Assembly (NCBI GenBank): GCA_017860345.1
Contig: JAFNAV010000004.1
Coordinates: 1 to 64,000, forward strand
DNA: 64,000 nucleotides
Source of the DNA: Bacteroidota bacterium
GTDB taxonomy: Bacteria; Bacteroidota; Bacteroidia; Bacteroidales; Paludibacteraceae
Reading direction: 5' to 3'
Part shown: piece after piece, positions 1 to 64,000 of the stretch
Position numbering within the stretch: the first letter of the stretch is position 1
How the letters are laid out: each line of letters begins with the position of its first letter
Notes under the pieces: generated by a model
Told to the model about the DNA's origin: nothing
The model's input: the letters and a program-made list of their open reading frames with translations, nothing else
Database searches by the model: none
Translations under genes and position numbers: made by a program

Positions 1-109
1 CAGATTTTAGACTTCACAAGTGAAGTCAGCTGATTTTCAGCTGCGAGCACTAATCCGTCATTTACGTAGTAAATAAATCAGAATTAAAATCCGTTTTATT
101 GCTACAATA

Positions 110-145
110 AATCAGTGTATATCAGCTAAATCCGCTATATCCGCG
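110..145. repeat. 9-bp-period degenerate array (AATCAGTGT ATATCAGCT AAATCCGCT ATATCCGCG)
   Basis: four consecutive in-phase 9-mers sharing ATC(A/C)G at fixed position. Confidence 0.6.
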
Positions 146-195
146 TTTCTATTCTTTTTTTTGTCATGTACTTAGAAAAACACATAATGATTGGG

Positions 196-258
196 TACTC
201 GGGTTCCCTTTTTGGCTACTCGGATTCCCTCTGAGGATACTCGGGTACAGAGATAAAA
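196..258. repeat. 21-bp-period tandem repeat, 3 imperfect copies starting TACTCGG
   Basis: TACTCGG at 196, 217 and 238 (exact 21-bp spacing); first two copies share TACTCGG(G/A)TTCCCT. Confidence 0.75.
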
Positions 259-318
259 AAAACATGATACGAAAGACGAATCCTCCGTATCATGTAATAA
301 ATTAAGAAAAGGTAATCC

Positions 319-2508
319 TTATTCAGCTAACGGATCAAAAGTACCGTTTTGATTTCCTTTTTGAGTATCAGCCCAACCGATAGTCTGTAATAAAGAGGTA
401 TTGTTGCTTTGAGCGCCACTTGTTAAACCAATAAAATAATATTGTGGTTTATAGTCTATCACTTTACCAACTTCATCACCTCTGTTCTGCTTACGCATCA
501 GATAAGTGGTATAGAAAGTTACCAGATTATCCATGGTAGTATTGCCTGTAGTTTTCAAATCCAAAGGTAATGGGCGAACGGTTTTCAGCGGATCCGATGC
601 ATGCGATCCACTGGCATTAGTCTTGGCACAGATTTCAAAATTATCCCTGCGCTTGCCATTAAGAGGCTCTACACCCAGATATGTACAGGTATTGCCACCA
701 AAACCACTCAAAGTCCATGTGCTTGGCGCGTTTGCAATCTGACTGAAATTAGCTCCGCCATCCCATAACAACCAGCGGCGCATATCATCAAAACGCTTAC
801 CTTCGTACGCCAGTTCCACCTGACGTTCATACAAGATAGCAGCAAACATTTCGGAACGGGTTGATAAATCGCCCAGGCCGTATGAGCCATCGCTACCGGC
901 AGGAATACCAGCACGCTGACGTATAGCAATCAAAGCGTCTTTGGCCTCGGTAAGGCGGTTATATCCGCATGCAGCTTCAGCAAAGTTAAGCAACACTTCT
1001 GCGTAACGAATTTCCATCCAGGGCAAAGCAGCCTCGCCAAATGCTCCCTGACGGTTTTCGGACGAAGTAGCCGGCCACCGGTACAAACAGGTAGGAGCAG
1101 GTGAAGTCATATCAAAATCGTTAGAGCGTTTGCGTACGTAAACCCCTCTGTAGTTTGTACCCAACAAATCGGCCCCGAAACCAATTTTAGTTTCATCATT
1201 TCTATTGGTTTCCGTATCATACCATGAATAATTCCACAACACATAGTTTTCGCCACTATATGGATAATCAGCATCCAGATTACCTATTACATTGCCTCCT
1301 GAATCATATTTAGGCCACATTTTAGGATTACCTTCAAATCTCCAGTACACACCAGGGAAAGCAAAAGTACGATAAAAACGCGGATCCCTGTTGGCAAAGA
1401 ACGTTAAAGGATTATACGCATATTCAGATTGTCCCGGTTTTTTTCCATCGGCCATAGGAAATAAATCCACCATCATAGCCGATGGGGTCATTCCGCTATT
1501 GGATGTTGTAGCGTTAGTGTTTTTAGGACGTATGGTTTGTTCCCAGTGGTTGTTTCTGTATATTTCGTGTGCCGCGTCATCGTCGTGTACTTTATTATAA
1601 AGCGTTACAAACACAGCTTCGGAGCTATTGAAATCTGAAAACATTTTTGACCATCCTGCAGCGTTTACACCGGGTGCGCTTTGGTACGCTAAATTGAAAC
1701 CTCCAGCATTTAAAGCTGTAATAGCAGCCTGATTAGCTTCGTAGGCAGCTTTCCAACGCGATTCATCATCGGCACGATTAAACAACGGGCTGGCGTAAAG
1801 CAAACGTGCACGTCCGGCTAATGCCAAAGCAGCTCCTTTTGTTACACGGCCAAAATCGCCGCTTTTATAAGGCAACATGGCAGCAGCAGTATCCAAATCG
1901 TTACAAATAAAATCAATACAAACCTTGGCAGTAGAGCGAGGCACAATTAAATCAGTAGCTTCGCTAACATCGGTTAGCTGCACCTTATCAACGATGGGTA
2001 CACCACCATAAGTTTTTACCAACAGGTAGTATTGCCATGCACGGAAGAAGTAAACCTGCCCAAGTAATTCACGTTTTTGCTCGTCGGCCAATGTACCTTT
2101 AGAGATACCCTCTATGGCGTCGTTACAGTTACGTATTTCGCCCCATGGACCACTACTTGTATTTTTACTTACATGAAACCAGTCATCCAGGTTACTTGAT
2201 GAGGTTATAACCACATCAGGATTCACAAAGTTGGACAGGCTACTGAACTCCTCAGTTGAACGTGATTGGATATCGCCTTTTCCCGAACTTGTACTTCTAT
2301 AGGATAACCCATTGTTTACATCGGGTAACAAGCGCAGGTAAATATCATCTACCCTCATCTTGGCGCCCGTATAATCATTGTAGATTTCGGGGGTTAATTT
2401 GCTGTAATCAGTCTTTTCTTTCAAAAAGTCATCACTACATCCCGTCCACAAGATAGCGTTTGCCAGTAAGGCAACGCTAAGAATTAACTTATTCTTTGTA
2501 TTTATCAT
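319..2508 (-). CDS. RagB/SusD family nutrient-uptake outer membrane lipoprotein
   Basis: 729 aa; lipobox-like LWTGCSDDFL; SusD-type motifs (QVYFFRAWQYYLLVKTYGGVPIV; YERQVELAYEGKRFDDMRRW); directly downstream of SusC. Confidence 0.95.
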   Translation of the reverse strand: MINTKNKLILSVALLANAILWTGCSDDFLKEKTDYSKLTPEIYNDYTGAKMRVDDIYLRLLPDVNNGLSYRSTSSGKGDIQSRSTEEFSSLSNFVNPDVVITSSSNLDDWFHVSKNTSSGPWGEIRNCNDAIEGISKGTLADEQKRELLGQVYFFRAWQYYLLVKTYGGVPIVDKVQLTDVSEATDLIVPRSTAKVCIDFICNDLDTAAAMLPYKSGDFGRVTKGAALALAGRARLLYASPLFNRADDESRWKAAYEANQAAITALNAGGFNLAYQSAPGVNAAGWSKMFSDFNSSEAVFVTLYNKVHDDDAAHEIYRNNHWEQTIRPKNTNATTSNSGMTPSAMMVDLFPMADGKKPGQSEYAYNPLTFFANRDPRFYRTFAFPGVYWRFEGNPKMWPKYDSGGNVIGNLDADYPYSGENYVLWNYSWYDTETNRNDETKIGFGADLLGTNYRGVYVRKRSNDFDMTSPAPTCLYRWPATSSENRQGAFGEAALPWMEIRYAEVLLNFAEAACGYNRLTEAKDALIAIRQRAGIPAGSDGSYGLGDLSTRSEMFAAILYERQVELAYEGKRFDDMRRWLLWDGGANFSQIANAPSTWTLSGFGGNTCTYLGVEPLNGKRRDNFEICAKTNASGSHASDPLKTVRPLPLDLKTTGNTTMDNLVTFYTTYLMRKQNRGDEVGKVIDYKPQYYFIGLTSGAQSNNTSLLQTIGWADTQKGNQNGTFDPLAE

Positions 2509-2520
2509 TGTTGTATGTCT

Positions 2521-5500
2521 TTAGAATGAAACATTTAAACCCAAGGTAATCTTACGTAAAGTTGGGTATTTACTGTAACTGGATAATGGACTCATGAATT
2601 TATCAGGATACGGATTGTAGAAATCCAGGATATTCTGTCCGGTGATATTGAGACGGCAGCTTTCGACACCCACTTTGGTTACCCATGCTTTAGGCAATGC
2701 GTAAGCTATTGTGATATTGCGCAAGGCAATAGTTGTATTGCTCACTTTCCAGAAAGTAGAACTCAGACCGTTATCGGCAAAGCGCAGGTTAGGATATTTA
2801 GCGTCTCTGTTCTGAGCAGCAACAACACGTCCCTGAGCATCCAGTACATCTTCGTACACAAACATATTACCAGCCCAGAACGAAGGTAAGTTGGTGTATT
2901 GCATCACATCATAACCAGAACCGGTAGAAATAACACTTTTAGTCTGAATAGCTTCAGTTGGCATCATGGTATAACTTCCCCAGCTTGCGCTAAACTGAGC
3001 GCTGAACGAAAGGCTCTTCCACTCGCCACCCATATTTACTGTAAAGCCGTATGGGTTACTCCTGTATTTCGAAATCTGAACACGGTCGTTTTTATCTATC
3101 TTATTGCCTTCCGGATCGTTAGGATCGTTAGGAGCATAATAAGAACCATCTGCTTTTTGAGATCCACGTACGTTATTATATATCAACATACCCGGATGTA
3201 CATCGGCTTGCGATTTTCCCAAATATGTAACCAGCTGATTATCGTCGAAGTATTCAGCAATTTCCTGATAAGAATGGAACATACCAATATACTGGTAACC
3301 CCAAAGACCGCGATCGTAACGTTGGTTTGGCATAATATCGTCCAATTCGCGCGATGCTGCATTTTTCCAGGGCGCTTTTAAGATTTTATTATCAGAGTAA
3401 CCGGTATTAAGCTTAACGTAGTATTTGAAATTCTTACCAATTTTGTCGCGCCATCCTAAAGAAATTTCGATACCGTAATTATCCGTTGCACCATAATTTG
3501 ATGGCGACGCAGCTGCACCTACCGTCGAAGGATATTCGGGCGCATTGTCTACAGTCATAAACACATCTCTGTTTTTGTCATAATAACCATCTAAGTTAAC
3601 AGACAAGCGGCTTTTCAGGAAATTCATATCCAAACCAAGGTTGCTTTTGTAGCTTTTGTCCCAGTGCGAATTGCGATTGGGTACAGCATTCGGTATCTGG
3701 AAGTGTGCTCCGGCACTAATACCGGGGTCGGAGCCAAAGATAGGACCCTTAACAACTTCAGAACCATAGGTTGGTAACCAAGCCCATGCAGCCACATTAT
3801 CGCGTCCGAGAATACCATACGAACCACGAACCTTAAGGAAGTCCATAAATGTTACATTTTCCTTAAACCATGATTCTTCCGAAGCAATCCATCCTAATGA
3901 CATGGAAGGAAATACTCCCCAGTAATTTTCAGGGGCAAATTTGGTAGAAGCATCAGAGCGAATAAGAAACTCGACAAGATAGCGATCAGCGTAAGCATAG
4001 TTTACACGGCCAACATAAGACAGCACTCCACTTTCCGAACGGTTAAAGGTTGTAGTCTGTTCACCTCCGGCACCATTGGATTGTTGATTGGTAAATGAAT
4101 AAGGCAATGTAACATTTCCCCATACATATTCGCTTTCACTTTCAGCTTTTTCGATGGTAAACAAACCGCTTACATCGTGCAAACCAAACTTACGTGCATA
4201 AGTAGCAATAAAGTTGATCTGATAGTTATCAGCACGGCTCATATTTCTTCTGAGGTAGCTACCATTATCAACGCTAATCGTAGTTAACCCGTCGTAATTC
4301 AAACTATGCTCATCAGTACTTGTATAAAGATGATAGCCACTACCACCACGCCCGGCATCACCATCGGCAAACCTGTATAGCGTATAACTTGAACCAAATT
4401 CGTTATCTTTTGTAGTGCTGATACTTTTAGAATAAGTAGCTTTCAGTTTAAGCCCTTTCAAAATCCGGTTCCATCCGAAATCATACTCTATCGAACCGTT
4501 AATTGTCATATTCGATGGCATATTCACTTTGGAGTTTCCAAGGTTTTCCACCATATTATAGTTGTACTCCTGACTGCTCTCAATTTTTCCGTTAGTAACA
4601 CCATACGCAGCAATGGGGTAACCATTCACATATTCAGGAATATAGCGTGGGCGGGTCAATAAGGTAATATAATCCTTTTCGTCGTTGGTTCCACCTACTC
4701 TAACGTTAGATTTGGTAGTTTTACCATAGTCGCCCGATACCTGCATAGATGCTTTTGTCCATTTATTAATTTTGGCATCAACACCGGCACGGTAGTTCCA
4801 GCGATTGTACCCGATGCGTCCGAGGTTACCATCTTGCGTAACATAAGATATACCTGCAAAATAAGTTGCATTTTCGCTACCTCCGCTCACATTGAGACTG
4901 TGTTTTTGCGTCAGTGCCGAGCTCCAGTATTTGTCCAGCAAATCATAATTCATTCCTTTCATGGCTTCCAGTTCGTCAGCCTGAAACAAATGTCTTTGAG
5001 AATCTAAAGATGTATCCGATGGATCGGCTGCACGCACAGCATTCCATATTTGTCCAAAATTATAAGAATCCAGCATTTTTGAGCGGTAATACTCATCGGT
5101 ATAACCGAATTGTCCGCTATACGAAATTTTAGGTTTTCCTACCTGTCCACGTTTGGTTTTCACCAGAATAACCCCCTGTGCCGACCGGGCACCATAAATA
5201 GCTGCTGCCGCATCTTTCAAAACAGAGATGTTTTCGATCATGCTGGCATCGAGGTTATTAAACGCATTTTCATCGGCAATATAATCATCGATAACATACA
5301 ACGGAACCAACAATCCTGCAGTAGGCGAATTTGGCACATTGTCGCTATTACGAATGATAATTTTTGCCTGCGCACCCGGGCGGTTACCCGATTCGCTCAC
5401 TGCTACACCATTCATCATACCACCCAATGCAGACGCCAAGCTGGTAACCGAAAGGTCGGAGATTTCGTTAGGAGCTACCGTAGAAATCGAACCTGTAAGA

Positions 5501-5856
5501 TGCGCTTTTTTCTGTGAACCGTAACCAACTACAACTACTTCGTCGAGTTTCATCACATCACCTTTAAGTATTACGCGCGAGGCATCTGATACGGCTAATG
5601 TCTGGCTGATATATCCTATATACGAAATAGTCAGTTTACCGTTGGCTGGCGCCGTTAGCGAAAACTTTCCATCAATATCCGTAATTGTTCCCGTGGTAGT
5701 TCCTTCCACTTTAATGGTAGCCCCTATGATAGGCTGTTCATCTTCGCCCACCACAACTCCGGTGATGGTACGTGTCTGGGCATAAAGCTGCGTAGAACAT
5801 ACAAATGCCAGCAACAAACCCAAAAACAGGCTGAGAATTATATTTTTCTTCTCCAT
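2521..5856 (-). CDS. SusC/RagA family TonB-linked outer membrane protein
   Basis: 1111 aa; carboxypeptidase-like N-terminal domain (ITGVVVGEDEQPIIGATIKVEGTTTGTITDIDGKFSL), VVVGYGSQKK plug motif, C-terminal beta-barrel. Confidence 0.96.
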   Translation of the reverse strand: MEKKNIILSLFLGLLLAFVCSTQLYAQTRTITGVVVGEDEQPIIGATIKVEGTTTGTITDIDGKFSLTAPANGKLTISYIGYISQTLAVSDASRVILKGDVMKLDEVVVVGYGSQKKAHLTGSISTVAPNEISDLSVTSLASALGGMMNGVAVSESGNRPGAQAKIIIRNSDNVPNSPTAGLLVPLYVIDDYIADENAFNNLDASMIENISVLKDAAAAIYGARSAQGVILVKTKRGQVGKPKISYSGQFGYTDEYYRSKMLDSYNFGQIWNAVRAADPSDTSLDSQRHLFQADELEAMKGMNYDLLDKYWSSALTQKHSLNVSGGSENATYFAGISYVTQDGNLGRIGYNRWNYRAGVDAKINKWTKASMQVSGDYGKTTKSNVRVGGTNDEKDYITLLTRPRYIPEYVNGYPIAAYGVTNGKIESSQEYNYNMVENLGNSKVNMPSNMTINGSIEYDFGWNRILKGLKLKATYSKSISTTKDNEFGSSYTLYRFADGDAGRGGSGYHLYTSTDEHSLNYDGLTTISVDNGSYLRRNMSRADNYQINFIATYARKFGLHDVSGLFTIEKAESESEYVWGNVTLPYSFTNQQSNGAGGEQTTTFNRSESGVLSYVGRVNYAYADRYLVEFLIRSDASTKFAPENYWGVFPSMSLGWIASEESWFKENVTFMDFLKVRGSYGILGRDNVAAWAWLPTYGSEVVKGPIFGSDPGISAGAHFQIPNAVPNRNSHWDKSYKSNLGLDMNFLKSRLSVNLDGYYDKNRDVFMTVDNAPEYPSTVGAAASPSNYGATDNYGIEISLGWRDKIGKNFKYYVKLNTGYSDNKILKAPWKNAASRELDDIMPNQRYDRGLWGYQYIGMFHSYQEIAEYFDDNQLVTYLGKSQADVHPGMLIYNNVRGSQKADGSYYAPNDPNDPEGNKIDKNDRVQISKYRSNPYGFTVNMGGEWKSLSFSAQFSASWGSYTMMPTEAIQTKSVISTGSGYDVMQYTNLPSFWAGNMFVYEDVLDAQGRVVAAQNRDAKYPNLRFADNGLSSTFWKVSNTTIALRNITIAYALPKAWVTKVGVESCRLNITGQNILDFYNPYPDKFMSPLSSYSKYPTLRKITLGLNVSF

Positions 5857-5885
5857 ATATTTTTCTATTAAATATTTATACTATT

Positions 5886-7397
5886 TTAATGCCATATAGT
5901 GGAACCTGGTAACCAACGGGGATCTCCGGTACCTCTGCTAATCTGATCGGGACCCGCCATTGTAAATACTCCATTGCCCTGATATGTTAATTGCGGATTT
6001 GTGAGTATATAATCACCGCTGGTATCGGCGCTTGTACCGGATATTTCACCTTGTGGAACAGCTCCGTTGTACCAGAATGTATTACCACCGCCTGTAAAGG
6101 TTGCTGTAGTATTTCCGCGACGGAATCGTTTAATAAATCCATTTCCTCCAGCAGCAGAAGCATACTCGCCCGAATCAATGATAATATTGTTGCGAATAAT
6201 TATCTTATCGTTTACAGTACCCATAGCCCCGTTTGAATTGAACGACTGAGCACCTTTTGGGAATTGCCAGAATGTACAATTGGTAATGGTAATACTACCG
6301 CCTGTCCAGGATTCGCTTACAGGTTTCACACTGGATACGTTTCCGCTCGAAATCTGACAAATACGATTGCTGCTGTTGGGAACAATCTCGTTGTAGAAAG
6401 TACTGTTGATAAACGACATATCCTTAACCATACCAGACTGGAATCGCAGCGTGGCCTGATTGAAAGTACTTGAATTTTGTCCAATAATACAATCCTTGAT
6501 CATAAGGCTACCAATAGCATATTTCTTTCCATTATCATAGAAGAGGTAATACTTCAATCCGGTAATTTTACAGGATTGTATGGCAACAGGCTTGGTAGTT
6601 GGCACTACAAGATAGCTGGTTCCGTTAGATGAAGCAGCCGCAGCTGTAGCATCGAAATTGGCATCCATAAGGATTAGCGAATTTGTAGCAGCACCTACAA
6701 AATCAGCATAATCAATATCTATAAACTTCAACTTAAGACCTGCTCCACCGTTTACGAAAGACCCATCTGTCATTTTCAGTTTTGCATGTTCCAGTTTGCT
6801 TCCGCGGAAAGTTACCGAAGTCTGACCGATTGACACATTACCACTCATCGTGTAACTGCCTCCCGGTTCCAGTTCGTAACACAATTCGGTAGCACTTACA
6901 GGAACAGGATTTGTAGTAAAATACTCTGTCAGGTTTGTTCCGGAAGGAATAACAGCTGTAACCGACAATAAATTATCGTATTCCTTTGCTGTGGCAGTGG
7001 CTGCGTCTTTATTGTTATAACGTTCGTTGCCCAATGTTTTAATTACTACCTTGTAACGGGAGTCTTCTTTTGCTTCCCGTTTTACGGAAATTCCGTCTAC
7101 TACCTGGTTTTCTTCACCTATCAATACAGGACTATCAGGATTATCAATATTGTAAACAGACACCTGATATCCTCCTGCTCCTTTGACAAGTGGCCATTCA
7201 ATGGTTTGTTCGGAGTTATCTGCATTGAATTTCACCTTTATTTCGTCAGCTACCGGTGAATTCATCGTTGCATTTGTAACACTTGGCGACCACATACTGT
7301 CATCTTTAAAGCCGTCAATACACGATGTGACGGTTAAAACAATCATTGCACATATTATATATGCAATAATTTTGGGCTTGGCTTTCATTTTGTTCAT
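5886..7397 (-). CDS. DUF4957/DUF5123-like secreted lipoprotein with right-handed beta-helix character
   Basis: 503 aa; lipobox VTSC; Fn3-like N-terminus, then repeated beta-helix-like segments; directly upstream of SusC/D. Confidence 0.7.
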   Translation of the reverse strand: MNKMKAKPKIIAYIICAMIVLTVTSCIDGFKDDSMWSPSVTNATMNSPVADEIKVKFNADNSEQTIEWPLVKGAGGYQVSVYNIDNPDSPVLIGEENQVVDGISVKREAKEDSRYKVVIKTLGNERYNNKDAATATAKEYDNLLSVTAVIPSGTNLTEYFTTNPVPVSATELCYELEPGGSYTMSGNVSIGQTSVTFRGSKLEHAKLKMTDGSFVNGGAGLKLKFIDIDYADFVGAATNSLILMDANFDATAAAASSNGTSYLVVPTTKPVAIQSCKITGLKYYLFYDNGKKYAIGSLMIKDCIIGQNSSTFNQATLRFQSGMVKDMSFINSTFYNEIVPNSSNRICQISSGNVSSVKPVSESWTGGSITITNCTFWQFPKGAQSFNSNGAMGTVNDKIIIRNNIIIDSGEYASAAGGNGFIKRFRRGNTTATFTGGGNTFWYNGAVPQGEISGTSADTSGDYILTNPQLTYQGNGVFTMAGPDQISRGTGDPRWLPGSTIWH

Positions 7398-7763
7398 AAA
7401 ACGAATAGAATTAAAGTTTTAAAAATTTGACCGTTCTCTTTTAATGTCATTCAGTAAACTTGACTTATGCTCATTTGCTTATCGAAAACGTTGAAAAAAA
7501 ATAGTGGAATAATAAGCTATTCCTTAACACATGATGAATGAATAATTAATTAACTACATATTTAACTGACGTCGACCTTAAGATAAAAAAGCATTTTTGA
7601 AAAACACTTACCGGCTAAAAGCAGGTATTTACCCTTCGGCATTCGATGACGTATTTCTTTCTTATTTTTTAATTTACAATCCTTTGAAAAACGGGCATCA
7701 GCCTTATTTTTTAGAATTTGTATTTATAATCGCAATGTGGTATCAACACATTTAAAAGCTGTT

Positions 7764-8669
7764 TTATCTGAAAACTTCCTTAAGATACTCCACATTATCT
7801 CCAAAATTCTTTTTCACGTTGCGGGCATCGTTGGCATCGCGCGAACGCTCTACCACAAGCCAGCCTTTCCAGCGCATTTTGGCTAAGGTTGCTCTTATCT
7901 TTTGCATATCCAACCGGGTATTGTTTCGCAAGGTAACGCCGTCGGTATCTGTACAGTGAATCATACAAATTCGTTTGGCACCCAGTATTTTCAGTTCTTT
8001 ATAAATATCTCTGCCAGCCACAAGCGGATTCTGAAAATTGAAGTAAATTTTAATTCCCCGGGAGTTTATCTCTTTCAGGAGTTTTACTTCTTCGGTAGCT
8101 GTAAGCGATGTTTCAATGCCTATAACTACTCCGGCTTCCAGCGCCATTTGTCCGGCCACTTTGAGGCGCTCAACCAGTTGCGGACGAATTTCCGGATTTT
8201 TGTTCAGATCGCACTGTACGCCCAGTGGCAAAAAAGCAACTTTGGCATCCATTATTTTCATGGTATTGATGCAGTCCTGCAACAGCTCGCGATAATTTGC
8301 TCTATCCACAAAAGACTGAGCATAAAACCCCGACATGGCTACTGAAGGAACCTCTATGCCGGTTTCGGTAGCTTTTTCAGTAAACAGCACTCTGAATTGG
8401 GGTATGCGTAATTTATTGTCAAACGAGTCGCGCTTACCAAGTCCGCCCATATCCATTTCAATACCATCGGCTCCTATTTGGCGGGCAAGCTCAAATGCTC
8501 CGATTTTCTGACGCTTCAGAATCATCCAGTCGCACACTGCCACTTTATATGAATCAACACCCTTTTTTTGGCCTTTAGCATTTAATGGAATTGCGCCTGC
8601 AAATAATCCAATAAAAATCAGCGCCAGAAAAATTGGCTTTATGAATGATTTTTTATAACTTTTATTCAA
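7764..8669 (-). CDS. sugar phosphate isomerase/epimerase (xylose isomerase-like TIM barrel), exported
   Basis: 301 aa; signal-like N-terminus; IGADGIEMDMGG...VIGIETSL...IHCTDTDG...GWLVVERS. Confidence 0.8.
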   Translation of the reverse strand: MNKSYKKSFIKPIFLALIFIGLFAGAIPLNAKGQKKGVDSYKVAVCDWMILKRQKIGAFELARQIGADGIEMDMGGLGKRDSFDNKLRIPQFRVLFTEKATETGIEVPSVAMSGFYAQSFVDRANYRELLQDCINTMKIMDAKVAFLPLGVQCDLNKNPEIRPQLVERLKVAGQMALEAGVVIGIETSLTATEEVKLLKEINSRGIKIYFNFQNPLVAGRDIYKELKILGAKRICMIHCTDTDGVTLRNNTRLDMQKIRATLAKMRWKGWLVVERSRDANDARNVKKNFGDNVEYLKEVFR

Positions 8670-8851
8670 ACTTTAATATTATAATTCATTGATAGGACGA
8701 TTTTGATAAATATATGTAATCAAATTAAAAAAAATATTTTTTCGGTTTAATAAAATCTACCTGTATAAGGGGCGGGAACAAGTTTTTTCAGGAAAGAAAA
8801 AATACAATGAGTGTAAAACGGGAGGGTAACTGTGAAGGCAGCACAACAAAT

Positions 8852-9568
8852 TTACAAGTCATGAGACTCTGTTCGGGCAATTATTTTACGATAAATACAG
8901 GTGGCGTTATTGCAAATAGCACAACCGTAATCATGATGTTTCAGTTCCTGACCGATACCAATAACTCCACTCACCGATTTCCGGGGAATCATCAGACATG
9001 AATCGGTAAGCGAAATGCCTGTGGTATTCTCTCCAATCAGGTCAAAAAGAGTTTTCTGATCGCTGAGAGGCCAGTTGCAATAACCGGGACTATACCGGTT
9101 AGATATTTTCAGGCCATTTTTACCGACCTGTGTTTTCAATGCTCCCTGAATTTTGTCCATGGCTTTTTCTACCGTAAGCGACCCGATAGCATCCATAATA
9201 TATGCCTCCATAATATCGCCCTGCTCATTGAGCCGATTGGCCATTTGGGTAAAACCCTCGCCTGCCGTACACAGAAAAAAGGCGGCCTGGTTTGCTTCTT
9301 TGATATATCCACAAACCTGCCTGCCTAAATTCAATGTCATATTATCCACCTGTAAAAGTCCGGTTTTGGGGTCAGGAAAATTAATGTCTTTGAGCACATA
9401 GCCGCCCCTGATAGCAGTATCAAAATTCAATTCATTTAAAGTATCCCTGACGAAAGTCACGGCCGGATGTTCTTCTTCCAAATCGGATGATTGGAGAAAA
9501 TCCAGCACTTCGTCGATTGTGGGAGCCACTTCGCCGAACGAAAAGCTATATGCGCAAAAGTCATTCAT
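8852..9568 (-). CDS. stand-alone MetH-type activation (AdoMet-binding) domain protein, putative corrinoid reactivator
   Basis: 238 aa; RYSPGYCNWPLSDQ resembles the MetH activation-domain RxxPGYxxCP motif; MIPRKSVSGVIGIG; C-terminal CAICNNATCIYRK Cys cluster; overlaps the MtaA-like ORF by 8 bp. Confidence 0.8.
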   Translation of the reverse strand: MNDFCAYSFSFGEVAPTIDEVLDFLQSSDLEEEHPAVTFVRDTLNELNFDTAIRGGYVLKDINFPDPKTGLLQVDNMTLNLGRQVCGYIKEANQAAFFLCTAGEGFTQMANRLNEQGDIMEAYIMDAIGSLTVEKAMDKIQGALKTQVGKNGLKISNRYSPGYCNWPLSDQKTLFDLIGENTTGISLTDSCLMIPRKSVSGVIGIGQELKHHDYGCAICNNATCIYRKIIARTESHDL

Positions 9569-10544
9569 TCACAGCTTGTAAAAATGCTTTAATATTAGCT
9601 TCGGGCACGTACGGGGGTAAGTCGCAACCACTCGAAATTACGAAATTGCGATATCCTGCAGTATCTTCAAGCAACTTTTCCACCGCTATCTTAACCGAAT
9701 CCGGCGTTCCCTGCTTAAAAATCCCAACCGGATCCAGATTGCCCAAAACCATTACATCTGCAGGGCATTCTTCCAAAACGTCTTTCATATCAATGGCATT
9801 ACCGAAATGCAACGCTCTAGCTCCACTTAGCACCATAGCCTGAGTGCATTGCCCCGTATTTCCGCAATTGTGTAATATTACAGTAAAACTATCATCCTGC
9901 ACAGCATCCACTATTTCTTTTACAAAAATGGTGGAAAACGCCAGACAGTCGTCGTACGACAGTAAGCCGGCAGCCGGCTCAGCCATGATAACACCTGCCG
10001 TGCCGGTTGCCTTCAACGCTTTACAGTAATTAATCAGAAAACGGGTGCATTTTTGCAATAGTTCGAGTATTACTTCCGGCTCAATGTAAATGCCTACCAT
10101 AATCTCGGACATATCGTACAACCGACCAGCCAGCGAGAACGGACCTATACAACCCGAAAACACCGGTTTGTGTTTGATGTTTTCGGCAGCCAGCTTATTG
10201 GCCAGCAGGTACTGCGGGATACGCCCCATATCCAGAGAGGGAACCATCAACGCTTCCACCGACTCAGCACCGTCAACCAGACGCCCCGTTACAGTTGGTA
10301 TTTCATTATCAGGCAAATTGACTTCAGCTCCAAAAGCCTCTGCCTCTACGGTTAAATCCATAATAGACGAACAAGCCACCGTATCATAATGATCGGCCAG
10401 ATACTGAATGGCTTCATAATGGATCTGCCCATTGGTGACAGCCTCGTGTACGGTATAACCCAGTGCTTCAATGCCAGGATGCGTCATCACCGGGAAAGCC
10501 TGAACTTTAGCATTTAGAAAGATATTATCTATAAATTTTTTCAT
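9561..10544 (-). CDS. uroporphyrinogen decarboxylase-family methyltransferase (MtaA/CmuA-like)
   Basis: 327 aa; HNCGNT...SSGCDLPPYVP matches the HxCG...C zinc-ligand pattern of MtaA/MtbA-type methyltransferases. Confidence 0.85.
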   Translation of the reverse strand: MKKFIDNIFLNAKVQAFPVMTHPGIEALGYTVHEAVTNGQIHYEAIQYLADHYDTVACSSIMDLTVEAEAFGAEVNLPDNEIPTVTGRLVDGAESVEALMVPSLDMGRIPQYLLANKLAAENIKHKPVFSGCIGPFSLAGRLYDMSEIMVGIYIEPEVILELLQKCTRFLINYCKALKATGTAGVIMAEPAAGLLSYDDCLAFSTIFVKEIVDAVQDDSFTVILHNCGNTGQCTQAMVLSGARALHFGNAIDMKDVLEECPADVMVLGNLDPVGIFKQGTPDSVKIAVEKLLEDTAGYRNFVISSGCDLPPYVPEANIKAFLQAVNE

Positions 10545-10550
10545 CTATTT

Positions 10551-10660
10551 AAAAGCCCCTCCAAGCTCCCCAAAAGGGAGGCTTTCCGACCAGATGAGGG
10601 GATGTCGGATTTATTAATTATTCCCTTATGAAAGTAAACTTACTCATGGGTGTTTCAAGT
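10551..10660 (-). repeat. dispersed intergenic repeat, copy A
   Basis: aligns over about 110 bp with 29128-29238 with one indel, about 84% identity by hand. Confidence 0.88.
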
Positions 10661-10662
10661 TT

Positions 10663-11334
10663 TTATGCCGATATTTTATCTAACCAAACAATTCCTTCCT
10701 GCGGATTTTTTCCATATCCATCAGCGCCTATCTGAGAAGCAAAATCAGAAGACAACGGTGCACCTCCAACAATAATCTTTGTATCTGGTGAAATGGCCTT
10801 AATGGCATCGATAACCGGCTTCATATTAACCATGGTGGTGGTAAGCAAAGCCGATATGCCAACTACCGCACCCGGATTCTGTTGAACTGTTTCTACAAAT
10901 TTCTCTATCTTCACATCTATTCCCAAATCTATCACTTCCCAGCCAGCACCTTCTACCATCATACCAAACAGGTTTTTGCCTATATCATGCAAATCGCCAA
11001 ACACAGTACCAATGATAAACTTGCCCTTTCGCTGCACAGCTCCCGAAGCAAAAAACGGCTTCAAATGTGCCATGGAAGCACTCATAGCTTTGGCCGATAG
11101 CAACATCTGCGGAACAAAAATTTTATTCTCGGTATATTTCTGCCCAACTTTATTCATAGCTGTAATCAATGCATTATTTAGAATGTCCGATGGGGCAATA
11201 CCTGCCTCTAATGCTTCTTTAGTTATTTCGTCGGCGCCTGATTGCCCTTTCATTTGTGGTGGATAGGGCGATGCCTGATTAATTTTTCCGAACTCTACGC
11301 ATTCGGATAGTTTTTCTAATAATTCTAAGCTCAT
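10663..11334 (-). CDS. corrinoid (B12-binding) protein, MtaC/MtbC-like
   Basis: 223 aa; DLHDIGKNLFGMMVEGAGWEVIDLG contains the DxHxxG cobalamin-binding motif; downstream VGGAPLSSDFA; helical cap domain at N-terminus. Confidence 0.92.
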   Translation of the reverse strand: MSLELLEKLSECVEFGKINQASPYPPQMKGQSGADEITKEALEAGIAPSDILNNALITAMNKVGQKYTENKIFVPQMLLSAKAMSASMAHLKPFFASGAVQRKGKFIIGTVFGDLHDIGKNLFGMMVEGAGWEVIDLGIDVKIEKFVETVQQNPGAVVGISALLTTTMVNMKPVIDAIKAISPDTKIIVGGAPLSSDFASQIGADGYGKNPQEGIVWLDKISA

Positions 11335-11344
11335 AATATGTTGA

Positions 11345-11375
11345 ATTTGCCCTGCGGGCGTTACTTTGTTATTTC
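11345..11375 (-). repeat. mini-hairpin unit in inverse orientation (minus strand: AACGCCCGCAGGGCAAATTC)
   Basis: GCCC-GCA-GGGC stem-loop flanked by AAC/AAAT as in the arrays at 13075 and 16561. Confidence 0.55.
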
Positions 11376-11429
11376 TTTAATATCCTTTTTTACTTTTATA
11401 TGAAGCAATAATGATAGCTAAACCGTATT

Positions 11430-12986
11430 TCAATTAAAAAAAACATATAACCCTATCATAATCAACATCAATACAATCCAGGCAATTTTTACCGATTTAT
11501 CAATCTTGATAGGCCGATAATCGAGGGTGGAAACCGACACATTTTTAGTATCGAGCAATGTATAAATACAAGTGAATACAGCTAAAATCAGAAAGATAAT
11601 AAAGGACACATACAGGAAATGTATTCCACTAAATATCAAATTATTATAATATAATATTCCTATACCGATACTAAACACCGTTCCGAATGATAAAACCAGA
11701 TTGACAGCATTTTTCGACGTTTTTTTCCAAAGTACGGCAAATAAAAATGCTACCGACATGGGCGGAGCAATAAAGCCAAGTACCGATTGAAAAATATTAA
11801 AAAAACTCAATCCCTGAATAGCTGTGATACCGATAGCCAGAAAAACCGAAACTACAGCCCCACCAAGCACAATCCAGCGCCCTATGGCTTTTATTTGTTT
11901 ATTATCTGCATTGGGTTTATAATGTTTCACGTAAATATCCATGGTAAAAACAGTGCTCAGCGAATTCAGTGCCGAACCCACTGTACTAATCAGTGCAGCC
12001 AGCATTACCACTATAACAAGTCCGATAAGCCCCGGAGGAAATACGGCTTCGACTAATTTAAGATAAGCATCGGTAGAATTGCCAATATTGGGAATAATAA
12101 TAAATGCAAGAATACCCGGAAGTATAAACAATGGAATATCAATCAGCTTAAGCCAGGCAACGAAATTTGCCCCCATTTGTCCGTTCCTGAGATTTTTGGT
12201 ACCCAGTACCGATTGCACCATAGATTGGTCGGTACACCAAAACCAAACTCCCATAATAGGATACCCAAGCAAGATAGCCAACCAGGGGAAATCTTTATTG
12301 TCGAGTGGCTGAAAAAGTTTCCAGTACGACGCCGGAGTTGCCTCAATAATATGCCCTACTCCTCCTGCTTTATGAATTGCCATCACCACCAGCAATACCG
12401 AAACACCTATAAGCAAAAGCATCTGAAAAACATTGGTATAAGCTATGGCTTTCAGTCCACCGGCCATGGTAAATGCTGCCGAAAGAAATACCAGAATAAC
12501 AATACATAACCACAAAGGTAAAGCCAGAATCTGAGCCATAAACACGCCACCAGAGAACAGAGTGAGTCCCAGCCACGAGATTAAAATGGTAATGATGGTA
12601 TACCAGGCTATGTACTTTTGTGTAATGTTGCCAAAACGCTTACCCATATATTCGGGCAGAGTCATTACCTGTGCACCTAAGTAGCGCGGTGCAAACACAA
12701 AGGCCAGCAGTAAAATAAACGGGAAAGCATACCACGAGAAGTTGCCGGCTACGATACCGCTTTCGTACCCGCTGCTGGCATTGGCAATGAGCATAGACGG
12801 GCCTACATTGGTTCCCCACATAGTAAGTCCGATGGCAAACCATCCCAAACTTTTATTGGCAAGAAAAAGATTGTCGCTTTTGTTTTTAGCGCTAAAACTG
12901 GCCCAATATGCAATGCCAAGCAACACTACTACATAAGTTGCTATAACAACAATATCAATGGTAGATAATTGAATTAATTCTTTCAT
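11430..12986 (-). CDS. sodium:solute symporter (SSS family)
   Basis: 518 aa, many TM segments; SLGWFAIGLTMWGTNVGPSMLIANASSGYESG; VVMLAALISTVGSALNSLSTVFTMDIY. Confidence 0.93.
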   Translation of the reverse strand: MKELIQLSTIDIVVIATYVVVLLGIAYWASFSAKNKSDNLFLANKSLGWFAIGLTMWGTNVGPSMLIANASSGYESGIVAGNFSWYAFPFILLLAFVFAPRYLGAQVMTLPEYMGKRFGNITQKYIAWYTIITILISWLGLTLFSGGVFMAQILALPLWLCIVILVFLSAAFTMAGGLKAIAYTNVFQMLLLIGVSVLLVVMAIHKAGGVGHIIEATPASYWKLFQPLDNKDFPWLAILLGYPIMGVWFWCTDQSMVQSVLGTKNLRNGQMGANFVAWLKLIDIPLFILPGILAFIIIPNIGNSTDAYLKLVEAVFPPGLIGLVIVVMLAALISTVGSALNSLSTVFTMDIYVKHYKPNADNKQIKAIGRWIVLGGAVVSVFLAIGITAIQGLSFFNIFQSVLGFIAPPMSVAFLFAVLWKKTSKNAVNLVLSFGTVFSIGIGILYYNNLIFSGIHFLYVSFIIFLILAVFTCIYTLLDTKNVSVSTLDYRPIKIDKSVKIAWIVLMLIMIGLYVFFN

Positions 12987-13074
12987 ATGACCTCTACGTA
13001 ACCCTCTCCAAAAAAGAGGGAATGTGTATTAAATAAGATTATTAGTTTTGAAAAGTTTAATTTATTTACATCAA

Positions 13075-13146
13075 AATATCAGGCGAAGCCTAAATATCGC
13101 CGAAGGCAAATAACGGCGTAGCCAAATAACGCGCACAGCGCACATG
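13075..13146. repeat. tandem mini-hairpin array (period about 16 bp)
   Basis: AATATC-AGGCGAAGCCT, AATATC-GCCGAAGGC, AATAAC-GGCGTAGCC, AATAAC-GCGCACAGCGC; each core is a perfect inverted repeat. Confidence 0.85.
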
Positions 13147-14223
13147 TCATCTATATCTTTCCACAATTTTCAGTGCCTGTTCAATGTCTTTTTCCGATTT
13201 AAAATCGACATTAATGTGCATTCCCTGATTCCCCACATTATCCAAAAGCGGTTCTAATTCATCCAGTGTGACCCAGTTGGCCATTACAGATTTTCCGCCG
13301 GTTAATATGCGCTTATATAATTCGTACCACTGCGGGTTTCCTCCCTGCGGCTGCCCGTAACCGGGTGTCCATTGAATGGCATTCAGATTCTCGAGTTCCA
13401 GAATAGCATCCAAATGACGTATGGCATCCACTCCATCCAAATGATAAAGCGTGTAATCGATTTTTTCGGTCTGCTCCCGTAGAAATGGCAGACAGAAAGT
13501 GCGATAATCATCTTCGGATATCATGATCGATATATCCACCTGAAGTTTCGAAACAGTGCCCGGAGCCCAAAGCGAGAAATAGCAGAAAGCCATCTCACCA
13601 TTCACATTGATTATGTCGTAAATACGGTTGAAAACATCAAAATATGCTTCGTTGATTTTCCTCAATTGTTCCAGCGTTCCATCCGGATCCATAATCAAAT
13701 CCATCAGCACATTGTCCGAACCTTTCAGACTTGCCAATACATCGAGGCCTTCCACCAAATCGGGACAGCCCACCATGTATTTTCCCCGAGCATTGGCAAC
13801 GCAGTTTCGCAACAAATCTTCGTGCAGTTTCCAGCCTTTTTCATCAAAAATAATCTGTCCGTCGAAATCAGGCTTTTGATGAATCCAGATAGTGTCTTCG
13901 CGTCCTTCGAGTACTGAACCCAGAATAGCAGCCAGCGATCCGGGTCCTAACTGAGTATTGGCCACCGGCAAAATATCAGCCAGATAGGAATTCCGGCTCA
14001 TAGTATAATGCAGTTGCTGAGCACGCCAAATCGGGTCGAACCACAGCTGATTCAGATCTTTGTGAGGTGGTGGCGGCAAAATATTTTCGTAGGGAGCGCC
14101 CTCTTTAAACAGGTGTTCCCACATTGTCAGCACAATGCCTTTCCCATTCCACCAGTCGGTGTAATGTTTTTTGGTTTCGGAGAAATTTGATTTCCAGGTT
14201 TGCATAAGTATATATTTCAACAC
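13147..14223 (-). CDS. uroporphyrinogen decarboxylase-family protein lacking the HxCG zinc motif
   Basis: 358 aa; UROD-fold-like LYHLDGVDAIRHLDAILE...AIQWTPGYGQPQGG; start probably at 14205 (MQTWKSN). Confidence 0.75.
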   Translation of the reverse strand: MLKYILMQTWKSNFSETKKHYTDWWNGKGIVLTMWEHLFKEGAPYENILPPPPHKDLNQLWFDPIWRAQQLHYTMSRNSYLADILPVANTQLGPGSLAAILGSVLEGREDTIWIHQKPDFDGQIIFDEKGWKLHEDLLRNCVANARGKYMVGCPDLVEGLDVLASLKGSDNVLMDLIMDPDGTLEQLRKINEAYFDVFNRIYDIINVNGEMAFCYFSLWAPGTVSKLQVDISIMISEDDYRTFCLPFLREQTEKIDYTLYHLDGVDAIRHLDAILELENLNAIQWTPGYGQPQGGNPQWYELYKRILTGGKSVMANWVTLDELEPLLDNVGNQGMHINVDFKSEKDIEQALKIVERYR

Positions 14224-14281
14224 GAAGACACAAAGACACCAATATAAAACATTTCTTTGTGACTCCGGGTCTTTGTGTTTA
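14219..14281. repeat. 8-bp-period repeat forming an inverted pair
   Basis: ACACGAAG ACACAAAG ACACCAAT on plus; ACACAAAG ACCCGGAG TCACAAAG on minus; outer AACACGAAGA pairs with TCTTTGTGTT (one G-T). Confidence 0.65.
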
Positions 14282-16489
14282 AAAAAGTATTTTTAATGTC
14301 TTATTTAAATCCATTTCATCTGTACAATTCACATCTTCCAAATACATGGGTATTTCGGCTCCTTCTTTTACAAAAACCGGCATTTCATCCAGCGGAACAT
14401 CCACATTTCGGAGCCATCGTTCGCCTTCAAACACTTCTTTTGTAAAAAAATGCACCCACCTTCCTTCTGGTAAATAAATATCCCGCCGGTTTTCGCTGTT
14501 CATTACCGGAGCTACCAATATATCGTCGCCAAAATAATACTGATCGTCGATGTGGCGACAGGTTTTGTCTTGAGGGTGATGCAGAATCAACGCGCGCAAT
14601 ACCGGGAATCCTGTTTTGATGGCTTTCTCGCTTTGGTCCAATATATAGGGAATCAGCTGGTAACGCAATTTCAACCATTTACGAATAATCGGAGCAATAT
14701 TCGGATAATGCCAGGGCTCGCGCTTGTGTGAGCCATGATACCGCAGATGCGACGAGAACACGCCAAACTGTGTCCAGCGCACGTAAATATCGTCGGGCAA
14801 AACCGAATTCATAAAGTTGGGGACGCCATGAAAACCAGGCACATCGTGACTCCAGAAGGCAAAGCCCGAAAGCCCGAGTTGCAAGCCGCCTTTGAGCGAA
14901 CCAGCCAGTCCATCCCATGAGCAAGCCGAGTCGCCTCCCCAATGTAGCGGATAGCGCTGGCAACCAGCCCAACCGGCACGCGCCCAGATTATACCGTCGC
15001 CGGTTACTTCTTTGGTTACCTCGTAAGCCGCTTTTTGGTACAGAAGCGGATACAGATTGTGCAATTTTTCAGGCGACATATTCCTGTATTCGGCATCGAG
15101 ATGAATATCCTCGCCAAAGTCAGTTTTGATACACACAACACCCATTTCCAGCAAATTTCGCAATAATCCTTTGTACCACTCTGTCGCTTTATCGTATGTA
15201 AAATCAATGGTTCCGGCAAAGTCCTGTACGCTAAAATTGGACGAACCTGATATCAGGCGTTCGCTTTTGCTGATATATTCGTTTTCGTCGGCTTCTTTGT
15301 ACTGAATGGCATTGTACGAAATGTATGGCAATTGCCACAAACTCACACGAAAACCCTTTTCTTTCAGATTTTGAATAAACTGAGGAGGATTGGGGAATCT
15401 GTCGTCGTTGAATTTCCATTCGCAAAGCCAGTCGGTTTCGAACCAGCCTGTATCAAGATGAATCACATCGCACGGAAAGCCTTCCGTACGCATACGGTCG
15501 CAAATATCATTGACTTCATCAGCTGAAAAATAAGTCATCCGGCTCATCCACGTGCCAAAACTCCAGAGCGGAGGCATGGTGGGAAAACCCGTTAACTGAC
15601 GATAGCCGAACAGAATTTGTTCAGGATTATCTCCGCCAATCACGAAAAAATCAACCAACGGTTCTTCTACCAAGACCTGCGCCGAACGGGTGGAGTGGTC
15701 GGCCAGCGAAAATTTAGCAAAAGCAGTAGTGTGCACAAAAACGCCGTAATTTTCGGACGAAAGATAAAAGGGAATATTTTTGTATGTACGCCGATTATTT
15801 ACGCCCTGTCCGTCCTGATTACGAAGTTGAAAAGTTTTTCCCGATAAATCCATTTTAGCAAATCGCTCACCGGTGCCGTAAAAGCATTCGTCTGGTTTTG
15901 CCCGGAATGAAAATGTTGTACGATTCGCATCACCATTTCTCTCTACATAAGCCAGTGCAAAAGCATCATGACGGGTAGGTGAAAACATATCGTAAGCCGA
16001 AAGTGCCACCTCTTTTTTACCATCCGGAAAAAGGCTCAGAAAAAAAGTTTCATCAGGCGCAGGAATCAAGTCGCTCCACACATCGGTTTTAGCTTTCTGG
16101 AAGCCCAAAACAGCCCGTTTATTTCCCAATTTATCCGTAACAATCCATTCATCCGTTTTTTTCTCAAAACTTAATGCCTGTTTCTTTAGCCGACTATCCA
16201 GTTCAAGCATTTCCGAATTTTCCACGATTTCACCTGCGAAAGCTATCGATACACGCAGAATTTTTTCAGAGAGAGCCTGCACACGCAACGTAAATTCTTT
16301 ACGCGGGACAGATAAATCGGGAGTAATTTCGTTGGAATTATTTTGTTGTTGAAACGGAATGGTAACGAACACATCACCATTTATTTCCTGAATAGCAGTT
16401 GGCAGACAAGCCCGCCAAAGCCGATCGCCCTGATTCAACTCAGGACTAAAATCTAAAAAGTCAAAAAGCTGATAATTTGTTTGTTGCAT
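14279..16489 (-). CDS. glycoside hydrolase family 31 (alpha-xylosidase/alpha-glucosidase, YicI-like)
   Basis: 736 aa; PPLWSFGTWMSRMTYF, CIKTDFGEDI (GH31 nucleophile region), WARAGWAGCQRYPLHWGGDSACSW. Confidence 0.92.
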   Translation of the reverse strand: MQQTNYQLFDFLDFSPELNQGDRLWRACLPTAIQEINGDVFVTIPFQQQNNSNEITPDLSVPRKEFTLRVQALSEKILRVSIAFAGEIVENSEMLELDSRLKKQALSFEKKTDEWIVTDKLGNKRAVLGFQKAKTDVWSDLIPAPDETFFLSLFPDGKKEVALSAYDMFSPTRHDAFALAYVERNGDANRTTFSFRAKPDECFYGTGERFAKMDLSGKTFQLRNQDGQGVNNRRTYKNIPFYLSSENYGVFVHTTAFAKFSLADHSTRSAQVLVEEPLVDFFVIGGDNPEQILFGYRQLTGFPTMPPLWSFGTWMSRMTYFSADEVNDICDRMRTEGFPCDVIHLDTGWFETDWLCEWKFNDDRFPNPPQFIQNLKEKGFRVSLWQLPYISYNAIQYKEADENEYISKSERLISGSSNFSVQDFAGTIDFTYDKATEWYKGLLRNLLEMGVVCIKTDFGEDIHLDAEYRNMSPEKLHNLYPLLYQKAAYEVTKEVTGDGIIWARAGWAGCQRYPLHWGGDSACSWDGLAGSLKGGLQLGLSGFAFWSHDVPGFHGVPNFMNSVLPDDIYVRWTQFGVFSSHLRYHGSHKREPWHYPNIAPIIRKWLKLRYQLIPYILDQSEKAIKTGFPVLRALILHHPQDKTCRHIDDQYYFGDDILVAPVMNSENRRDIYLPEGRWVHFFTKEVFEGERWLRNVDVPLDEMPVFVKEGAEIPMYLEDVNCTDEMDLNKTLKILF

Positions 16490-16490
16490 A

Positions 16491-16525
16491 TTTCAGACAA
16501 AAGAACCAAGAGCCAAGAACAAAGA
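16491..16525. repeat. heptamer array (TTTCAGA CAAAAGA ACCAAGA GCCAAGA ACAAAGA)
   Basis: five in-phase 7-mers ending GA; ACCAAGA and GCCAAGA shared with 26826-26902 in reverse complement. Confidence 0.6.
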
Positions 16526-16560
16526 CTCTGGTATGTGCATTATTAAAATTTATTCCCAAA

Positions 16561-16636
16561 AATAACGTCCGAAGGACAAATAACAGCGAAGCAAAATAAC
16601 GCCGAAGGCAAATATCGCGACCAATGGAAGCAAATA
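16561..16636. repeat. tandem mini-hairpin array, second copy
   Basis: AATAAC-GTCCGAAGGAC, AATAAC-AGCGAAGCA, AATAAC-GCCGAAGGC, then a degenerate AATATC unit; reaches the upstream gene's stop codon. Confidence 0.85.
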
Positions 16637-17314
16637 TCAGTGTAAATCACTAAACACAACCCACGTTGTTCCCTTTGGTGCATCTTCAATACCTTCCTGA
16701 TATTTGCCCATTATTTTATTCCACTCATCCACCCTCGGATTGTTTTCGGTGGTTTTGGGGTTTAATTCATCCAATGTTTTACCCTTGGGAATACTGATAA
16801 CCAACATCAGTTGCCGACCATGACGAAAAACCAATAATTGCTGAAAATCGGCCTTAATAAAACCCCGGGAAACTTCCGGCCATTTTTCAAATTGCGTACG
16901 GTGATATTCCATATATTCGTTTTGCAATGTTGAATCTTCAACCAGATTGGCAGTCATGATGATATTCTTCCATTCCGAAGCAGGTTTTTCGCCCGTCATT
17001 TTCTGCCGGTTAAAGTTATAAAACGGAGCATCGTATAGTTTCAGATTAAGACTTGGATAGTCGTTTTCGAGCGCAATTTTCAACTTATTTATTTTATCAA
17101 GCGAAGAAAAAACAACCCAATGCTGTTCCCACATCTGCATTTCGTCAGACGGGATATTGTTTTTTTTACATTCGTCGAGAAGTATCTGAGTGGAAACACG
17201 ATATTCGGTATCAACAATTTCGAGGATAGCAACAGGATCGGCTTTGGGCGAGGTACAAGCCGACAAAGCAAGAAAAAATACAAGCGCAAAATATGCCATT
17301 GCTGAATATTTCAT
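16637..17314 (-). CDS. L-rhamnose mutarotase-family (RhaM-like) lipoprotein
   Basis: 225 aa; lipobox ALSACTS; C-terminal half EYMEYHRTQFEKWPEVSRGFIKADFQQLLVFRHGRQLMLVISI...WNKIMGKYQ is RhaM-like. Confidence 0.7.
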   Translation of the reverse strand: MKYSAMAYFALVFFLALSACTSPKADPVAILEIVDTEYRVSTQILLDECKKNNIPSDEMQMWEQHWVVFSSLDKINKLKIALENDYPSLNLKLYDAPFYNFNRQKMTGEKPASEWKNIIMTANLVEDSTLQNEYMEYHRTQFEKWPEVSRGFIKADFQQLLVFRHGRQLMLVISIPKGKTLDELNPKTTENNPRVDEWNKIMGKYQEGIEDAPKGTTWVVFSDLH

Positions 17315-17424
17315 AGACAGTATAAATAAGAATTATCTGTTTAAAAAAATTTTAAGGTAACAACAGTATTATGACGTTGCACAGCCATATTTGTAACCAC
17401 ATAAGTTACGATATAAAAAATGGA

Positions 17425-17452
17425 AAGGCCACAGAAAATTTTCTGTAGCCTT
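17425..17452 (-). terminator. terminator-like hairpin downstream of the nitronate monooxygenase gene
   Basis: AAGGC-c-ACAGAAAATTTTCTGT-a-GCCTT; 16-bp perfect palindromic core. Confidence 0.65.
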
Positions 17453-17529
17453 AGCTATAAGAAGCCTCTTAAAACCCAAAAAAGTTTTTTATCTAACTGT
17501 TGGGCTAAAGTTCATTTTGAGAAATATTT

Positions 17530-18624
17530 TTATTTTTTCAACAATGCCAGTATCTCACTTTTACGTTTCTCAAATTTTGTTGTGAAATCATCCATCACTT
17601 CCTTCACAGTGGAGATTCGTGTGGAAAGGTACGCGTTACTCCCTGCAAACGCATAGCCTCTGTCCATCTTGCCCTTGTAAGCATTGTACAAAGCCACGAT
17701 AATGCAATATGGCACTACTTTATAATCGCAGGTATGCAGGCAGTTATATGGACATGATTTCGGTTTTGTAAGCCCTTGTTTTACTCTTTCGAGGAACTTA
17801 CCCTGCAAAGCACGTCCGGGCATACCTACCGGGCTCTGAATAATCTCGACACCGTTAGCTTCAGCATCAATATATGTGTTTTTAAATTTTATGTCCGCAT
17901 CACATTCCTCGGTGGTTACAAAGCGGCTTGCTACCTGTATGCCTTTAGCTCCTAGTCGCATAATATCATACATGTTTTCGCCATTATAAATACCTCCGGC
18001 AGCTACCACCGGAATCTCCTGCTGATACTTCTGTTCAAATACCGCCACCTCGCGCACAACGTCCGGAATCAGAGTTTCGATAGAATAATTCGGATCGGCA
18101 ATCTGATTGGCTTTAAAGCCGAGGTGCCCACCCGCTTTAGGGCCTTCCACCACAATCAGGTCGGGCAGATAATCATACAGGGTTTTCCATTTTTCGCAGA
18201 TAATTTTGGCGGCACGCGCCGACGACACTATCGGAACCAGTTTCGTAGTACAACCTTCGGTACGATATTTTGGTAAATCGAGCGGTAAGCCCGCCCCGGC
18301 AAAAATCACATCGGCCTTCTCAGCTATAGCCGTTTTCACCATGTCGCTGAAATTAGTCAGAGCCATCATGATATTGACTCCAATAATTCCCGACGTTTTT
18401 TCTTTGGCCTTACGAATTTCTTCCTTCAGTCCGTGAATACATGCTTCCATGTAATTCGTTGTTTTTTCGCGATAAATCAACCCCAATCCCGCACACGAGA
18501 TTACACCAACACCACCCTCATTTGCCACAGCCGCAGCTAAGCCCGACAAGGAAATTCCTACTCCCATCCCCCCTTGTATAATGGGAACACGAGCCATAAG
18601 ATTTCCGATTTTCAATCCATTCAT
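17530..18624 (-). CDS. nitronate monooxygenase / 2-nitropropane dioxygenase family
   Basis: 364 aa; PIIQGGMGVGISLSGLAAAVANEGGVGVISCAG; EGPKAGGHLG; VVAAGGI; GAKGIQVASRF. Confidence 0.92.
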   Translation of the reverse strand: MNGLKIGNLMARVPIIQGGMGVGISLSGLAAAVANEGGVGVISCAGLGLIYREKTTNYMEACIHGLKEEIRKAKEKTSGIIGVNIMMALTNFSDMVKTAIAEKADVIFAGAGLPLDLPKYRTEGCTTKLVPIVSSARAAKIICEKWKTLYDYLPDLIVVEGPKAGGHLGFKANQIADPNYSIETLIPDVVREVAVFEQKYQQEIPVVAAGGIYNGENMYDIMRLGAKGIQVASRFVTTEECDADIKFKNTYIDAEANGVEIIQSPVGMPGRALQGKFLERVKQGLTKPKSCPYNCLHTCDYKVVPYCIIVALYNAYKGKMDRGYAFAGSNAYLSTRISTVKEVMDDFTTKFEKRKSEILALLKK

Positions 18625-18686
18625 AAATCATTTTTTTTTAAAACATTTAGATATCAACCCTTCGGATCATCATCGTTATTAATAAA

Positions 18687-18729
18687 AAAGGAAAAAGAAA
18701 CCGAAAGATATCCGGTTTCTTTCTCCTTT
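18687..18729 (-). terminator. terminator-like hairpin downstream of fabI
   Basis: AAAGGAAAAAGAAACCG...CCGGTTTCTTTCTCCTTT. Confidence 0.65.
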
Positions 18730-18860
18730 AAACTTTGCTTTATTCTTTATGAATTACTTCTGATAAAACCTTAACATAAGCAATCCTTTTCAGATTAATG
18801 GTCATGATTTTGTGCTATACCGCAACCTGTCTGAGAATATAGCACAGGCAGCTAATGGGT

Positions 18861-19718
18861 TTATCCGTAAATGATATTTCCCTGCTCGTCTTTGAATTCT
18901 TCAAAACTTTTGTTGTACTGCTCCATTGCTCTGAAACTCATACCCATGCTTGAGAAACCGCCATCGTGAAAAAGATTTTGCATAGTTACCTTGCGTGTCA
19001 AATCGCTAAACATGGTCACGCAATAATCGGCACATTCAGCAGCGGTGGCATTGCCCAGCGGCGACATGCGTTCCGAGAAGTCCACAAGGCTATCAAAACC
19101 CTTAACACCGCTACCGGCAGTGGTTATTGTGGGCGATTGCGAAATGGTGTTTACGCGCACATTATGTTCGCGACCATAAATATACCCAAAGCTTCGGGCT
19201 ATGGATTCGAGCATTGCTTTAGCGTCGGCCATATCGTTGTAGCCAAACATGGTACGCTGCGCAGCCATATAAGTAAGCGCCACTACCGAACCCCATTCAT
19301 TGATGGCGTCGAGTTTTTTGGCTACCTGAAGCATTTTATGGAACGACACTGCCGAAATATCCAGCGTGGTATTCAGCAAATCGTAGTCAAGATCGTCGTA
19401 AGTACGTTTTTTACGAACATTAGGCGACATTCCGATAGAGTGAAGTACAAAATCCACTTTTCCGCCAAGCGCTTCCATCGATTGTTTGAAAACCTCTTCG
19501 AGGTCGGCTACATTGGTAGCGTCAGCCGGGATTAGTTTTGCATTGAGCTTCTCGGCCAGTTCGTTGGTGGTACCCATACGTACAGCCAGTGGGGTATTCG
19601 ACAAAGTGATAACCGCACCTTCTTCTACAACTCTTTCGGCTACTTTCCATGCAATTGACATGTCGTTAAGGGCGCCGAATACAATTCCTCTTTTACCTTT
19701 TAATAAATTATAAGCCAT
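18861..19718 (-). CDS. fabI: enoyl-[acyl-carrier-protein] reductase
   Basis: 285 aa; GKRGIVFGALNDMSIAWKVAE, FVLHSIGMSP, MAAQRTMFGYNDMADAKAMLES. Confidence 0.92.
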   Translation of the reverse strand: MAYNLLKGKRGIVFGALNDMSIAWKVAERVVEEGAVITLSNTPLAVRMGTTNELAEKLNAKLIPADATNVADLEEVFKQSMEALGGKVDFVLHSIGMSPNVRKKRTYDDLDYDLLNTTLDISAVSFHKMLQVAKKLDAINEWGSVVALTYMAAQRTMFGYNDMADAKAMLESIARSFGYIYGREHNVRVNTISQSPTITTAGSGVKGFDSLVDFSERMSPLGNATAAECADYCVTMFSDLTRKVTMQNLFHDGGFSSMGMSFRAMEQYNKSFEEFKDEQGNIIYG

Positions 19719-19891
19719 GATATATTGATTAATCGTTCGGTATAAATAATTGTTTTAAAAACAAAATTGTTCATTTCCGAACTGAATTTCGGCACAAAGA
19801 TAGTAAAAATGTGCAATAATCTAATAATAAAACATCAATTCAGCACTCTTAAACTATATACCGGGGCATAAATATGAGTTGCAAACACAAA

Positions 19892-19926
19892 AAAATCCTA
19901 TAACCTTTCGCAGGCTACAGGATTTT
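19892..19926 (-). terminator. terminator downstream of serA
   Basis: AAAATCCTATAACCT...AGGCTACAGGATTTT with minus-strand T tract. Confidence 0.8.
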
Positions 19927-19952
19927 AAAATTAACAATAAATTAAGCACTTA

Positions 19953-20906
19953 TTAATTAACACGGAACGTTTCGTTACCGGTCTTAATGAAATCCACAAT
20001 TTGTTTGGCTGCCGCTATTCCGGCATTTATATTGGCTTCAGAAGTTTGAGCTCCCATCTTTTTAGGTGTACTAAAATATCGGGTAGCAAACTTTTCGGTC
20101 ATTTCAGCATGGTTATCCGGCAAAATATCTGTTACGTATTTAAATTCGGGATGAGCTTCCATAAATGCCACCAACTCTGTTTCATGAATTACTTCCTTGC
20201 GGGCAGTATTTACAAGTACTGCACCTTTAGGCAGTAAACCAAGTAGCTCGGCATTAATTGACTGCCGGGTGTCTTTGTTGGCCGGAATGTGTAACGATAT
20301 AATATCTGATGACTGATACAGCATTTTTACCGAACAGGTAGGTTCTACTCCGTCGGCTTTGATATCCTCGTCTCTACAAAACATATCGTAGGCAAGAACC
20401 TCCATGCCAAAGCCTTTGGCTATACGTGCCACATTGCGTCCCACATTGCCGTAAGCATGAATACCCAGTTTTTTACCCTTGAGTTCAGAGCCTGAAGTAC
20501 CATTATAAAAATTACGAACAGCAAATACCAGCAATCCGAAAACCAGTTCAGCCACAGCGTTTGCGTTTTGCCCGGGTGTGTTCATCACACATACACCGGC
20601 AGCTTTGGCAGCTTCAAGATCTACATTATCATAACCGGCACCAGCTCTTACAACTATTTTAAGTTGTTTGGCAGCTGCAATAACCTCAGCATCTATAATA
20701 TCACTCCTGATAATGATAGCATCGGCATCAACCACAGCATCGAGCAATTGTTGTTTTTCGGTATATTTTTCAAGCAGAGCCAGTTCAAAACCTGCATTTT
20801 CCACTTCTTTACGTATACCTTCGACAGCCACTTTCGCAAATGGCTTATCTGTTGCAACTAAAATTTTCATATATTTTTTTAAGAGACAACTGTCGACAGA
20901 CAACAA
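19953..20906 (-). CDS. serA: D-3-phosphoglycerate dehydrogenase (2-hydroxyacid dehydrogenase)
   Basis: 317 aa; VRAGAGYDNVDLEAAKAAGVCVMNTPGQNANAVAELV; GKKLGIHAYGNVGRNVA; start likely 20870 (MKILVATDK); follows serC. Confidence 0.88.
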   Translation of the reverse strand: MLSVDSCLLKKYMKILVATDKPFAKVAVEGIRKEVENAGFELALLEKYTEKQQLLDAVVDADAIIIRSDIIDAEVIAAAKQLKIVVRAGAGYDNVDLEAAKAAGVCVMNTPGQNANAVAELVFGLLVFAVRNFYNGTSGSELKGKKLGIHAYGNVGRNVARIAKGFGMEVLAYDMFCRDEDIKADGVEPTCSVKMLYQSSDIISLHIPANKDTRQSINAELLGLLPKGAVLVNTARKEVIHETELVAFMEAHPEFKYVTDILPDNHAEMTEKFATRYFSTPKKMGAQTSEANINAGIAAAKQIVDFIKTGNETFRVN

Positions 20907-20931
20907 CAGTTGTCCGCCGCCTGTTGTCTGT
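20884..20931. repeat. interleaved perfect inverted repeats between serC and serA
   Basis: GACAACTGT 20885-20893 / ACAGTTGTC 20906-20914 and ACAGACAACA 20896-20905 / TGTTGTCTGT 20922-20931, plus palindrome CTGTCGACAG 20890-20899. Confidence 0.8.
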
Positions 20932-20932
20932 T

Positions 20933-22057
20933 TTAATGTAACTTTTCAAATTCTTTCATACAATCTACCAATGCCTGCACGCTTTCGATAGGTAAAGCGT
21001 TGTAGGTAGAGGCGCGGAATCCACCAACAGAGCGGTGTCCTTTAATTCCAATCATGCCACGTTCGGTAGCAAATTTTTGAAATTCGGCCTCCAGTTCGGC
21101 ATACTCAGGTTTCATTACAAAACAGATATTCATGCGCGAACGGTCTTCAACAGCAGCCGTACCAACAAAGAGTTTATTACGGTCAATTTCGTTGTAGAGC
21201 AGGTTAGCCTTAGCAATATTTTTTTGCTCCATGGCAGCTATGCCGCCATTGGCCTTGAGCCAGCGCAACGTTTCGAGAGCCGAGTAGATAGGCAATACCG
21301 GTGGAGTATTAAACATCGAGCCATTATCGATATGTGTCTGGTAGCTAAGCATTGTAGGGATATATCTCGAAACTTTTCCGAGAATATCATTTTTTACAAT
21401 AGCAAAAGCCAGCCCTGCGGGAGCAAGATTTTTTTGCGCACCACCATAAATAAGTGCATATTTTGAAACGTCAATCTGACGTGAGAAAATATCTGAAGAC
21501 ATATCGGCCACAACAGGCACCGGCGAATCAAAATCGACAAAGAGTTCGGTTCCGAAGATGGTATTGTTGGTAGTAATATGGAAGTAATCGGCATCGGCCG
21601 GTATTACATAGTCTTTAGGAATGTAGTTGAAATTAGCAGCCTTGGATGATGCAACTTCTACAACTTCGCCGAAACCTTTGGCTTCTTTCAGTGCTTTACT
21701 TGCCCATGTACCCGTATTCAGGTATGCTGCTTTTTTCTCAAGAAGGTTGAACGGAACCATACAGAACTGCAAACTAGCACCGCCGCCAAGGAATAATACC
21801 GAATATCCCTCAGGGATACCAAGCAACTCTTTGAAAAGAGCTTCCGCTTCGTCAACTACCGGTTGAAAATCTTTGGCGCGGTGACTGATTTCTAAAACCG
21901 ACAAACCTGAACCGTTAAAGTCAAGTACAGCCTGAGCAGTTTTTTCAATCACTTCGCGGGGTAAAATGGATGGTCCTGCATTAAAATTATGCTTCTTCAT
22001 ACAAAAAAATTTATATTTGTTTAATAGTTTTATCCCCTTGTAAAAATGAAAGCACAA
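20933..22057 (-). CDS. serC: phosphoserine aminotransferase
   Basis: 374 aa; [19 protein letters not shown]...[14 protein letters not shown]...[19 protein letters not shown]; start likely 22000 (MKKHNF). Confidence 0.96.
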
Positions 22058-22152
22058 AAGTACTGAAATATTTATTTACTACCTTGCAAAAATGTGATTT
22101 TATAATTTTTCAGGCCATTTTTTCAATACACATACATTTACAAATCTTATTT

Positions 22153-22168
22153 ATGTATAATTATACAT
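22153..22168. promoter_or_regulatory. 16-bp perfect palindrome ATGTATAATTATACAT upstream of serC
   Basis: exact self-reverse-complement in the mutS/serC spacer. Confidence 0.5.
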
Positions 22169-22208
22169 GCAAACAGCGCACTATGTGCATATATGTGTAA
22201 TAAAAAAA

Positions 22209-22234
22209 CCCGGAAAGCGTTGTTGCTATCCGGG
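22209..22234 (-). terminator. Rho-independent terminator downstream of mutS
   Basis: CCCGGAAAGC-GTTGTT-GCTATCCGGG stem (one mismatch) followed on minus strand by TTTTTTT. Confidence 0.85.
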
Positions 22235-22272
22235 TATTCAAAATAAGTATTTCAAAAAAAATACTATGTCGC

Positions 22273-24885
22273 TTATTTACCACTGATGATTCTTTTAATC
22301 TCGTTCAATTTATTCAGAGCTTCAACAGGGGTCAGATTATTAATATCTAAATTTTTAATTTCGTCGCGAATTTGCTCCAGCACAGGATCGTCGAGCTGAA
22401 AGAAGCTCAACTGCAGGCCTTCGCGGTGTTCGGCAATTTCGCCAACAGGTTTTGCAATACCCGTTTGGCGGTTTTCGGTTTCGAGGTCTTTGAGTATCTG
22501 TTCGGCACGTTTCACAATACTTTGAGGCATCCCGGCCATTTTGGCTACATGAATACCAAAACTATGCTCGCTACCGCCACGCACTAATTTTCGCAGGAAG
22601 ATAATTTTTTTATCAACTTCCTTTACCGACACATTATAGTTTTTAATCCGGCCGAAGGATTTTTCCATTTCGTTCAGTTCGTGATAGTGAGTTGCAAAAA
22701 GAGTTTTGCCTTTGTACGACGGATGCTCATGAATATATTCCACAATAGCCCAAGCGATGGAGATACCATCGTAGGTACTGGTTCCGCGGCCCAGCTCATC
22801 GAAAAGTACCAGACTGCGGTTCGACAGGTTATTCAAGATACTTGCGGCCTCGTTCATCTCTACCATAAAGGTCGACTCACCCTGCGATATATTATCACTG
22901 GCTCCAACACGGGTAAAAATTTTATCCACCACACCTATTTTGGCACTTTCTACCGGCACAAAACAACCAATCTGCGCCATAAGCGTTATCAGTGCCGTTT
23001 GCCTCAGAAGTGCCGATTTACCAGCCATATTAGGCCCGGTAATAATGATGATTTGTTGCGTTTTGTTATCCAGATATACATCGTTGGCAATATAGCTTTC
23101 GCCTACGGGCAACTGTTTTTCTATCACCGGATGGCGCCCTTGCTTTATATCCAGCTCGTCGGTATCGTTAACCTCAGGACGCACGTACTTATTATCGGCA
23201 GATACTTTGGTAAATGACAACAGGCAATCGAGCTGCGCAATAAGATTGGAGTTGAGCTGAATGGCGGTAATATAATCGCCTAAAGCTATCACCAGTTCAT
23301 TAAAAATACGGGTTTCTATAGCCAGTATTTTTTCTTCGGCACCCAGAATTTTCTCTTCATACTCTTTCAGTTCCTGCGTAATATAGCGTTCAGCATTCAC
23401 CAGCGTTTGTTTGCGAATCCAAGTTTCGGGCACTTTATCTTTGTGAGCATTGCGTACTTCAATGTAGTAGCCAAATACATTATTGAAACTGATTTTTAAA
23501 CTCGGTATTCCGGTAACTTCACTCTCCCTGTCCTGTATCTGCTGCAAAAACTCCTTACCCGAATGAGCCAGCCGTCTTAACTCATCTAAGTCAGCATCAA
23601 TACCTGCACGAATAATTCCACCTTTATTAATAAGTGTTGGAGGGTCGTTATCAATTTCTTTTTCAATGCGCTCGGATATCACAGCACAGACGTTCAACTG
23701 GTCGGCAATGCGGTTCAAGGTTGGATTATCGGCTCCCGCACATGCAGCTTTAACAGGCTCGATAGCTTTGAGCGCCACCTTAAGCTGCACCACTTCACGC
23801 GGATTGATACGCCCTACCGCCACTTTGGAAATAATGCGTTCCAGATCACCAATTAAAGCTATATTTTGCTCCAACAATTGTTTTAACTCGGGAGTGCGAA
23901 AGAAAAATTCAACAACACTGAGTCTTTCGTTAATAGGCTTTACATCTTTCAGCGGGAAAGCTATCCAGCGCTTAAGTAAGCGTGCACCCATAGGGCTTAT
24001 GGTTTTATCCAGCACATCGAGCAGGGTTTTGGCTCCTTCGTTGATAGAGCCGTACAATTCCAGATTACGAACCGTAAAGCGATCGAGCCATACATAACGG
24101 TCTTCCTCAATACGAGCCAATTGCGTAATATGTCCCGTTTGCTGGTGGTGAGTAAGGTCAAGATAATGCAGGATGGCTCCGGCCGCCACAACACCATTTT
24201 GCAAATTATCTACACCAAATCCTTTGAGTGTTTTTGTCTGGAAATGTTTGAGCAAACGCTCTTGAGCCGAATCGGGCATGTAAGCCCAGTCTTCGAGCGC
24301 ATAGGTAAAGAATTTGTTTCCGAACAAGTTTTCGAAATCCTTGCGCTTGGTTCTGTCAAATAATACTTCTTTTGGCCCGAAACTATTCAGCAGTTTATCC
24401 ACATATTCGGCAGTACCTTCGGCCACCAAAAACTCGCCTGTAGAAATATCCAGAAATGAGACACCAACCTGCTGTTTGTTGATAAATACACTGGCCAAAA
24501 AGTTATTTTCTTTGTGGTTCAATGTAGTATCGCTATACGAAACACCAGGAGTAACAAGCTCGGTAACACCACGTTTCACAAGCTTTTTGGTTAGTTTTGG
24601 GTCTTCGAGTTGGTCACAGATAGCTACACGTTTTCCGGCACGCACCAACTTTGGCAGGTAAGTATCCAGGGCGTGATGCGGAAATCCGGCCAGCTCCACA
24701 CTCCTGGCCGATCCATTGGCACGGCGGGTAAGTGTGATGCCCAGAATCTCAGCAGCCTCAATGGCGTCGGTTGAGAAAGTTTCATAAAAATCGCCACAAC
24801 GAAACAATAAAATAGCATCGGGATGCTTTGCTTTGATCTCGAAATATTGTTTCATCAAGGGGGTTTCTACTATATCGTTAGCCAT
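22273..24885 (-). CDS. mutS: DNA mismatch repair protein MutS
   Basis: 870 aa; [28 protein letters not shown]; Walker [32 protein letters not shown]. Confidence 0.98.
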
Positions 24886-24937
24886 GATTTTTGTTGTTGG
24901 TTGATTGAATTATATATTCTCTTTAGTCAGGATTAGT

Positions 24938-25492
24938 TTATTTGTTTTTAGACGCATATTCGTCCAAATCTTTATATACCTCATCAGCATATTGAGCCAC
25001 TGCCTCTTCAGGAGTTTTTCCATTGGTAAGAAAAACCGTCCTAAAGCCAAGTTTTCGGCCAAACTGCATATCAGTAAGAAAGTCTCCCACCATAACCGAC
25101 TGCTTAGGATCTACATCCGGGTGTTCGGCCAATGCCTGCACTCCCATACCTGTAGCCGGCTTACGAAAAGAGCTGTTTTCCTCTTCCAAATCAGGGCAAT
25201 AATAAATTTTATCAATGCGTCCGCCGGCTGCATTAATTTTAGCCAGCATTAAGTCATGCACCCCGGCAAGATCGGCCTCGGTAAATATTCCCTTTTTAAT
25301 ACCCTGCTGGTTGGTGACGATAAAGATGTATTGAAATTGACGAGCCAGCAAAACCAACGCATCCAACACACCGGGTAAAAACTCAAAATCCACGGCACGC
25401 GTTACATATCCCCCTATTACCTGACGATTTATTACACCATCCCTGTCTAAAAACAAAGCCGCAACTTTGTTTTCCGAAGAAGTAAAACTCAT
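24938..25492 (-). CDS. gmhB: HAD-family histidinol-phosphatase / heptose-bisphosphate phosphatase (GmhB-like)
   Basis: 184 aa; LFLDRDGVINRQ...IVTNQQGI...YYCPDLEEE...MVGDFLTDMQFG; adjacent heptose genes. Confidence 0.82.
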   Translation of the reverse strand: MSFTSSENKVAALFLDRDGVINRQVIGGYVTRAVDFEFLPGVLDALVLLARQFQYIFIVTNQQGIKKGIFTEADLAGVHDLMLAKINAAGGRIDKIYYCPDLEEENSSFRKPATGMGVQALAEHPDVDPKQSVMVGDFLTDMQFGRKLGFRTVFLTNGKTPEEAVAQYADEVYKDLDEYASKNK

Positions 25493-25516
25493 AAATAATT
25501 TCCTGTCTGTTTTTTA

Positions 25517-26215
25517 TTAAAACCGCTTAAACTCCTGCTGCGCTCTGTAAAAGTCATCGGGAACACCAATGTCAATAAAATAGGAATCGAAACCCAATCC
25601 GTAGAAGTCATTGTTTTTGAATATGTTTTCCAGTACTTCCTTTTCAAACGAAAATTGCTCTGGTAAGTTCAGTCCGGTCAACCATTTTTTCTGAATCAGA
25701 TAAACACCTCCATTGATAAGTCCAACACCGCGCGCCTGCGCTTTTTCGGTAAACGAAACAATCCTGCTATGGTCGTCAATCTGCACCGAGCCATATCTCG
25801 ACACATCATCTACCTGCCTGAGCGCTACGCTTAGCACCGCTTGTTTCTCAATATGAAACTGTTTAAATTTATCAAAATCGACATCAAACAAAGTATCTCC
25901 GTTAAGCACCAATACATTTTCGCTCACAGCATGTGACAAACCCAGTTGTATAGCCCCACCGGTTCCAAGTGGCGTTTTCTCCTGCGAATAAGTAAGTTGT
26001 ACACCTTCGAATGTATGACCGAAGAAACTTTCAATTTTTTCATGCAGATATCCTGTAGATAAAATTACATGCTCCACACCAGCCAGTTGCAACCGCCGGA
26101 GAAGATACGACAAAAAGGGCGCTCCGTTTACGGGCGCCATAGGTTTGGGAACGTCGCTTACTATGTGTTGAAGCCGCGTACCAAAACCACCGGCAAGTAT
26201 AATCGCTTCTTTCAT
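25517..26215 (-). CDS. hddC: nucleotidyltransferase, D-glycero-alpha-D-manno-heptose 1-phosphate guanylyltransferase-like
   Basis: 232 aa; IILAGGFGTRLQHIVSDVPKPMAPVNGAPFL; context with GmhA/HddA/GmhB. Confidence 0.8.
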   Translation of the reverse strand: MKEAIILAGGFGTRLQHIVSDVPKPMAPVNGAPFLSYLLRRLQLAGVEHVILSTGYLHEKIESFFGHTFEGVQLTYSQEKTPLGTGGAIQLGLSHAVSENVLVLNGDTLFDVDFDKFKQFHIEKQAVLSVALRQVDDVSRYGSVQIDDHSRIVSFTEKAQARGVGLINGGVYLIQKKWLTGLNLPEQFSFEKEVLENIFKNNDFYGLGFDSYFIDIGVPDDFYRAQQEFKRF

Positions 26216-26784
26216 TACCCGAATATTTTCGCTTCTACTATTTCGCAGATAATATGTCCCACCAAAATGTGCGACTCCTGAATACGGGGAGTATCGTCCG
26301 AAGGAATATTCAATAGCACATCCACCGCTTCTTTCATTTTACCACCGGTCGACCCGGTTAGTGCAACGGTTTTCATCTTATTTTTACGGGCATCGCCGAA
26401 AGCTTTCAATATATTCACCGAATTGCCCGAGGTAGACAGCCCAACAAGCACGTCGCCCTCGAAACCGGAGCCCTTAATCATGCGGGCATAAACTTCATCA
26501 TAACCATAATCATTAGCCACAGCTGTAAGGTACGATGTATTGCAATGAAGCGCTTCGGCCGGCAGCGGAGCACGGTCGAAATAAAACCGCCCTGAAAGTT
26601 CGGCAGCCAGATGCTGAGCATCGGCAGCGCTGCCACCATTACCACAAAACAGAACTTTATGACCGTTTTTCAGCGCTTCGACCAATATTTCAGCCACCTC
26701 TTCTATTTTATTCATTAAACCCGTATCGTTCAGTATTCTTTGCTTTACATCAATACTGGCCTGTATTTTGTCTCTTACTATCAT
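26215..26784 (-). CDS. gmhA: D-sedoheptulose 7-phosphate isomerase (SIS domain)
   Basis: 189 aa; KVLFCGNGGSAADAQHLAAELSGRF; VLVGLSTSGNSVNI; TGSTGGKM. Confidence 0.92.
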   Translation of the reverse strand: MIVRDKIQASIDVKQRILNDTGLMNKIEEVAEILVEALKNGHKVLFCGNGGSAADAQHLAAELSGRFYFDRAPLPAEALHCNTSYLTAVANDYGYDEVYARMIKGSGFEGDVLVGLSTSGNSVNILKAFGDARKNKMKTVALTGSTGGKMKEAVDVLLNIPSDDTPRIQESHILVGHIICEIVEAKIFG

Positions 26785-26825
26785 ATCGCGTGTATTATCT
26801 GACTTGAGTCTTTAATTTATTTGAG

Positions 26826-26902
26826 TCGTAGGTCGCAGGTCATAAGTCTTGACTCTTGGCTCTTGGTTCTTGGTTCTTGGTTCTTGGTTCTTGATTCTTG
26901 AT
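26826..26902. repeat. heptamer array, 11 in-phase units
   Basis: TCGTAGG TCGCAGG TCATAAG TCTTGAC TCTTGGC 4x TCTTGGT 2x TCTTGAT, all starting TC. Confidence 0.9.
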
Positions 26903-26913
26903 TCTAAAAAACC

Positions 26914-27939
26914 TTACATCGTCCAGGTTTTCAGTCCTTCCGGGGTAAACTCGTAGCGTTTCACTTGTCCACCAAACGAAGCAAGTGCTTTTTCCACCTC
27001 ATATCGGGTTATTCCGGGACAGTAAAAAGTCATAAATCCACCGCCACCCGCACCCGATACTTTGCCGCCCGTTGCTCCGGCAGTCATAGCAGCATTGTAA
27101 ATATCGTCGAGCAACGAGGTGGTAATTCCTTTCGTCATTTGTTTCTTATATTTCCAGCCAAAGTCAAGAATTTTTCCCATCTCATCAATTTCACCTCTGA
27201 GGATGGCCTCTTTCATCCACACCGATTGCTCTTTTAGTTTATGCATAGCTTCGATAGATGTTTCATTCTTTTTCACTACATTTTTAGTCTGCTCCTCAAT
27301 AATTTTAGCCGACTCCCTGCGTGTTTCTGTATAATAAAGTACCATATTATGAGCCAGTTCATCCTGGAAGCGCTGACGCACACGCAAAGGATTAACAATT
27401 ACTTTATCATCGCCATAAAACTCCATAAAATTAATACCACCAAAAGTAGCCGCATACTGATCCTGTTTACCACCCGCCATATTCAGGTCGCAACGCTCGA
27501 TGCAGTAAGCCAAATGCGCAATATCATATTCTCCAAGCGGTAATTTAAGCCATTCTACAAAAGCTCCCAAAATGGAAACAACTAATGTTGACGAAGTTCC
27601 CAGACCCGAGCCGGCAGGCGCATCTACATGCGACGAGATACGAAACGACAGAGGTTTTCCTCCGTTGAAATCCCTGACAACACGGTTGTAAACACCTTTA
27701 TGCAAAACAAACGGACCGTCCGGATTAAGCACGGCGTCGGACTGAAGTTCTTCAGCCACATTCATATCAGGCAACAAAAAACTGATTTTACCATCGTCGG
27801 TAGGTTCAATGGTGGTATAAGCATACATGTTGATTGTTGCATTCAGGATGGCGCCCCCGTATAAATCCGAGTAGGGCGAAACATCAGTTCCTCCTCCTGC
27901 CAGTCCAAGGCGCAAAGGCGCTTTACTTCGTATTATCAT
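26914..27939 (-). CDS. hddA: GHMP kinase, D-glycero-alpha-D-manno-heptose 7-phosphate kinase-like
   Basis: 341 aa; SKAPLRLGLAGGGTDVSPY; APAGSGLGTSSTLVVS; GATGGKVSGAGGGGFMTFY. Confidence 0.87.
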   Translation of the reverse strand: MIIRSKAPLRLGLAGGGTDVSPYSDLYGGAILNATINMYAYTTIEPTDDGKISFLLPDMNVAEELQSDAVLNPDGPFVLHKGVYNRVVRDFNGGKPLSFRISSHVDAPAGSGLGTSSTLVVSILGAFVEWLKLPLGEYDIAHLAYCIERCDLNMAGGKQDQYAATFGGINFMEFYGDDKVIVNPLRVRQRFQDELAHNMVLYYTETRRESAKIIEEQTKNVVKKNETSIEAMHKLKEQSVWMKEAILRGEIDEMGKILDFGWKYKKQMTKGITTSLLDDIYNAAMTAGATGGKVSGAGGGGFMTFYCPGITRYEVEKALASFGGQVKRYEFTPEGLKTWTM

Positions 27940-27996
27940 AGAATTAGTCAGTTTATTTTTAAATGCTTGTTTGCATCGTATTTTATCGTTTTCATT

Positions 27997-29121
27997 TTAT
28001 TTGAGCAAGCTCCCTATAGCCTCAGTCATTCGTTCCCACTGGTATTTTTTCTTTTCCATCAGCAGGTTTTCGTGAAATGAATCAAACCGCTCATGATCAA
28101 AAAAATCTACCAAAGCATCGGCAATAACCTTTTCGTTAGGCTCTACAATATAACCCACTTTACCATTGGGAACAATCTCGGCCAGGCCACCCACGTTGGT
28201 TACAAGCATCGGTTTTTCAAAATGATAGGCTATTTGCGTGACCCCGCTTTGTGTAGCCGATTTATAAGGCTGTACAATAATATCGGCAGCACTGAAATAG
28301 TTTCTCACCTCACTGTCGGGAATAAAATCGGTTTTCCAAATCACCTCTCCCACTAACCCAAGCTGCTTTTCGAGCTCAAAGTACTGCTCTGAGTTATTAT
28401 AAAACTCTCCAGCAACAACGAGTTTTACGTTCATCGTACGAAAACGCGAATCAGCATAAGCCTTAAGCAACAAATCGAGCCCTTTATAATCGCGGATAAA
28501 ACCAAAAAAAAGCATATACCGCTTTTGGTCATTCAGCCCTGTTATCCGTAGTGCCTCCTCCCGTTCAAGTTTTTCACCGAAATTATCATAAAGCGGATGA
28601 GGGCAAAACACCTTGGGCTTATTTTTATCAAACAACTCAACATCAGCAAGTACCGATTTAGACATAGCCACAAAACCATCGACCGAACCTGTAAAATACG
28701 ATGCAAAAAGTTTATCAGCGAAACGTTTTTCGTGAGGAATAATATTATCAAGAATAGAAATTACTTTGGTTTTTCTGTTCTGGCGTATCACACGGGCTAT
28801 AGTTCCCAGGCAAGGAGCCATAAATGGCAGCCAAAACTTAATCAGCACTAAATCAGGTTTCTTATCTGCAATTTCTCTTCCCACAGCCAGCCAGTTGAAG
28901 GGATTTACCGAATTCACCTTCCGCAGGATATTCAAATCAGCAGGTACCGGCTCCGACGAATACTGTGTTTTCCCCGGGAATAAAAACGAAGGATATTGTA
29001 GTGTGAAGGTATAAATTTCAACATCGTGTCCCTGATTTTGGTATTCGCGGGCTATACGTTCGTTGTACGCAGCCAATCCTCCCCTGAAGGGGTACGCCGT
29101 ACCTACTATGATGATTTTCAT
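27997..29121 (-). CDS. glycosyltransferase (GT4-like)
   Basis: 374 aa; GTAYPFRGGLAAYNERIAREY; FFGFIRDYKGLDLLLKAY; VVAGEFYNN; VQPYKSATQSGVTQIAYHFEKPMLVTNVGGLAEIV. Confidence 0.88.
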   Translation of the reverse strand: MKIIIVGTAYPFRGGLAAYNERIAREYQNQGHDVEIYTFTLQYPSFLFPGKTQYSSEPVPADLNILRKVNSVNPFNWLAVGREIADKKPDLVLIKFWLPFMAPCLGTIARVIRQNRKTKVISILDNIIPHEKRFADKLFASYFTGSVDGFVAMSKSVLADVELFDKNKPKVFCPHPLYDNFGEKLEREEALRITGLNDQKRYMLFFGFIRDYKGLDLLLKAYADSRFRTMNVKLVVAGEFYNNSEQYFELEKQLGLVGEVIWKTDFIPDSEVRNYFSAADIIVQPYKSATQSGVTQIAYHFEKPMLVTNVGGLAEIVPNGKVGYIVEPNEKVIADALVDFFDHERFDSFHENLLMEKKKYQWERMTEAIGSLLK

Positions 29122-29127
29122 ACAATT

Positions 29128-29238
29128 AAAAGCTCCTCCAACCTCCCCAAACGGGAGACTTTCCGACTTGATTGAGAGGATATCGGATTTGTTAATAATT
29201 CCCTTGTGCGAGCAAACTTACTCGTGGGCGTTTCAAAT
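29128..29238 (-). repeat. dispersed intergenic repeat, copy B
   Basis: aligns with 10551-10660; same orientation and same distance to the downstream start codon. Confidence 0.88.
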
Positions 29239-29599
29239 CATTAAATCTTTATACTGAAAAAATATGCTGATAAGCAAACAGCAGTCAGATGCAACCTGCA
29301 TCCATTTTTTAGCTTATATATAAACATGCAAATGTACAAAATAAATCAGAGTTATTTTGATTTACAATTTAGAATTTTCAGCCATTGCCTGTATGAGGTA
29401 TGTGAATAAAACGAACAAAAATCATCAACAAATATTCATTGACAGGGCGTCGACATCAAAAACACCGCCACTATGATTATCACAACTAAATCAGAGCAAA
29501 TAAATTATTTTGTTTTTTTTCGCGAAATTATTTTATTTCTCGCCAAAAAATCATTTAATTTGTGGTCTGAAAATAAAAACACAAAATATCTTTATTGCA

Positions 29600-29770
29600 A
29601 TGAAAGAACTTTTAAAAAATCTGGGGCCAATTTTGATTTTAATAGGAGTAATTATTTTGACTATTTACTTCTTTACTCAATCTAATTCAAATGTTTATCT
29701 GGCTTCTGCCGGTATTATCATGATAGTGGGCTTTCTTGGTCACATTATCATCAACAAACAGTTAAAGTAA
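29600..29770 (+). CDS. small two-TM membrane protein
   Basis: MKELLKNLGPILILIGVIILTIYFFTQSNSNVYLASAGIIMIVGFLGHIIINKQLK; two hydrophobic helices; followed by terminator-like hairpin. Confidence 0.65.
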   Translation: MKELLKNLGPILILIGVIILTIYFFTQSNSNVYLASAGIIMIVGFLGHIIINKQLK

Positions 29771-29796
29771 GTTCTTCTCTATTCTACAAAAAAATT

Positions 29797-29823
29797 AAAG
29801 CCGGCGCATACTGCTCCGGCTTT
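29797..29823. terminator. bidirectional terminator between the small membrane protein and the topoisomerase subunit
   Basis: AAAGCCGG...CCGGCTTT between convergent genes with T tracts on both sides. Confidence 0.8.
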
Positions 29824-29843
29824 CTGTTTTTGGGGTTATCATA

Positions 29844-32705
29844 TTAATCAAAAAGAGTAAGCTGGCCTGTTATATCGTCCAGCAAACGGTTTTGATCTAC
29901 CACATCTTCGTCGGGCAACACCGATTCATTTTTAGCCTTTGGTGCTTCTGCCCCGGGTGTCGGTTTATCATTATTTTCTTCCGGTTTTTCAATCTTATCC
30001 TTTTTTCGTTTTACCGGTTTAGCTTCATTTTCAGCTACTTCAGGCACTTCTACCGTTTCGTCACTATCCGGCGCTTCAGCATCTTCTTCTCCTCCGTCGT
30101 CATTCCCGGCGGGCGCCTCTTTCACCTTAAAACGTATCGGATCAAGCTCGTTAATTGTTTCTACATCAAAAGTAGTAAGGCGCTTACCTTTGGCTTTAAA
30201 ACTTTTTACCCCGATAAAGTCATCGGCATCAATTACCAACGCTTCGCGATAAGCATCGCTACCGGCAAACACCACCTCGATGCGAGGATAATCAACATCG
30301 GTCAACAACTGAAGGCGCGACTCGGCATTGTCGCCCAGGAAGTTCTGCTTTTTTTGCGACGCTTCAAATTGAAAACGCTTCAAGTAATAAAAATTCTGAT
30401 CAGCATCCCACAACGCAACCGTCCAAACCTTATTGGCATCAAATTTTTCAATCACCATAATATCCTTCTCATAATGGTTATTTACATCAAAAGTAGAACA
30501 ATAATAATCACCTTTTGAAGAAACAATCAGGATAAGGTCGTCGCTCAGGAATTCGCCCAGATATTCGCCACGATTATCGTAATTCAGGCGCAACACATCT
30601 CTATCGAACCACACCTGTCGGCCGCCAAGCGTAGAACCACCCTTTTGCTTGAGAGCAATTTTATGTATATCGTTTTTGGACAATATATTTCCCATCGACT
30701 GCCGCCCTTTGATGGCTATTTCGCTGAAATCTTTCTCGAACACCAGCTTATTGAGGCGCGGCTTTGGCTTGAGCGTTACACGAATCAGTTCAGCTTCGGC
30801 ATTGGGATTGGCCGTAAAGTACACCACCTTTGAACCCGCCGTGCCCTGAGTTATATCATATTCCTTGTCGCGTGTTATGCCATTCACAGCAAAGCGTTTG
30901 ATATAATAAGGGCCTGTTTTACCATCGCGGTACACGGTGTTATAAATGGTACGCTTATCGTTTTTCTTAAATACGTTCAGATAAAGTATGTTTTTACCCA
31001 CAAATATTTTGTCGGCTACCTTTACTATTTTATATTTTCCGTCTTTAAAGAAAATAATAATATCGTCAATATCGGAGCAATTACACACAAACTCATCCTT
31101 CCGGAGCGAAGTACCAATAAAACCTTCATCGTAATTTACATACAATTTTTCATTGGCCTCCACCACTTTGGAAGCCACGATGGTTTCAAAATTACGAATT
31201 TCGGTACGTCGTGGAAAATCCTTACCATATTTGTTTTTCAGGTTTTCGTACCAGAAAATGGTATAGTCCACCAAATGATCGAGCTGATAATTAACCTCAT
31301 CAATCTTCTTCTGCAAGGATATCAGAATATCATTGGCCTTATCCGTATCAAATTTAGTAATTCTCATCATCTTGATTTCGAGCAGTTTCAAGATATCTTC
31401 GCGTACTACTTCACGAATAAAAGACGGCTTAAACGGCTCCAGGCGTTTATCAATATGTATCACCACTTCGTCCTGTGAGGTACTTTCTTCAAAACCCTTA
31501 TCTTTGTAAATACGGTTTTCAATAAATATTTTTTCGAGCGAGGTAAAGAAAAGCTGTTCAAGCAGTTCCGACTTTTGTATTTCGAGCTCAGCCTGCAGTA
31601 AGTCCTTGGTATGATTTACGCTGATACGCAACAACTCACTTACACCCACAAAGCGGGGTTTTTGGTCGTGAATAACGCAGCAGTTAGGCGATATACTTAT
31701 TTCACAATCGGTGAAAGCGTAGAGAGCGTCAATGGTTTTGTCGGACGAAACTCCGGGCTGCAGATGAACCAGAATCTCTACATTGGCCGAGGTATTATCA
31801 TCTACTTTGCGAATTTTTATTTTTCCCTTTTCGCTGGCCTTGATAATAGACTCAATGAGCTTGGAAGTATTGGTTCCAAAGGGTATTTCGGTAACAACCA
31901 GCGTTTTATTATCAAGCTTACTTATTTTGGCCCGTATCTTTACAGCTCCGCCACGCTCCCCATCATTATACTTAGCTACATCAATAGAACCGCCTGTCTG
32001 AAAATCGGGGAAAAGCACAAATTCCTCACCTTTAAGGTAAGCTACACTTGCATCGCAAAGCTCATTGAAATTATGTGGCAGAATTTTCGAGTTCAACCCT
32101 ACGGCAATCCCTTCAACACCCTGCGCCAGCAATAGAGGGAACTTAACAGGTAGTGCAATCGGTTCTTTGTTTCTGCCATCGTACGAGGCTTTCCACTCGG
32201 TAGTTTTAGGGTTGAATACGGTTTCGAGAGCAAATTTCGACAACCGGGCTTCGATATAACGTGGTGCAGCAGCACCATCACCAGTAAGTATGTTCCCCCA
32301 GTTACCCTGACAGTCGATAAGCAAATCTTTCTGCCCAAGTTGCACCAAAGCGTCGCCAATAGAAGCATCACCATGCGGATGAAACTGCATCGTATGTCCC
32401 ACAATATTCGCCACTTTGTTGTAACGACCATCGTCGAGGCGCTTCATCGAATGCAGAATGCGGCGCTGAACAGGTTTCAGTCCATCGTAAATATCGGGTA
32501 CGGCGCGCTCCAGAATAACGTAAGAGGCATAATCCAGAAACCAGTTCTGATACATCCCCGACAGGTGATGCTTCACTCCCTCTTCGCTTATCTTCGGCAC
32601 TTTATAGTTGGAGTGGGCAGCCGCAGCTGCCTCATCAACCGGCTCGTCGGTCTCTTTGATTTCTTCGCTTTCGTTTTCAGAGTCAATTATTTCATCTGTG
32701 CTCAT
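29844..32705 (-). CDS. DNA gyrase/topoisomerase IV subunit A (ParC-like)
   Basis: 953 aa; YASYVILERAVPDIYDGLKPVQRRILHSM; GDGAAAPRYIEARLS; acidic/Lys-rich C-terminal tail ending DDITGQLTLFD. Confidence 0.93.
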   Translation of the reverse strand: MSTDEIIDSENESEEIKETDEPVDEAAAAAHSNYKVPKISEEGVKHHLSGMYQNWFLDYASYVILERAVPDIYDGLKPVQRRILHSMKRLDDGRYNKVANIVGHTMQFHPHGDASIGDALVQLGQKDLLIDCQGNWGNILTGDGAAAPRYIEARLSKFALETVFNPKTTEWKASYDGRNKEPIALPVKFPLLLAQGVEGIAVGLNSKILPHNFNELCDASVAYLKGEEFVLFPDFQTGGSIDVAKYNDGERGGAVKIRAKISKLDNKTLVVTEIPFGTNTSKLIESIIKASEKGKIKIRKVDDNTSANVEILVHLQPGVSSDKTIDALYAFTDCEISISPNCCVIHDQKPRFVGVSELLRISVNHTKDLLQAELEIQKSELLEQLFFTSLEKIFIENRIYKDKGFEESTSQDEVVIHIDKRLEPFKPSFIREVVREDILKLLEIKMMRITKFDTDKANDILISLQKKIDEVNYQLDHLVDYTIFWYENLKNKYGKDFPRRTEIRNFETIVASKVVEANEKLYVNYDEGFIGTSLRKDEFVCNCSDIDDIIIFFKDGKYKIVKVADKIFVGKNILYLNVFKKNDKRTIYNTVYRDGKTGPYYIKRFAVNGITRDKEYDITQGTAGSKVVYFTANPNAEAELIRVTLKPKPRLNKLVFEKDFSEIAIKGRQSMGNILSKNDIHKIALKQKGGSTLGGRQVWFDRDVLRLNYDNRGEYLGEFLSDDLILIVSSKGDYYCSTFDVNNHYEKDIMVIEKFDANKVWTVALWDADQNFYYLKRFQFEASQKKQNFLGDNAESRLQLLTDVDYPRIEVVFAGSDAYREALVIDADDFIGVKSFKAKGKRLTTFDVETINELDPIRFKVKEAPAGNDDGGEEDAEAPDSDETVEVPEVAENEAKPVKRKKDKIEKPEENNDKPTPGAEAPKAKNESVLPDEDVVDQNRLLDDITGQLTLFD

Positions 32706-33242
32706 AGCAGAACATATTATTGTTTAAGCAATTTACCTATCATATTTCATGATTTCACTTACAAAAATACAAAAAAAAACAGGAATCCTGAACTTCTTTT
32801 TTTGAACTTCATTTTATACATTCTCCGTAGGGAATAATTATCATTTAGTATTTCGGCAGCCCGGGTCAATGTTTCCCAAATAATCTAAAAAAAAGAGGCT
32901 TTCCATCGTCATTTATTTTTTTATTCAGGAAAAAAACGGGTAATTTTCTTACAAACATATTTTTTACATATATTTTATAAGACTAAGCATAAACCATACC
33001 CCGGATTGGATAATTACCAAAGAGGAATCACATCATCGAAAATATCAACTCCGGTTATGTTTTACATTAAGCATATAACAAAAACCATTAAAAACAAACC
33101 ATTTGGGATGGTAATTTCTATATTTTTAATCAGAAGTTACGCCATAAGTGCAACCAAATCAGGAAAAAACAGTAACTTTGCATGCTTGAAAAAAAGCAAG
33201 GAAAACCAAGCATTTTCCTTACCCTAATCTTAACATCTATTT

Positions 33243-34256
33243 ATGGAACTATCTGAGCAAAGATTTATTGCAGAAATCAAGTTAAAAGTTCGTACAGCGC
33301 AGTACGAAGCCCTGAAAGTTGTAAATACGCAACTTATAAATTTATACTGGGAAATAGGCAAATCCATTTCCGAAAAACAGAGCGAAAGCTGGGGTCAGGC
33401 TGTAGTACCAACTCTATCCAAGGAACTGCAAAAGGAGTTTCCCGGTATTGGAGGATTTTCCACCACCAATCTTTGGCTGATGGCACAGTTTTACAGTGAG
33501 TACCACACAGTTGAATTTCTCCATCCATTGGTTGGAGAAATTAGCTGGACAAAACACGTTGTCATTTTAAATAAATGCAAGAATAATCAGGAGCGACAAT
33601 TTTATATTCTGGCAACAAAAAAATTTGGATGGACAAAAAATGTGCTTATTCATCAGATTGAGAGCAATGCTTTTGTCAGACAAATGAGCAGTCAGACAAA
33701 TTTTGAAAATACGCTCACTGAAAAAATAAAAGAGCAGGCTTTTTTAGCGGTTAAAGACGAATACACATTCGACTTTCTGGGGCTGACCGATGAACACACC
33801 GAGAGTGATTTAGAGCAATCGCTGATTTTAAACATTAGAAATTTCCTGCTTGAATTAGGTACCGATTTTTCGTTTGTAGGAAATCAGTATAAAATATGCG
33901 TGGCCGATAAAGAATATTTCATCGACCTGTTGTTATACCATCGTCAGCTACAAAGTCTTATTGCCGTAGAGCTAAAAATAGGCGAATTTATGCCTGAATA
34001 TAAAGGCAAAATGGAATTTTACCTGTCGGTGCTGAACGACACCGTAAAACTGCCTCATGAAAATGAAGCTATTGGAATTATTATTTGCAAAAACAAAAAC
34101 AGAACTATCGTAGAATATTCGCTAAAAACGAGTAATATGCCCATTGGGGTTGCAACGTATAGCACTTCGGCCAATCTACCGGCAAAATACAAAAGTTTAT
34201 TGCCAAGTTCAGCTGAAATATCAGATAAAATAAATTACTATTTTAATTTAAAATAA
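33243..34256 (+). CDS. DUF1016/YhcG-like PDDEXK nuclease family protein
   Basis: 337 aa; VNTQLINLYWEIGKSISEKQ...FSTTNLWLMAQFYSEY...FIDLLLYHRQLQSLIAVELKIGEFMPEYKGKMEFYLSVL. Confidence 0.9.
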   Translation: MELSEQRFIAEIKLKVRTAQYEALKVVNTQLINLYWEIGKSISEKQSESWGQAVVPTLSKELQKEFPGIGGFSTTNLWLMAQFYSEYHTVEFLHPLVGEISWTKHVVILNKCKNNQERQFYILATKKFGWTKNVLIHQIESNAFVRQMSSQTNFENTLTEKIKEQAFLAVKDEYTFDFLGLTDEHTESDLEQSLILNIRNFLLELGTDFSFVGNQYKICVADKEYFIDLLLYHRQLQSLIAVELKIGEFMPEYKGKMEFYLSVLNDTVKLPHENEAIGIIICKNKNRTIVEYSLKTSNMPIGVATYSTSANLPAKYKSLLPSSAEISDKINYYFNLK

Positions 34257-34303
34257 TAACTTATCGCCAAACAAAGCTTTGGTAATTAAATATTTAAAAT
34301 TGT

Positions 34304-35851
34304 ATGGCTTCACAAGAAGATGTTTTTAAAAAATTAGTGGCTCATTGTAAGGAATATGGTTTTGTGTTTCCTTCGAGCGAAATTTACGACGGTCTGGGTG
34401 CCGTGTATGACTACGGACAGAATGGCGTAGAGCTCAAAAACAATATCAAAAAATACTGGTGGGATAGCATGGTTCTGCTCAACGAAAACGTGGTAGGTAT
34501 TGATGCCGCCATATTTATGCACCCTACCACCTGGAAAGCCTCGGGACATGTTGATGCTTTTAACGATCCACTCATTGACAACAAAGACAGCAAGAAACGC
34601 TATCGGGCCGATGTGCTTATTGAAGACCTACTGGCCAAATACGACGACAAAATTGAAAAAGAAGTTGAAAAAGCGGCCAAACGCTTTGGCGATAAATTTG
34701 ATGAGGCCGTATTTCGTTCAACAAACGAACGCGTACTCGAAAATCAGACTAAACGTAATGAAATACACGATAGGTTTGTAAAAGCACTAAACGATTCGAA
34801 CCTCGAAGAACTGAAGCAAATTATTGTAGATTACGATGTGGTTTGCCCAATAAGTGGCACCAAAAACTGGACCGATGTGCGCCAGTTCAACCTGATGTTC
34901 TCAACCGAAATGGGTTCAACCGCCGATGGTGCCCTGAAAATTTATCTTCGTCCGGAAACTGCACAGGGTATTTTTGTAAATTTCCTGAATGTACAAAAAA
35001 CCGGCCGCATGAAAATACCGTTTGGTATTGCTCAGATTGGCAAGGCTTTCCGTAACGAAATTGTAGCGCGTCAGTTTATTTTCCGTATGCGCGAGTTCGA
35101 ACAAATGGAGATGCAATTCTTTGTTCGCCCCGGCGAAGAGATGAAATGGTTTGAGTATTGGAAAGCATTCCGCCTGCGCTGGCACAAAGCTCTTGGACTG
35201 GGCGATCATAAATATCGCTATCACGACCACGACAAGCTGGCACACTACGCCAATGCAGCAACGGATATCGAATTTGAAATGCCATTCGGATTTAAAGAAG
35301 TGGAGGGCATACATTCCCGCACTGACTTTGACCTGAGCAGTCATGAGAAATACTCAGGAAAAAACATCAAATACTTTGATCCTGAATTAAATCAATCTTA
35401 TGTGCCATACGTTATCGAAACTTCGATAGGGGTTGACCGCACTTTCCTGTCAATTATGGCCGCTTCGTACAACGAAGAAGTTCTTGAAGGTGGCGAAAGC
35501 CGCGTAGTTCTGTCCCTGCCACCTGTACTGGCACCTGTCAAAGTAGCAGTTTTGCCTCTGGTAAAAAAAGATGGCTTACCCGAAAAAGCACGTGAAATTA
35601 TCAATGAAATGAAATTTGATTTCAAATGTGCTTATGACGAAAAAGACTCTATCGGGAAACGTTATCGCCGTCAGGATGCTATTGGTACGCCGTTTTGCGT
35701 GACCGTAGATCACCAAACGGTAGAAGACAATACAGTTACAATTCGTCATCGCGACAGCATGCAGCAAGAACGCGTAGCAATTGCCGATTTGCACAAGATA
35801 ATTGGCGATGCAGTAAATATGAAAAACCTGTTTAAGAAAATTGTGAGTTAA
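34304..35851 (+). CDS. glyS: glycyl-tRNA synthetase (homodimeric type)
   Basis: 515 aa; GFVFPSSEIYDGLGAVYDYGQNGVELKNN; LRPETAQGIFVNF; FRNEIVARQFIFRMREFEQMEMQFF. Confidence 0.97.
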   Translation: MASQEDVFKKLVAHCKEYGFVFPSSEIYDGLGAVYDYGQNGVELKNNIKKYWWDSMVLLNENVVGIDAAIFMHPTTWKASGHVDAFNDPLIDNKDSKKRYRADVLIEDLLAKYDDKIEKEVEKAAKRFGDKFDEAVFRSTNERVLENQTKRNEIHDRFVKALNDSNLEELKQIIVDYDVVCPISGTKNWTDVRQFNLMFSTEMGSTADGALKIYLRPETAQGIFVNFLNVQKTGRMKIPFGIAQIGKAFRNEIVARQFIFRMREFEQMEMQFFVRPGEEMKWFEYWKAFRLRWHKALGLGDHKYRYHDHDKLAHYANAATDIEFEMPFGFKEVEGIHSRTDFDLSSHEKYSGKNIKYFDPELNQSYVPYVIETSIGVDRTFLSIMAASYNEEVLEGGESRVVLSLPPVLAPVKVAVLPLVKKDGLPEKAREIINEMKFDFKCAYDEKDSIGKRYRRQDAIGTPFCVTVDHQTVEDNTVTIRHRDSMQQERVAIADLHKIIGDAVNMKNLFKKIVS

Positions 35852-36008
35852 TAAATCACTCTTAATCATACTTATCCCCGCGAACTGTCGTACAATGGCA
35901 GTTTCGGGAATAAAACACATTACGGAAAACAATATTTTTCAGGCACGGTTTATGATAATAGAAAAAAGATTTTTCGAACCAAATATCAATTTTTAATTTC
36001 AAAAAAAA

Positions 36009-36434
36009 ATGAAAAAGATTTTTCTGACCGTTTTCCTGTTTTCAGGAGCTTTAATCTGCGCTAATGCACAGATATCGACAAGCAAATTGCAAAGTGCAGC
36101 CAAACAAGCAACTACTGCGGCATCGGCTGCGGGGCTCGATGTAAACTCGCTTAAAACATCTATCATGTCAAAGCTTACATCTGGTTTAAACTTAACTACA
36201 GCTCAGCAACCTAAAGTGTCCGAAGCTGTTACATCGTTTCTGACCGAAAAGTCGAAAATTGTGAATCTGGCTAAAACCGACAGCAATACTTACAAAACCA
36301 AGCTTGCCAGCCTTACCAGTAACCTGAGTTCCAAACTCAAAACAGTTCTGACAGCTGCTCAGTACACTAAGTTTTTAGGATTAAAACCCACTACCAGCAC
36401 AGCAAGCAACGTGTTATCACAGCTGTTTTTCTAA
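36009..36434 (+). CDS. small secreted protein with two LTxxQ-like motifs (hypothetical)
   Basis: 141 aa; signal peptide MKKIFLTVFLFSGALICANAQ; LTTAQQ and LTAAQY; followed by terminator. Confidence 0.8.
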   Translation: MKKIFLTVFLFSGALICANAQISTSKLQSAAKQATTAASAAGLDVNSLKTSIMSKLTSGLNLTTAQQPKVSEAVTSFLTEKSKIVNLAKTDSNTYKTKLASLTSNLSSKLKTVLTAAQYTKFLGLKPTTSTASNVLSQLFF

Positions 36435-36456
36435 ACAGTAATATCTCAGAATTTAA

Positions 36457-36492
36457 ATCCCGGGAGTAAAACTTTAAATTTACTTCCGGGAT
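36457..36492 (+). terminator. terminator downstream of the LTxxQ secreted protein
   Basis: AATCCCGGGAGTAAA...TTTACTTCCGGGATT followed by TTTTT. Confidence 0.88.
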
Positions 36493-36528
36493 TTTTTTTA
36501 TAACCAAAGATGCAACCTTATACCTGCC

Positions 36529-37014
36529 ATGCAACCAATGCTACCAAAACAGCATCTAACAAAGAAACAACACAATATGCAAAAAAAAGCGCTTTACGCA
36601 ATAGCCGTTTTATGGGGAGTTCTCTTTCTTGGTTCGTGTAGCCCGTCCAATGCTTTGTCGGATATTCAAACAGATAAGGATACACTGATTGTTGAACTGA
36701 AACAACGTTGTATAAATACAAAATACAACTTTACCATCACCCCGGATTCCGTTTTGTCGGACTCCAGATGTCCCATAAATGCTTTATGTTTCTGGGCTGG
36801 CGATGCCAATGTCAGGTTTCAGCTTCGTACATCCAGTAAAGCCTACACTTTTGATTTACACACCTACACCGGGTTCACAAACGACACAACAATCGAAAAC
36901 ATCCACTTTAAACTTATCAATCTGCAACCTTATCCCGGCACTGCTACACAGGGAACTAAAACCAACCCTTATATAGTTACTTTAGTGGCTACAAGTGCAA
37001 AACCTGTTCGTTAA
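36529..37014 (+). CDS. hypothetical lipoprotein
   Basis: 161 aa; start probably 36577 (MQKKALYAIAVLWGVLFLGSCSPS, lipobox). Confidence 0.7.
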   Translation: MQPMLPKQHLTKKQHNMQKKALYAIAVLWGVLFLGSCSPSNALSDIQTDKDTLIVELKQRCINTKYNFTITPDSVLSDSRCPINALCFWAGDANVRFQLRTSSKAYTFDLHTYTGFTNDTTIENIHFKLINLQPYPGTATQGTKTNPYIVTLVATSAKPVR

Positions 37015-38936
37015 TCAATCTTAAGCCTCACTCCGGCTGCGAAGTTTCTGCCCGGTTGCTTCAAGCCTCCAAAATCGGCATAGGTAGCATTCAGCAGGTT
37101 ATTTAAATCTGCAAATATGCTGTATCCTGCTTTGCTCCATTGCAACCTTACATCGGCCATAAAATAGGGTTCGAAGCTTATTTTTTTCGTTGTAACAGGG
37201 TCTGTATAATCTCCGGCCCGGTCATAGTACGCCAGCTTCCATGTGGCCGACAAAGCACTTACTATTTGATGTTGCGCACAAAATTGCAACTTATGTTTCA
37301 GAAAATCAAGTGCATATTTTGAATCATATGTTCCAGCAGTTTTATCTAATGTCAGATAAGAATAAGCCATCGACACTTTCTTTACAAAACCAGTTCTAAA
37401 ACTATATTCGGCCAACAAATCCACCCCGATAGCATTCACTTCGGTCAGATTTTTACTTTGCCATTTGATAGAATCAGGCTCTTTTACCCAATCAATTACA
37501 TTCTCTCCTCGCCGATAGAAAACTGAGCTGCTGAGTTTTAGGTTTCTGTGATCATATTTAGCTCCCAGTTCAATTGTTTTGGACTTTTCAGGTTTCAAGG
37601 CCGGATTTGCCATTTGCGTTGCACTTTTATAATACAGGTCGGTAAATGTTGGTAACCTGAGCGCCGAGTTGGCCGACAAAAACAGGCTCAGTTCCGGAGC
37701 TATCCTGTAAGAAGCATCCAAGCCACCCGAACTAAAAGTGCCAAACTGTTCGGAATATGTTGATGACAATCCTGCCGAAACATAAAAATCGCCCACTGTC
37801 AGAGCGTAATCTACGAACAAAGTTGGCAACAAGCGTTCCGATTCAAATTTAAATAAGACGTCCTTGTCAAACACATTCGTAACCGGCACATCCATAGCAG
37901 CACCCAGCACCGTACTGTAAATATGTTCGTTGCGCACATCTACCCCGGCAGTTACTTTACCAAACCTGTCGACAAACGATGCAGTGGCCTTCACACCCCT
38001 TACGTCAGTCAGGTGATAATTGTGTCCCGTGTACCAGCTTGCAGCGCCCTCCATATCTCTGTAAAGCTCAAAACGGTCGTAGTGACGGCGTGCATACATC
38101 TGAGCCGATAGTTGGGTTTTTGCGTTTAGCTGCAATTGCCAGTTGAGCGACCCGTAAGCGGTTTTGGTATGATCAAATTGATTGGGGTACAACAAGGAGT
38201 AGAAGCCATTGGCACCATATGATTTGTTCTGATAGCCCAGCTGCAGGTCAAACTTTCCGGCACCACCTGCATTCCATATCGTTTGCGAGAAAACATTCAA
38301 AATATCATAATCAGTATTAGCCATATAACCATCGCTCTGCTTGTGAGTAGCCGAAATAAATGTCTGGATTTTTTGATTGCCTAATCCTGCCGATACGTTT
38401 TCGACAAAGGTATTGAAGCTTCCACCCGAAGTTTGTACGGCAACAGAAGCAGCTTCCTTCTTCTCAGTTACGATATTAATGGCTCCACTAAACGCATTAG
38501 GGCCGTATATACGGGCAGCAGATCCCTGAAGCAACTCCACACGTACCACATCCGGGAGTTCTACCGGCAAATCCAAATTGTAGTGCCCCGTTTGCGGATC
38601 AGTAATATTGATTCCATTGAGCAACACCAACACCTGGTCGAAAGACCCGCCCCGTATGCTTATATCAGCTTGCGTGCCACCTACGCCCCGGTTACGGATA
38701 TCAATGCCTGAGACTGACTCCAGCAACTCGTCGATAGTTGTAACCGGCAATTGCTGAATGGCCTTGCGATCAATAACGGTAAGCATCCGCGCTTGCGACG
38801 AAAAAATTTTTGCTCGCTGAGCGGTTACATTTACCGTCTGCAAATCTACCTGTAAAGAATCGGTATTTGTTTGCGCATAAAAGCTTTGCGACATCAAAAG
38901 AACTGACAAAATACTGTAAAATAATCTTTTTTTCAT
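37011..38936 (-). CDS. TonB-dependent receptor (BtuB/CirA-like architecture)
   Basis: 641 aa; signal peptide; plug TIDELLESVSGIDIRNRGVGGTQADISIRGGSFDQVLVLLNGI; C-terminal barrel. Confidence 0.93.
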   Translation of the reverse strand: MKKRLFYSILSVLLMSQSFYAQTNTDSLQVDLQTVNVTAQRAKIFSSQARMLTVIDRKAIQQLPVTTIDELLESVSGIDIRNRGVGGTQADISIRGGSFDQVLVLLNGINITDPQTGHYNLDLPVELPDVVRVELLQGSAARIYGPNAFSGAINIVTEKKEAASVAVQTSGGSFNTFVENVSAGLGNQKIQTFISATHKQSDGYMANTDYDILNVFSQTIWNAGGAGKFDLQLGYQNKSYGANGFYSLLYPNQFDHTKTAYGSLNWQLQLNAKTQLSAQMYARRHYDRFELYRDMEGAASWYTGHNYHLTDVRGVKATASFVDRFGKVTAGVDVRNEHIYSTVLGAAMDVPVTNVFDKDVLFKFESERLLPTLFVDYALTVGDFYVSAGLSSTYSEQFGTFSSGGLDASYRIAPELSLFLSANSALRLPTFTDLYYKSATQMANPALKPEKSKTIELGAKYDHRNLKLSSSVFYRRGENVIDWVKEPDSIKWQSKNLTEVNAIGVDLLAEYSFRTGFVKKVSMAYSYLTLDKTAGTYDSKYALDFLKHKLQFCAQHQIVSALSATWKLAYYDRAGDYTDPVTTKKISFEPYFMADVRLQWSKAGYSIFADLNNLLNATYADFGGLKQPGRNFAAGVRLKID

Positions 38937-38953
38937 TGGATATAAAATAAAAA

Positions 38954-38989
38954 AACGGTTGAAACAGGCCGCAACCTATTTCAACCGTT
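38954..38989 (-). terminator. strong hairpin between the small RFRRWSR protein and the TonB receptor
   Basis: AACGGTTGAAACAGG-ccgcaa-CCTATTTCAACCGTT then minus-strand TTTTT. Confidence 0.75.
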
Positions 38990-39311
38990 ATATAGTTGAT
39001 AAAAAATTTAACGTATTATTAATACCTGCCGCTACTAAATTTGAGCTTATTGGGGTTACAACAACCGCAGCCAATTTTTCCTCAGCAACTTCGTCGGGCA
39101 CATTCTCCTCAGCAAGTACTCCCGCTTCAAACTCATTATTCAAAGCAAGCACACACAAACCAGCAGACTTGTGCAAAGATTTCTCACCCACCGTAAAGGC
39201 AAGCACACCAATAGTGACAGCACACGAAAGGCTCACAAAAACTGCATACGCAGCACGACTCCACCTACGGAATCGTAAAGTAGTATTTTTGCTTTGTTGT
39301 ATCCTTTTCAT
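38988..39311 (-). CDS. small Arg-rich N-terminus, single-TM protein upstream of TonB receptor
   Basis: 107 aa; MKRIQQSKNTTLRFRRWSRAAYAVFVSLSCAVTIGVL; same strand as the receptor, spaced by a hairpin. Confidence 0.65.
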   Translation of the reverse strand: MKRIQQSKNTTLRFRRWSRAAYAVFVSLSCAVTIGVLAFTVGEKSLHKSAGLCVLALNNEFEAGVLAEENVPDEVAEEKLAAVVVTPISSNLVAAGINNTLNFLSTI

Positions 39312-39360
39312 AACGTGACCATTGCTGTTAGCGTTGCAAAAGTAATATTTATTTTCAATA

Positions 39361-39390
39361 AAAAAGGAATACTTTTACGTATTCCTTTTT
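39361..39390 (-). terminator. terminator downstream of the DUF6242-like gene
   Basis: AAAAAGGAATAC-ttttac-GTATTCCTTTTT. Confidence 0.85.
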
Positions 39391-39397
39391 GTTGAAA

Positions 39398-40870
39398 TTA
39401 GTCTTCAATTTCTATAAAGCTGAGTCTGTTGAGTTTACCCACCCATACATCTTTGTAAATTTTCTTTATGTAGGGGTTATATCCACCAATCAGGTAAATA
39501 TAATAATCGGTATATTTGGGATAAACAATAGAACGTTGAACCACAGATTGGTAAATTCTCGGTTCGTAGTACGTATACGTTGTGTCCGGTTCATCATTTA
39601 CAATGTTGATGTGTTGCTCGCGCAGGTAATTATAGGTTGTATCCGGCTCGCTCCAGCTCAAACCATCATCCAGAGATTCGAGGTACAAAGTATTAAGTTC
39701 ATTCTTTGATTTATTATACCTACCGCTCACCAGCAAAAGCCTGTCATCGTACGCAATAACCGAAGCACCGGCCAGAGTATCAAGCGTTGTATTTTCTATA
39801 TTGAAATCGACCCAATAACTGCCATTTTCCGAACTCCATACATTCTGAAGCGCCTTACCATCCTTATCCACACCGCCGGCAAGTAAAACTTTAGGCTGGT
39901 TTGTTTTCGAGAAAAAAGACAGCGAAATAAAGTCGGCAACAGGGAAACTGGCAGGGATAGCATTGTTTGTAGCCCAGGTTGAGCCATCTTCAGTCGTAGC
40001 AAAATAATAATCACTGGTGTTAGTAGAGTTTACCAGAGCCCAGAGTTTTCCTCTGAAAGCATATAATAAGTTTTTAAACTGATAATTAGCAGCCGTCATA
40101 TTTTCACTCACCGCCGTCCAGTTAAGCCCGTTGGACGAGGTATACAGCTTGTGATCTTCAGTGAGAATATACAATTTTCCGGCAAACTCCTGAATATTTC
40201 TGAGCGTACCCGATATATTGATAGGCAAATTAACCAATGATGCCGTTTTATCTTCCCAGCTTTTAGCATCGGTGGAAGTATATACATAATTTTTTAAACC
40301 AGATGTGAGGTACAGGTAAAACTTATCGTTAAAAAATATGGCCTTTTGATTACTCATCGACTGAGAATAAATATCGTCCGCAGCTTTTTTCCATACATAT
40401 AAATCCGGATCTACCTTATGCACATTTACTTTCACGAAATAAGTTCTTTCTGTTACCTGATCTTCGGCTATATTTTTCAGCTTAACCACTCTTTCAAAGT
40501 TCAGCGTATCAGTCCCGGTAAGTATCACAGTATCAGTAATAGCATTATCAGTGCTGTTTTCGGCTTTCAGATAAACATAGGTTACCGCTGAACTTATGAA
40601 TGTAAAAGTAGGGATAACCTTAGTAATATCCGTTTTAAATGGTAGTGAGTCGAGATTGACAATTACCGAATCGGAACCGAGCGAGTTGTCAAACTCAACT
40701 GTGAATTCAGCATCCTCCAAACCCTCAATAGAGTCATCTTCGGCAAAAGTCAATGACAGAAAAGAAGGATCAACCGACGGATCCGAATCAGTTGAATCGA
40801 GCCAGCTACAGGACACAAACAAAACAGCAAGAATAGCAACAACCAATAATCTGAATGAAACTTGTTTCAT
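39398..40870 (-). CDS. DUF6242-like lipoprotein with beta-propeller-like repeats
   Basis: 490 aa; lipobox LFVSCSWLDS; repeated SxDGxxW-type segments (TSTDAKSWED, TSSNGLNWTA, TTEDGSTWAT, SSENGSYWVD). Confidence 0.75.
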   Translation of the reverse strand: MKQVSFRLLVVAILAVLFVSCSWLDSTDSDPSVDPSFLSLTFAEDDSIEGLEDAEFTVEFDNSLGSDSVIVNLDSLPFKTDITKVIPTFTFISSAVTYVYLKAENSTDNAITDTVILTGTDTLNFERVVKLKNIAEDQVTERTYFVKVNVHKVDPDLYVWKKAADDIYSQSMSNQKAIFFNDKFYLYLTSGLKNYVYTSTDAKSWEDKTASLVNLPINISGTLRNIQEFAGKLYILTEDHKLYTSSNGLNWTAVSENMTAANYQFKNLLYAFRGKLWALVNSTNTSDYYFATTEDGSTWATNNAIPASFPVADFISLSFFSKTNQPKVLLAGGVDKDGKALQNVWSSENGSYWVDFNIENTTLDTLAGASVIAYDDRLLLVSGRYNKSKNELNTLYLESLDDGLSWSEPDTTYNYLREQHINIVNDEPDTTYTYYEPRIYQSVVQRSIVYPKYTDYYIYLIGGYNPYIKKIYKDVWVGKLNRLSFIEIED

Positions 40871-41174
40871 ACGAAAGAGTTATAATTTATAACGTTTATA
40901 CATTCCGGCTTAATTAGTCAACTATCCGGATAATCGAAAAAAAAATCTTTGAGCAGGCAAAGTTAAATACAATTTATGGCAAAATTGATTAACGATACAA
41001 GTTTTATTGTTTTTTAAAATTAAAAATAAGATATTTACAGAAATATGCAGCCAAAATAATCTGTTCGGGTGAGCTAATGCTAATAATCGCACTATTTCAT
41101 CCAACTAAAGCAACACCGGTAATTTGTCACCACCGTCGTTGTAAGTCTGATAGTTTATTTTTTTTACTACAAAC

Positions 41175-41936
41175 TCAATCTATCTCCAATGTCACGGGAC
41201 AGTGGTCAGAATGTACAGCCTCTGTTAGTATGGCTGCCCCTTTAAGCCTGCCTCGCAATGGTTCGCTTGCCCAGTGATAATCAATACGCCATCCCGCGTT
41301 ACGGAAACGCGCTCCACCTCTGTAGCTCCACCAACTATATTTTTCGGCACTTTGGTCAAAAACCCTGAAAGTATCCACCATACCGCTGGCTTCGTACCTA
41401 TCCATCCACTCACGCTCTTCGGGCAGAAAACCCGACACACCAACCTGTCGCTCAGGATGATTGATATCAATTGGCTTATGGCAGATATTGTAATCGCCGC
41501 ACACAATCAGATTTGGGCGTGTTTTGCGAACTTCCTCAATAAAAGGTAAAAACACTTCGAGAAAATCCATTTTAAAAGCCTGCCGCTCGTCGCCCGACGA
41601 GCCCGATGGCACATAAACACTCATCACCGACAAATCGCCAAAGTCGGCACGAATCACTCTCCCTTCAGCATCATAACGGGGGTTATTCATCCCCACCACC
41701 ACATTATCAGGAGCTTTTTTGGTGATGATAGCCACACCACTATATCCTTTTTTTTCGGCAGAATGTAGGTATGAGGTATAACCCATCTCAGCAAAAAGCA
41801 TCGTATCTATCTGGTCGGGCTGAGCCTTAGTTTCCTGCAGACAAAGCACATCGGGATTTTCGGCAGTCAACCATTCCATGAAGTTTTTGGTTAGCGCCGC
41901 CCGTATTCCGTTTACATTGTAAGATATTATTTTCAT
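41175..41936 (-). CDS. xth: exodeoxyribonuclease III
   Basis: 253 aa; [50 protein letters not shown]. Confidence 0.96.
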
Positions 41937-42043
41937 TTAAATATGAGTTTATAAAAAAATACTTATTTATAATGCTCAAATCAATCTATTTGTTTAAGAT
42001 TAGTCGGCATCTGCTCCAACTTCCTTTTTTCAAGGCATCCCTA

Positions 42044-42802
42044 TCAGGCATTTGCTTTCTTAACCTTTTTGTATAGTTCCGAGGCAAAAACAAAATCATT
42101 TAAATCCTGATTATCAACATGAAAAATATCATCTTTACTTCCCTGCCAGGCCTTTTCACCCTTATTGATAAAGATGATATTTTCGCCAATTTCCATCACC
42201 GAGTTCATATCGTGCGAGTTAATGATAGTTGTGATATTGAACTCTACGGTAATATCATGTATCAAACGGTCGATAATAAGCGATGTTTTAGGATCGAGCC
42301 CTGAGTTTGGTTCATCGCAAAATAAATATTTGGGTTGTAGCGCAATGGCCCGGGCTATGGCCACACGTTTTTGCATACCGCCACTAATTTCGGAAGGCGG
42401 CAAGCCATACGACTGTTCCTTTAAATCCACATGCTGAAGACAATATCTTGCTCTGGCTTCCATTTCTTCCTTGGTGGTATCGGCAAACATTTCGAGCGGA
42501 TACATTACGTTTTCGAGCACTGTCATGGAGTCGAACAACGCCGAGCCCTGAAACAGCATACCTACCTCTCTGCGCAGCAAGCGTATTTCTTTCATTCGCA
42601 TATCAGGCAAATTTCGCCCATCGTATTCTATCTGCCCGTTATCAATGCGGTGAAGCCCGATAATGCTTTTCATCAACACCGTTTTACCCGAACCACTGGC
42701 ACCGATAATCATATTGGTTTTCCCGTCCTCAAAAACAGCTGATACGTTTTTTAGCACATGGTTGCCATCAAATGATTTATCTACATGTTTTACTTCAATC
42801 AT
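42044..42802 (-). CDS. ABC transporter ATP-binding protein (MlaF-like)
   Basis: 252 aa; IIGASGSGKTVLMKSIIGL; EISGGMQKRVAIARAIALQPKYLFCDEPNSGLDPKTS. Confidence 0.92.
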   Translation of the reverse strand: MIEVKHVDKSFDGNHVLKNVSAVFEDGKTNMIIGASGSGKTVLMKSIIGLHRIDNGQIEYDGRNLPDMRMKEIRLLRREVGMLFQGSALFDSMTVLENVMYPLEMFADTTKEEMEARARYCLQHVDLKEQSYGLPPSEISGGMQKRVAIARAIALQPKYLFCDEPNSGLDPKTSLIIDRLIHDITVEFNITTIINSHDMNSVMEIGENIIFINKGEKAWQGSKDDIFHVDNQDLNDFVFASELYKKVKKANA

Positions 42803-42846
42803 ACTTTATAGTTACGCGTTATACAGATTATAAGTTAAGCACATCG

Positions 42847-43587
42847 CTAATTCAACATTAGATTGGTAATCAGCAGGTTGAAGAAAAGAATCAGAATACT
42901 GCTATTGACTACCGCATTGGTACTGGCCTTACCTACATCCAGCGCACCGCCCACAGCATAGTACCCGTAAAACGCCGCTACTGATGAAATAAGAAACGCG
43001 AAGACAAGGGATTTTACAAGAGAATAAAAAACGTAATATGGAATAAAAGCGTACTGAATTCCCAGCAGGTAATCGGCCGTTGTAATAATATCGCTGAAAA
43101 CGCCTACCAGATAGCCGCCTGAGAGCCCCACAGCCATACTGAAAATTACCAGAAAAGGCATCATGATAACAAATGCTGCAATCTTAGGTAAAATCAGAAA
43201 GTTAGCAGAGTTCACACCCATAATTTCAAGGGCATCAATTTGCTCGGTAATACGCATTGTTCCAATTTCGGAGGCAATATTTGAGCCAATTTTTCCGGCC
43301 AGAATAAGACACAGAATCGTTGACGAAAATTCGAGCAACAGCGTATCGCGCGTTACAAGTCCGGTGCTATAAGTGGGCAACAATGGATTTTCTGTATTCA
43401 GTTTGGTTTGTATGGTCATAATAGCACCAATAAAAACCGAAATAATGATTACGATAGGAAGCGATTGCAATCCCAGTTTTTCGAGTTCCTTGGGAAACTG
43501 ACGAAAAAACATACGCCAGCGATCAGGCTGTACCAGCACCCGCCGCATAAGCAAAACATATTTGCCTGTATCCTGAAAAATATTCAT
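42847..43587 (-). CDS. MlaE-family ABC transporter permease
   Basis: 246 aa; LPIVIIISVFIGAIMTIQ; GKIGSNIASEIGTMRITEQIDALEIMGVNS. Confidence 0.94.
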   Translation of the reverse strand: MNIFQDTGKYVLLMRRVLVQPDRWRMFFRQFPKELEKLGLQSLPIVIIISVFIGAIMTIQTKLNTENPLLPTYSTGLVTRDTLLLEFSSTILCLILAGKIGSNIASEIGTMRITEQIDALEIMGVNSANFLILPKIAAFVIMMPFLVIFSMAVGLSGGYLVGVFSDIITTADYLLGIQYAFIPYYVFYSLVKSLVFAFLISSVAAFYGYYAVGGALDVGKASTNAVVNSSILILFFNLLITNLMLN

Positions 43588-43764
43588 AGGTTATAAAAAA
43601 AATTAAGTTGCCGGCATAGTTGTTTACGAAAGCTCCGGCTTATTGCACCGGCCTCGAAAATCATGCCTTTCAAGCCTATGCTTTTACAATTTTTGTTCTA
43701 AAACATGCAAATATACTCCTTTTTTGTATAATGCTACAACAACCCAACACCCTGATTAACAAAA

Positions 43765-43798
43765 AAAGAGAGAAATTCACATAAGAACTTCTCTCTTT
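43765..43798 (-). terminator. terminator downstream of rplS
   Basis: AAAGAGAGAA...TTCTCTCTTT followed on minus strand by TTTTTTTG. Confidence 0.8.
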
Positions 43799-43823
43799 CA
43801 ATGTTTTTTTACCTTCGGTGAAA

Positions 43824-44171
43824 TTATACACGTCTTTCTTTGATACGTGCTTTTTTACCGGTAAGTGCGCGGAGGTAGTACAATTTAGCGCGACGTACTT
43901 TACCGCGTTTGTTCACTGTAATGCTTTCGATAAAAGGTGAATCAAGAGGAAAGATTCTTTCAACACCAACATTACCTGACATCTTGCGTACAGTAAAACG
44001 TTTTTTTCCGGCATGACCTACAATCTTGATCACATCGCCACGATACTCCTGAATACGCTCTTTATTACCTTCTTTAATACGGTATGCTACCGTTACAGTA
44101 TCACCGCTTTTAAATTCCGGGTGGTTGGTCTCAACCAGAAATGCCTGTTCGGCAACTTTAATTAAATCCAT
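43824..44171 (-). CDS. rplS: 50S ribosomal protein L19
   Basis: 115 aa; [56 protein letters not shown]. Confidence 0.98.
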
Positions 44172-44253
44172 TTTCGGCTTTTTTTTAATAAATTAATGCG
44201 CAATATTCACAGGCTTCGTGCTACTGTCAGAGATTACGCTAAAATTCGGACTG

Positions 44254-44261
44254 CAAAAGTA
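44254..44261 (-). promoter_or_regulatory. Bacteroidetes -7 element TACTTTTG for rplS
   Basis: TAnnTTTG on minus strand followed by CAGTCCGAATTT. Confidence 0.6.
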
Positions 44262-44429
44262 ATTCATTTTTTTTATTTATGCAATAAAGATATTTATTTT
44301 ATTGATTCAGATGTCATTCCGGTAACAAAAAGCACCTGCACAAAGCCAAAGTTTGCGCTTTGCACCTGATTTAAACATTTAAAATACAGTCATTAGGCAT
44401 TGGCAAATAAAACATTGAATAATTTTAAT

Positions 44430-44437
44430 TACCTTTG
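44430..44437 (+). promoter_or_regulatory. Bacteroidetes -7 element TACCTTTG for typA
   Basis: TAnnTTTG consensus 18 bp before the annotated ATG. Confidence 0.55.
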
Positions 44438-44454
44438 CACCCTGAAAAAAAAGA

Positions 44455-46263
44455 TTGTGTTACATGCAAAAAATCAGAAACATTGCTATTATTGCCCACG
44501 TTGACCACGGTAAAACCACATTAGTGGATAAAATGCTGATGGCCGGGCATCTATTCCGCGACAACGAAACCGCGGGCGAACTGATCATGGATAATAACGA
44601 CCTCGAACGTGAAAGAGGAATTACTATTCTTGCCAAAAACGTATCAATAGACTACAACGGATACAAAATCAATATTATCGACACTCCGGGGCACGCCGAC
44701 TTTGGCGGCGAGGTTGAGCGGGTGTTGAACATGGCCGACGGGGTACTGCTGCTGGTAGATGCCTTTGAAGGACCTATGCCGCAAACCCGCTTTGTGCTGC
44801 AAAAGGCTTTACAAATAGGGCTCAAACCCATTGTGGTTATCAACAAAGTAGACAAACCAAACTGCCGCCCCGACGAGGTACACGAAATGGTTTTCGACCT
44901 GATGTTTAACCTCGATGCCACAGAAGAACAGCTCGATTTCCAAACCATATACGGCTCGGCAAAAAACAACTGGATGTCCGACGACTGGAAAAACGAAACT
45001 ACAACTATACAGCCACTACTCGATGCCATTATCGAACACATCCCCGAACCTCAGGTACTTGAAGGAACTCCGCAGATGCTTATCACATCGCTGGATTACT
45101 CGTCGTATGTGGGACGTATTGCAGTAGGCCGCGTACACCGGGGCGTACTACGCGAAAACATGGATGTGAGCTTGGTAAAAAGAGATGGCAAGGTAGTAAA
45201 ATCGCGCATCAAGGAACTACACACCTTCACCGGACTGGGACGCACCAAAACCACTGAAGTGAGCTCTGGCGATATTTGCGCATTAGTAGGTATCGAAGGC
45301 TTTGAAATTGGCGACTCTATCTGCGACATTCTAAACCCCGAACCTCTTACCCCTATTGCCATCGACGAACCTACGATGAGTATGGTATTCACCATCAACA
45401 CATCACCGTTTTTTGGCAAAGAAGGTAAATTCGTAACATCGCGCCATATACATGACCGACTCATTAAGGAGCTCGACAAGAATCTGGCTTTAAGAGTGGA
45501 AAAAAACTTAGATAGCGACATCTGGCACGTTTACGGACGTGGAGTGCTGCACTTGTCGGTACTGATTGAAACCATGCGCCGCGAAGGCTATGAACTTCAG
45601 GTAGGCCAGCCTCAGGTTATTTTTAAGGAAATTGACGGAAAACGCTGCGAACCGATAGAATTGCTTACCATCAATCTACCCGAAGACTGCTCAGGGAAAA
45701 TCATTGAAATGGTAGCCATACGCAAAGGCGAAATGCTAACCATGGAAGTAATAAACGACCGCGTACAGCTGGAATTTCAAATACCATCGCGTGGAATCAT
45801 TGGTTTGCGCAACAATGTACTTACAGCATCTGCAGGCGAAGCAATCATGTCGCACCGTTTTCTCGAATATCAACCCTTCAAAGGCGAAATTGAAAAAAGA
45901 ACAAATGGCTCAATTATTGCTATGGAAGGTGGAACGGCTTATGCCTATGCTATCGACAAGCTGCAGGACAGAGGGCGTTTCTTTATCTACCCGCAAGACG
46001 AGGTATATGCCGGTCAGGTTGTTGGCGAAAGCGCCAAAGAAGGAGATATGGTGGTAAACGTAACCAAATCAAAAAAACTGACCAACATGCGCGCCTCGGG
46101 TGCCGACGATAAAGCCCGCCTTATACCGCCTGTGGTTTTTAGTCTTGAGGAAGCGCTCGAATATATCAAGGAAGATGAATATGTGGAAATTACACCGCAA
46201 AACATCCGCCTGCGCAAAATATATCTCGACGAAAACGAACGCAAACGTATGACCAAGAAGTAG
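44455..46263 (+). CDS. typA: translational GTPase TypA/BipA
   Basis: 602 aa; [34 protein letters not shown]; BipA-type C-terminal domain. Confidence 0.97.
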
Positions 46264-46345
46264 TATTGCTTCCTGATAATTACGACGCATTCAGAAAAAG
46301 CCGTTTTTACTTATTTGCCTATATTATTTTTATTCAATATTAAAG

Positions 46346-46966
46346 ATGAAAAAGTTTAAATCCGGCCTTATTACCCTACTATTTCTGGCTTCAGTTCCCG
46401 GTTATTCGCAACTGGGAATTAAAGCCGGAATTAATATGGCCAACGAAGTGAACCCGCTCAAAAGCGGAGAGATTACAACCGGACTCAGCACCGACAATCT
46501 TATTGGCTACCAACTGGGGCTATACTACCAGCTTGTTCCCAAAAAAGCAGGCCCGGGGTTCGATACCGGCATTTTTATTTCTCAAAAAGGATATACCTAC
46601 ACACCCAACTCCGAAAACACCTCCGCAGTAGGCTACAAAGAGCTGAATTATGTGGAAGTGCCGCTTAACCTGCGCTATCAAATACCACTTGGATTTCTGA
46701 GCATTTTTGGCTTTGGCGGACTTTATGCCGGGTATGTAATGACTGGCAAAAACGTGGTTGAAGCCGAGAGTATAAACGAAAACATTGAATTTGCCAACTC
46801 CGGCGACCGCCTGGACTACGGCTACAATCTGGGCGCTGGAATGGGGTTTTTCAAAAAAGTTCAGTTCAGCGTAAACTGGTCCAGGGGCATCAAAAACCTC
46901 TCTACCGACTCGGACACTACCATCCACAACAAAGCCTTTACAGTAGCGCTTACTTATCTGTTTTAA
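46346..46966 (+). CDS. outer membrane beta-barrel (PorT-like) protein
   Basis: 206 aa; signal peptide; GIKAGINMANE...LIGYQLGLYYQLV...VEVPLNLRYQIPLG. Confidence 0.85.
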   Translation: MKKFKSGLITLLFLASVPGYSQLGIKAGINMANEVNPLKSGEITTGLSTDNLIGYQLGLYYQLVPKKAGPGFDTGIFISQKGYTYTPNSENTSAVGYKELNYVEVPLNLRYQIPLGFLSIFGFGGLYAGYVMTGKNVVEAESINENIEFANSGDRLDYGYNLGAGMGFFKKVQFSVNWSRGIKNLSTDSDTTIHNKAFTVALTYLF

Positions 46967-47121
46967 TTTTAAAGCAAACATACAGGTGAATCCACAGAGA
47001 CTCACCTTTTTTATTTTCACCGCCTGCCATCCTGTAAGGTTTAGTTTAATAAATTGAGACACAGAATCAAATCAAAAAATATTTTTTAGAAATAAATACC
47101 ATATTATTGCCTGTTTTTTTG

Positions 47122-47129
47122 TACCTTTG
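47122..47129 (+). promoter_or_regulatory. Bacteroidetes -7 element TACCTTTG for tig
   Basis: TAnnTTTG consensus, followed by CAGCCCGATTT. Confidence 0.65.
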
Positions 47130-47231
47130 CAGCCCGATTTGCTGAATTAATTTTTGAGCATGACACACATCAGGAAAAACAGGCTAACTACCTGAACTGA
47201 AAAAGAATAAAAAACGGAAATACAATAAATT

Positions 47232-48587
47232 ATGAACATCGTCAGAACAGACATTGACCAAAGCAACCTGAAACTCACGTTGCACGTTGAAAAAGCAGAT
47301 TACGCTGAAAAAGTAGACAAAACCCTCCGCGACTATCGCAAAAAAGCAAACGTTCCGGGATTCAGACCCGGTATGGTGCCTGCAAGTCTGATTAAAAAAA
47401 TGTACGGAAAAGCTGTATTGGCCGACGAAATCAACAAAATTATTTCGGACGAACTTTACAACTACATCCGCGAAAACGAAATCAACATGCTGGGTGAACC
47501 GCTGCCCAACGAAACAGAACAGGAAGTTATCGACTTCAACCTGCAGGAAGAGTTTAACTTTGTATTTGACCTTGGACTGGCTCCCGAATTTGAAGTAGAA
47601 CTCAACAAAAAAGACAAAGTAAAATACTACGAGATAACGGTTAGCGACGAAATGATTGACAATCAGCTGAAATCATACACCGGCCGTTACGGAAAATATG
47701 TTCAGGAAGAAACCGTGGAAGAGAAAGACATGGTAAAAGGTGAAATTCTTGAACTTGAAAACGGCAAGGTAAATGAATCGGGACGCAAACTCTCGGACGC
47801 AGTACTTACCCCAGCCTACATGAAAGACGAAGCTCAAAAAGCAATATTTGTAGGTGCGGCTAAAGGCGCCACTGTGGTATTCAACCCAACCACCGCTTTC
47901 GGCGGCAACGAAGCTGAAATAAGCTCGCTTCTTAAAATATCCAAAGACGAAGCCAAAGAAATAACTACTGATTTCCAGTTCACCATCGAGGGCATTACCC
48001 GTTACCACGAGTCGGAAGTAAACCAGGAATTGTTCGACAAAGTTTATGGCGAAGGAGTAGTTAACTCAGAAGAAGAGTTCCGCGCCAAAATCAAAGAAAA
48101 TATTCAGGAAAACCTGAAAAGCGACAGCGAATATAAATTTGGAATTGATGCCCGCGAAGTACTTTTAGCCAAATACGAAAACCTGGTATTTCCGGATGCT
48201 TTCCTGAAACGCTGGGTACTCGAAACCAACAAAAATATCACTCCGGAAACGCTTGAAGAAGATTATCCGAAAATGATAGCCGACCTGAAATGGCAACTTA
48301 TCAAAGATAAAATAGCCAAAGCCAATGATGTAAAAATTGAAAATGCCGACGTGGAAGAATACGCTAAGAAAATAACCCGGGCACAATTTGCACAATACGG
48401 CATGGTAGGTATGGACGAAGAATTAGTAGCCAACTACGCCAAAGATATGATGAAAAAAGAGGAAACTCTGAAAAATATCATCGAAAAAGTAGCCGAAGAT
48501 AAAGTATTCGAAGTTGTACGCAACGCTGTTAAGCTCGAAACAAAAGAAATTTCGATCGAAAACTTTAACAAGCTATTCGAGGCTTAA
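47232..48587 (+). CDS. tig: trigger factor
   Basis: 451 aa; YRKKANVPGFRPGMVPASLIKKMYG; upstream of clpP-clpX. Confidence 0.95.
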   Translation: MNIVRTDIDQSNLKLTLHVEKADYAEKVDKTLRDYRKKANVPGFRPGMVPASLIKKMYGKAVLADEINKIISDELYNYIRENEINMLGEPLPNETEQEVIDFNLQEEFNFVFDLGLAPEFEVELNKKDKVKYYEITVSDEMIDNQLKSYTGRYGKYVQEETVEEKDMVKGEILELENGKVNESGRKLSDAVLTPAYMKDEAQKAIFVGAAKGATVVFNPTTAFGGNEAEISSLLKISKDEAKEITTDFQFTIEGITRYHESEVNQELFDKVYGEGVVNSEEEFRAKIKENIQENLKSDSEYKFGIDAREVLLAKYENLVFPDAFLKRWVLETNKNITPETLEEDYPKMIADLKWQLIKDKIAKANDVKIENADVEEYAKKITRAQFAQYGMVGMDEELVANYAKDMMKKEETLKNIIEKVAEDKVFEVVRNAVKLETKEISIENFNKLFEA

Positions 48588-48775
48588 TTACCCCCATTAT
48601 TGCCTGAAAATAAATTAATTCGGGCTGAAAAGGCTTTTACCGGAATAAAATTAAACAAATTTTTTATACCTTTGTTTGATATTATGAAAACGGTGGAAAG
48701 CCTTTTTCTGTTATAGGTATAAATAGATATTTAAATTTTTCAAACCAAACCACATAAAAAAAACAATTAAAGAAT

Positions 48776-49450
48776 ATGGACAACGAATTTCGCAAATATG
48801 CCACCAAACATCTGGGGATGAATGGCTTAGCGCTTGACCAATACACAAGCATAACCAACAACTATATTTCACCCTCCATTTTGGAAGAGCGTCAGCTCAA
48901 CGTAACTCAAATGGATGTTTTTTCGCGCCTAATGATGGATCGCATCATTTTTCTGGGTACACAGGTTGACGACTATACAGCCAACGTAATACAGGCTCAG
49001 TTGCTTTTTCTCGACTCATCTGATCCGGGCAAAGACATTTCTATCTACATCAATTCTCCGGGTGGATCGGTTTATGCCGGACTGGGCATTTATGACACCA
49101 TGCAGTTTATTGGCTCAGATGTAGCCACCATCTGTACCGGCATGGCAGCATCGATGGCTGCAGTGCTACTTGTAGCCGGCACCACTGGAAAACGCTCAGG
49201 ATTGAAACACTCCCGTGTTATGATTCATCAGCCTATGGGTGGCGCTCAAGGACAAGCCTCCGATATCGAAATTACAGCTCGCGAAATACAAAAACTCAAA
49301 AAAGAACTTTATACCATCATAGCCGATCATTCCGGAAATCCGTTTGAACGAATTGAGAAAGATTCAGACCGTGATTACTGGATGACTTCAGGCGAAGCCC
49401 TTGAATATGGTATGATTGACAAAGTATTGATTAACGAAAAGAAAAAATAA
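48776..49450 (+). CDS. clpP: ATP-dependent Clp protease proteolytic subunit
   Basis: 224 aa; ISIYINSPGGSVYAGLGIYDTMQ; CTGMAASMAAVLL; SRVMIHQPMGG. Confidence 0.98.
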   Translation: MDNEFRKYATKHLGMNGLALDQYTSITNNYISPSILEERQLNVTQMDVFSRLMMDRIIFLGTQVDDYTANVIQAQLLFLDSSDPGKDISIYINSPGGSVYAGLGIYDTMQFIGSDVATICTGMAASMAAVLLVAGTTGKRSGLKHSRVMIHQPMGGAQGQASDIEITAREIQKLKKELYTIIADHSGNPFERIEKDSDRDYWMTSGEALEYGMIDKVLINEKKK

Positions 49451-49580
49451 TTGTAACAGAAAGCGAGTAGCTGGAGTAGGCATTTAAGAACAAAAAAACT
49501 CCTGTGGATAATACTGCTCTACAATCTTTAAGCATGTAAAATGCCCGCTCGCCTGCTAAAAAAAATACAACAACTTATTT

Positions 49581-50849
49581 TTGGACTATGGCTTAGTAGC
49601 TGTAGACTATAATATTATGGCTAAAACAACAAAACACTGCAGTTTTTGTGGAAGACCCGAATCGCAGGTCGACTTTTTTATCATGGGGCAGGACGGAGTA
49701 CATATCTGCAACGAATGTGCCGTACAAGCTGCCGAAATTGTAAAAGAGAATACAAGTACCAGATCAAAACTACCCAATCTGCACAAAGAGCAACTGCCCA
49801 AACCCGTTGAGATTAAAGAATACCTTGACCAATATGTAATTGGTCAGGACGAAGCAAAGAAATTTCTTTCGGTAGCAGTTTACAACCACTATAAACGGTT
49901 GATGCAGGAAAAAACCAACGATGATGTGGAAATAGAAAAATCTAACATCATCATGGTAGGCTATACCGGCACAGGCAAAACTCTGCTTGCCCGTACCATT
50001 GCCAAGAAGCTGCACGTACCATTTACCATTGTAGATGCTACAGTACTTACCGAAGCCGGATACGTAGGCGAAGATATAGAAAGCATACTTACGCGCCTGC
50101 TGCAAGTGGCCGATTACGATGTAAAAGCCGCCGAAAGAGGCATTGTATTTATCGACGAGATAGATAAAATAGCCCGCAAAAGCGACAACCCAAGCATCAC
50201 CCGCGACGTAAGTGGCGAGGGCGTGCAACAGGGGCTGCTCAAACTACTTGAGGGCTCGGTAGTGAACGTGCCGCCACAGGGAGGGCGCAAGCACCCCGAC
50301 CAGAAAATGATAGCCGTAAATACACAAAACATCCTGTTTATCTGTGGCGGCGCTTTTGATGGTATCGAGAAAAAAATTGCCTCGCGCCTCAACACCCGCG
50401 TAGTTGGCTATGGAGCCGCTGCCGAAAACGATCTTATCGACAAAAAAAATCTGCTTCAATACATTGCTCCACAAGACCTTAAGTCATTCGGCCTCATTCC
50501 CGAAATTATCGGGCGTTTGCCTATCCTGACTTATCTTGAGCCGCTTGATCGTGTAGCGCTACGCAGGATACTGACTGAACCCAAAAATTCAATCATTAAA
50601 CAATATCTGAAACTATTCAAAATGGACCAGATAGATCTTGTGTTTGAAGACGAAGTTTTGGATTATATTGTAGATAAGGCTATTGAGTTCAAACTGGGTG
50701 CCAGAGGGCTTCGGTCGATCACCGAAACCATTATTATGGACAAAATGTATGAAATGCCTTCTCAAAAAGAGAACAAACTACATATAACCATCGATTACGC
50801 GCAAAGTAAAATAGAAAAAACAAATATCAATAGATTGAAAATCGCATAA
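49581..50849 (+). CDS. clpX: ATP-dependent Clp protease ATP-binding subunit ClpX
   Basis: start likely 49617 ([12 protein letters not shown]); zinc finger CSFCGRPE...[23 protein letters not shown]. Confidence 0.98.
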
Positions 50850-50896
50850 AATATTTTCACATATTTTGATGATATTCAGATATTTAAATTAAAAAT

Positions 50897-50933
50897 ACCG
50901 GACATTGACTTAAATTTTTAGTTAATGTCCGGT
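50897..50933 (+). terminator. terminator downstream of clpX
   Basis: ACCGGACATT...AATGTCCGGT followed by TTTTTTTTT. Confidence 0.92.
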
Positions 50934-51125
50934 TTTTTTTTTCAAAAACACTTGTACATTTAAAATCTGTTTATAATTTTGTTACTACAATCAATAAATG
51001 TGATAAAATAATCATTGTGTGAAGAAACAGAAAAAAAAAGACTAATTTTTTCTGCACAACACGCAGATTTATCAACAAATAATGCTACTTTCGCAAACCA
51101 TTTTTTTGACAAGCAATAATCTGAT

Positions 51126-53312
51126 ATGGCAACACATTCCGTATTAACCGAACATTTGAAAAAGCATTTTGGCTTTGATTCATTTAAGGGCAATCAGGAA
51201 GCCATAATACAGAATGTTCTTGATGGCAAAGATACTTTTGTACTGATGCCTACCGGTGGAGGTAAATCGTTATGCTACCAGCTCCCGTCATTACTGATGG
51301 GCGGAACGGCCATTGTAATTTCGCCGCTGATAGCGCTGATGAAAAACCAGGTAGATGCCATGCGGAATTTCAGCGAAGAAGATGGAGTAGCACATTTTAT
51401 CAACTCGTCGTTGACCCGACAGGCCATCGAACAGGTAAAAGACGATATAGTGAACGGAAAGACGAAACTTTTGTACGTAGCTCCCGAATCACTAACAAAA
51501 GAAGAAAATATTGAGTTTCTGAAACAGATAAAAATTTCTTTTTATGCTGTAGACGAGGCTCACTGCATTTCGGAATGGGGACACGATTTCAGACCGGAAT
51601 ACCGGCGAATACGACCGATAATTAATGAAATAGGCGCTGCGCCACTGATAGCGCTAACAGCCACTGCCACCCCCAAGGTGCAGCACGATATTCAGAAAAA
51701 TCTAGGCATGTTGAATGCCAACGTATTTAAATCGTCGTTCAACAGAGCTAACCTTTACTACGAAGTACGACCGAAAACAAATAATATTGATAAAGATATT
51801 ATAAAATATATCCGCTCACAGGGAAGCAAGTCAGGAATTATATATTGCCTGAGCCGCAAAAAGGTTGAGGAACTGGCTGAAACGCTTCATATGAACGGAA
51901 TTTCCTGCTTACCATACCATGCAGGTATGGATTCAGCATTAAGAAGTGAAAATCAGGACAAATTCCTGATGGAAAAAGTTCAGATAATAGTAGCTACCAT
52001 TGCCTTTGGCATGGGGATAGACAAGCCCGATGTGCGCTTTGTATTGCATTACGATATGCCCAAAAGTCTGGAAGGCTATTATCAGGAAACAGGACGAAGC
52101 GGACGCGACGGCGGCGAAGGTCAGTGTATAGCTTTTTATGCGTACAAAGACCTGGAAAAACTACGCAAATTTATGCAAGGTAAGCCGGTAGCTGAGCAGG
52201 AAATAGGTAACCAATTATTATTAGAGACACAAGCATATGCCGAATCGTCGGTATGCCGCCGAAAGCTATTATTACACTATTTCGGTGAAGAGTATGAAAA
52301 TGAAAACTGTGCATGTTGTGATAACTGTATGAAACCACGTAAATTTATTGAAGGACAAGAATTACTGTCGCTTACATTAGAAACTATTTTAGCAGTTCGG
52401 GAAAAATTTAAAGCCGAACACGTTGTAGATATCCTGAGGGGAAATGAAACTTCAGATATAACATCTTATCAACACGATGAGCTTGATACTTTTGCTTCGG
52501 CCTCGGACGAAGACGAAAAGATATTGCATGCTGTCATTCGTCAGGCGCTTATAGCGGGGTATATTTCAAAAGATATTGAGAACTACGGATTGCTAAAAAT
52601 TACTGCCGCCGGCAAAGCGTATCTGAAGAAACCCACTTCGTTCCAGATTGTAAAAGATAACGAATTTGACGACGAAGAAGAGGAAACTGTAGTTAAAAAC
52701 TCGGGAGGAACCAGTGCTGCCGACGATATTCTTTTCTCCATCCTGAAAGATTTGAGAAAAAAGCTATCGAAAAAGCTAGAAGTACCACCCTTTGTAATAT
52801 TTCAGGATCCGTCGCTCGAAGCGATGGCTACCACCTACCCCATCACCATGGACGAGCTTCAGAACATCCCGGGTGTGGGAGCAGGCAAAGCCAAACGCTA
52901 TGGCGAGGAATTCCTGAAAGTAATTAAGGAACATGTAAAAGAAAACGAAATAATCCGTCCGGAAGACCTTCGGGTGCGTACTGTAGCCAATAAATCAAAA
53001 TTAAAAGTTTCGATTATACAGTCTATCGACAGAAAAATTGCGCTGGATGATATAGCCATGGCCAAAGGCCTTGAAATAGGAGAATTACTTGACGAACTTG
53101 AGGCCATTGTATATTCGGGCACGAAAATAAACATCGACTATTTTCTGGACGAAGTAATGGACTCGGATAGGATAGATGAGATATTTGACTATTTTGGAAG
53201 CGCCGAGACCGACAAAATAGAGCCTGCGCTACGCGAACTGGGCGAAGATGATTACAGCGAAACAGAAGTACGCCTGGTGCGTATAAAATTTCTTTCGGAA
53301 ATAGGGAACTAA
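51126..53312 (+). CDS. recQ: ATP-dependent DNA helicase RecQ
   Basis: 728 aa; LMPTGGGKSLCYQLPSLL; DEAHCISEWGHDFRPEYRR; CACCDNC; HRDC-like domain. Confidence 0.97.
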   Translation: MATHSVLTEHLKKHFGFDSFKGNQEAIIQNVLDGKDTFVLMPTGGGKSLCYQLPSLLMGGTAIVISPLIALMKNQVDAMRNFSEEDGVAHFINSSLTRQAIEQVKDDIVNGKTKLLYVAPESLTKEENIEFLKQIKISFYAVDEAHCISEWGHDFRPEYRRIRPIINEIGAAPLIALTATATPKVQHDIQKNLGMLNANVFKSSFNRANLYYEVRPKTNNIDKDIIKYIRSQGSKSGIIYCLSRKKVEELAETLHMNGISCLPYHAGMDSALRSENQDKFLMEKVQIIVATIAFGMGIDKPDVRFVLHYDMPKSLEGYYQETGRSGRDGGEGQCIAFYAYKDLEKLRKFMQGKPVAEQEIGNQLLLETQAYAESSVCRRKLLLHYFGEEYENENCACCDNCMKPRKFIEGQELLSLTLETILAVREKFKAEHVVDILRGNETSDITSYQHDELDTFASASDEDEKILHAVIRQALIAGYISKDIENYGLLKITAAGKAYLKKPTSFQIVKDNEFDDEEEETVVKNSGGTSAADDILFSILKDLRKKLSKKLEVPPFVIFQDPSLEAMATTYPITMDELQNIPGVGAGKAKRYGEEFLKVIKEHVKENEIIRPEDLRVRTVANKSKLKVSIIQSIDRKIALDDIAMAKGLEIGELLDELEAIVYSGTKINIDYFLDEVMDSDRIDEIFDYFGSAETDKIEPALRELGEDDYSETEVRLVRIKFLSEIGN

Positions 53313-53342
53313 ATCAGTTTTCAGGTATTAGTAAACTTATAA

Positions 53343-53380
53343 AAAAGGTTGTCTGTGTTTTTTAACATAGGGCAACTTTT
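53343..53380 (+). terminator. terminator downstream of recQ
   Basis: AAGGTTGTCTGTGTT...AACATAGGGCAACTT then T run. Confidence 0.75.
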
Positions 53381-53610
53381 TTTGTTTTACGGAACTAAAG
53401 CTTGTAAACTGAAATAAGGTGACAAAAACATAAATTCGCATTGCCAGCTGAAAATCCCCGTCGGCTTATATCACACCTTACTCAGGAAATCAAAAAAAAA
53501 TAAGGTGCAATAATAAAAATTAATACAGTTTTGAAAACATATCAAAAATACTTTGTATATTTGTCTGACATAAAATTAATCAAACCAGAGAACGACAAAA
53601 AAAGCTCTTT

Positions 53611-53811
53611 ATGTTTAACAAATTACCTGTTTTTAAGCACTATTCTTTTTTGAACAGTGACATGACTCAAAGCTTTTTGAGTGCATCTGTATATGCAGAA
53701 GCCTATCATGTTGTCAACAATGGCAACCTTCATTTTCCACATTTTTTTGAAAACCAACATTGCTACCAGCCTGGAGCGGGCAGTCCACATACAACAGAAG
53801 TTAATCAATAA
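53611..53811 (+). CDS. possible small leader ORF upstream of cydA
   Basis: 66 aa, unrecognised; lies between a TATATTTG promoter-like element (53556-53563) and cydA. Confidence 0.3.
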   Translation: MFNKLPVFKHYSFLNSDMTQSFLSASVYAEAYHVVNNGNLHFPHFFENQHCYQPGAGSPHTTEVNQ

Positions 53812-53853
53812 ATAAGATTCAACACCCTTTAATTATTAATACTTATTAATTCT

Positions 53854-55401
53854 ATGGAACTATTAGACGTATCATTAGTCAATTGGTCGAGAGCGCAATT
53901 TACGCTCACTGCCATGTATCACTGGATTTTTGTTCCGCTTACGCTTGGGTTAGGGATAATTCAGGCTATTATGGAAACCATTTATTACCGCACAGGTGAT
54001 GAAAAATGGAAAAAAGCCACCAAATTCTGGATGACTCTGTTTGGAGTAAATTTTGCAATTGGCGTGGCTACCGGTATTATTCTCGAATTTGAGTTTGGCA
54101 CCAACTGGTCCAACTACAGTTGGTTTGTAGGTGACATTTTCGGTGCACCGTTGGCCATCGAGGGTATTCTGGCATTTTTCCTGGAAGCCACTTTTATTTC
54201 CATCATGTTTTTTGGTTGGAACAAAGTGGGTAAAGGATTTCACCTAACCTCAACCTGGCTCACCATATTTGGTGCCACACTGTCGGCCTTCTGGATTTTG
54301 GTGGCCAACGCATGGATGCAACATCCGGTGGGTATGGAATTTAACCCGGACACCGTTCGTAACGAGATGGTTGATTTCTGGGCCATACTATCGCCATTTG
54401 CATTAAACAAGTTCTTCCACTCGGTTGTTTCCAGCTGGATTGTAGGCTCACTCTTTGTACTTGGTGTAAGTGCATGGTTTCTTATCAAAAAGCGCGAAAC
54501 CGACTTTGCCAAAAAAAGTATCAAAGTAGCCGCTACTTTTGGTTTGGTAGCCTCTATCCTTACAGCTGTTAGCGGCGATGGGTCGGCTTACAATGTAGCG
54601 CAGGAACAACCCATGAAACTGGCTGCCATGGAAGGCCTTTACAACGGTCAGAAAGGTGCCGGCTTAGTAGCCGTAGGCATACTTAACCCCGACAAAAAAG
54701 CATACAACGACAGCGTAGATCCTTACCTGATGAACATTACTATCCCCAAAGCACTTTCGTTTTTAGGCTATCGGGATTTTAATGCCTTTGTACCGGGTAT
54801 TAATGATATTCTTCAGGGCGGCTACCAAACCAAAGATGGTGTAGCACTGTCGTTTGCTGAGCGAAATGAGAAAGGAAAAATAGCTAAGAAAGCATTGGCA
54901 GATTATAAAAAAGCCAAAGCTGATAAAGATACTGTAGCAGCAGCACAACATAAAGCTACGCTAAAAGAAAATTTTGATCATTTTGGTTACGCCTATTTGG
55001 ATTCACCCGAGCAAGCCATACCTAATGTTCCTATTACCTTCTACTCATTCCACATTATGGTCACTCTGGGTATGTACTTTATTGTACTGTTTGCCCTGTT
55101 TACCCTGCTGAGTTATGTAAAAAAATACGATGTAGGAAAATACAAATGGCTATTATGGGTTGCATTGCTGAGTATTCCGCTTGGATATGTAGCATCGCAG
55201 CTTGGTTGGTTAGTTGCCGAGGTTGGTCGTCAGCCATGGGCTATTCAGGATTTATTACCGGTCAATGTATCAGTTTCGGCTATCGCGGCACAGTCGGTAA
55301 AAATAACTTCCTTCTTGTTCCTTGCTTTGTTCACAACACTGCTGATTGCCGAAATCAGAATTATGCTGAAACAAATCAAAAAAGGACCACATCACGAATA
55401 A
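53854..55401 (+). CDS. cydA: cytochrome bd ubiquinol oxidase subunit I
   Basis: 515 aa; VNWSRAQFTLTAMYHWIFVPLTLGLGIIQA; GDGSAYNVAQEQPMKLAAMEGLY; VGRQPWAIQDLLP. Confidence 0.97.
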   Translation: MELLDVSLVNWSRAQFTLTAMYHWIFVPLTLGLGIIQAIMETIYYRTGDEKWKKATKFWMTLFGVNFAIGVATGIILEFEFGTNWSNYSWFVGDIFGAPLAIEGILAFFLEATFISIMFFGWNKVGKGFHLTSTWLTIFGATLSAFWILVANAWMQHPVGMEFNPDTVRNEMVDFWAILSPFALNKFFHSVVSSWIVGSLFVLGVSAWFLIKKRETDFAKKSIKVAATFGLVASILTAVSGDGSAYNVAQEQPMKLAAMEGLYNGQKGAGLVAVGILNPDKKAYNDSVDPYLMNITIPKALSFLGYRDFNAFVPGINDILQGGYQTKDGVALSFAERNEKGKIAKKALADYKKAKADKDTVAAAQHKATLKENFDHFGYAYLDSPEQAIPNVPITFYSFHIMVTLGMYFIVLFALFTLLSYVKKYDVGKYKWLLWVALLSIPLGYVASQLGWLVAEVGRQPWAIQDLLPVNVSVSAIAAQSVKITSFLFLALFTTLLIAEIRIMLKQIKKGPHHE

Positions 55402-55445
55402 AAAAAGCCCCCGAAACTCCATCCCGGCGAGGAGGTGGGTTTTTA
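55402..55445 (+). terminator. terminator-like hairpin between cydA and cydB
   Basis: AAAAAGCCC...CTCC...GGAG..GGGTTTTT immediately after the cydA stop. Confidence 0.5.
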
Positions 55446-55493
55446 GTATTGGCTAACGACAATTAATTAATCAATCTTAAAAATAAAGATATT

Positions 55494-56645
55494 ATGTTCA
55501 CATATTCATTTCTTCAACATTACTGGTGGTTTATTATTTCGCTTTTGGGTGGAATTTTAGCCTTCCTGCTATTTGTTCAGGGTGGTCAATCCATGATTTT
55601 CTCCCTGTCGAAAACCGAAGACGAGCGTCGCCTTTTGGTGAACGTATTAGGTCGTAAATGGGAATTTACATTTACAACGCTTGTAACTTTTGGCGGAGCA
55701 TTTTTTGCATCATTTCCATTGTTCTATTCTACCAGTTTTGGTGGAGCTTACTGGGTTTGGATGGCTATTTTGTTCTGCTTTGTAATTCAGGCTGTATCAT
55801 ACGAGTTTCAGTCGAAACCCGGCAATCTTCTGGGTAAAAACACCTATCGTTCCTTCCTGTTTATCAACGGACTTTTGGGTACTATCCTGATTGGAGCAGC
55901 TATTGCTACATTCTTTACAGGCTCAGACTTTTCGGTAAACAAGGCCAACATTGCCTCTGAAATTGGCAGCCCGGTTATCAGTCAGTGGGGCAACGAGTGG
56001 CACGGATTGGAAGCATTGCTCAATTTACGCAACTGGTTTCTTGGATTGGCAGTATTTTTCCTTTCGCGCACATTAGCCTCTTTGTTTTTCATCAACCGCT
56101 TGAACAACGAAAACCTTGAAAAAAGCTCAAGAAAAGCGCTAATTATCAATGCCATTCCTTTTGTAGTATTCTTCCTGGCTTTTGTAATCTGGACTTTATT
56201 AGCCAAAGGTTTTGCCGTTGACCCTGCAACCGGCGAAGTGTCGCTTGTGCAATACAAATACTTTTTCAACCTGATAGAGCTTCCGGTTGTATTGGTGCTA
56301 TTCCTATTGGGAGTAGTGGCTGTACTTGGAGGAATTATCTGGACAATACTGAAACCCGAATTTAAAAAAGGAATCTGGCTTGCAGGCCCGGGCACAATAA
56401 TTACAGTTTGCAGCCTGTTGCTCATTGCCGGATATAACAATACAGCTTACTACCCGTCAGCTACCGATTTGCAAAGCTCACTCACAATATTCAACTCATC
56501 GTCAAGTGAATTTACATTAAAAGCAATGACCATTGTTTCTATCCTTATACCTTTTGTTCTGGCTTATATATTTTATGGCTGGAGGTCGATGGAAAAGAAA
56601 CGTACCGACATTGCCGACATCAATAGCGATGACCATGCTTATTAA
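55494..56645 (+). CDS. cydB: cytochrome d ubiquinol oxidase subunit II
   Basis: 383 aa; YWWFIISLLGGILAFLLFVQGGQSM; downstream of cydA. Confidence 0.96.
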   Translation: MFTYSFLQHYWWFIISLLGGILAFLLFVQGGQSMIFSLSKTEDERRLLVNVLGRKWEFTFTTLVTFGGAFFASFPLFYSTSFGGAYWVWMAILFCFVIQAVSYEFQSKPGNLLGKNTYRSFLFINGLLGTILIGAAIATFFTGSDFSVNKANIASEIGSPVISQWGNEWHGLEALLNLRNWFLGLAVFFLSRTLASLFFINRLNNENLEKSSRKALIINAIPFVVFFLAFVIWTLLAKGFAVDPATGEVSLVQYKYFFNLIELPVVLVLFLLGVVAVLGGIIWTILKPEFKKGIWLAGPGTIITVCSLLLIAGYNNTAYYPSATDLQSSLTIFNSSSSEFTLKAMTIVSILIPFVLAYIFYGWRSMEKKRTDIADINSDDHAY

Positions 56646-56667
56646 CTGAAAGCAATTTCTGTAAACT

Positions 56668-56709
56668 AAAAAACCTTGCCGGCGTGTTTGATTCAACCGG
56701 TAAGGTTTT
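56668..56709. terminator. bidirectional terminator between convergent cydB and priA
   Basis: AAAAACCTTGCCGG...CCGGTAAGGTTTTT. Confidence 0.88.
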
Positions 56710-56716
56710 TTTAGTT

Positions 56717-59302
56717 TTACATGGGATCCACGTCCAATCCTACTTTAAGCGCTTTGTAACGGGAATCGGCCAGAATATTATCAGTAATCTGATTCAGCAA
56801 CTCTTTGGCTTTGGAAGGCGATGCCTCATTTTCAATTTTCAGAATAATCTGCTTGATAAAAAAATTCTGAATCCGCGAAACTGAAGGGTCAATAGGCCCG
56901 AGGATACGTTCGCCGAAAACAGACCGCAGCTGCCGTCCCATTTCGTACGAAGCCTGCTTTAAGATATTCACGTCGCGATGCCGCAATGTAATCTGGATAA
57001 GGCGGTAATAAGGCGGATACTTAAACTGCTGCCGTTCGGCACTCTGAAGCTGAAACATTGCCGCATAATCGTTGCGCAGCACCTGCCCTATTACAGGATG
57101 CTCGGGCTGCGAGGTTTGCAAAACCACCAATCCCCTTTTGTTTCTCCGCCCCGCTCTGCCACTTACCTGCGCCATAAGCTGAAAAGCCCTCTCGTGCGCT
57201 CTGAAATCAGGAAAATTGAGCATATTATCGGCATTCAGGATACCCACCAGACTCACATGTTCAAAATCAAGGCCTTTGGTCACCATCTGAGTTCCTATAA
57301 GAATATCCACTTTGTGTTGCTCAAAGTCAGTAATCAATTTCTCATAACCTTTTTTGGAACGCGTGGTATCTAAATCCATCCGGCTCACCCGGGCTTCAGG
57401 AAAAATCTGGCGTATTTCATCCTCAATTTTTTCAGTACCAAAACCTTTGGTACTGAGCGCCGGCGTATGGCACGACGGGCACGTTTGAGGAATAGGTTCC
57501 GTATAGCCACAGTAGTGACAGGTAAGCGTATTGAAAACCTTGTGTACAGTCAGGCTCACATCACAATTTTTACATTTAGGCACGTAGGCACAGGCTTTAC
57601 ACTCAATATAAGGCGCATACCCTCTACGATTCTGAAACAAAATAACCTGTTCCTTATTGGCTAAAGCCTTTTTAATTTTTTCAAGCAGCAAATCAGAAAA
57701 ATGACTTTCCATCATTTTTTTTTGATAAGCCTCCTTGGTATCCACCACCAAAATCTCAGGCAGCTCGATCTCTTCGTGCCTTTTTTGCAATTCCACCAAT
57801 CCATATTTTCCGGTGGTGGCATTAAAATATGTTTCTACCGAAGGAGTAGCCGTACCAAGTAAGGTTTTAGCACCATGCATCGAAGCCAGCACAATAGCGG
57901 CATTGCGCGCATGGTAACGCGGTGAGGGGTCGTACTGCTTAAAACTGGATTCGTGCTCCTCATCAACAATAAGAAGACCCAATTTCCGAAACGGCAGAAA
58001 AACCGAGGAGCGCACACCTATAATAACTTCGTAACCCTTATCATTCAATACATTATTCCAGATTTCCACACGCTCGGCATCCGAAAATTTTGAATGATAC
58101 ACCCCCAGCTTGTTACCAAAAACACGTTTGAGTCGGGAAGTAAGCTGAGTGGTCAGAGCTATTTCAGGCACCAGATATAACACCTGATTACCTTCGGCCA
58201 GCACTTTCTGAATTAAATGAATATAAATCTCGGTTTTACCGCTTGATGTTATGCCATGCAACAACACCACCGGTTTATCAACAAACTGTTTTTCAATTTG
58301 ATGCAGCGCTAATTTCTGATGCTCGTTGAGCGGGAATAGTGCACTTGTTTCGGTATTGCTTACGTCAAGCCGTCCTATTTCTTTTTTATAAATTTCTAAA
58401 ACTCCTTTTTCAACAAGGCTATTCAGCACCGGAGTACTCATTCCCGACTTGTCCGTAAGTTCTTTCTTTGACACCTCGCGAGTCAGCTTAGGATGCAGGC
58501 ACTTGGATAAATCCATGTATATCATCAGCAAATCGAGCTGTTTTTTAGCCCGCCCCAAATCATCAAAAATTTTTTGCAGATTCTCGTCCTTGCGTGCTTC
58601 ATCGGTAAGGCGAACATAAGCTTCGGTACGCGCCCGGAATTTTTGGGTAAGCTCTTCGTTTACTTCCACAGCATTTTTTTCGAGCAACATTTTCAGAGTA
58701 GGCAATACATCGCGTATACCGGTATTTTTAGTCAGTACATCTACACTCAGTGGTTTTCCGTCCGATAAGGCGTCGAGTATTCTTTGCTCCTTGTCGCTCA
58801 GGTAAGTCTCGGCCTCATAGTCAGGATTGATGCAAACCTGCGTTTCGCTCTCAAGCTTTAGTCCCGCCGGCACAGCCGCCTGAAACACATCGCCCGGATA
58901 GGCCTGATAATAGCTCCCTATCCAATCCCAAAACTTCAGCTGTGGGTATCTGAGTACAGGCTGACTATCCAACAAGCAAACGATATCCTTAATGGCGTAT
59001 ACAGTTTCGGGCTTGAAAGTATGAATCAGCGATACAATGGCCGTGTAGAGCCGCCGCTTACCAAAAGGCACAACCACACGCATACCAACCCGTACAGAAT
59101 CGGCCCATTCATCCGGAACTGAATATGTGAAAGTAGCAGCCAGAGGCAGAGGCACAATCACGTTGATATATTTAGAACTTAGTGACATGGTTTGCTTTTT
59201 TGTATTACAAAGATAAACAAGAAACAGGAATAGGCAATCATTAAATACAAAGGAAAAAGTCCAATCTTGCATATAAAAAAGACATATTGAGAGCAATAAC
59301 AA
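56717..59302 (-). CDS. priA: primosomal protein N' (PriA helicase)
   Basis: 861 aa; start likely 59188 (MSLSSKYINVIVPL); HGITSSGKTEIYIHLI; DEEHESSFKQ; Cys-rich zinc region CKACAYVPKCKNCDVSLTVH. Confidence 0.97.
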   Translation of the reverse strand: MLLLSICLFYMQDWTFSFVFNDCLFLFLVYLCNTKKQTMSLSSKYINVIVPLPLAATFTYSVPDEWADSVRVGMRVVVPFGKRRLYTAIVSLIHTFKPETVYAIKDIVCLLDSQPVLRYPQLKFWDWIGSYYQAYPGDVFQAAVPAGLKLESETQVCINPDYEAETYLSDKEQRILDALSDGKPLSVDVLTKNTGIRDVLPTLKMLLEKNAVEVNEELTQKFRARTEAYVRLTDEARKDENLQKIFDDLGRAKKQLDLLMIYMDLSKCLHPKLTREVSKKELTDKSGMSTPVLNSLVEKGVLEIYKKEIGRLDVSNTETSALFPLNEHQKLALHQIEKQFVDKPVVLLHGITSSGKTEIYIHLIQKVLAEGNQVLYLVPEIALTTQLTSRLKRVFGNKLGVYHSKFSDAERVEIWNNVLNDKGYEVIIGVRSSVFLPFRKLGLLIVDEEHESSFKQYDPSPRYHARNAAIVLASMHGAKTLLGTATPSVETYFNATTGKYGLVELQKRHEEIELPEILVVDTKEAYQKKMMESHFSDLLLEKIKKALANKEQVILFQNRRGYAPYIECKACAYVPKCKNCDVSLTVHKVFNTLTCHYCGYTEPIPQTCPSCHTPALSTKGFGTEKIEDEIRQIFPEARVSRMDLDTTRSKKGYEKLITDFEQHKVDILIGTQMVTKGLDFEHVSLVGILNADNMLNFPDFRAHERAFQLMAQVSGRAGRRNKRGLVVLQTSQPEHPVIGQVLRNDYAAMFQLQSAERQQFKYPPYYRLIQITLRHRDVNILKQASYEMGRQLRSVFGERILGPIDPSVSRIQNFFIKQIILKIENEASPSKAKELLNQITDNILADSRYKALKVGLDVDPM

Positions 59303-59389
59303 TTAACAAAACAAAGTCTATAACCGTCATTTTCAAGAATAAGATATATCTATTTATCAATAATTTTTCAAAAATTCATTAAATCTCCG

Positions 59390-59397
59390 TATCTTTG
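59390..59397 (+). promoter_or_regulatory. Bacteroidetes -7 element TATCTTTG for metG
   Basis: TAnnTTTG consensus, followed by CAGCCCGTTTA. Confidence 0.65.
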
Positions 59398-59539
59398 CAG
59401 CCCGTTTATCGAGGTTCATTCGTGAATCAATAAATCAAGCTGATGTTTTTTACAGCCCATCCGGCATAAAGGTATAAAACAACTAAAGCAGCTTTGGACA
59501 ACAAACTCAGCGGATAACCTACAACAATTCAACATTTAT

Positions 59540-61597
59540 ATGACAAACTTTAAACGTACCACCGTAACTTCTGCTTTGCCTTATGCCAACGGTCCGGTTC
59601 ATATCGGGCATTTGGCTGGTGTATATGTTCCGGCCGATATCTACGTGCGCTATCTTCGTCTGAAAGGTGAAGAGGTAATTTTTATCGGCGGCTCCGACGA
59701 GCACGGGGTGCCCATCACCATTAAAGCTAAAAAAGAAGGAGTTACTCCTCAGGACATTGTGGATCGTTACCACGGAATTATCAAAAAATCCTTTGCCGAC
59801 TTTGGTATTTCGTTCGATGTTTATTCCCGCACAACCTCCACAACTCACCGCAGGATGGCTTCGGATATTTTCAAAACCATCGACAAAAAAGATGGCTTTG
59901 TTATTCAAAACAGCGAACAATATTACGACGAAACAGCGCAGCAATTTTTGGCCGACCGCTACATCACCGGTAAATGTCCGCATTGCGGAAACGAAAATGC
60001 TTATGGCGACCAGTGCGAATCCTGCGGCACATCGCTCAGCCCTACCGACCTGATTAACCCTAAGTCGGCCATCAGCGGCTCTACCCCCGTGATGCGGGAA
60101 ACCAAACACTGGTACCTGCCTCTGGATCAGCACGAAGCATGGTTGCGCCAGTGGATTTTGGAAGATCACAAGGAATGGAAATCCAATGTATACGGACAGT
60201 GCAAAAGCTGGCTCGATATGGGCTTACAGCCCCGTGCCGTAAGCCGCGACCTCGATTGGGGGATACCCGTACCGGTGGAAGGCGCCGAAGGCAAAGTGCT
60301 CTATGTTTGGTTCGATGCGCCGATAGGCTATATCTCCAACACCAAAGAAATTTGCGACGCTAAGCCCGAAAAATTCGGAAGCTGGGAAAAATGGTGGAAA
60401 GATCCCGAAACCCGTCTGTTGCACTTTATTGGCAAGGATAATATTGTATTTCACTGCATTGTATTCCCGGCTATGCTTAAGGCTGAAGGCTCGTATATTC
60501 TGCCCGACAACGTGCCGGCCAACGAGTTTCTGAACCTCGAAGGAGACAAAATATCCACCTCGCGCAACTGGGCAGTGTGGTTGCATGAATACCTCGAAGA
60601 TTTCCCCGGAAAACAGGATGTGCTTCGCTACGTACTTACTGCCAACGCGCCCGAAACAAAAGATAATGACTTTACGTGGAAGGATTTTCAGGCTCGCAAC
60701 AACAACGAATTAGTAGCCATTTTTGGCAACTTTATCAATAGGGCTTTGGTGCTTACTCAGAAATATTACGACGGAAAAGTACCTGCGCTGGGCGAACTAA
60801 CCGACTATGACAAGCAAACACTGGATGAATTTGCAAACGTGAAAGCCGATGTGGAAAAATTGCTGGACAACTTCCGGTTCCGCGACGCTCAGAAAGAAGC
60901 GATGAATCTGGCACGTATCGGCAACAAATATCTGGCCGACACCGAACCATGGAAAGTAGCCAAAACTGACATGGATCGCGTATCCACCATTATGCACCTG
61001 AGCTTGCAGATTGCAGCAAATCTGGCCATTGCGTTTGAACCGTTTTTGCCATTTACTTCCGAAAAACTGCGTAATATGCTGAATCTATCCACCTTCGACT
61101 GGAAAGAACTGGGGCGGATTGACCTGTTAAAGGCCGGCGAACAACTGGGAACTCCGGAATTATTATTTGAGAAAATTGAAGATGAAACCATTGCCGCGCA
61201 GATTCAGAAGTTACTCGACACCAAAAAAGCCAACGAAGCAGCTGCTTACAAGCCCAATCCGGTGAAAGAGAACGTGGCTTTCGACGATTTTATGAAGATG
61301 GACATTCGTGTGGCTACGGTGCTCGATTGCCAAAAAGTACCTAAAGCCGACAAACTGCTTCAGTTTAGGTTAGACGATGGCATGGGCGGACGCACTATCC
61401 TTTCGGGAATAGCAGCATCGTACCCAAATCCCGAAGAACTGATTGGGACTCAGGTTTGCTTTATCGCCAACTTCGAGCCCCGCAAGCTCCGCGGTATTAT
61501 GAGCGAAGGAATGATTCTCTCCGCCGAAAATGCTGATGGCAAATTAGTGCTTATTCGCCCTGGCGCTACAGTAACCAATGGGGTGGAAGTGAAATAA
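59540..61597 (+). CDS. metG: methionyl-tRNA synthetase
   Basis: 685 aa; [64 protein letters not shown]-terminal tRNA-binding domain. Confidence 0.98.
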
Positions 61598-61620
61598 AGA
61601 TACACTTAAGTGAGATAGAG

Positions 61621-61657
61621 AGAGCATCGGCCGAAAAATAAATTCGGTTGGTGCTCT
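61621..61657 (+). terminator. terminator downstream of metG
   Basis: AGAGCATCGGCCGAA...TTCGGTTGGTGCTCT then TTTTTTTT. Confidence 0.9.
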
Positions 61658-61771
61658 TTTTTTTTGATGTAATCAGATTTAGATGAACCAAGAAGCAAAA
61701 ATCACAATCACCTTATTATAAACAACTTAATTATTTTAGAATAAAAAATTTAAAAAAATTGCTCAGAATTA

Positions 61772-61839
61772 TTTTGTCAATTAAAATATTGTTTGTTTCT
61801 TTGTGGCATAGTTACATAGACCACTATACTTATATGCCA
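61772..61839 (+). promoter_or_regulatory. promoter-operator region of the ABC/GntR operon
   Basis: TTTTG-N19-TTTCTTTG promoter-like pair, then TGGCATA (61804-61810) / TATGCCA (61833-61839) inverted repeat ending at the ATG. Confidence 0.5.
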
Positions 61840-62651
61840 TGATTAAAATTAAAAATCTTTCGTTTTATTACAAAAGGAAATCGCCATTGTTCAACAATTT
61901 TTCGTTGGAACTTGAAAATGGACGCATCGTTGGGCTACTTGGCAAAAATGGAGCCGGAAAGTCGACACTACTGAGTGTGATTGCAGGGCTAATTCAACCC
62001 CAATCGGGCGATGTTCACGTAAATAGTTACACTCCATTCAGTCGCAATCCCAATTTTTTGGCCGACATTTATATGGTGCCTGAGGAGTTTTCATTTCCGC
62101 ATGTAAGCATCAGCACTTACATTAAAGCATTCAGCCCATTGTATCCGTCATTTGACCACGAGAAGCTAAAAACCATTTTTACAGAATTTGAAATCGAGCC
62201 GTCGTCCAATCTGAATAAGCTTTCGCACGGACAGCGCAAAAAGTTTCTCATTGCTTTTGCCCTGGCAACCAACTGCAAAGTGCTGGTGCTGGACGAGCCA
62301 ACCAATGGGTTGGATATTCCATCGAAAAGCCAGTTTCGCAAAATTCTGGTTAGCTCGGTTACCGACGAACAGCTTATCCTGATTTCGACGCATCAGGTAA
62401 AAGACATTGACACCATTATTGACAAAATAGTAGTGATTGACGAAGGAGCAATAATATACAACGAAAACGTGGATGAAATAACGCGCAAATTATATTTCGA
62501 GACCGTGACTTCGATTCAGGCCAATGACCATGTGCTTTATAGCGAAAAATGTCCATTGGGATATCGGATTGTAAAACCCGCCATCAACACCACCGAGTCC
62601 GGCATTGATCTCGAACTGCTGTTTAACGCCATCATCAACAAAACCATTTAA
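61839..62651 (+). CDS. ABC transporter ATP-binding protein
   Basis: 270 aa; GLLGKNGAGKSTLLSVIAGL; LSHGQRKKFLIAFALATNCKVLVLDEPTNGLD. Confidence 0.95.
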   Translation: MIKIKNLSFYYKRKSPLFNNFSLELENGRIVGLLGKNGAGKSTLLSVIAGLIQPQSGDVHVNSYTPFSRNPNFLADIYMVPEEFSFPHVSISTYIKAFSPLYPSFDHEKLKTIFTEFEIEPSSNLNKLSHGQRKKFLIAFALATNCKVLVLDEPTNGLDIPSKSQFRKILVSSVTDEQLILISTHQVKDIDTIIDKIVVIDEGAIIYNENVDEITRKLYFETVTSIQANDHVLYSEKCPLGYRIVKPAINTTESGIDLELLFNAIINKTI

Positions 62652-62663
62652 AAAAACAGAGAC

Positions 62664-63464
62664 ATGAAATCAAACGGTTTTTTCAGTTTTAGTAGATTTT
62701 ATCTGCTTTTGCGCAACGATATGTTGTTGAATTATAAAAAATATATTTTCACCATCGTTGGGGCAATTATTCTTGGGTATATTATCCTTTACATACAAAT
62801 GCCCACAAGGCAGTATCAATCAAATTTCGGCGAAATAAATTACACCATAACATTTACAACCTGTTTAATTGGCTTAGGCGCTTTTATAGGATTGTCGTTT
62901 CCGGCTTTGAGTTCAAAGACCACCACAATGAATTATTTGCTTATGCCATCGTCTAGTTTCGAGAAATTTGCAAGTCAGTTTCTTATCCGGGTTATTATTG
63001 GCACATTTATGTTTTTTATTATTTTTTGGTTAGATGCCTACTTAGCGAGAGCTACGGCACTAATATCGTTAAGTAAAATTGAGCATGCACCGCAAATCAA
63101 GGTCTTTGAATTTTCATACTTATTTACTTCGACCAAAAATGAGCCACTAATAACAGCTGCTATTGTAGCATTTTTTGTATCAGCAGGAATATTCCTTTTC
63201 AGTGTAAGGATATTTTTCAAAAAATTAGCCATGATTAAAACCGGCATTGCATTGGCAGCTTTAATCGTTAGTGTAGCCATATTGGTTGTGGCATTTGCAC
63301 ATATTTTTTATCCCGGTACCGACGGTATGGATTTTGAAATTACCACTTACAAGATTTACAAAACCTATGACAACAGAGATATCTGGCTGTTTTCGATGTT
63401 TTATTTTTCCTGGATATTTTTCTTACCATTGGGTTATTTTAAACTTAAAGAAAAGCAAGTATGA
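62664..63464 (+). CDS. ABC-type transporter permease-like membrane protein
   Basis: 266 aa; multiple TM helices; between the ABC ATPase and the GntR regulator, overlapping the latter. Confidence 0.75.
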   Translation: MKSNGFFSFSRFYLLLRNDMLLNYKKYIFTIVGAIILGYIILYIQMPTRQYQSNFGEINYTITFTTCLIGLGAFIGLSFPALSSKTTTMNYLLMPSSSFEKFASQFLIRVIIGTFMFFIIFWLDAYLARATALISLSKIEHAPQIKVFEFSYLFTSTKNEPLITAAIVAFFVSAGIFLFSVRIFFKKLAMIKTGIALAALIVSVAILVVAFAHIFYPGTDGMDFEITTYKIYKTYDNRDIWLFSMFYFSWIFFLPLGYFKLKEKQV

Positions 63465-63838
63465 GTATAGATTTTAAACTGACCAAAGGTATTTTTCAGC
63501 AAATTGCAGATAACCTTTGTCATCAGATACTTGAAGGGAAACTGCTTCCCGGCGAGCGTGTACCATCGGTACGCGATTTGGCAGCCGACTACGAGGTAAA
63601 CCGCAACACCCTGCTGCGCACCTACTCAGTACTGGAAGATGCAGGGATGATAGTAAATAAACGTGGAGTAGGTTTTTTTGTAGCCGATAACGCTGTAGAG
63701 CTTATTCGCAACAATGAGAAGAAAGAATTTTTCAGCAACGATTTACCCGAGTTTATGCGTAAAGTAAAGCTACTGAAACTCACAGAGTCGGACCTAATGG
63801 ATTTATTAAACCTCATAAAGAACAATACAAAGTTATGA
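63461..63838 (+). CDS. GntR-family (YtrA-like) transcriptional regulator
   Basis: 125 aa; IFQQIADNLCHQILEGKLLPGERVPSVRDLAADYEVNRNTLLRTYSVLEDAGMIVNKRGVGFFV. Confidence 0.95.
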   Translation: MSIDFKLTKGIFQQIADNLCHQILEGKLLPGERVPSVRDLAADYEVNRNTLLRTYSVLEDAGMIVNKRGVGFFVADNAVELIRNNEKKEFFSNDLPEFMRKVKLLKLTESDLMDLLNLIKNNTKL

Positions 63839-64000
63839 AAATCAGCAAAATAATTATAATGGCCTTTGCAGTATTTGTTATTGGCAGCCTTTTGGTTTTG
63901 TATATCGATTCAAAATTTCATAAAGAAGAATCAGGCAACAACGTTGTTTTAAAATCGTATCCCTTGCAGGAATTTTCGGTGCTTGTTGCCGAAGAAGCAG
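63835..64000 (+). CDS. membrane-anchored protein, truncated by window end
   Basis: ATGA overlap with GntR stop; MKISKIIIMAFAVFVIGSLLVLYIDSKFHKEE... open to the window edge. Confidence 0.6.
   Translation, partial: MKISKIIIMAFAVFVIGSLLVLYIDSKFHKEESGNNVVLKSYPLQEFSVLVAEEA

Follow-up and report, generated by a model that had tools for sequence, protein, structure and literature searches.

In the UROD-type aryl-ether O-demethylases (OdmB and VdmB of acetogens, and methoxydotrophic relatives), a UROD-fold donor enzyme is combined with a separate corrinoid protein, an acceptor methyltransferase and a reactivation protein. The locus described here, which lies in a 64,000-nt stretch of DNA (the whole of which is referred to as the window), is alike in these components. 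It differs in its sugar context, in that its acceptor enzyme is of the thiol type where those systems have a folate methyltransferase, in that a MetH-type activation domain takes the place of the ATP-dependent RACE, and in its donor-type protein, hereafter UROD2, which has no detectable similarity to PF01208. Type 1 mlp clusters (Kountz and Balskus, PMC10418091) resemble the window in their MtaA-like His-Cys-Cys protein, corrinoid protein and lack of a folate methyltransferase. These clusters, tied to methyl-sulfur and methyl-selenium compounds, require at least two Mlps (>25% identity to characterised SCMT) and RACE, whereas the window has one MtaA-like protein, a divergent UROD2 that PF01208 does not detect and no RACE at the locus, and thus fails the criteria; it also adds the MetH activation domain, a symporter and glycosidases.

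Homocysteine methyltransferase, corrinoid and activation domains are shared with MetH, but in the window all modules are separate genes, and the homocysteine role would fall to the MtaA-like protein. The folate-independent core methionine synthases MesA-MesC (PMC7857596) are alike as UROD/MetE-related zinc enzymes thought to transfer methyl groups from a corrinoid protein to homocysteine. The MtaA-like protein, however, matches MtaA/CmuA models and not MetE, and its methyl groups would come from a sugar methyl ether, not from the corrinoid proteins of the Wood-Ljungdahl pathway or methanogenesis. MtaABC (methanol:coenzyme M) has an MtaA-like and a corrinoid protein in common with the window, which differs in lacking MtaB and in its glycosidase context; coenzyme M is not expected in Bacteroidota. 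MtaB, the methanol methyltransferase, is inserted in the cluster of one related locus (L032) and also occurs in another (L108).

Plant cell walls contain methyl-etherified sugars as conserved components, and a known bacterial route for removing a sugar ether methyl group is a P450 that needs oxygen. We found no description of its anaerobic removal, and nothing direct on corrinoid sugar demethylation, in the open-licence literature searched. In the rhamnogalacturonan II (RG-II) degradome of Bacteroides thetaiotaomicron, which includes the GH141 enzyme BT1002 (PMC10154630, PMC12282258), the searched literature likewise gave no account of what becomes of the methyl groups and described no corrinoid enzyme. 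A BT_1002-related GH141 adjoins the GH31-UROD2 genes in loci related to ours.

Gene content and conservation of the locus

An earlier note, made without database searches, had claimed five consecutive minus-strand genes at 8852-14223 for a MetH-type reactivation domain, an MtaA-like protein with an HxCG...C motif, a DxHxxG corrinoid protein, an SSS symporter and a second UROD-family protein, with GH31, RhaM-like and sugar isomerase genes as flanks. The five ORFs were found at these coordinates (Table 1). Pfam, NCBIfam and motifs upheld the first four assignments, and the flanks also held, the isomerase being a xylose-isomerase-like TIM barrel. The second UROD-family assignment had no sequence support; its fold held, through the match of an AlphaFold2 model to MtaA.

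Table 1. Features of the locus and its surroundings in the window.
Feature and proposed role	Position	Strand	Basis
SusD	319-2508	-	Pfam
SusC	2521-5856	-	Pfam
DUF4992/DUF4957/DUF5123 protein	5886-7397	-	Pfam
Xylose-isomerase-like TIM barrel; probably accessory, outside the core	7764-8669	-	PF01261
Stand-alone MetH-type activation domain; proposed SAM-dependent reactivase	8852-9568	-	PF02965, E 8e-11
MtaA-like zinc methyltransferase; proposed methyl-corrinoid:homocysteine methyltransferase	9561-10544	-	PF01208; NF004889/TIGR01463 best models
Corrinoid (B12-binding) protein; methyl carrier	10663-11334	-	PF02607 and PF02310; closest NCBIfam models MtgC/pyl_corrinoid
SSS sodium:solute symporter; proposed methylated (di)saccharide importer	11430-12986	-	PF00474; TIGR00813 above cut-off
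UROD2, UROD-fold; proposed methyl-sugar:corrinoid methyltransferase (O-demethylase)	13147-14223	-	AlphaFold2 model fold match, HxDG, fusions
GH31 alpha-glycosidase, YicI/alpha-xylosidase-like	14279-16489	-	PF01055 family
RhaM-domain protein, lipoprotein-like N-terminus; role unknown	16637-17314	-	PF05336, E 6e-10; synteny

About 70-160 bp separate the genes, except that the MtaA-like gene overlaps the activation-domain gene by 8 bp. Comparison of loci showed that the gene order is kept across Bacteroidales, and the adjacency of the genes is therefore not due to chance. In related loci, the symporter gene is conserved adjoining UROD2, and the RhaM-domain gene upstream of GH31. The five genes form a conserved unit, which GH31 extends upstream. 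In the loci of Paludibacter and Dysgonomonas the system is complete and self-contained, as the note claimed. In other genomes some of its components are fused or encoded elsewhere, and the corrinoid, MtaA-like and activation genes are in some cases separate from UROD2.

The SusD/SusC/DUF set (319-7397) is inferred to serve neighbouring outer-membrane glycan uptake and is context only; a related set also lies upstream in locus L020. A domain homologous to the TIM barrel is fused to GH78 in locus L031. No Rfam element reached threshold in the window, and hence no B12 riboswitch was found.

UROD2 and its partner proteins

UROD2 had no match by sequence in Pfam, NCBIfam or the PDB; membership of the UROD family is thus not demonstrable in this way, and fold comparison was used. 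The AlphaFold2 model (pLDDT 93.7) retrieved MtaA (4ay7) first (E 4e-8), followed by uroporphyrinogen decarboxylases. Profile-profile comparison with the MtaA-like and UROD3 sets gave only a weak signal, owing to the shallowness of the alignments. The conserved ATG at 14205 is a likelier start codon than the GTG at 14223. UROD-type O-demethylase donor enzymes are expected to have a carboxylate where the zinc site would otherwise hold a Cys. Where MtaA has HxCG, UROD2 has an invariant HxDG, offset by one in the alignment; the HxC site is absent, and the third metal-ligand position varies among Asp, His and Asn. This comparison rests on the alignment, without coordinates to measure.

The zinc site of the MtaA-like protein (H225-N-C227-G...C307) has H225xC227...C307 invariant in 13 relatives. 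Its closest NCBIfam models are MtaA/MtbA/CmuA, with scores below the family cut-offs (MtaA, 110.7 bits against 400; mtaA_cmuA, 115.5 against 235.4). The protein is present in all 14 genomes with UROD2 among the 301 surveyed, and in related loci it pairs with a MetH-type activation domain. The corrinoid protein has a cap domain and DxHxxG in the form GDLHDIG. The activation domain contains RYSPGY, conserved as SPGY in relatives, and a C-terminal CxxCxxxxC whose Cys cluster is also conserved. From sequence alone, we infer that reactivation is probably carried out by this MetH-type domain and not by a RACE/RamA protein. The window genome also encodes an ordinary MetH.

Fusions of UROD2 with the corrinoid protein occur in 6 genomes, and with a homocysteine S-methyltransferase (HcyMT) and corrinoid domain in 10. 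Because of these fusions and because its fold is closest to MtaA, UROD2 is likely to load the corrinoid as the donor-side methyltransferase, although the catalysis is inferred. The ten-genome fusion would be a MetH in which UROD2 has replaced the methyl-folate module. The HcyMT domain (PF02574) is fused or adjacent in 11 genomes; the window itself has only the MtaA-like protein. As UROD2 is fused to HcyMT and corrinoid, homocysteine is the likely acceptor, not the coenzyme M or tetrahydrofolate used in methanogens and acetogens, an inference made without biochemistry; methionine synthases that are fed by corrinoid and need no folate are known to exist (PMC7857596). A simple replacement of the MtaA-like protein by HcyMT proved only partly true: the MtaA-like protein is missing in three HcyMT-fusion genomes and kept in seven, so that its acceptor remains unsettled.

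Glycosidases and the proposed pathway

The note had also suggested a corrinoid-based system of methyl transfer, served by an importer of its own and possibly with a methylated sugar as substrate. The fusions, strict GH31 co-occurrence and GH141/GH67 adjacency support this, while the biochemistry is inferred; our refinements are the homocysteine acceptor, GH31 within the unit, the MetH-type reactivation and 2-O-methyl-D-xylose as substrate. Of 301 Bacteroidaceae-level genomes, 14 have UROD2, and precisely these 14 have this GH31; the two also co-occurred in 14 of 15 among 149 relatives. GH31 has no obvious signal peptide; it matched PDB 5f7c (1169 bits), and its score against NF007940 (PRK10658 equivalog) was 503 bits, below the cut-off of 606, so it can be called alpha-xylosidase-like only. 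GH141 was present in 14/14 UROD2 genomes of the 301 set as against 18/287 others, and its gene neighbours that of GH31 in 10 of the 13 loci. A strong GH141 was absent from 2 of the 15 UROD2 genomes among the 149 relatives, and that of the window genome is on a separate contig (C82).

The closest solved relative of the locus-linked GH141 is BT1002, which frees 2-O-methyl-D-xylose-alpha-1,3-L-fucose from RG-II (PMC10154630). We infer that 2-O-methyl-D-xylose, a rare cell-wall sugar of the pectin RG-II, is the most likely substrate; the specificity of GH31 is unproven. Seven other, independent MtaA-like genes directly adjoin GH67 alpha-glucuronidases (4-O-methyl-glucuronate), which by analogy gives independent support for a methyl-sugar role. 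In published annotations, BT_0338 is a GH141 enzyme and BT_0339 an alpha-xylosidase (PMC8264420, PMC10434189), which suggests that B. thetaiotaomicron possesses the system. A GH95-like gene of locus L110, a candidate GH139 2-O-methyl-fucosidase, had only weak PDB matches, of GH95 type. When the UROD2-corrinoid fusion was searched against plasmids, no record matched most of its length, and the top matches were confined to the corrinoid part.

The locus as a whole probably serves corrinoid-dependent sugar O-demethylation, by which the methyl group of 2-O-methyl-xylose would reach methionine. The genes, motifs, fold, fusions and co-occurrence are shown; substrate, acceptor, direction and transport are inferred, without biochemistry. 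Points that count against this reading are the ordinary MetH of the genome, the variable third metal-ligand position of UROD2, the unproven specificity of GH31, the unsettled acceptor of the MtaA-like protein, the separate contig of GH141 and the two relatives that lack a strong GH141. In this view, GH141 would liberate the disaccharide from RG-II, the SSS symporter would import it and cytoplasmic GH31 would split it. Transfer of the ether methyl group by UROD2 to the cob(I)alamin of the corrinoid protein would then release xylose, and the MtaA-like zinc enzyme would pass the methyl group to homocysteine, giving methionine. Accidentally oxidised cob(II)alamin would be rescued by the MetH-type domain with SAM.

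A bolder reading, to which we give no more credence than to its negation, is that the window exemplifies a general anaerobic pathway among Bacteroidota, which would carry sugar methyl ethers directly to methionine without folate. A shared corrinoid/MtaA-like/MetH-activation core would serve interchangeable UROD-fold donor enzymes, one per O-methylated plant sugar: 2-O-methyl-xylose with GH141 and GH31, 4-O-methyl-glucuronate with GH67, and a methylated 6-deoxyhexose with RhaT/RhaM. It would include a MetH-like enzyme with its folate module exchanged for a sugar demethylase.

Alternative explanations and implications

The same module and substrate class might feed tetrahydrofolate or a non-homocysteine thiol through the MtaA-like protein, for C1 metabolism or methyl disposal. 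The persistence of the MtaA-like protein in the seven HcyMT-fusion genomes favours this, and SHMT, which adjoins it in locus L096, hints at C1 metabolism. We consider this unlikely, since the His-Cys-Cys zinc site is of the thiol type (PMC10418091), HcyMT substitutes for the MtaA-like protein in L032 and three fusion genomes, and the MtaA-like protein is paired with a MetH-type activation domain. It is also improbable that the donor is another methylated sugar (e.g. 2-O-methyl-fucose or methyl-galacturonate) or pectin methanol. RG-II does contain other methylated sugars (PMC8218411), and MtaB is inserted in the L032 cluster; however, UROD2 and the alpha-xylosidase-type GH31 occur together one for one, GH141 releases a xylose-fucose disaccharide, and loci that handle methanol have a separate MtaB beside UROD2.

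A selenium or sulfur demethylation cluster without a sugar link, akin to type 1 mlp clusters, would share the His-Cys-Cys site and corrinoid protein (PMC10418091). It is very unlikely given the absence of RACE and of sulfur/selenium genes at the locus, the lack of an HxC site in UROD2 and the invariant association with GH31/GH141/GH67 and sugar transporters. Accidental adjacency of functionally unrelated genes, for which their separation from UROD2 in some genomes might speak, is all but excluded by the fusions, cross-family order and perfect GH31 co-occurrence.

The favoured reading, sugar O-demethylation, puts forward enzymes for the steps that follow the GH141 product when RG-II is degraded, and its predictions could be tested genetically in B. 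thetaiotaomicron around BT_0338-BT_0339. The module appears to be present in anaerobic Bacteroidales of gut and sediment. If the reading is true, dietary and rumen polysaccharides would give methyl groups to bacterial methionine via vitamin B12, and glycan use would be tied to B12 competition in the gut.

Conserved gene order around UROD2

The window lies on contig C71 of G000, a genome bin of 3.27 Mb whose nearest named relatives are mostly Paludibacter sp. (Bacteroidales). The earlier note had described five minus-strand genes, encoding a MetH-type activation domain, an MtaA-like methyltransferase, a corrinoid protein, an SSS symporter and a UROD-family protein (UROD2); this claim held, and all five were found as described. 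The zinc site of the MtaA-like protein (H225-x-C227-G...C307) is invariant in 13 relatives. Since other contigs of the genome also carry, in pieces, an ordinary MetH that has an activation domain of its own, the five-gene module represents a dedicated second system.

When one genome was scanned for each species, UROD2 relatives (52-90% identity) turned up in 31 loci. The gene content and order are shown directly, the fullest order being RhaM-like, GH31, UROD2, SSS, (UROD3, RhaM, RhaT), corrinoid protein, MtaA-like and MetH activation domain. About 23 of the 31 have GH31 immediately upstream of UROD2, and contig ends cut several of the others. The bracketed insert, composed of a second URO-D protein, a rhamnose mutarotase and a rhamnose transporter, was not found in the window's genome; it probably represents a second substrate branch into the same core, and a methylated 6-deoxyhexose, for instance 2-O-methyl-fucose, is inferred as its likely substrate. 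Side observations from individual loci are included in the table; the Anaerolineae entry could reflect either gene transfer beyond Bacteroidota or mis-binning of the contig.

Positions of features in the window and in homologous loci (Lnnn) from other genomes
Locus	Position	Feature	Context
Window	8852-9568	Stand-alone MetH activation domain	
Window	33243-34256	YhcG-type PDDEXK nuclease with DUF1016_N domain	No relation to the corrinoid module
L020	12853-15347	UROD3-RhaM-RhaT insert	Between SSS and corrinoid gene; also in nine other loci
L021	1123-3444	Two more divergent URO-D paralogues and MFS transporter	Upstream of GH31; one Paludibacter genome
L031	2137-6741	1534-aa protein: GH78 rhamnosidase, BNR_2 domain, xylose-isomerase-like barrel	Barrel related to window 7764-8669
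L032	6250-7626	True methanol methyltransferase MtaB (PF12176)	
L045	10001-11053	UROD2 relative, 57% identity	Contig labelled Anaerolineae; adjoins ABC-type transport genes and distant GH31 (27%)
L108	4683	MtaB, 80% identical to that of L032	
L111	2938-4479	RACo-type ATP-dependent corrinoid reactivase	Beside SSS, corrinoid protein, MtaA-like
L112	9623-11221	RACo-type ATP-dependent corrinoid reactivase	Beside SSS, corrinoid protein, MtaA-like
L113	1668-12862	UROD, corrinoid protein, MetH activation domain, MtaA-like	Mannan-type locus (GH3, GH26, GH130, MFS)
L114-L120		MtaA-like beside GH67, 7/7 loci	Genomes G266, G475, G228, G248, G297, G456, G381

Predicted fold of UROD2 and the methyl acceptor

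UROD2 (358 aa) had no match in Pfam, NCBIfam or PDB sequence searches. Its AlphaFold2 model, built with 35 homologues as input, had a pLDDT of 93.7 and a pTM of 0.91. The fold comparison shows MtaA of Methanosarcina mazei as the top match (4ay7, E 4e-8, TM ~0.6), followed by uroporphyrinogen decarboxylases; UROD2 is thus predicted to be a distant UROD-fold protein. The motifs, too, are shown: an invariant H-x-D-G stands where the MtaA fold has H-x-C-G, with an alignment offset of one residue. Close to where the last strand ends, most sequences have Asp at one position and others His or Asn, which leaves the third ligand unresolved. Carboxylates have been reported to replace cysteines in UROD-type O-methyltransferases (PMC10418091). 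UROD3 has an H-S-C-G motif, with His at the position of the second Cys.

Gene fusions, likewise shown, bear on the methyl acceptor. In ten genomes (L041, L042, L044, L049, L050 and L081-L085), UROD2 makes up the N-terminal end of a longer protein (~940-1010 residues) and is followed by a homocysteine S-methyltransferase domain (identified by Pfam as PF02574 in five fusions; for L081-L085 the assignment rests on BLAST) and then by corrinoid cap and B12-binding domains. A pterin-binding domain was absent from the five fusion proteins scanned. Judged by its domain make-up, this fusion is a MetH with UROD2 in place of the methyl-tetrahydrofolate module. Six further genomes (L073 and L076-L080) have UROD2 fused directly to the corrinoid protein, and in L032, whose genome gave no MtaA-like match, a gene for a free-standing PF02574 protein separates the symporter gene from the corrinoid gene. 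Because of these fusions and the L032 arrangement, we infer with high confidence that UROD2 methylates the corrinoid protein, catalysis itself being an inference, and that homocysteine is probably the acceptor, as the best supported one. In the window, the homocysteine role would be filled by the MtaA-like protein, with its His-Cys-Cys zinc site, a site typical of thiol methyltransferases (PMC10418091). As a caveat, the MtaA-like gene is kept in seven of the ten homocysteine methyltransferase-fusion genomes and missing from three. The Bacteroidales clusters that contain the MtaB genes of L032 and L108 also encode a corrinoid protein and a methyltransferase of the homocysteine or MtaA-like type, and might represent a methanol-to-methionine route.

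Putative substrate

Co-occurrence is shown in two groups, 301 Bacteroidaceae-level genomes and 149 genomes around the window's own. Of the 301, 14 carry UROD2, and these 14 and no others also encode a close homologue of the window GH31 (Fisher p 2e-24); among the 149, UROD2 occurred in 15 and GH31 in 14, and in the one exception UROD2 lies where the contig ends. P values of this kind are inflated by shared ancestry, but the two groups agree. GH141 (PF21231) was found in 14/14 UROD2 genomes versus 18/287 others in the Bacteroidaceae-level group, a strong GH141 in 13/15 versus 5/134 in the second group, and a GH141 match in 27/30 UROD2 genomes of the species scan. The GH141 gene lies directly upstream of GH31 in 10 of the 13 Bacteroidaceae-level loci fetched; L031 and L032 have a GH141 after the gene for the MetH activation domain.

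The solved structure best matching the L076 GH141 is BT_1002 (5mqp, 582 bits), and BT1002 frees the disaccharide 2-O-methyl-D-xylose-alpha-1,3-L-fucose from rhamnogalacturonan II (RG-II) side chain A (PMC10154630). After this release, the alpha-xylosidase-like GH31 and then the adjoining methyl-ether demethylase would complete the route. We infer that the substrate is likely to be an O-methyl sugar of some kind and, with slightly less confidence, 2-O-methyl-xylose in particular; that the symporter imports it as the disaccharide is an inference we favour only narrowly.

BT_0338 and BT_0339 of Bacteroides thetaiotaomicron, named GH141 (PMC8264420) and alpha-xylosidase (PMC10434189) in published tables, show the same pairing as the loci analysed here. 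The window GH31 matched PDB 5f7c, which we take to be BT_0339, with 1169 bits. Known enzymes of this organism break every RG-II linkage except one (PMC12282258), which we take to be the xylose-fucose bond of the 2-O-methyl-xylose-fucose disaccharide. By analogy, we predict a UROD2-corrinoid protein and an SSS symporter beside BT_0339.

Reactivation and other sugar loci

Most loci fetched pair the MetH activation-domain gene with the MtaA-like one. The stand-alone activation domains, in the window and its relatives, keep SPGY and have a conserved C-terminal CxxCxxxxC plus one more Cys, a cluster not expected in MetH; speculatively, it may hold an iron-sulfur cluster or a zinc site. With RACo in L111 and L112, both reactivation types occur with the MtaA-like core.

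Of the 301 genomes, 25 have an MtaA-like gene, among them every one of the 14 UROD2 genomes. In seven of the 11 without UROD2, a GH67 alpha-glucuronidase directly adjoins the MtaA-like gene, with another UROD-fold protein usually nearby and often a corrinoid gene. GH67 enzymes free (4-O-methyl-)glucuronate from glucuronoxylan, and these loci would likely constitute a 4-O-methyl-glucuronate demethylation module. In the other four, the MtaA-like context comprises a GH29 fucosidase, RhaT, a GH95-like protein and UROD in L110, mannan enzymes and UROD in L113, and a symporter and RACo in L111 and L112.

The open-access literature searched contained related systems (type 1 mlp clusters, core methionine synthases and the RG-II degradome) and no description of corrinoid-dependent sugar demethylation; a description elsewhere cannot be excluded. 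On that literature alone, the module is probably an apparently undescribed variant of corrinoid methyltransferase systems. From the MtaA-like contexts in the 11 genomes without UROD2, we infer that the core is likely to serve several different pathways for methylated sugars.
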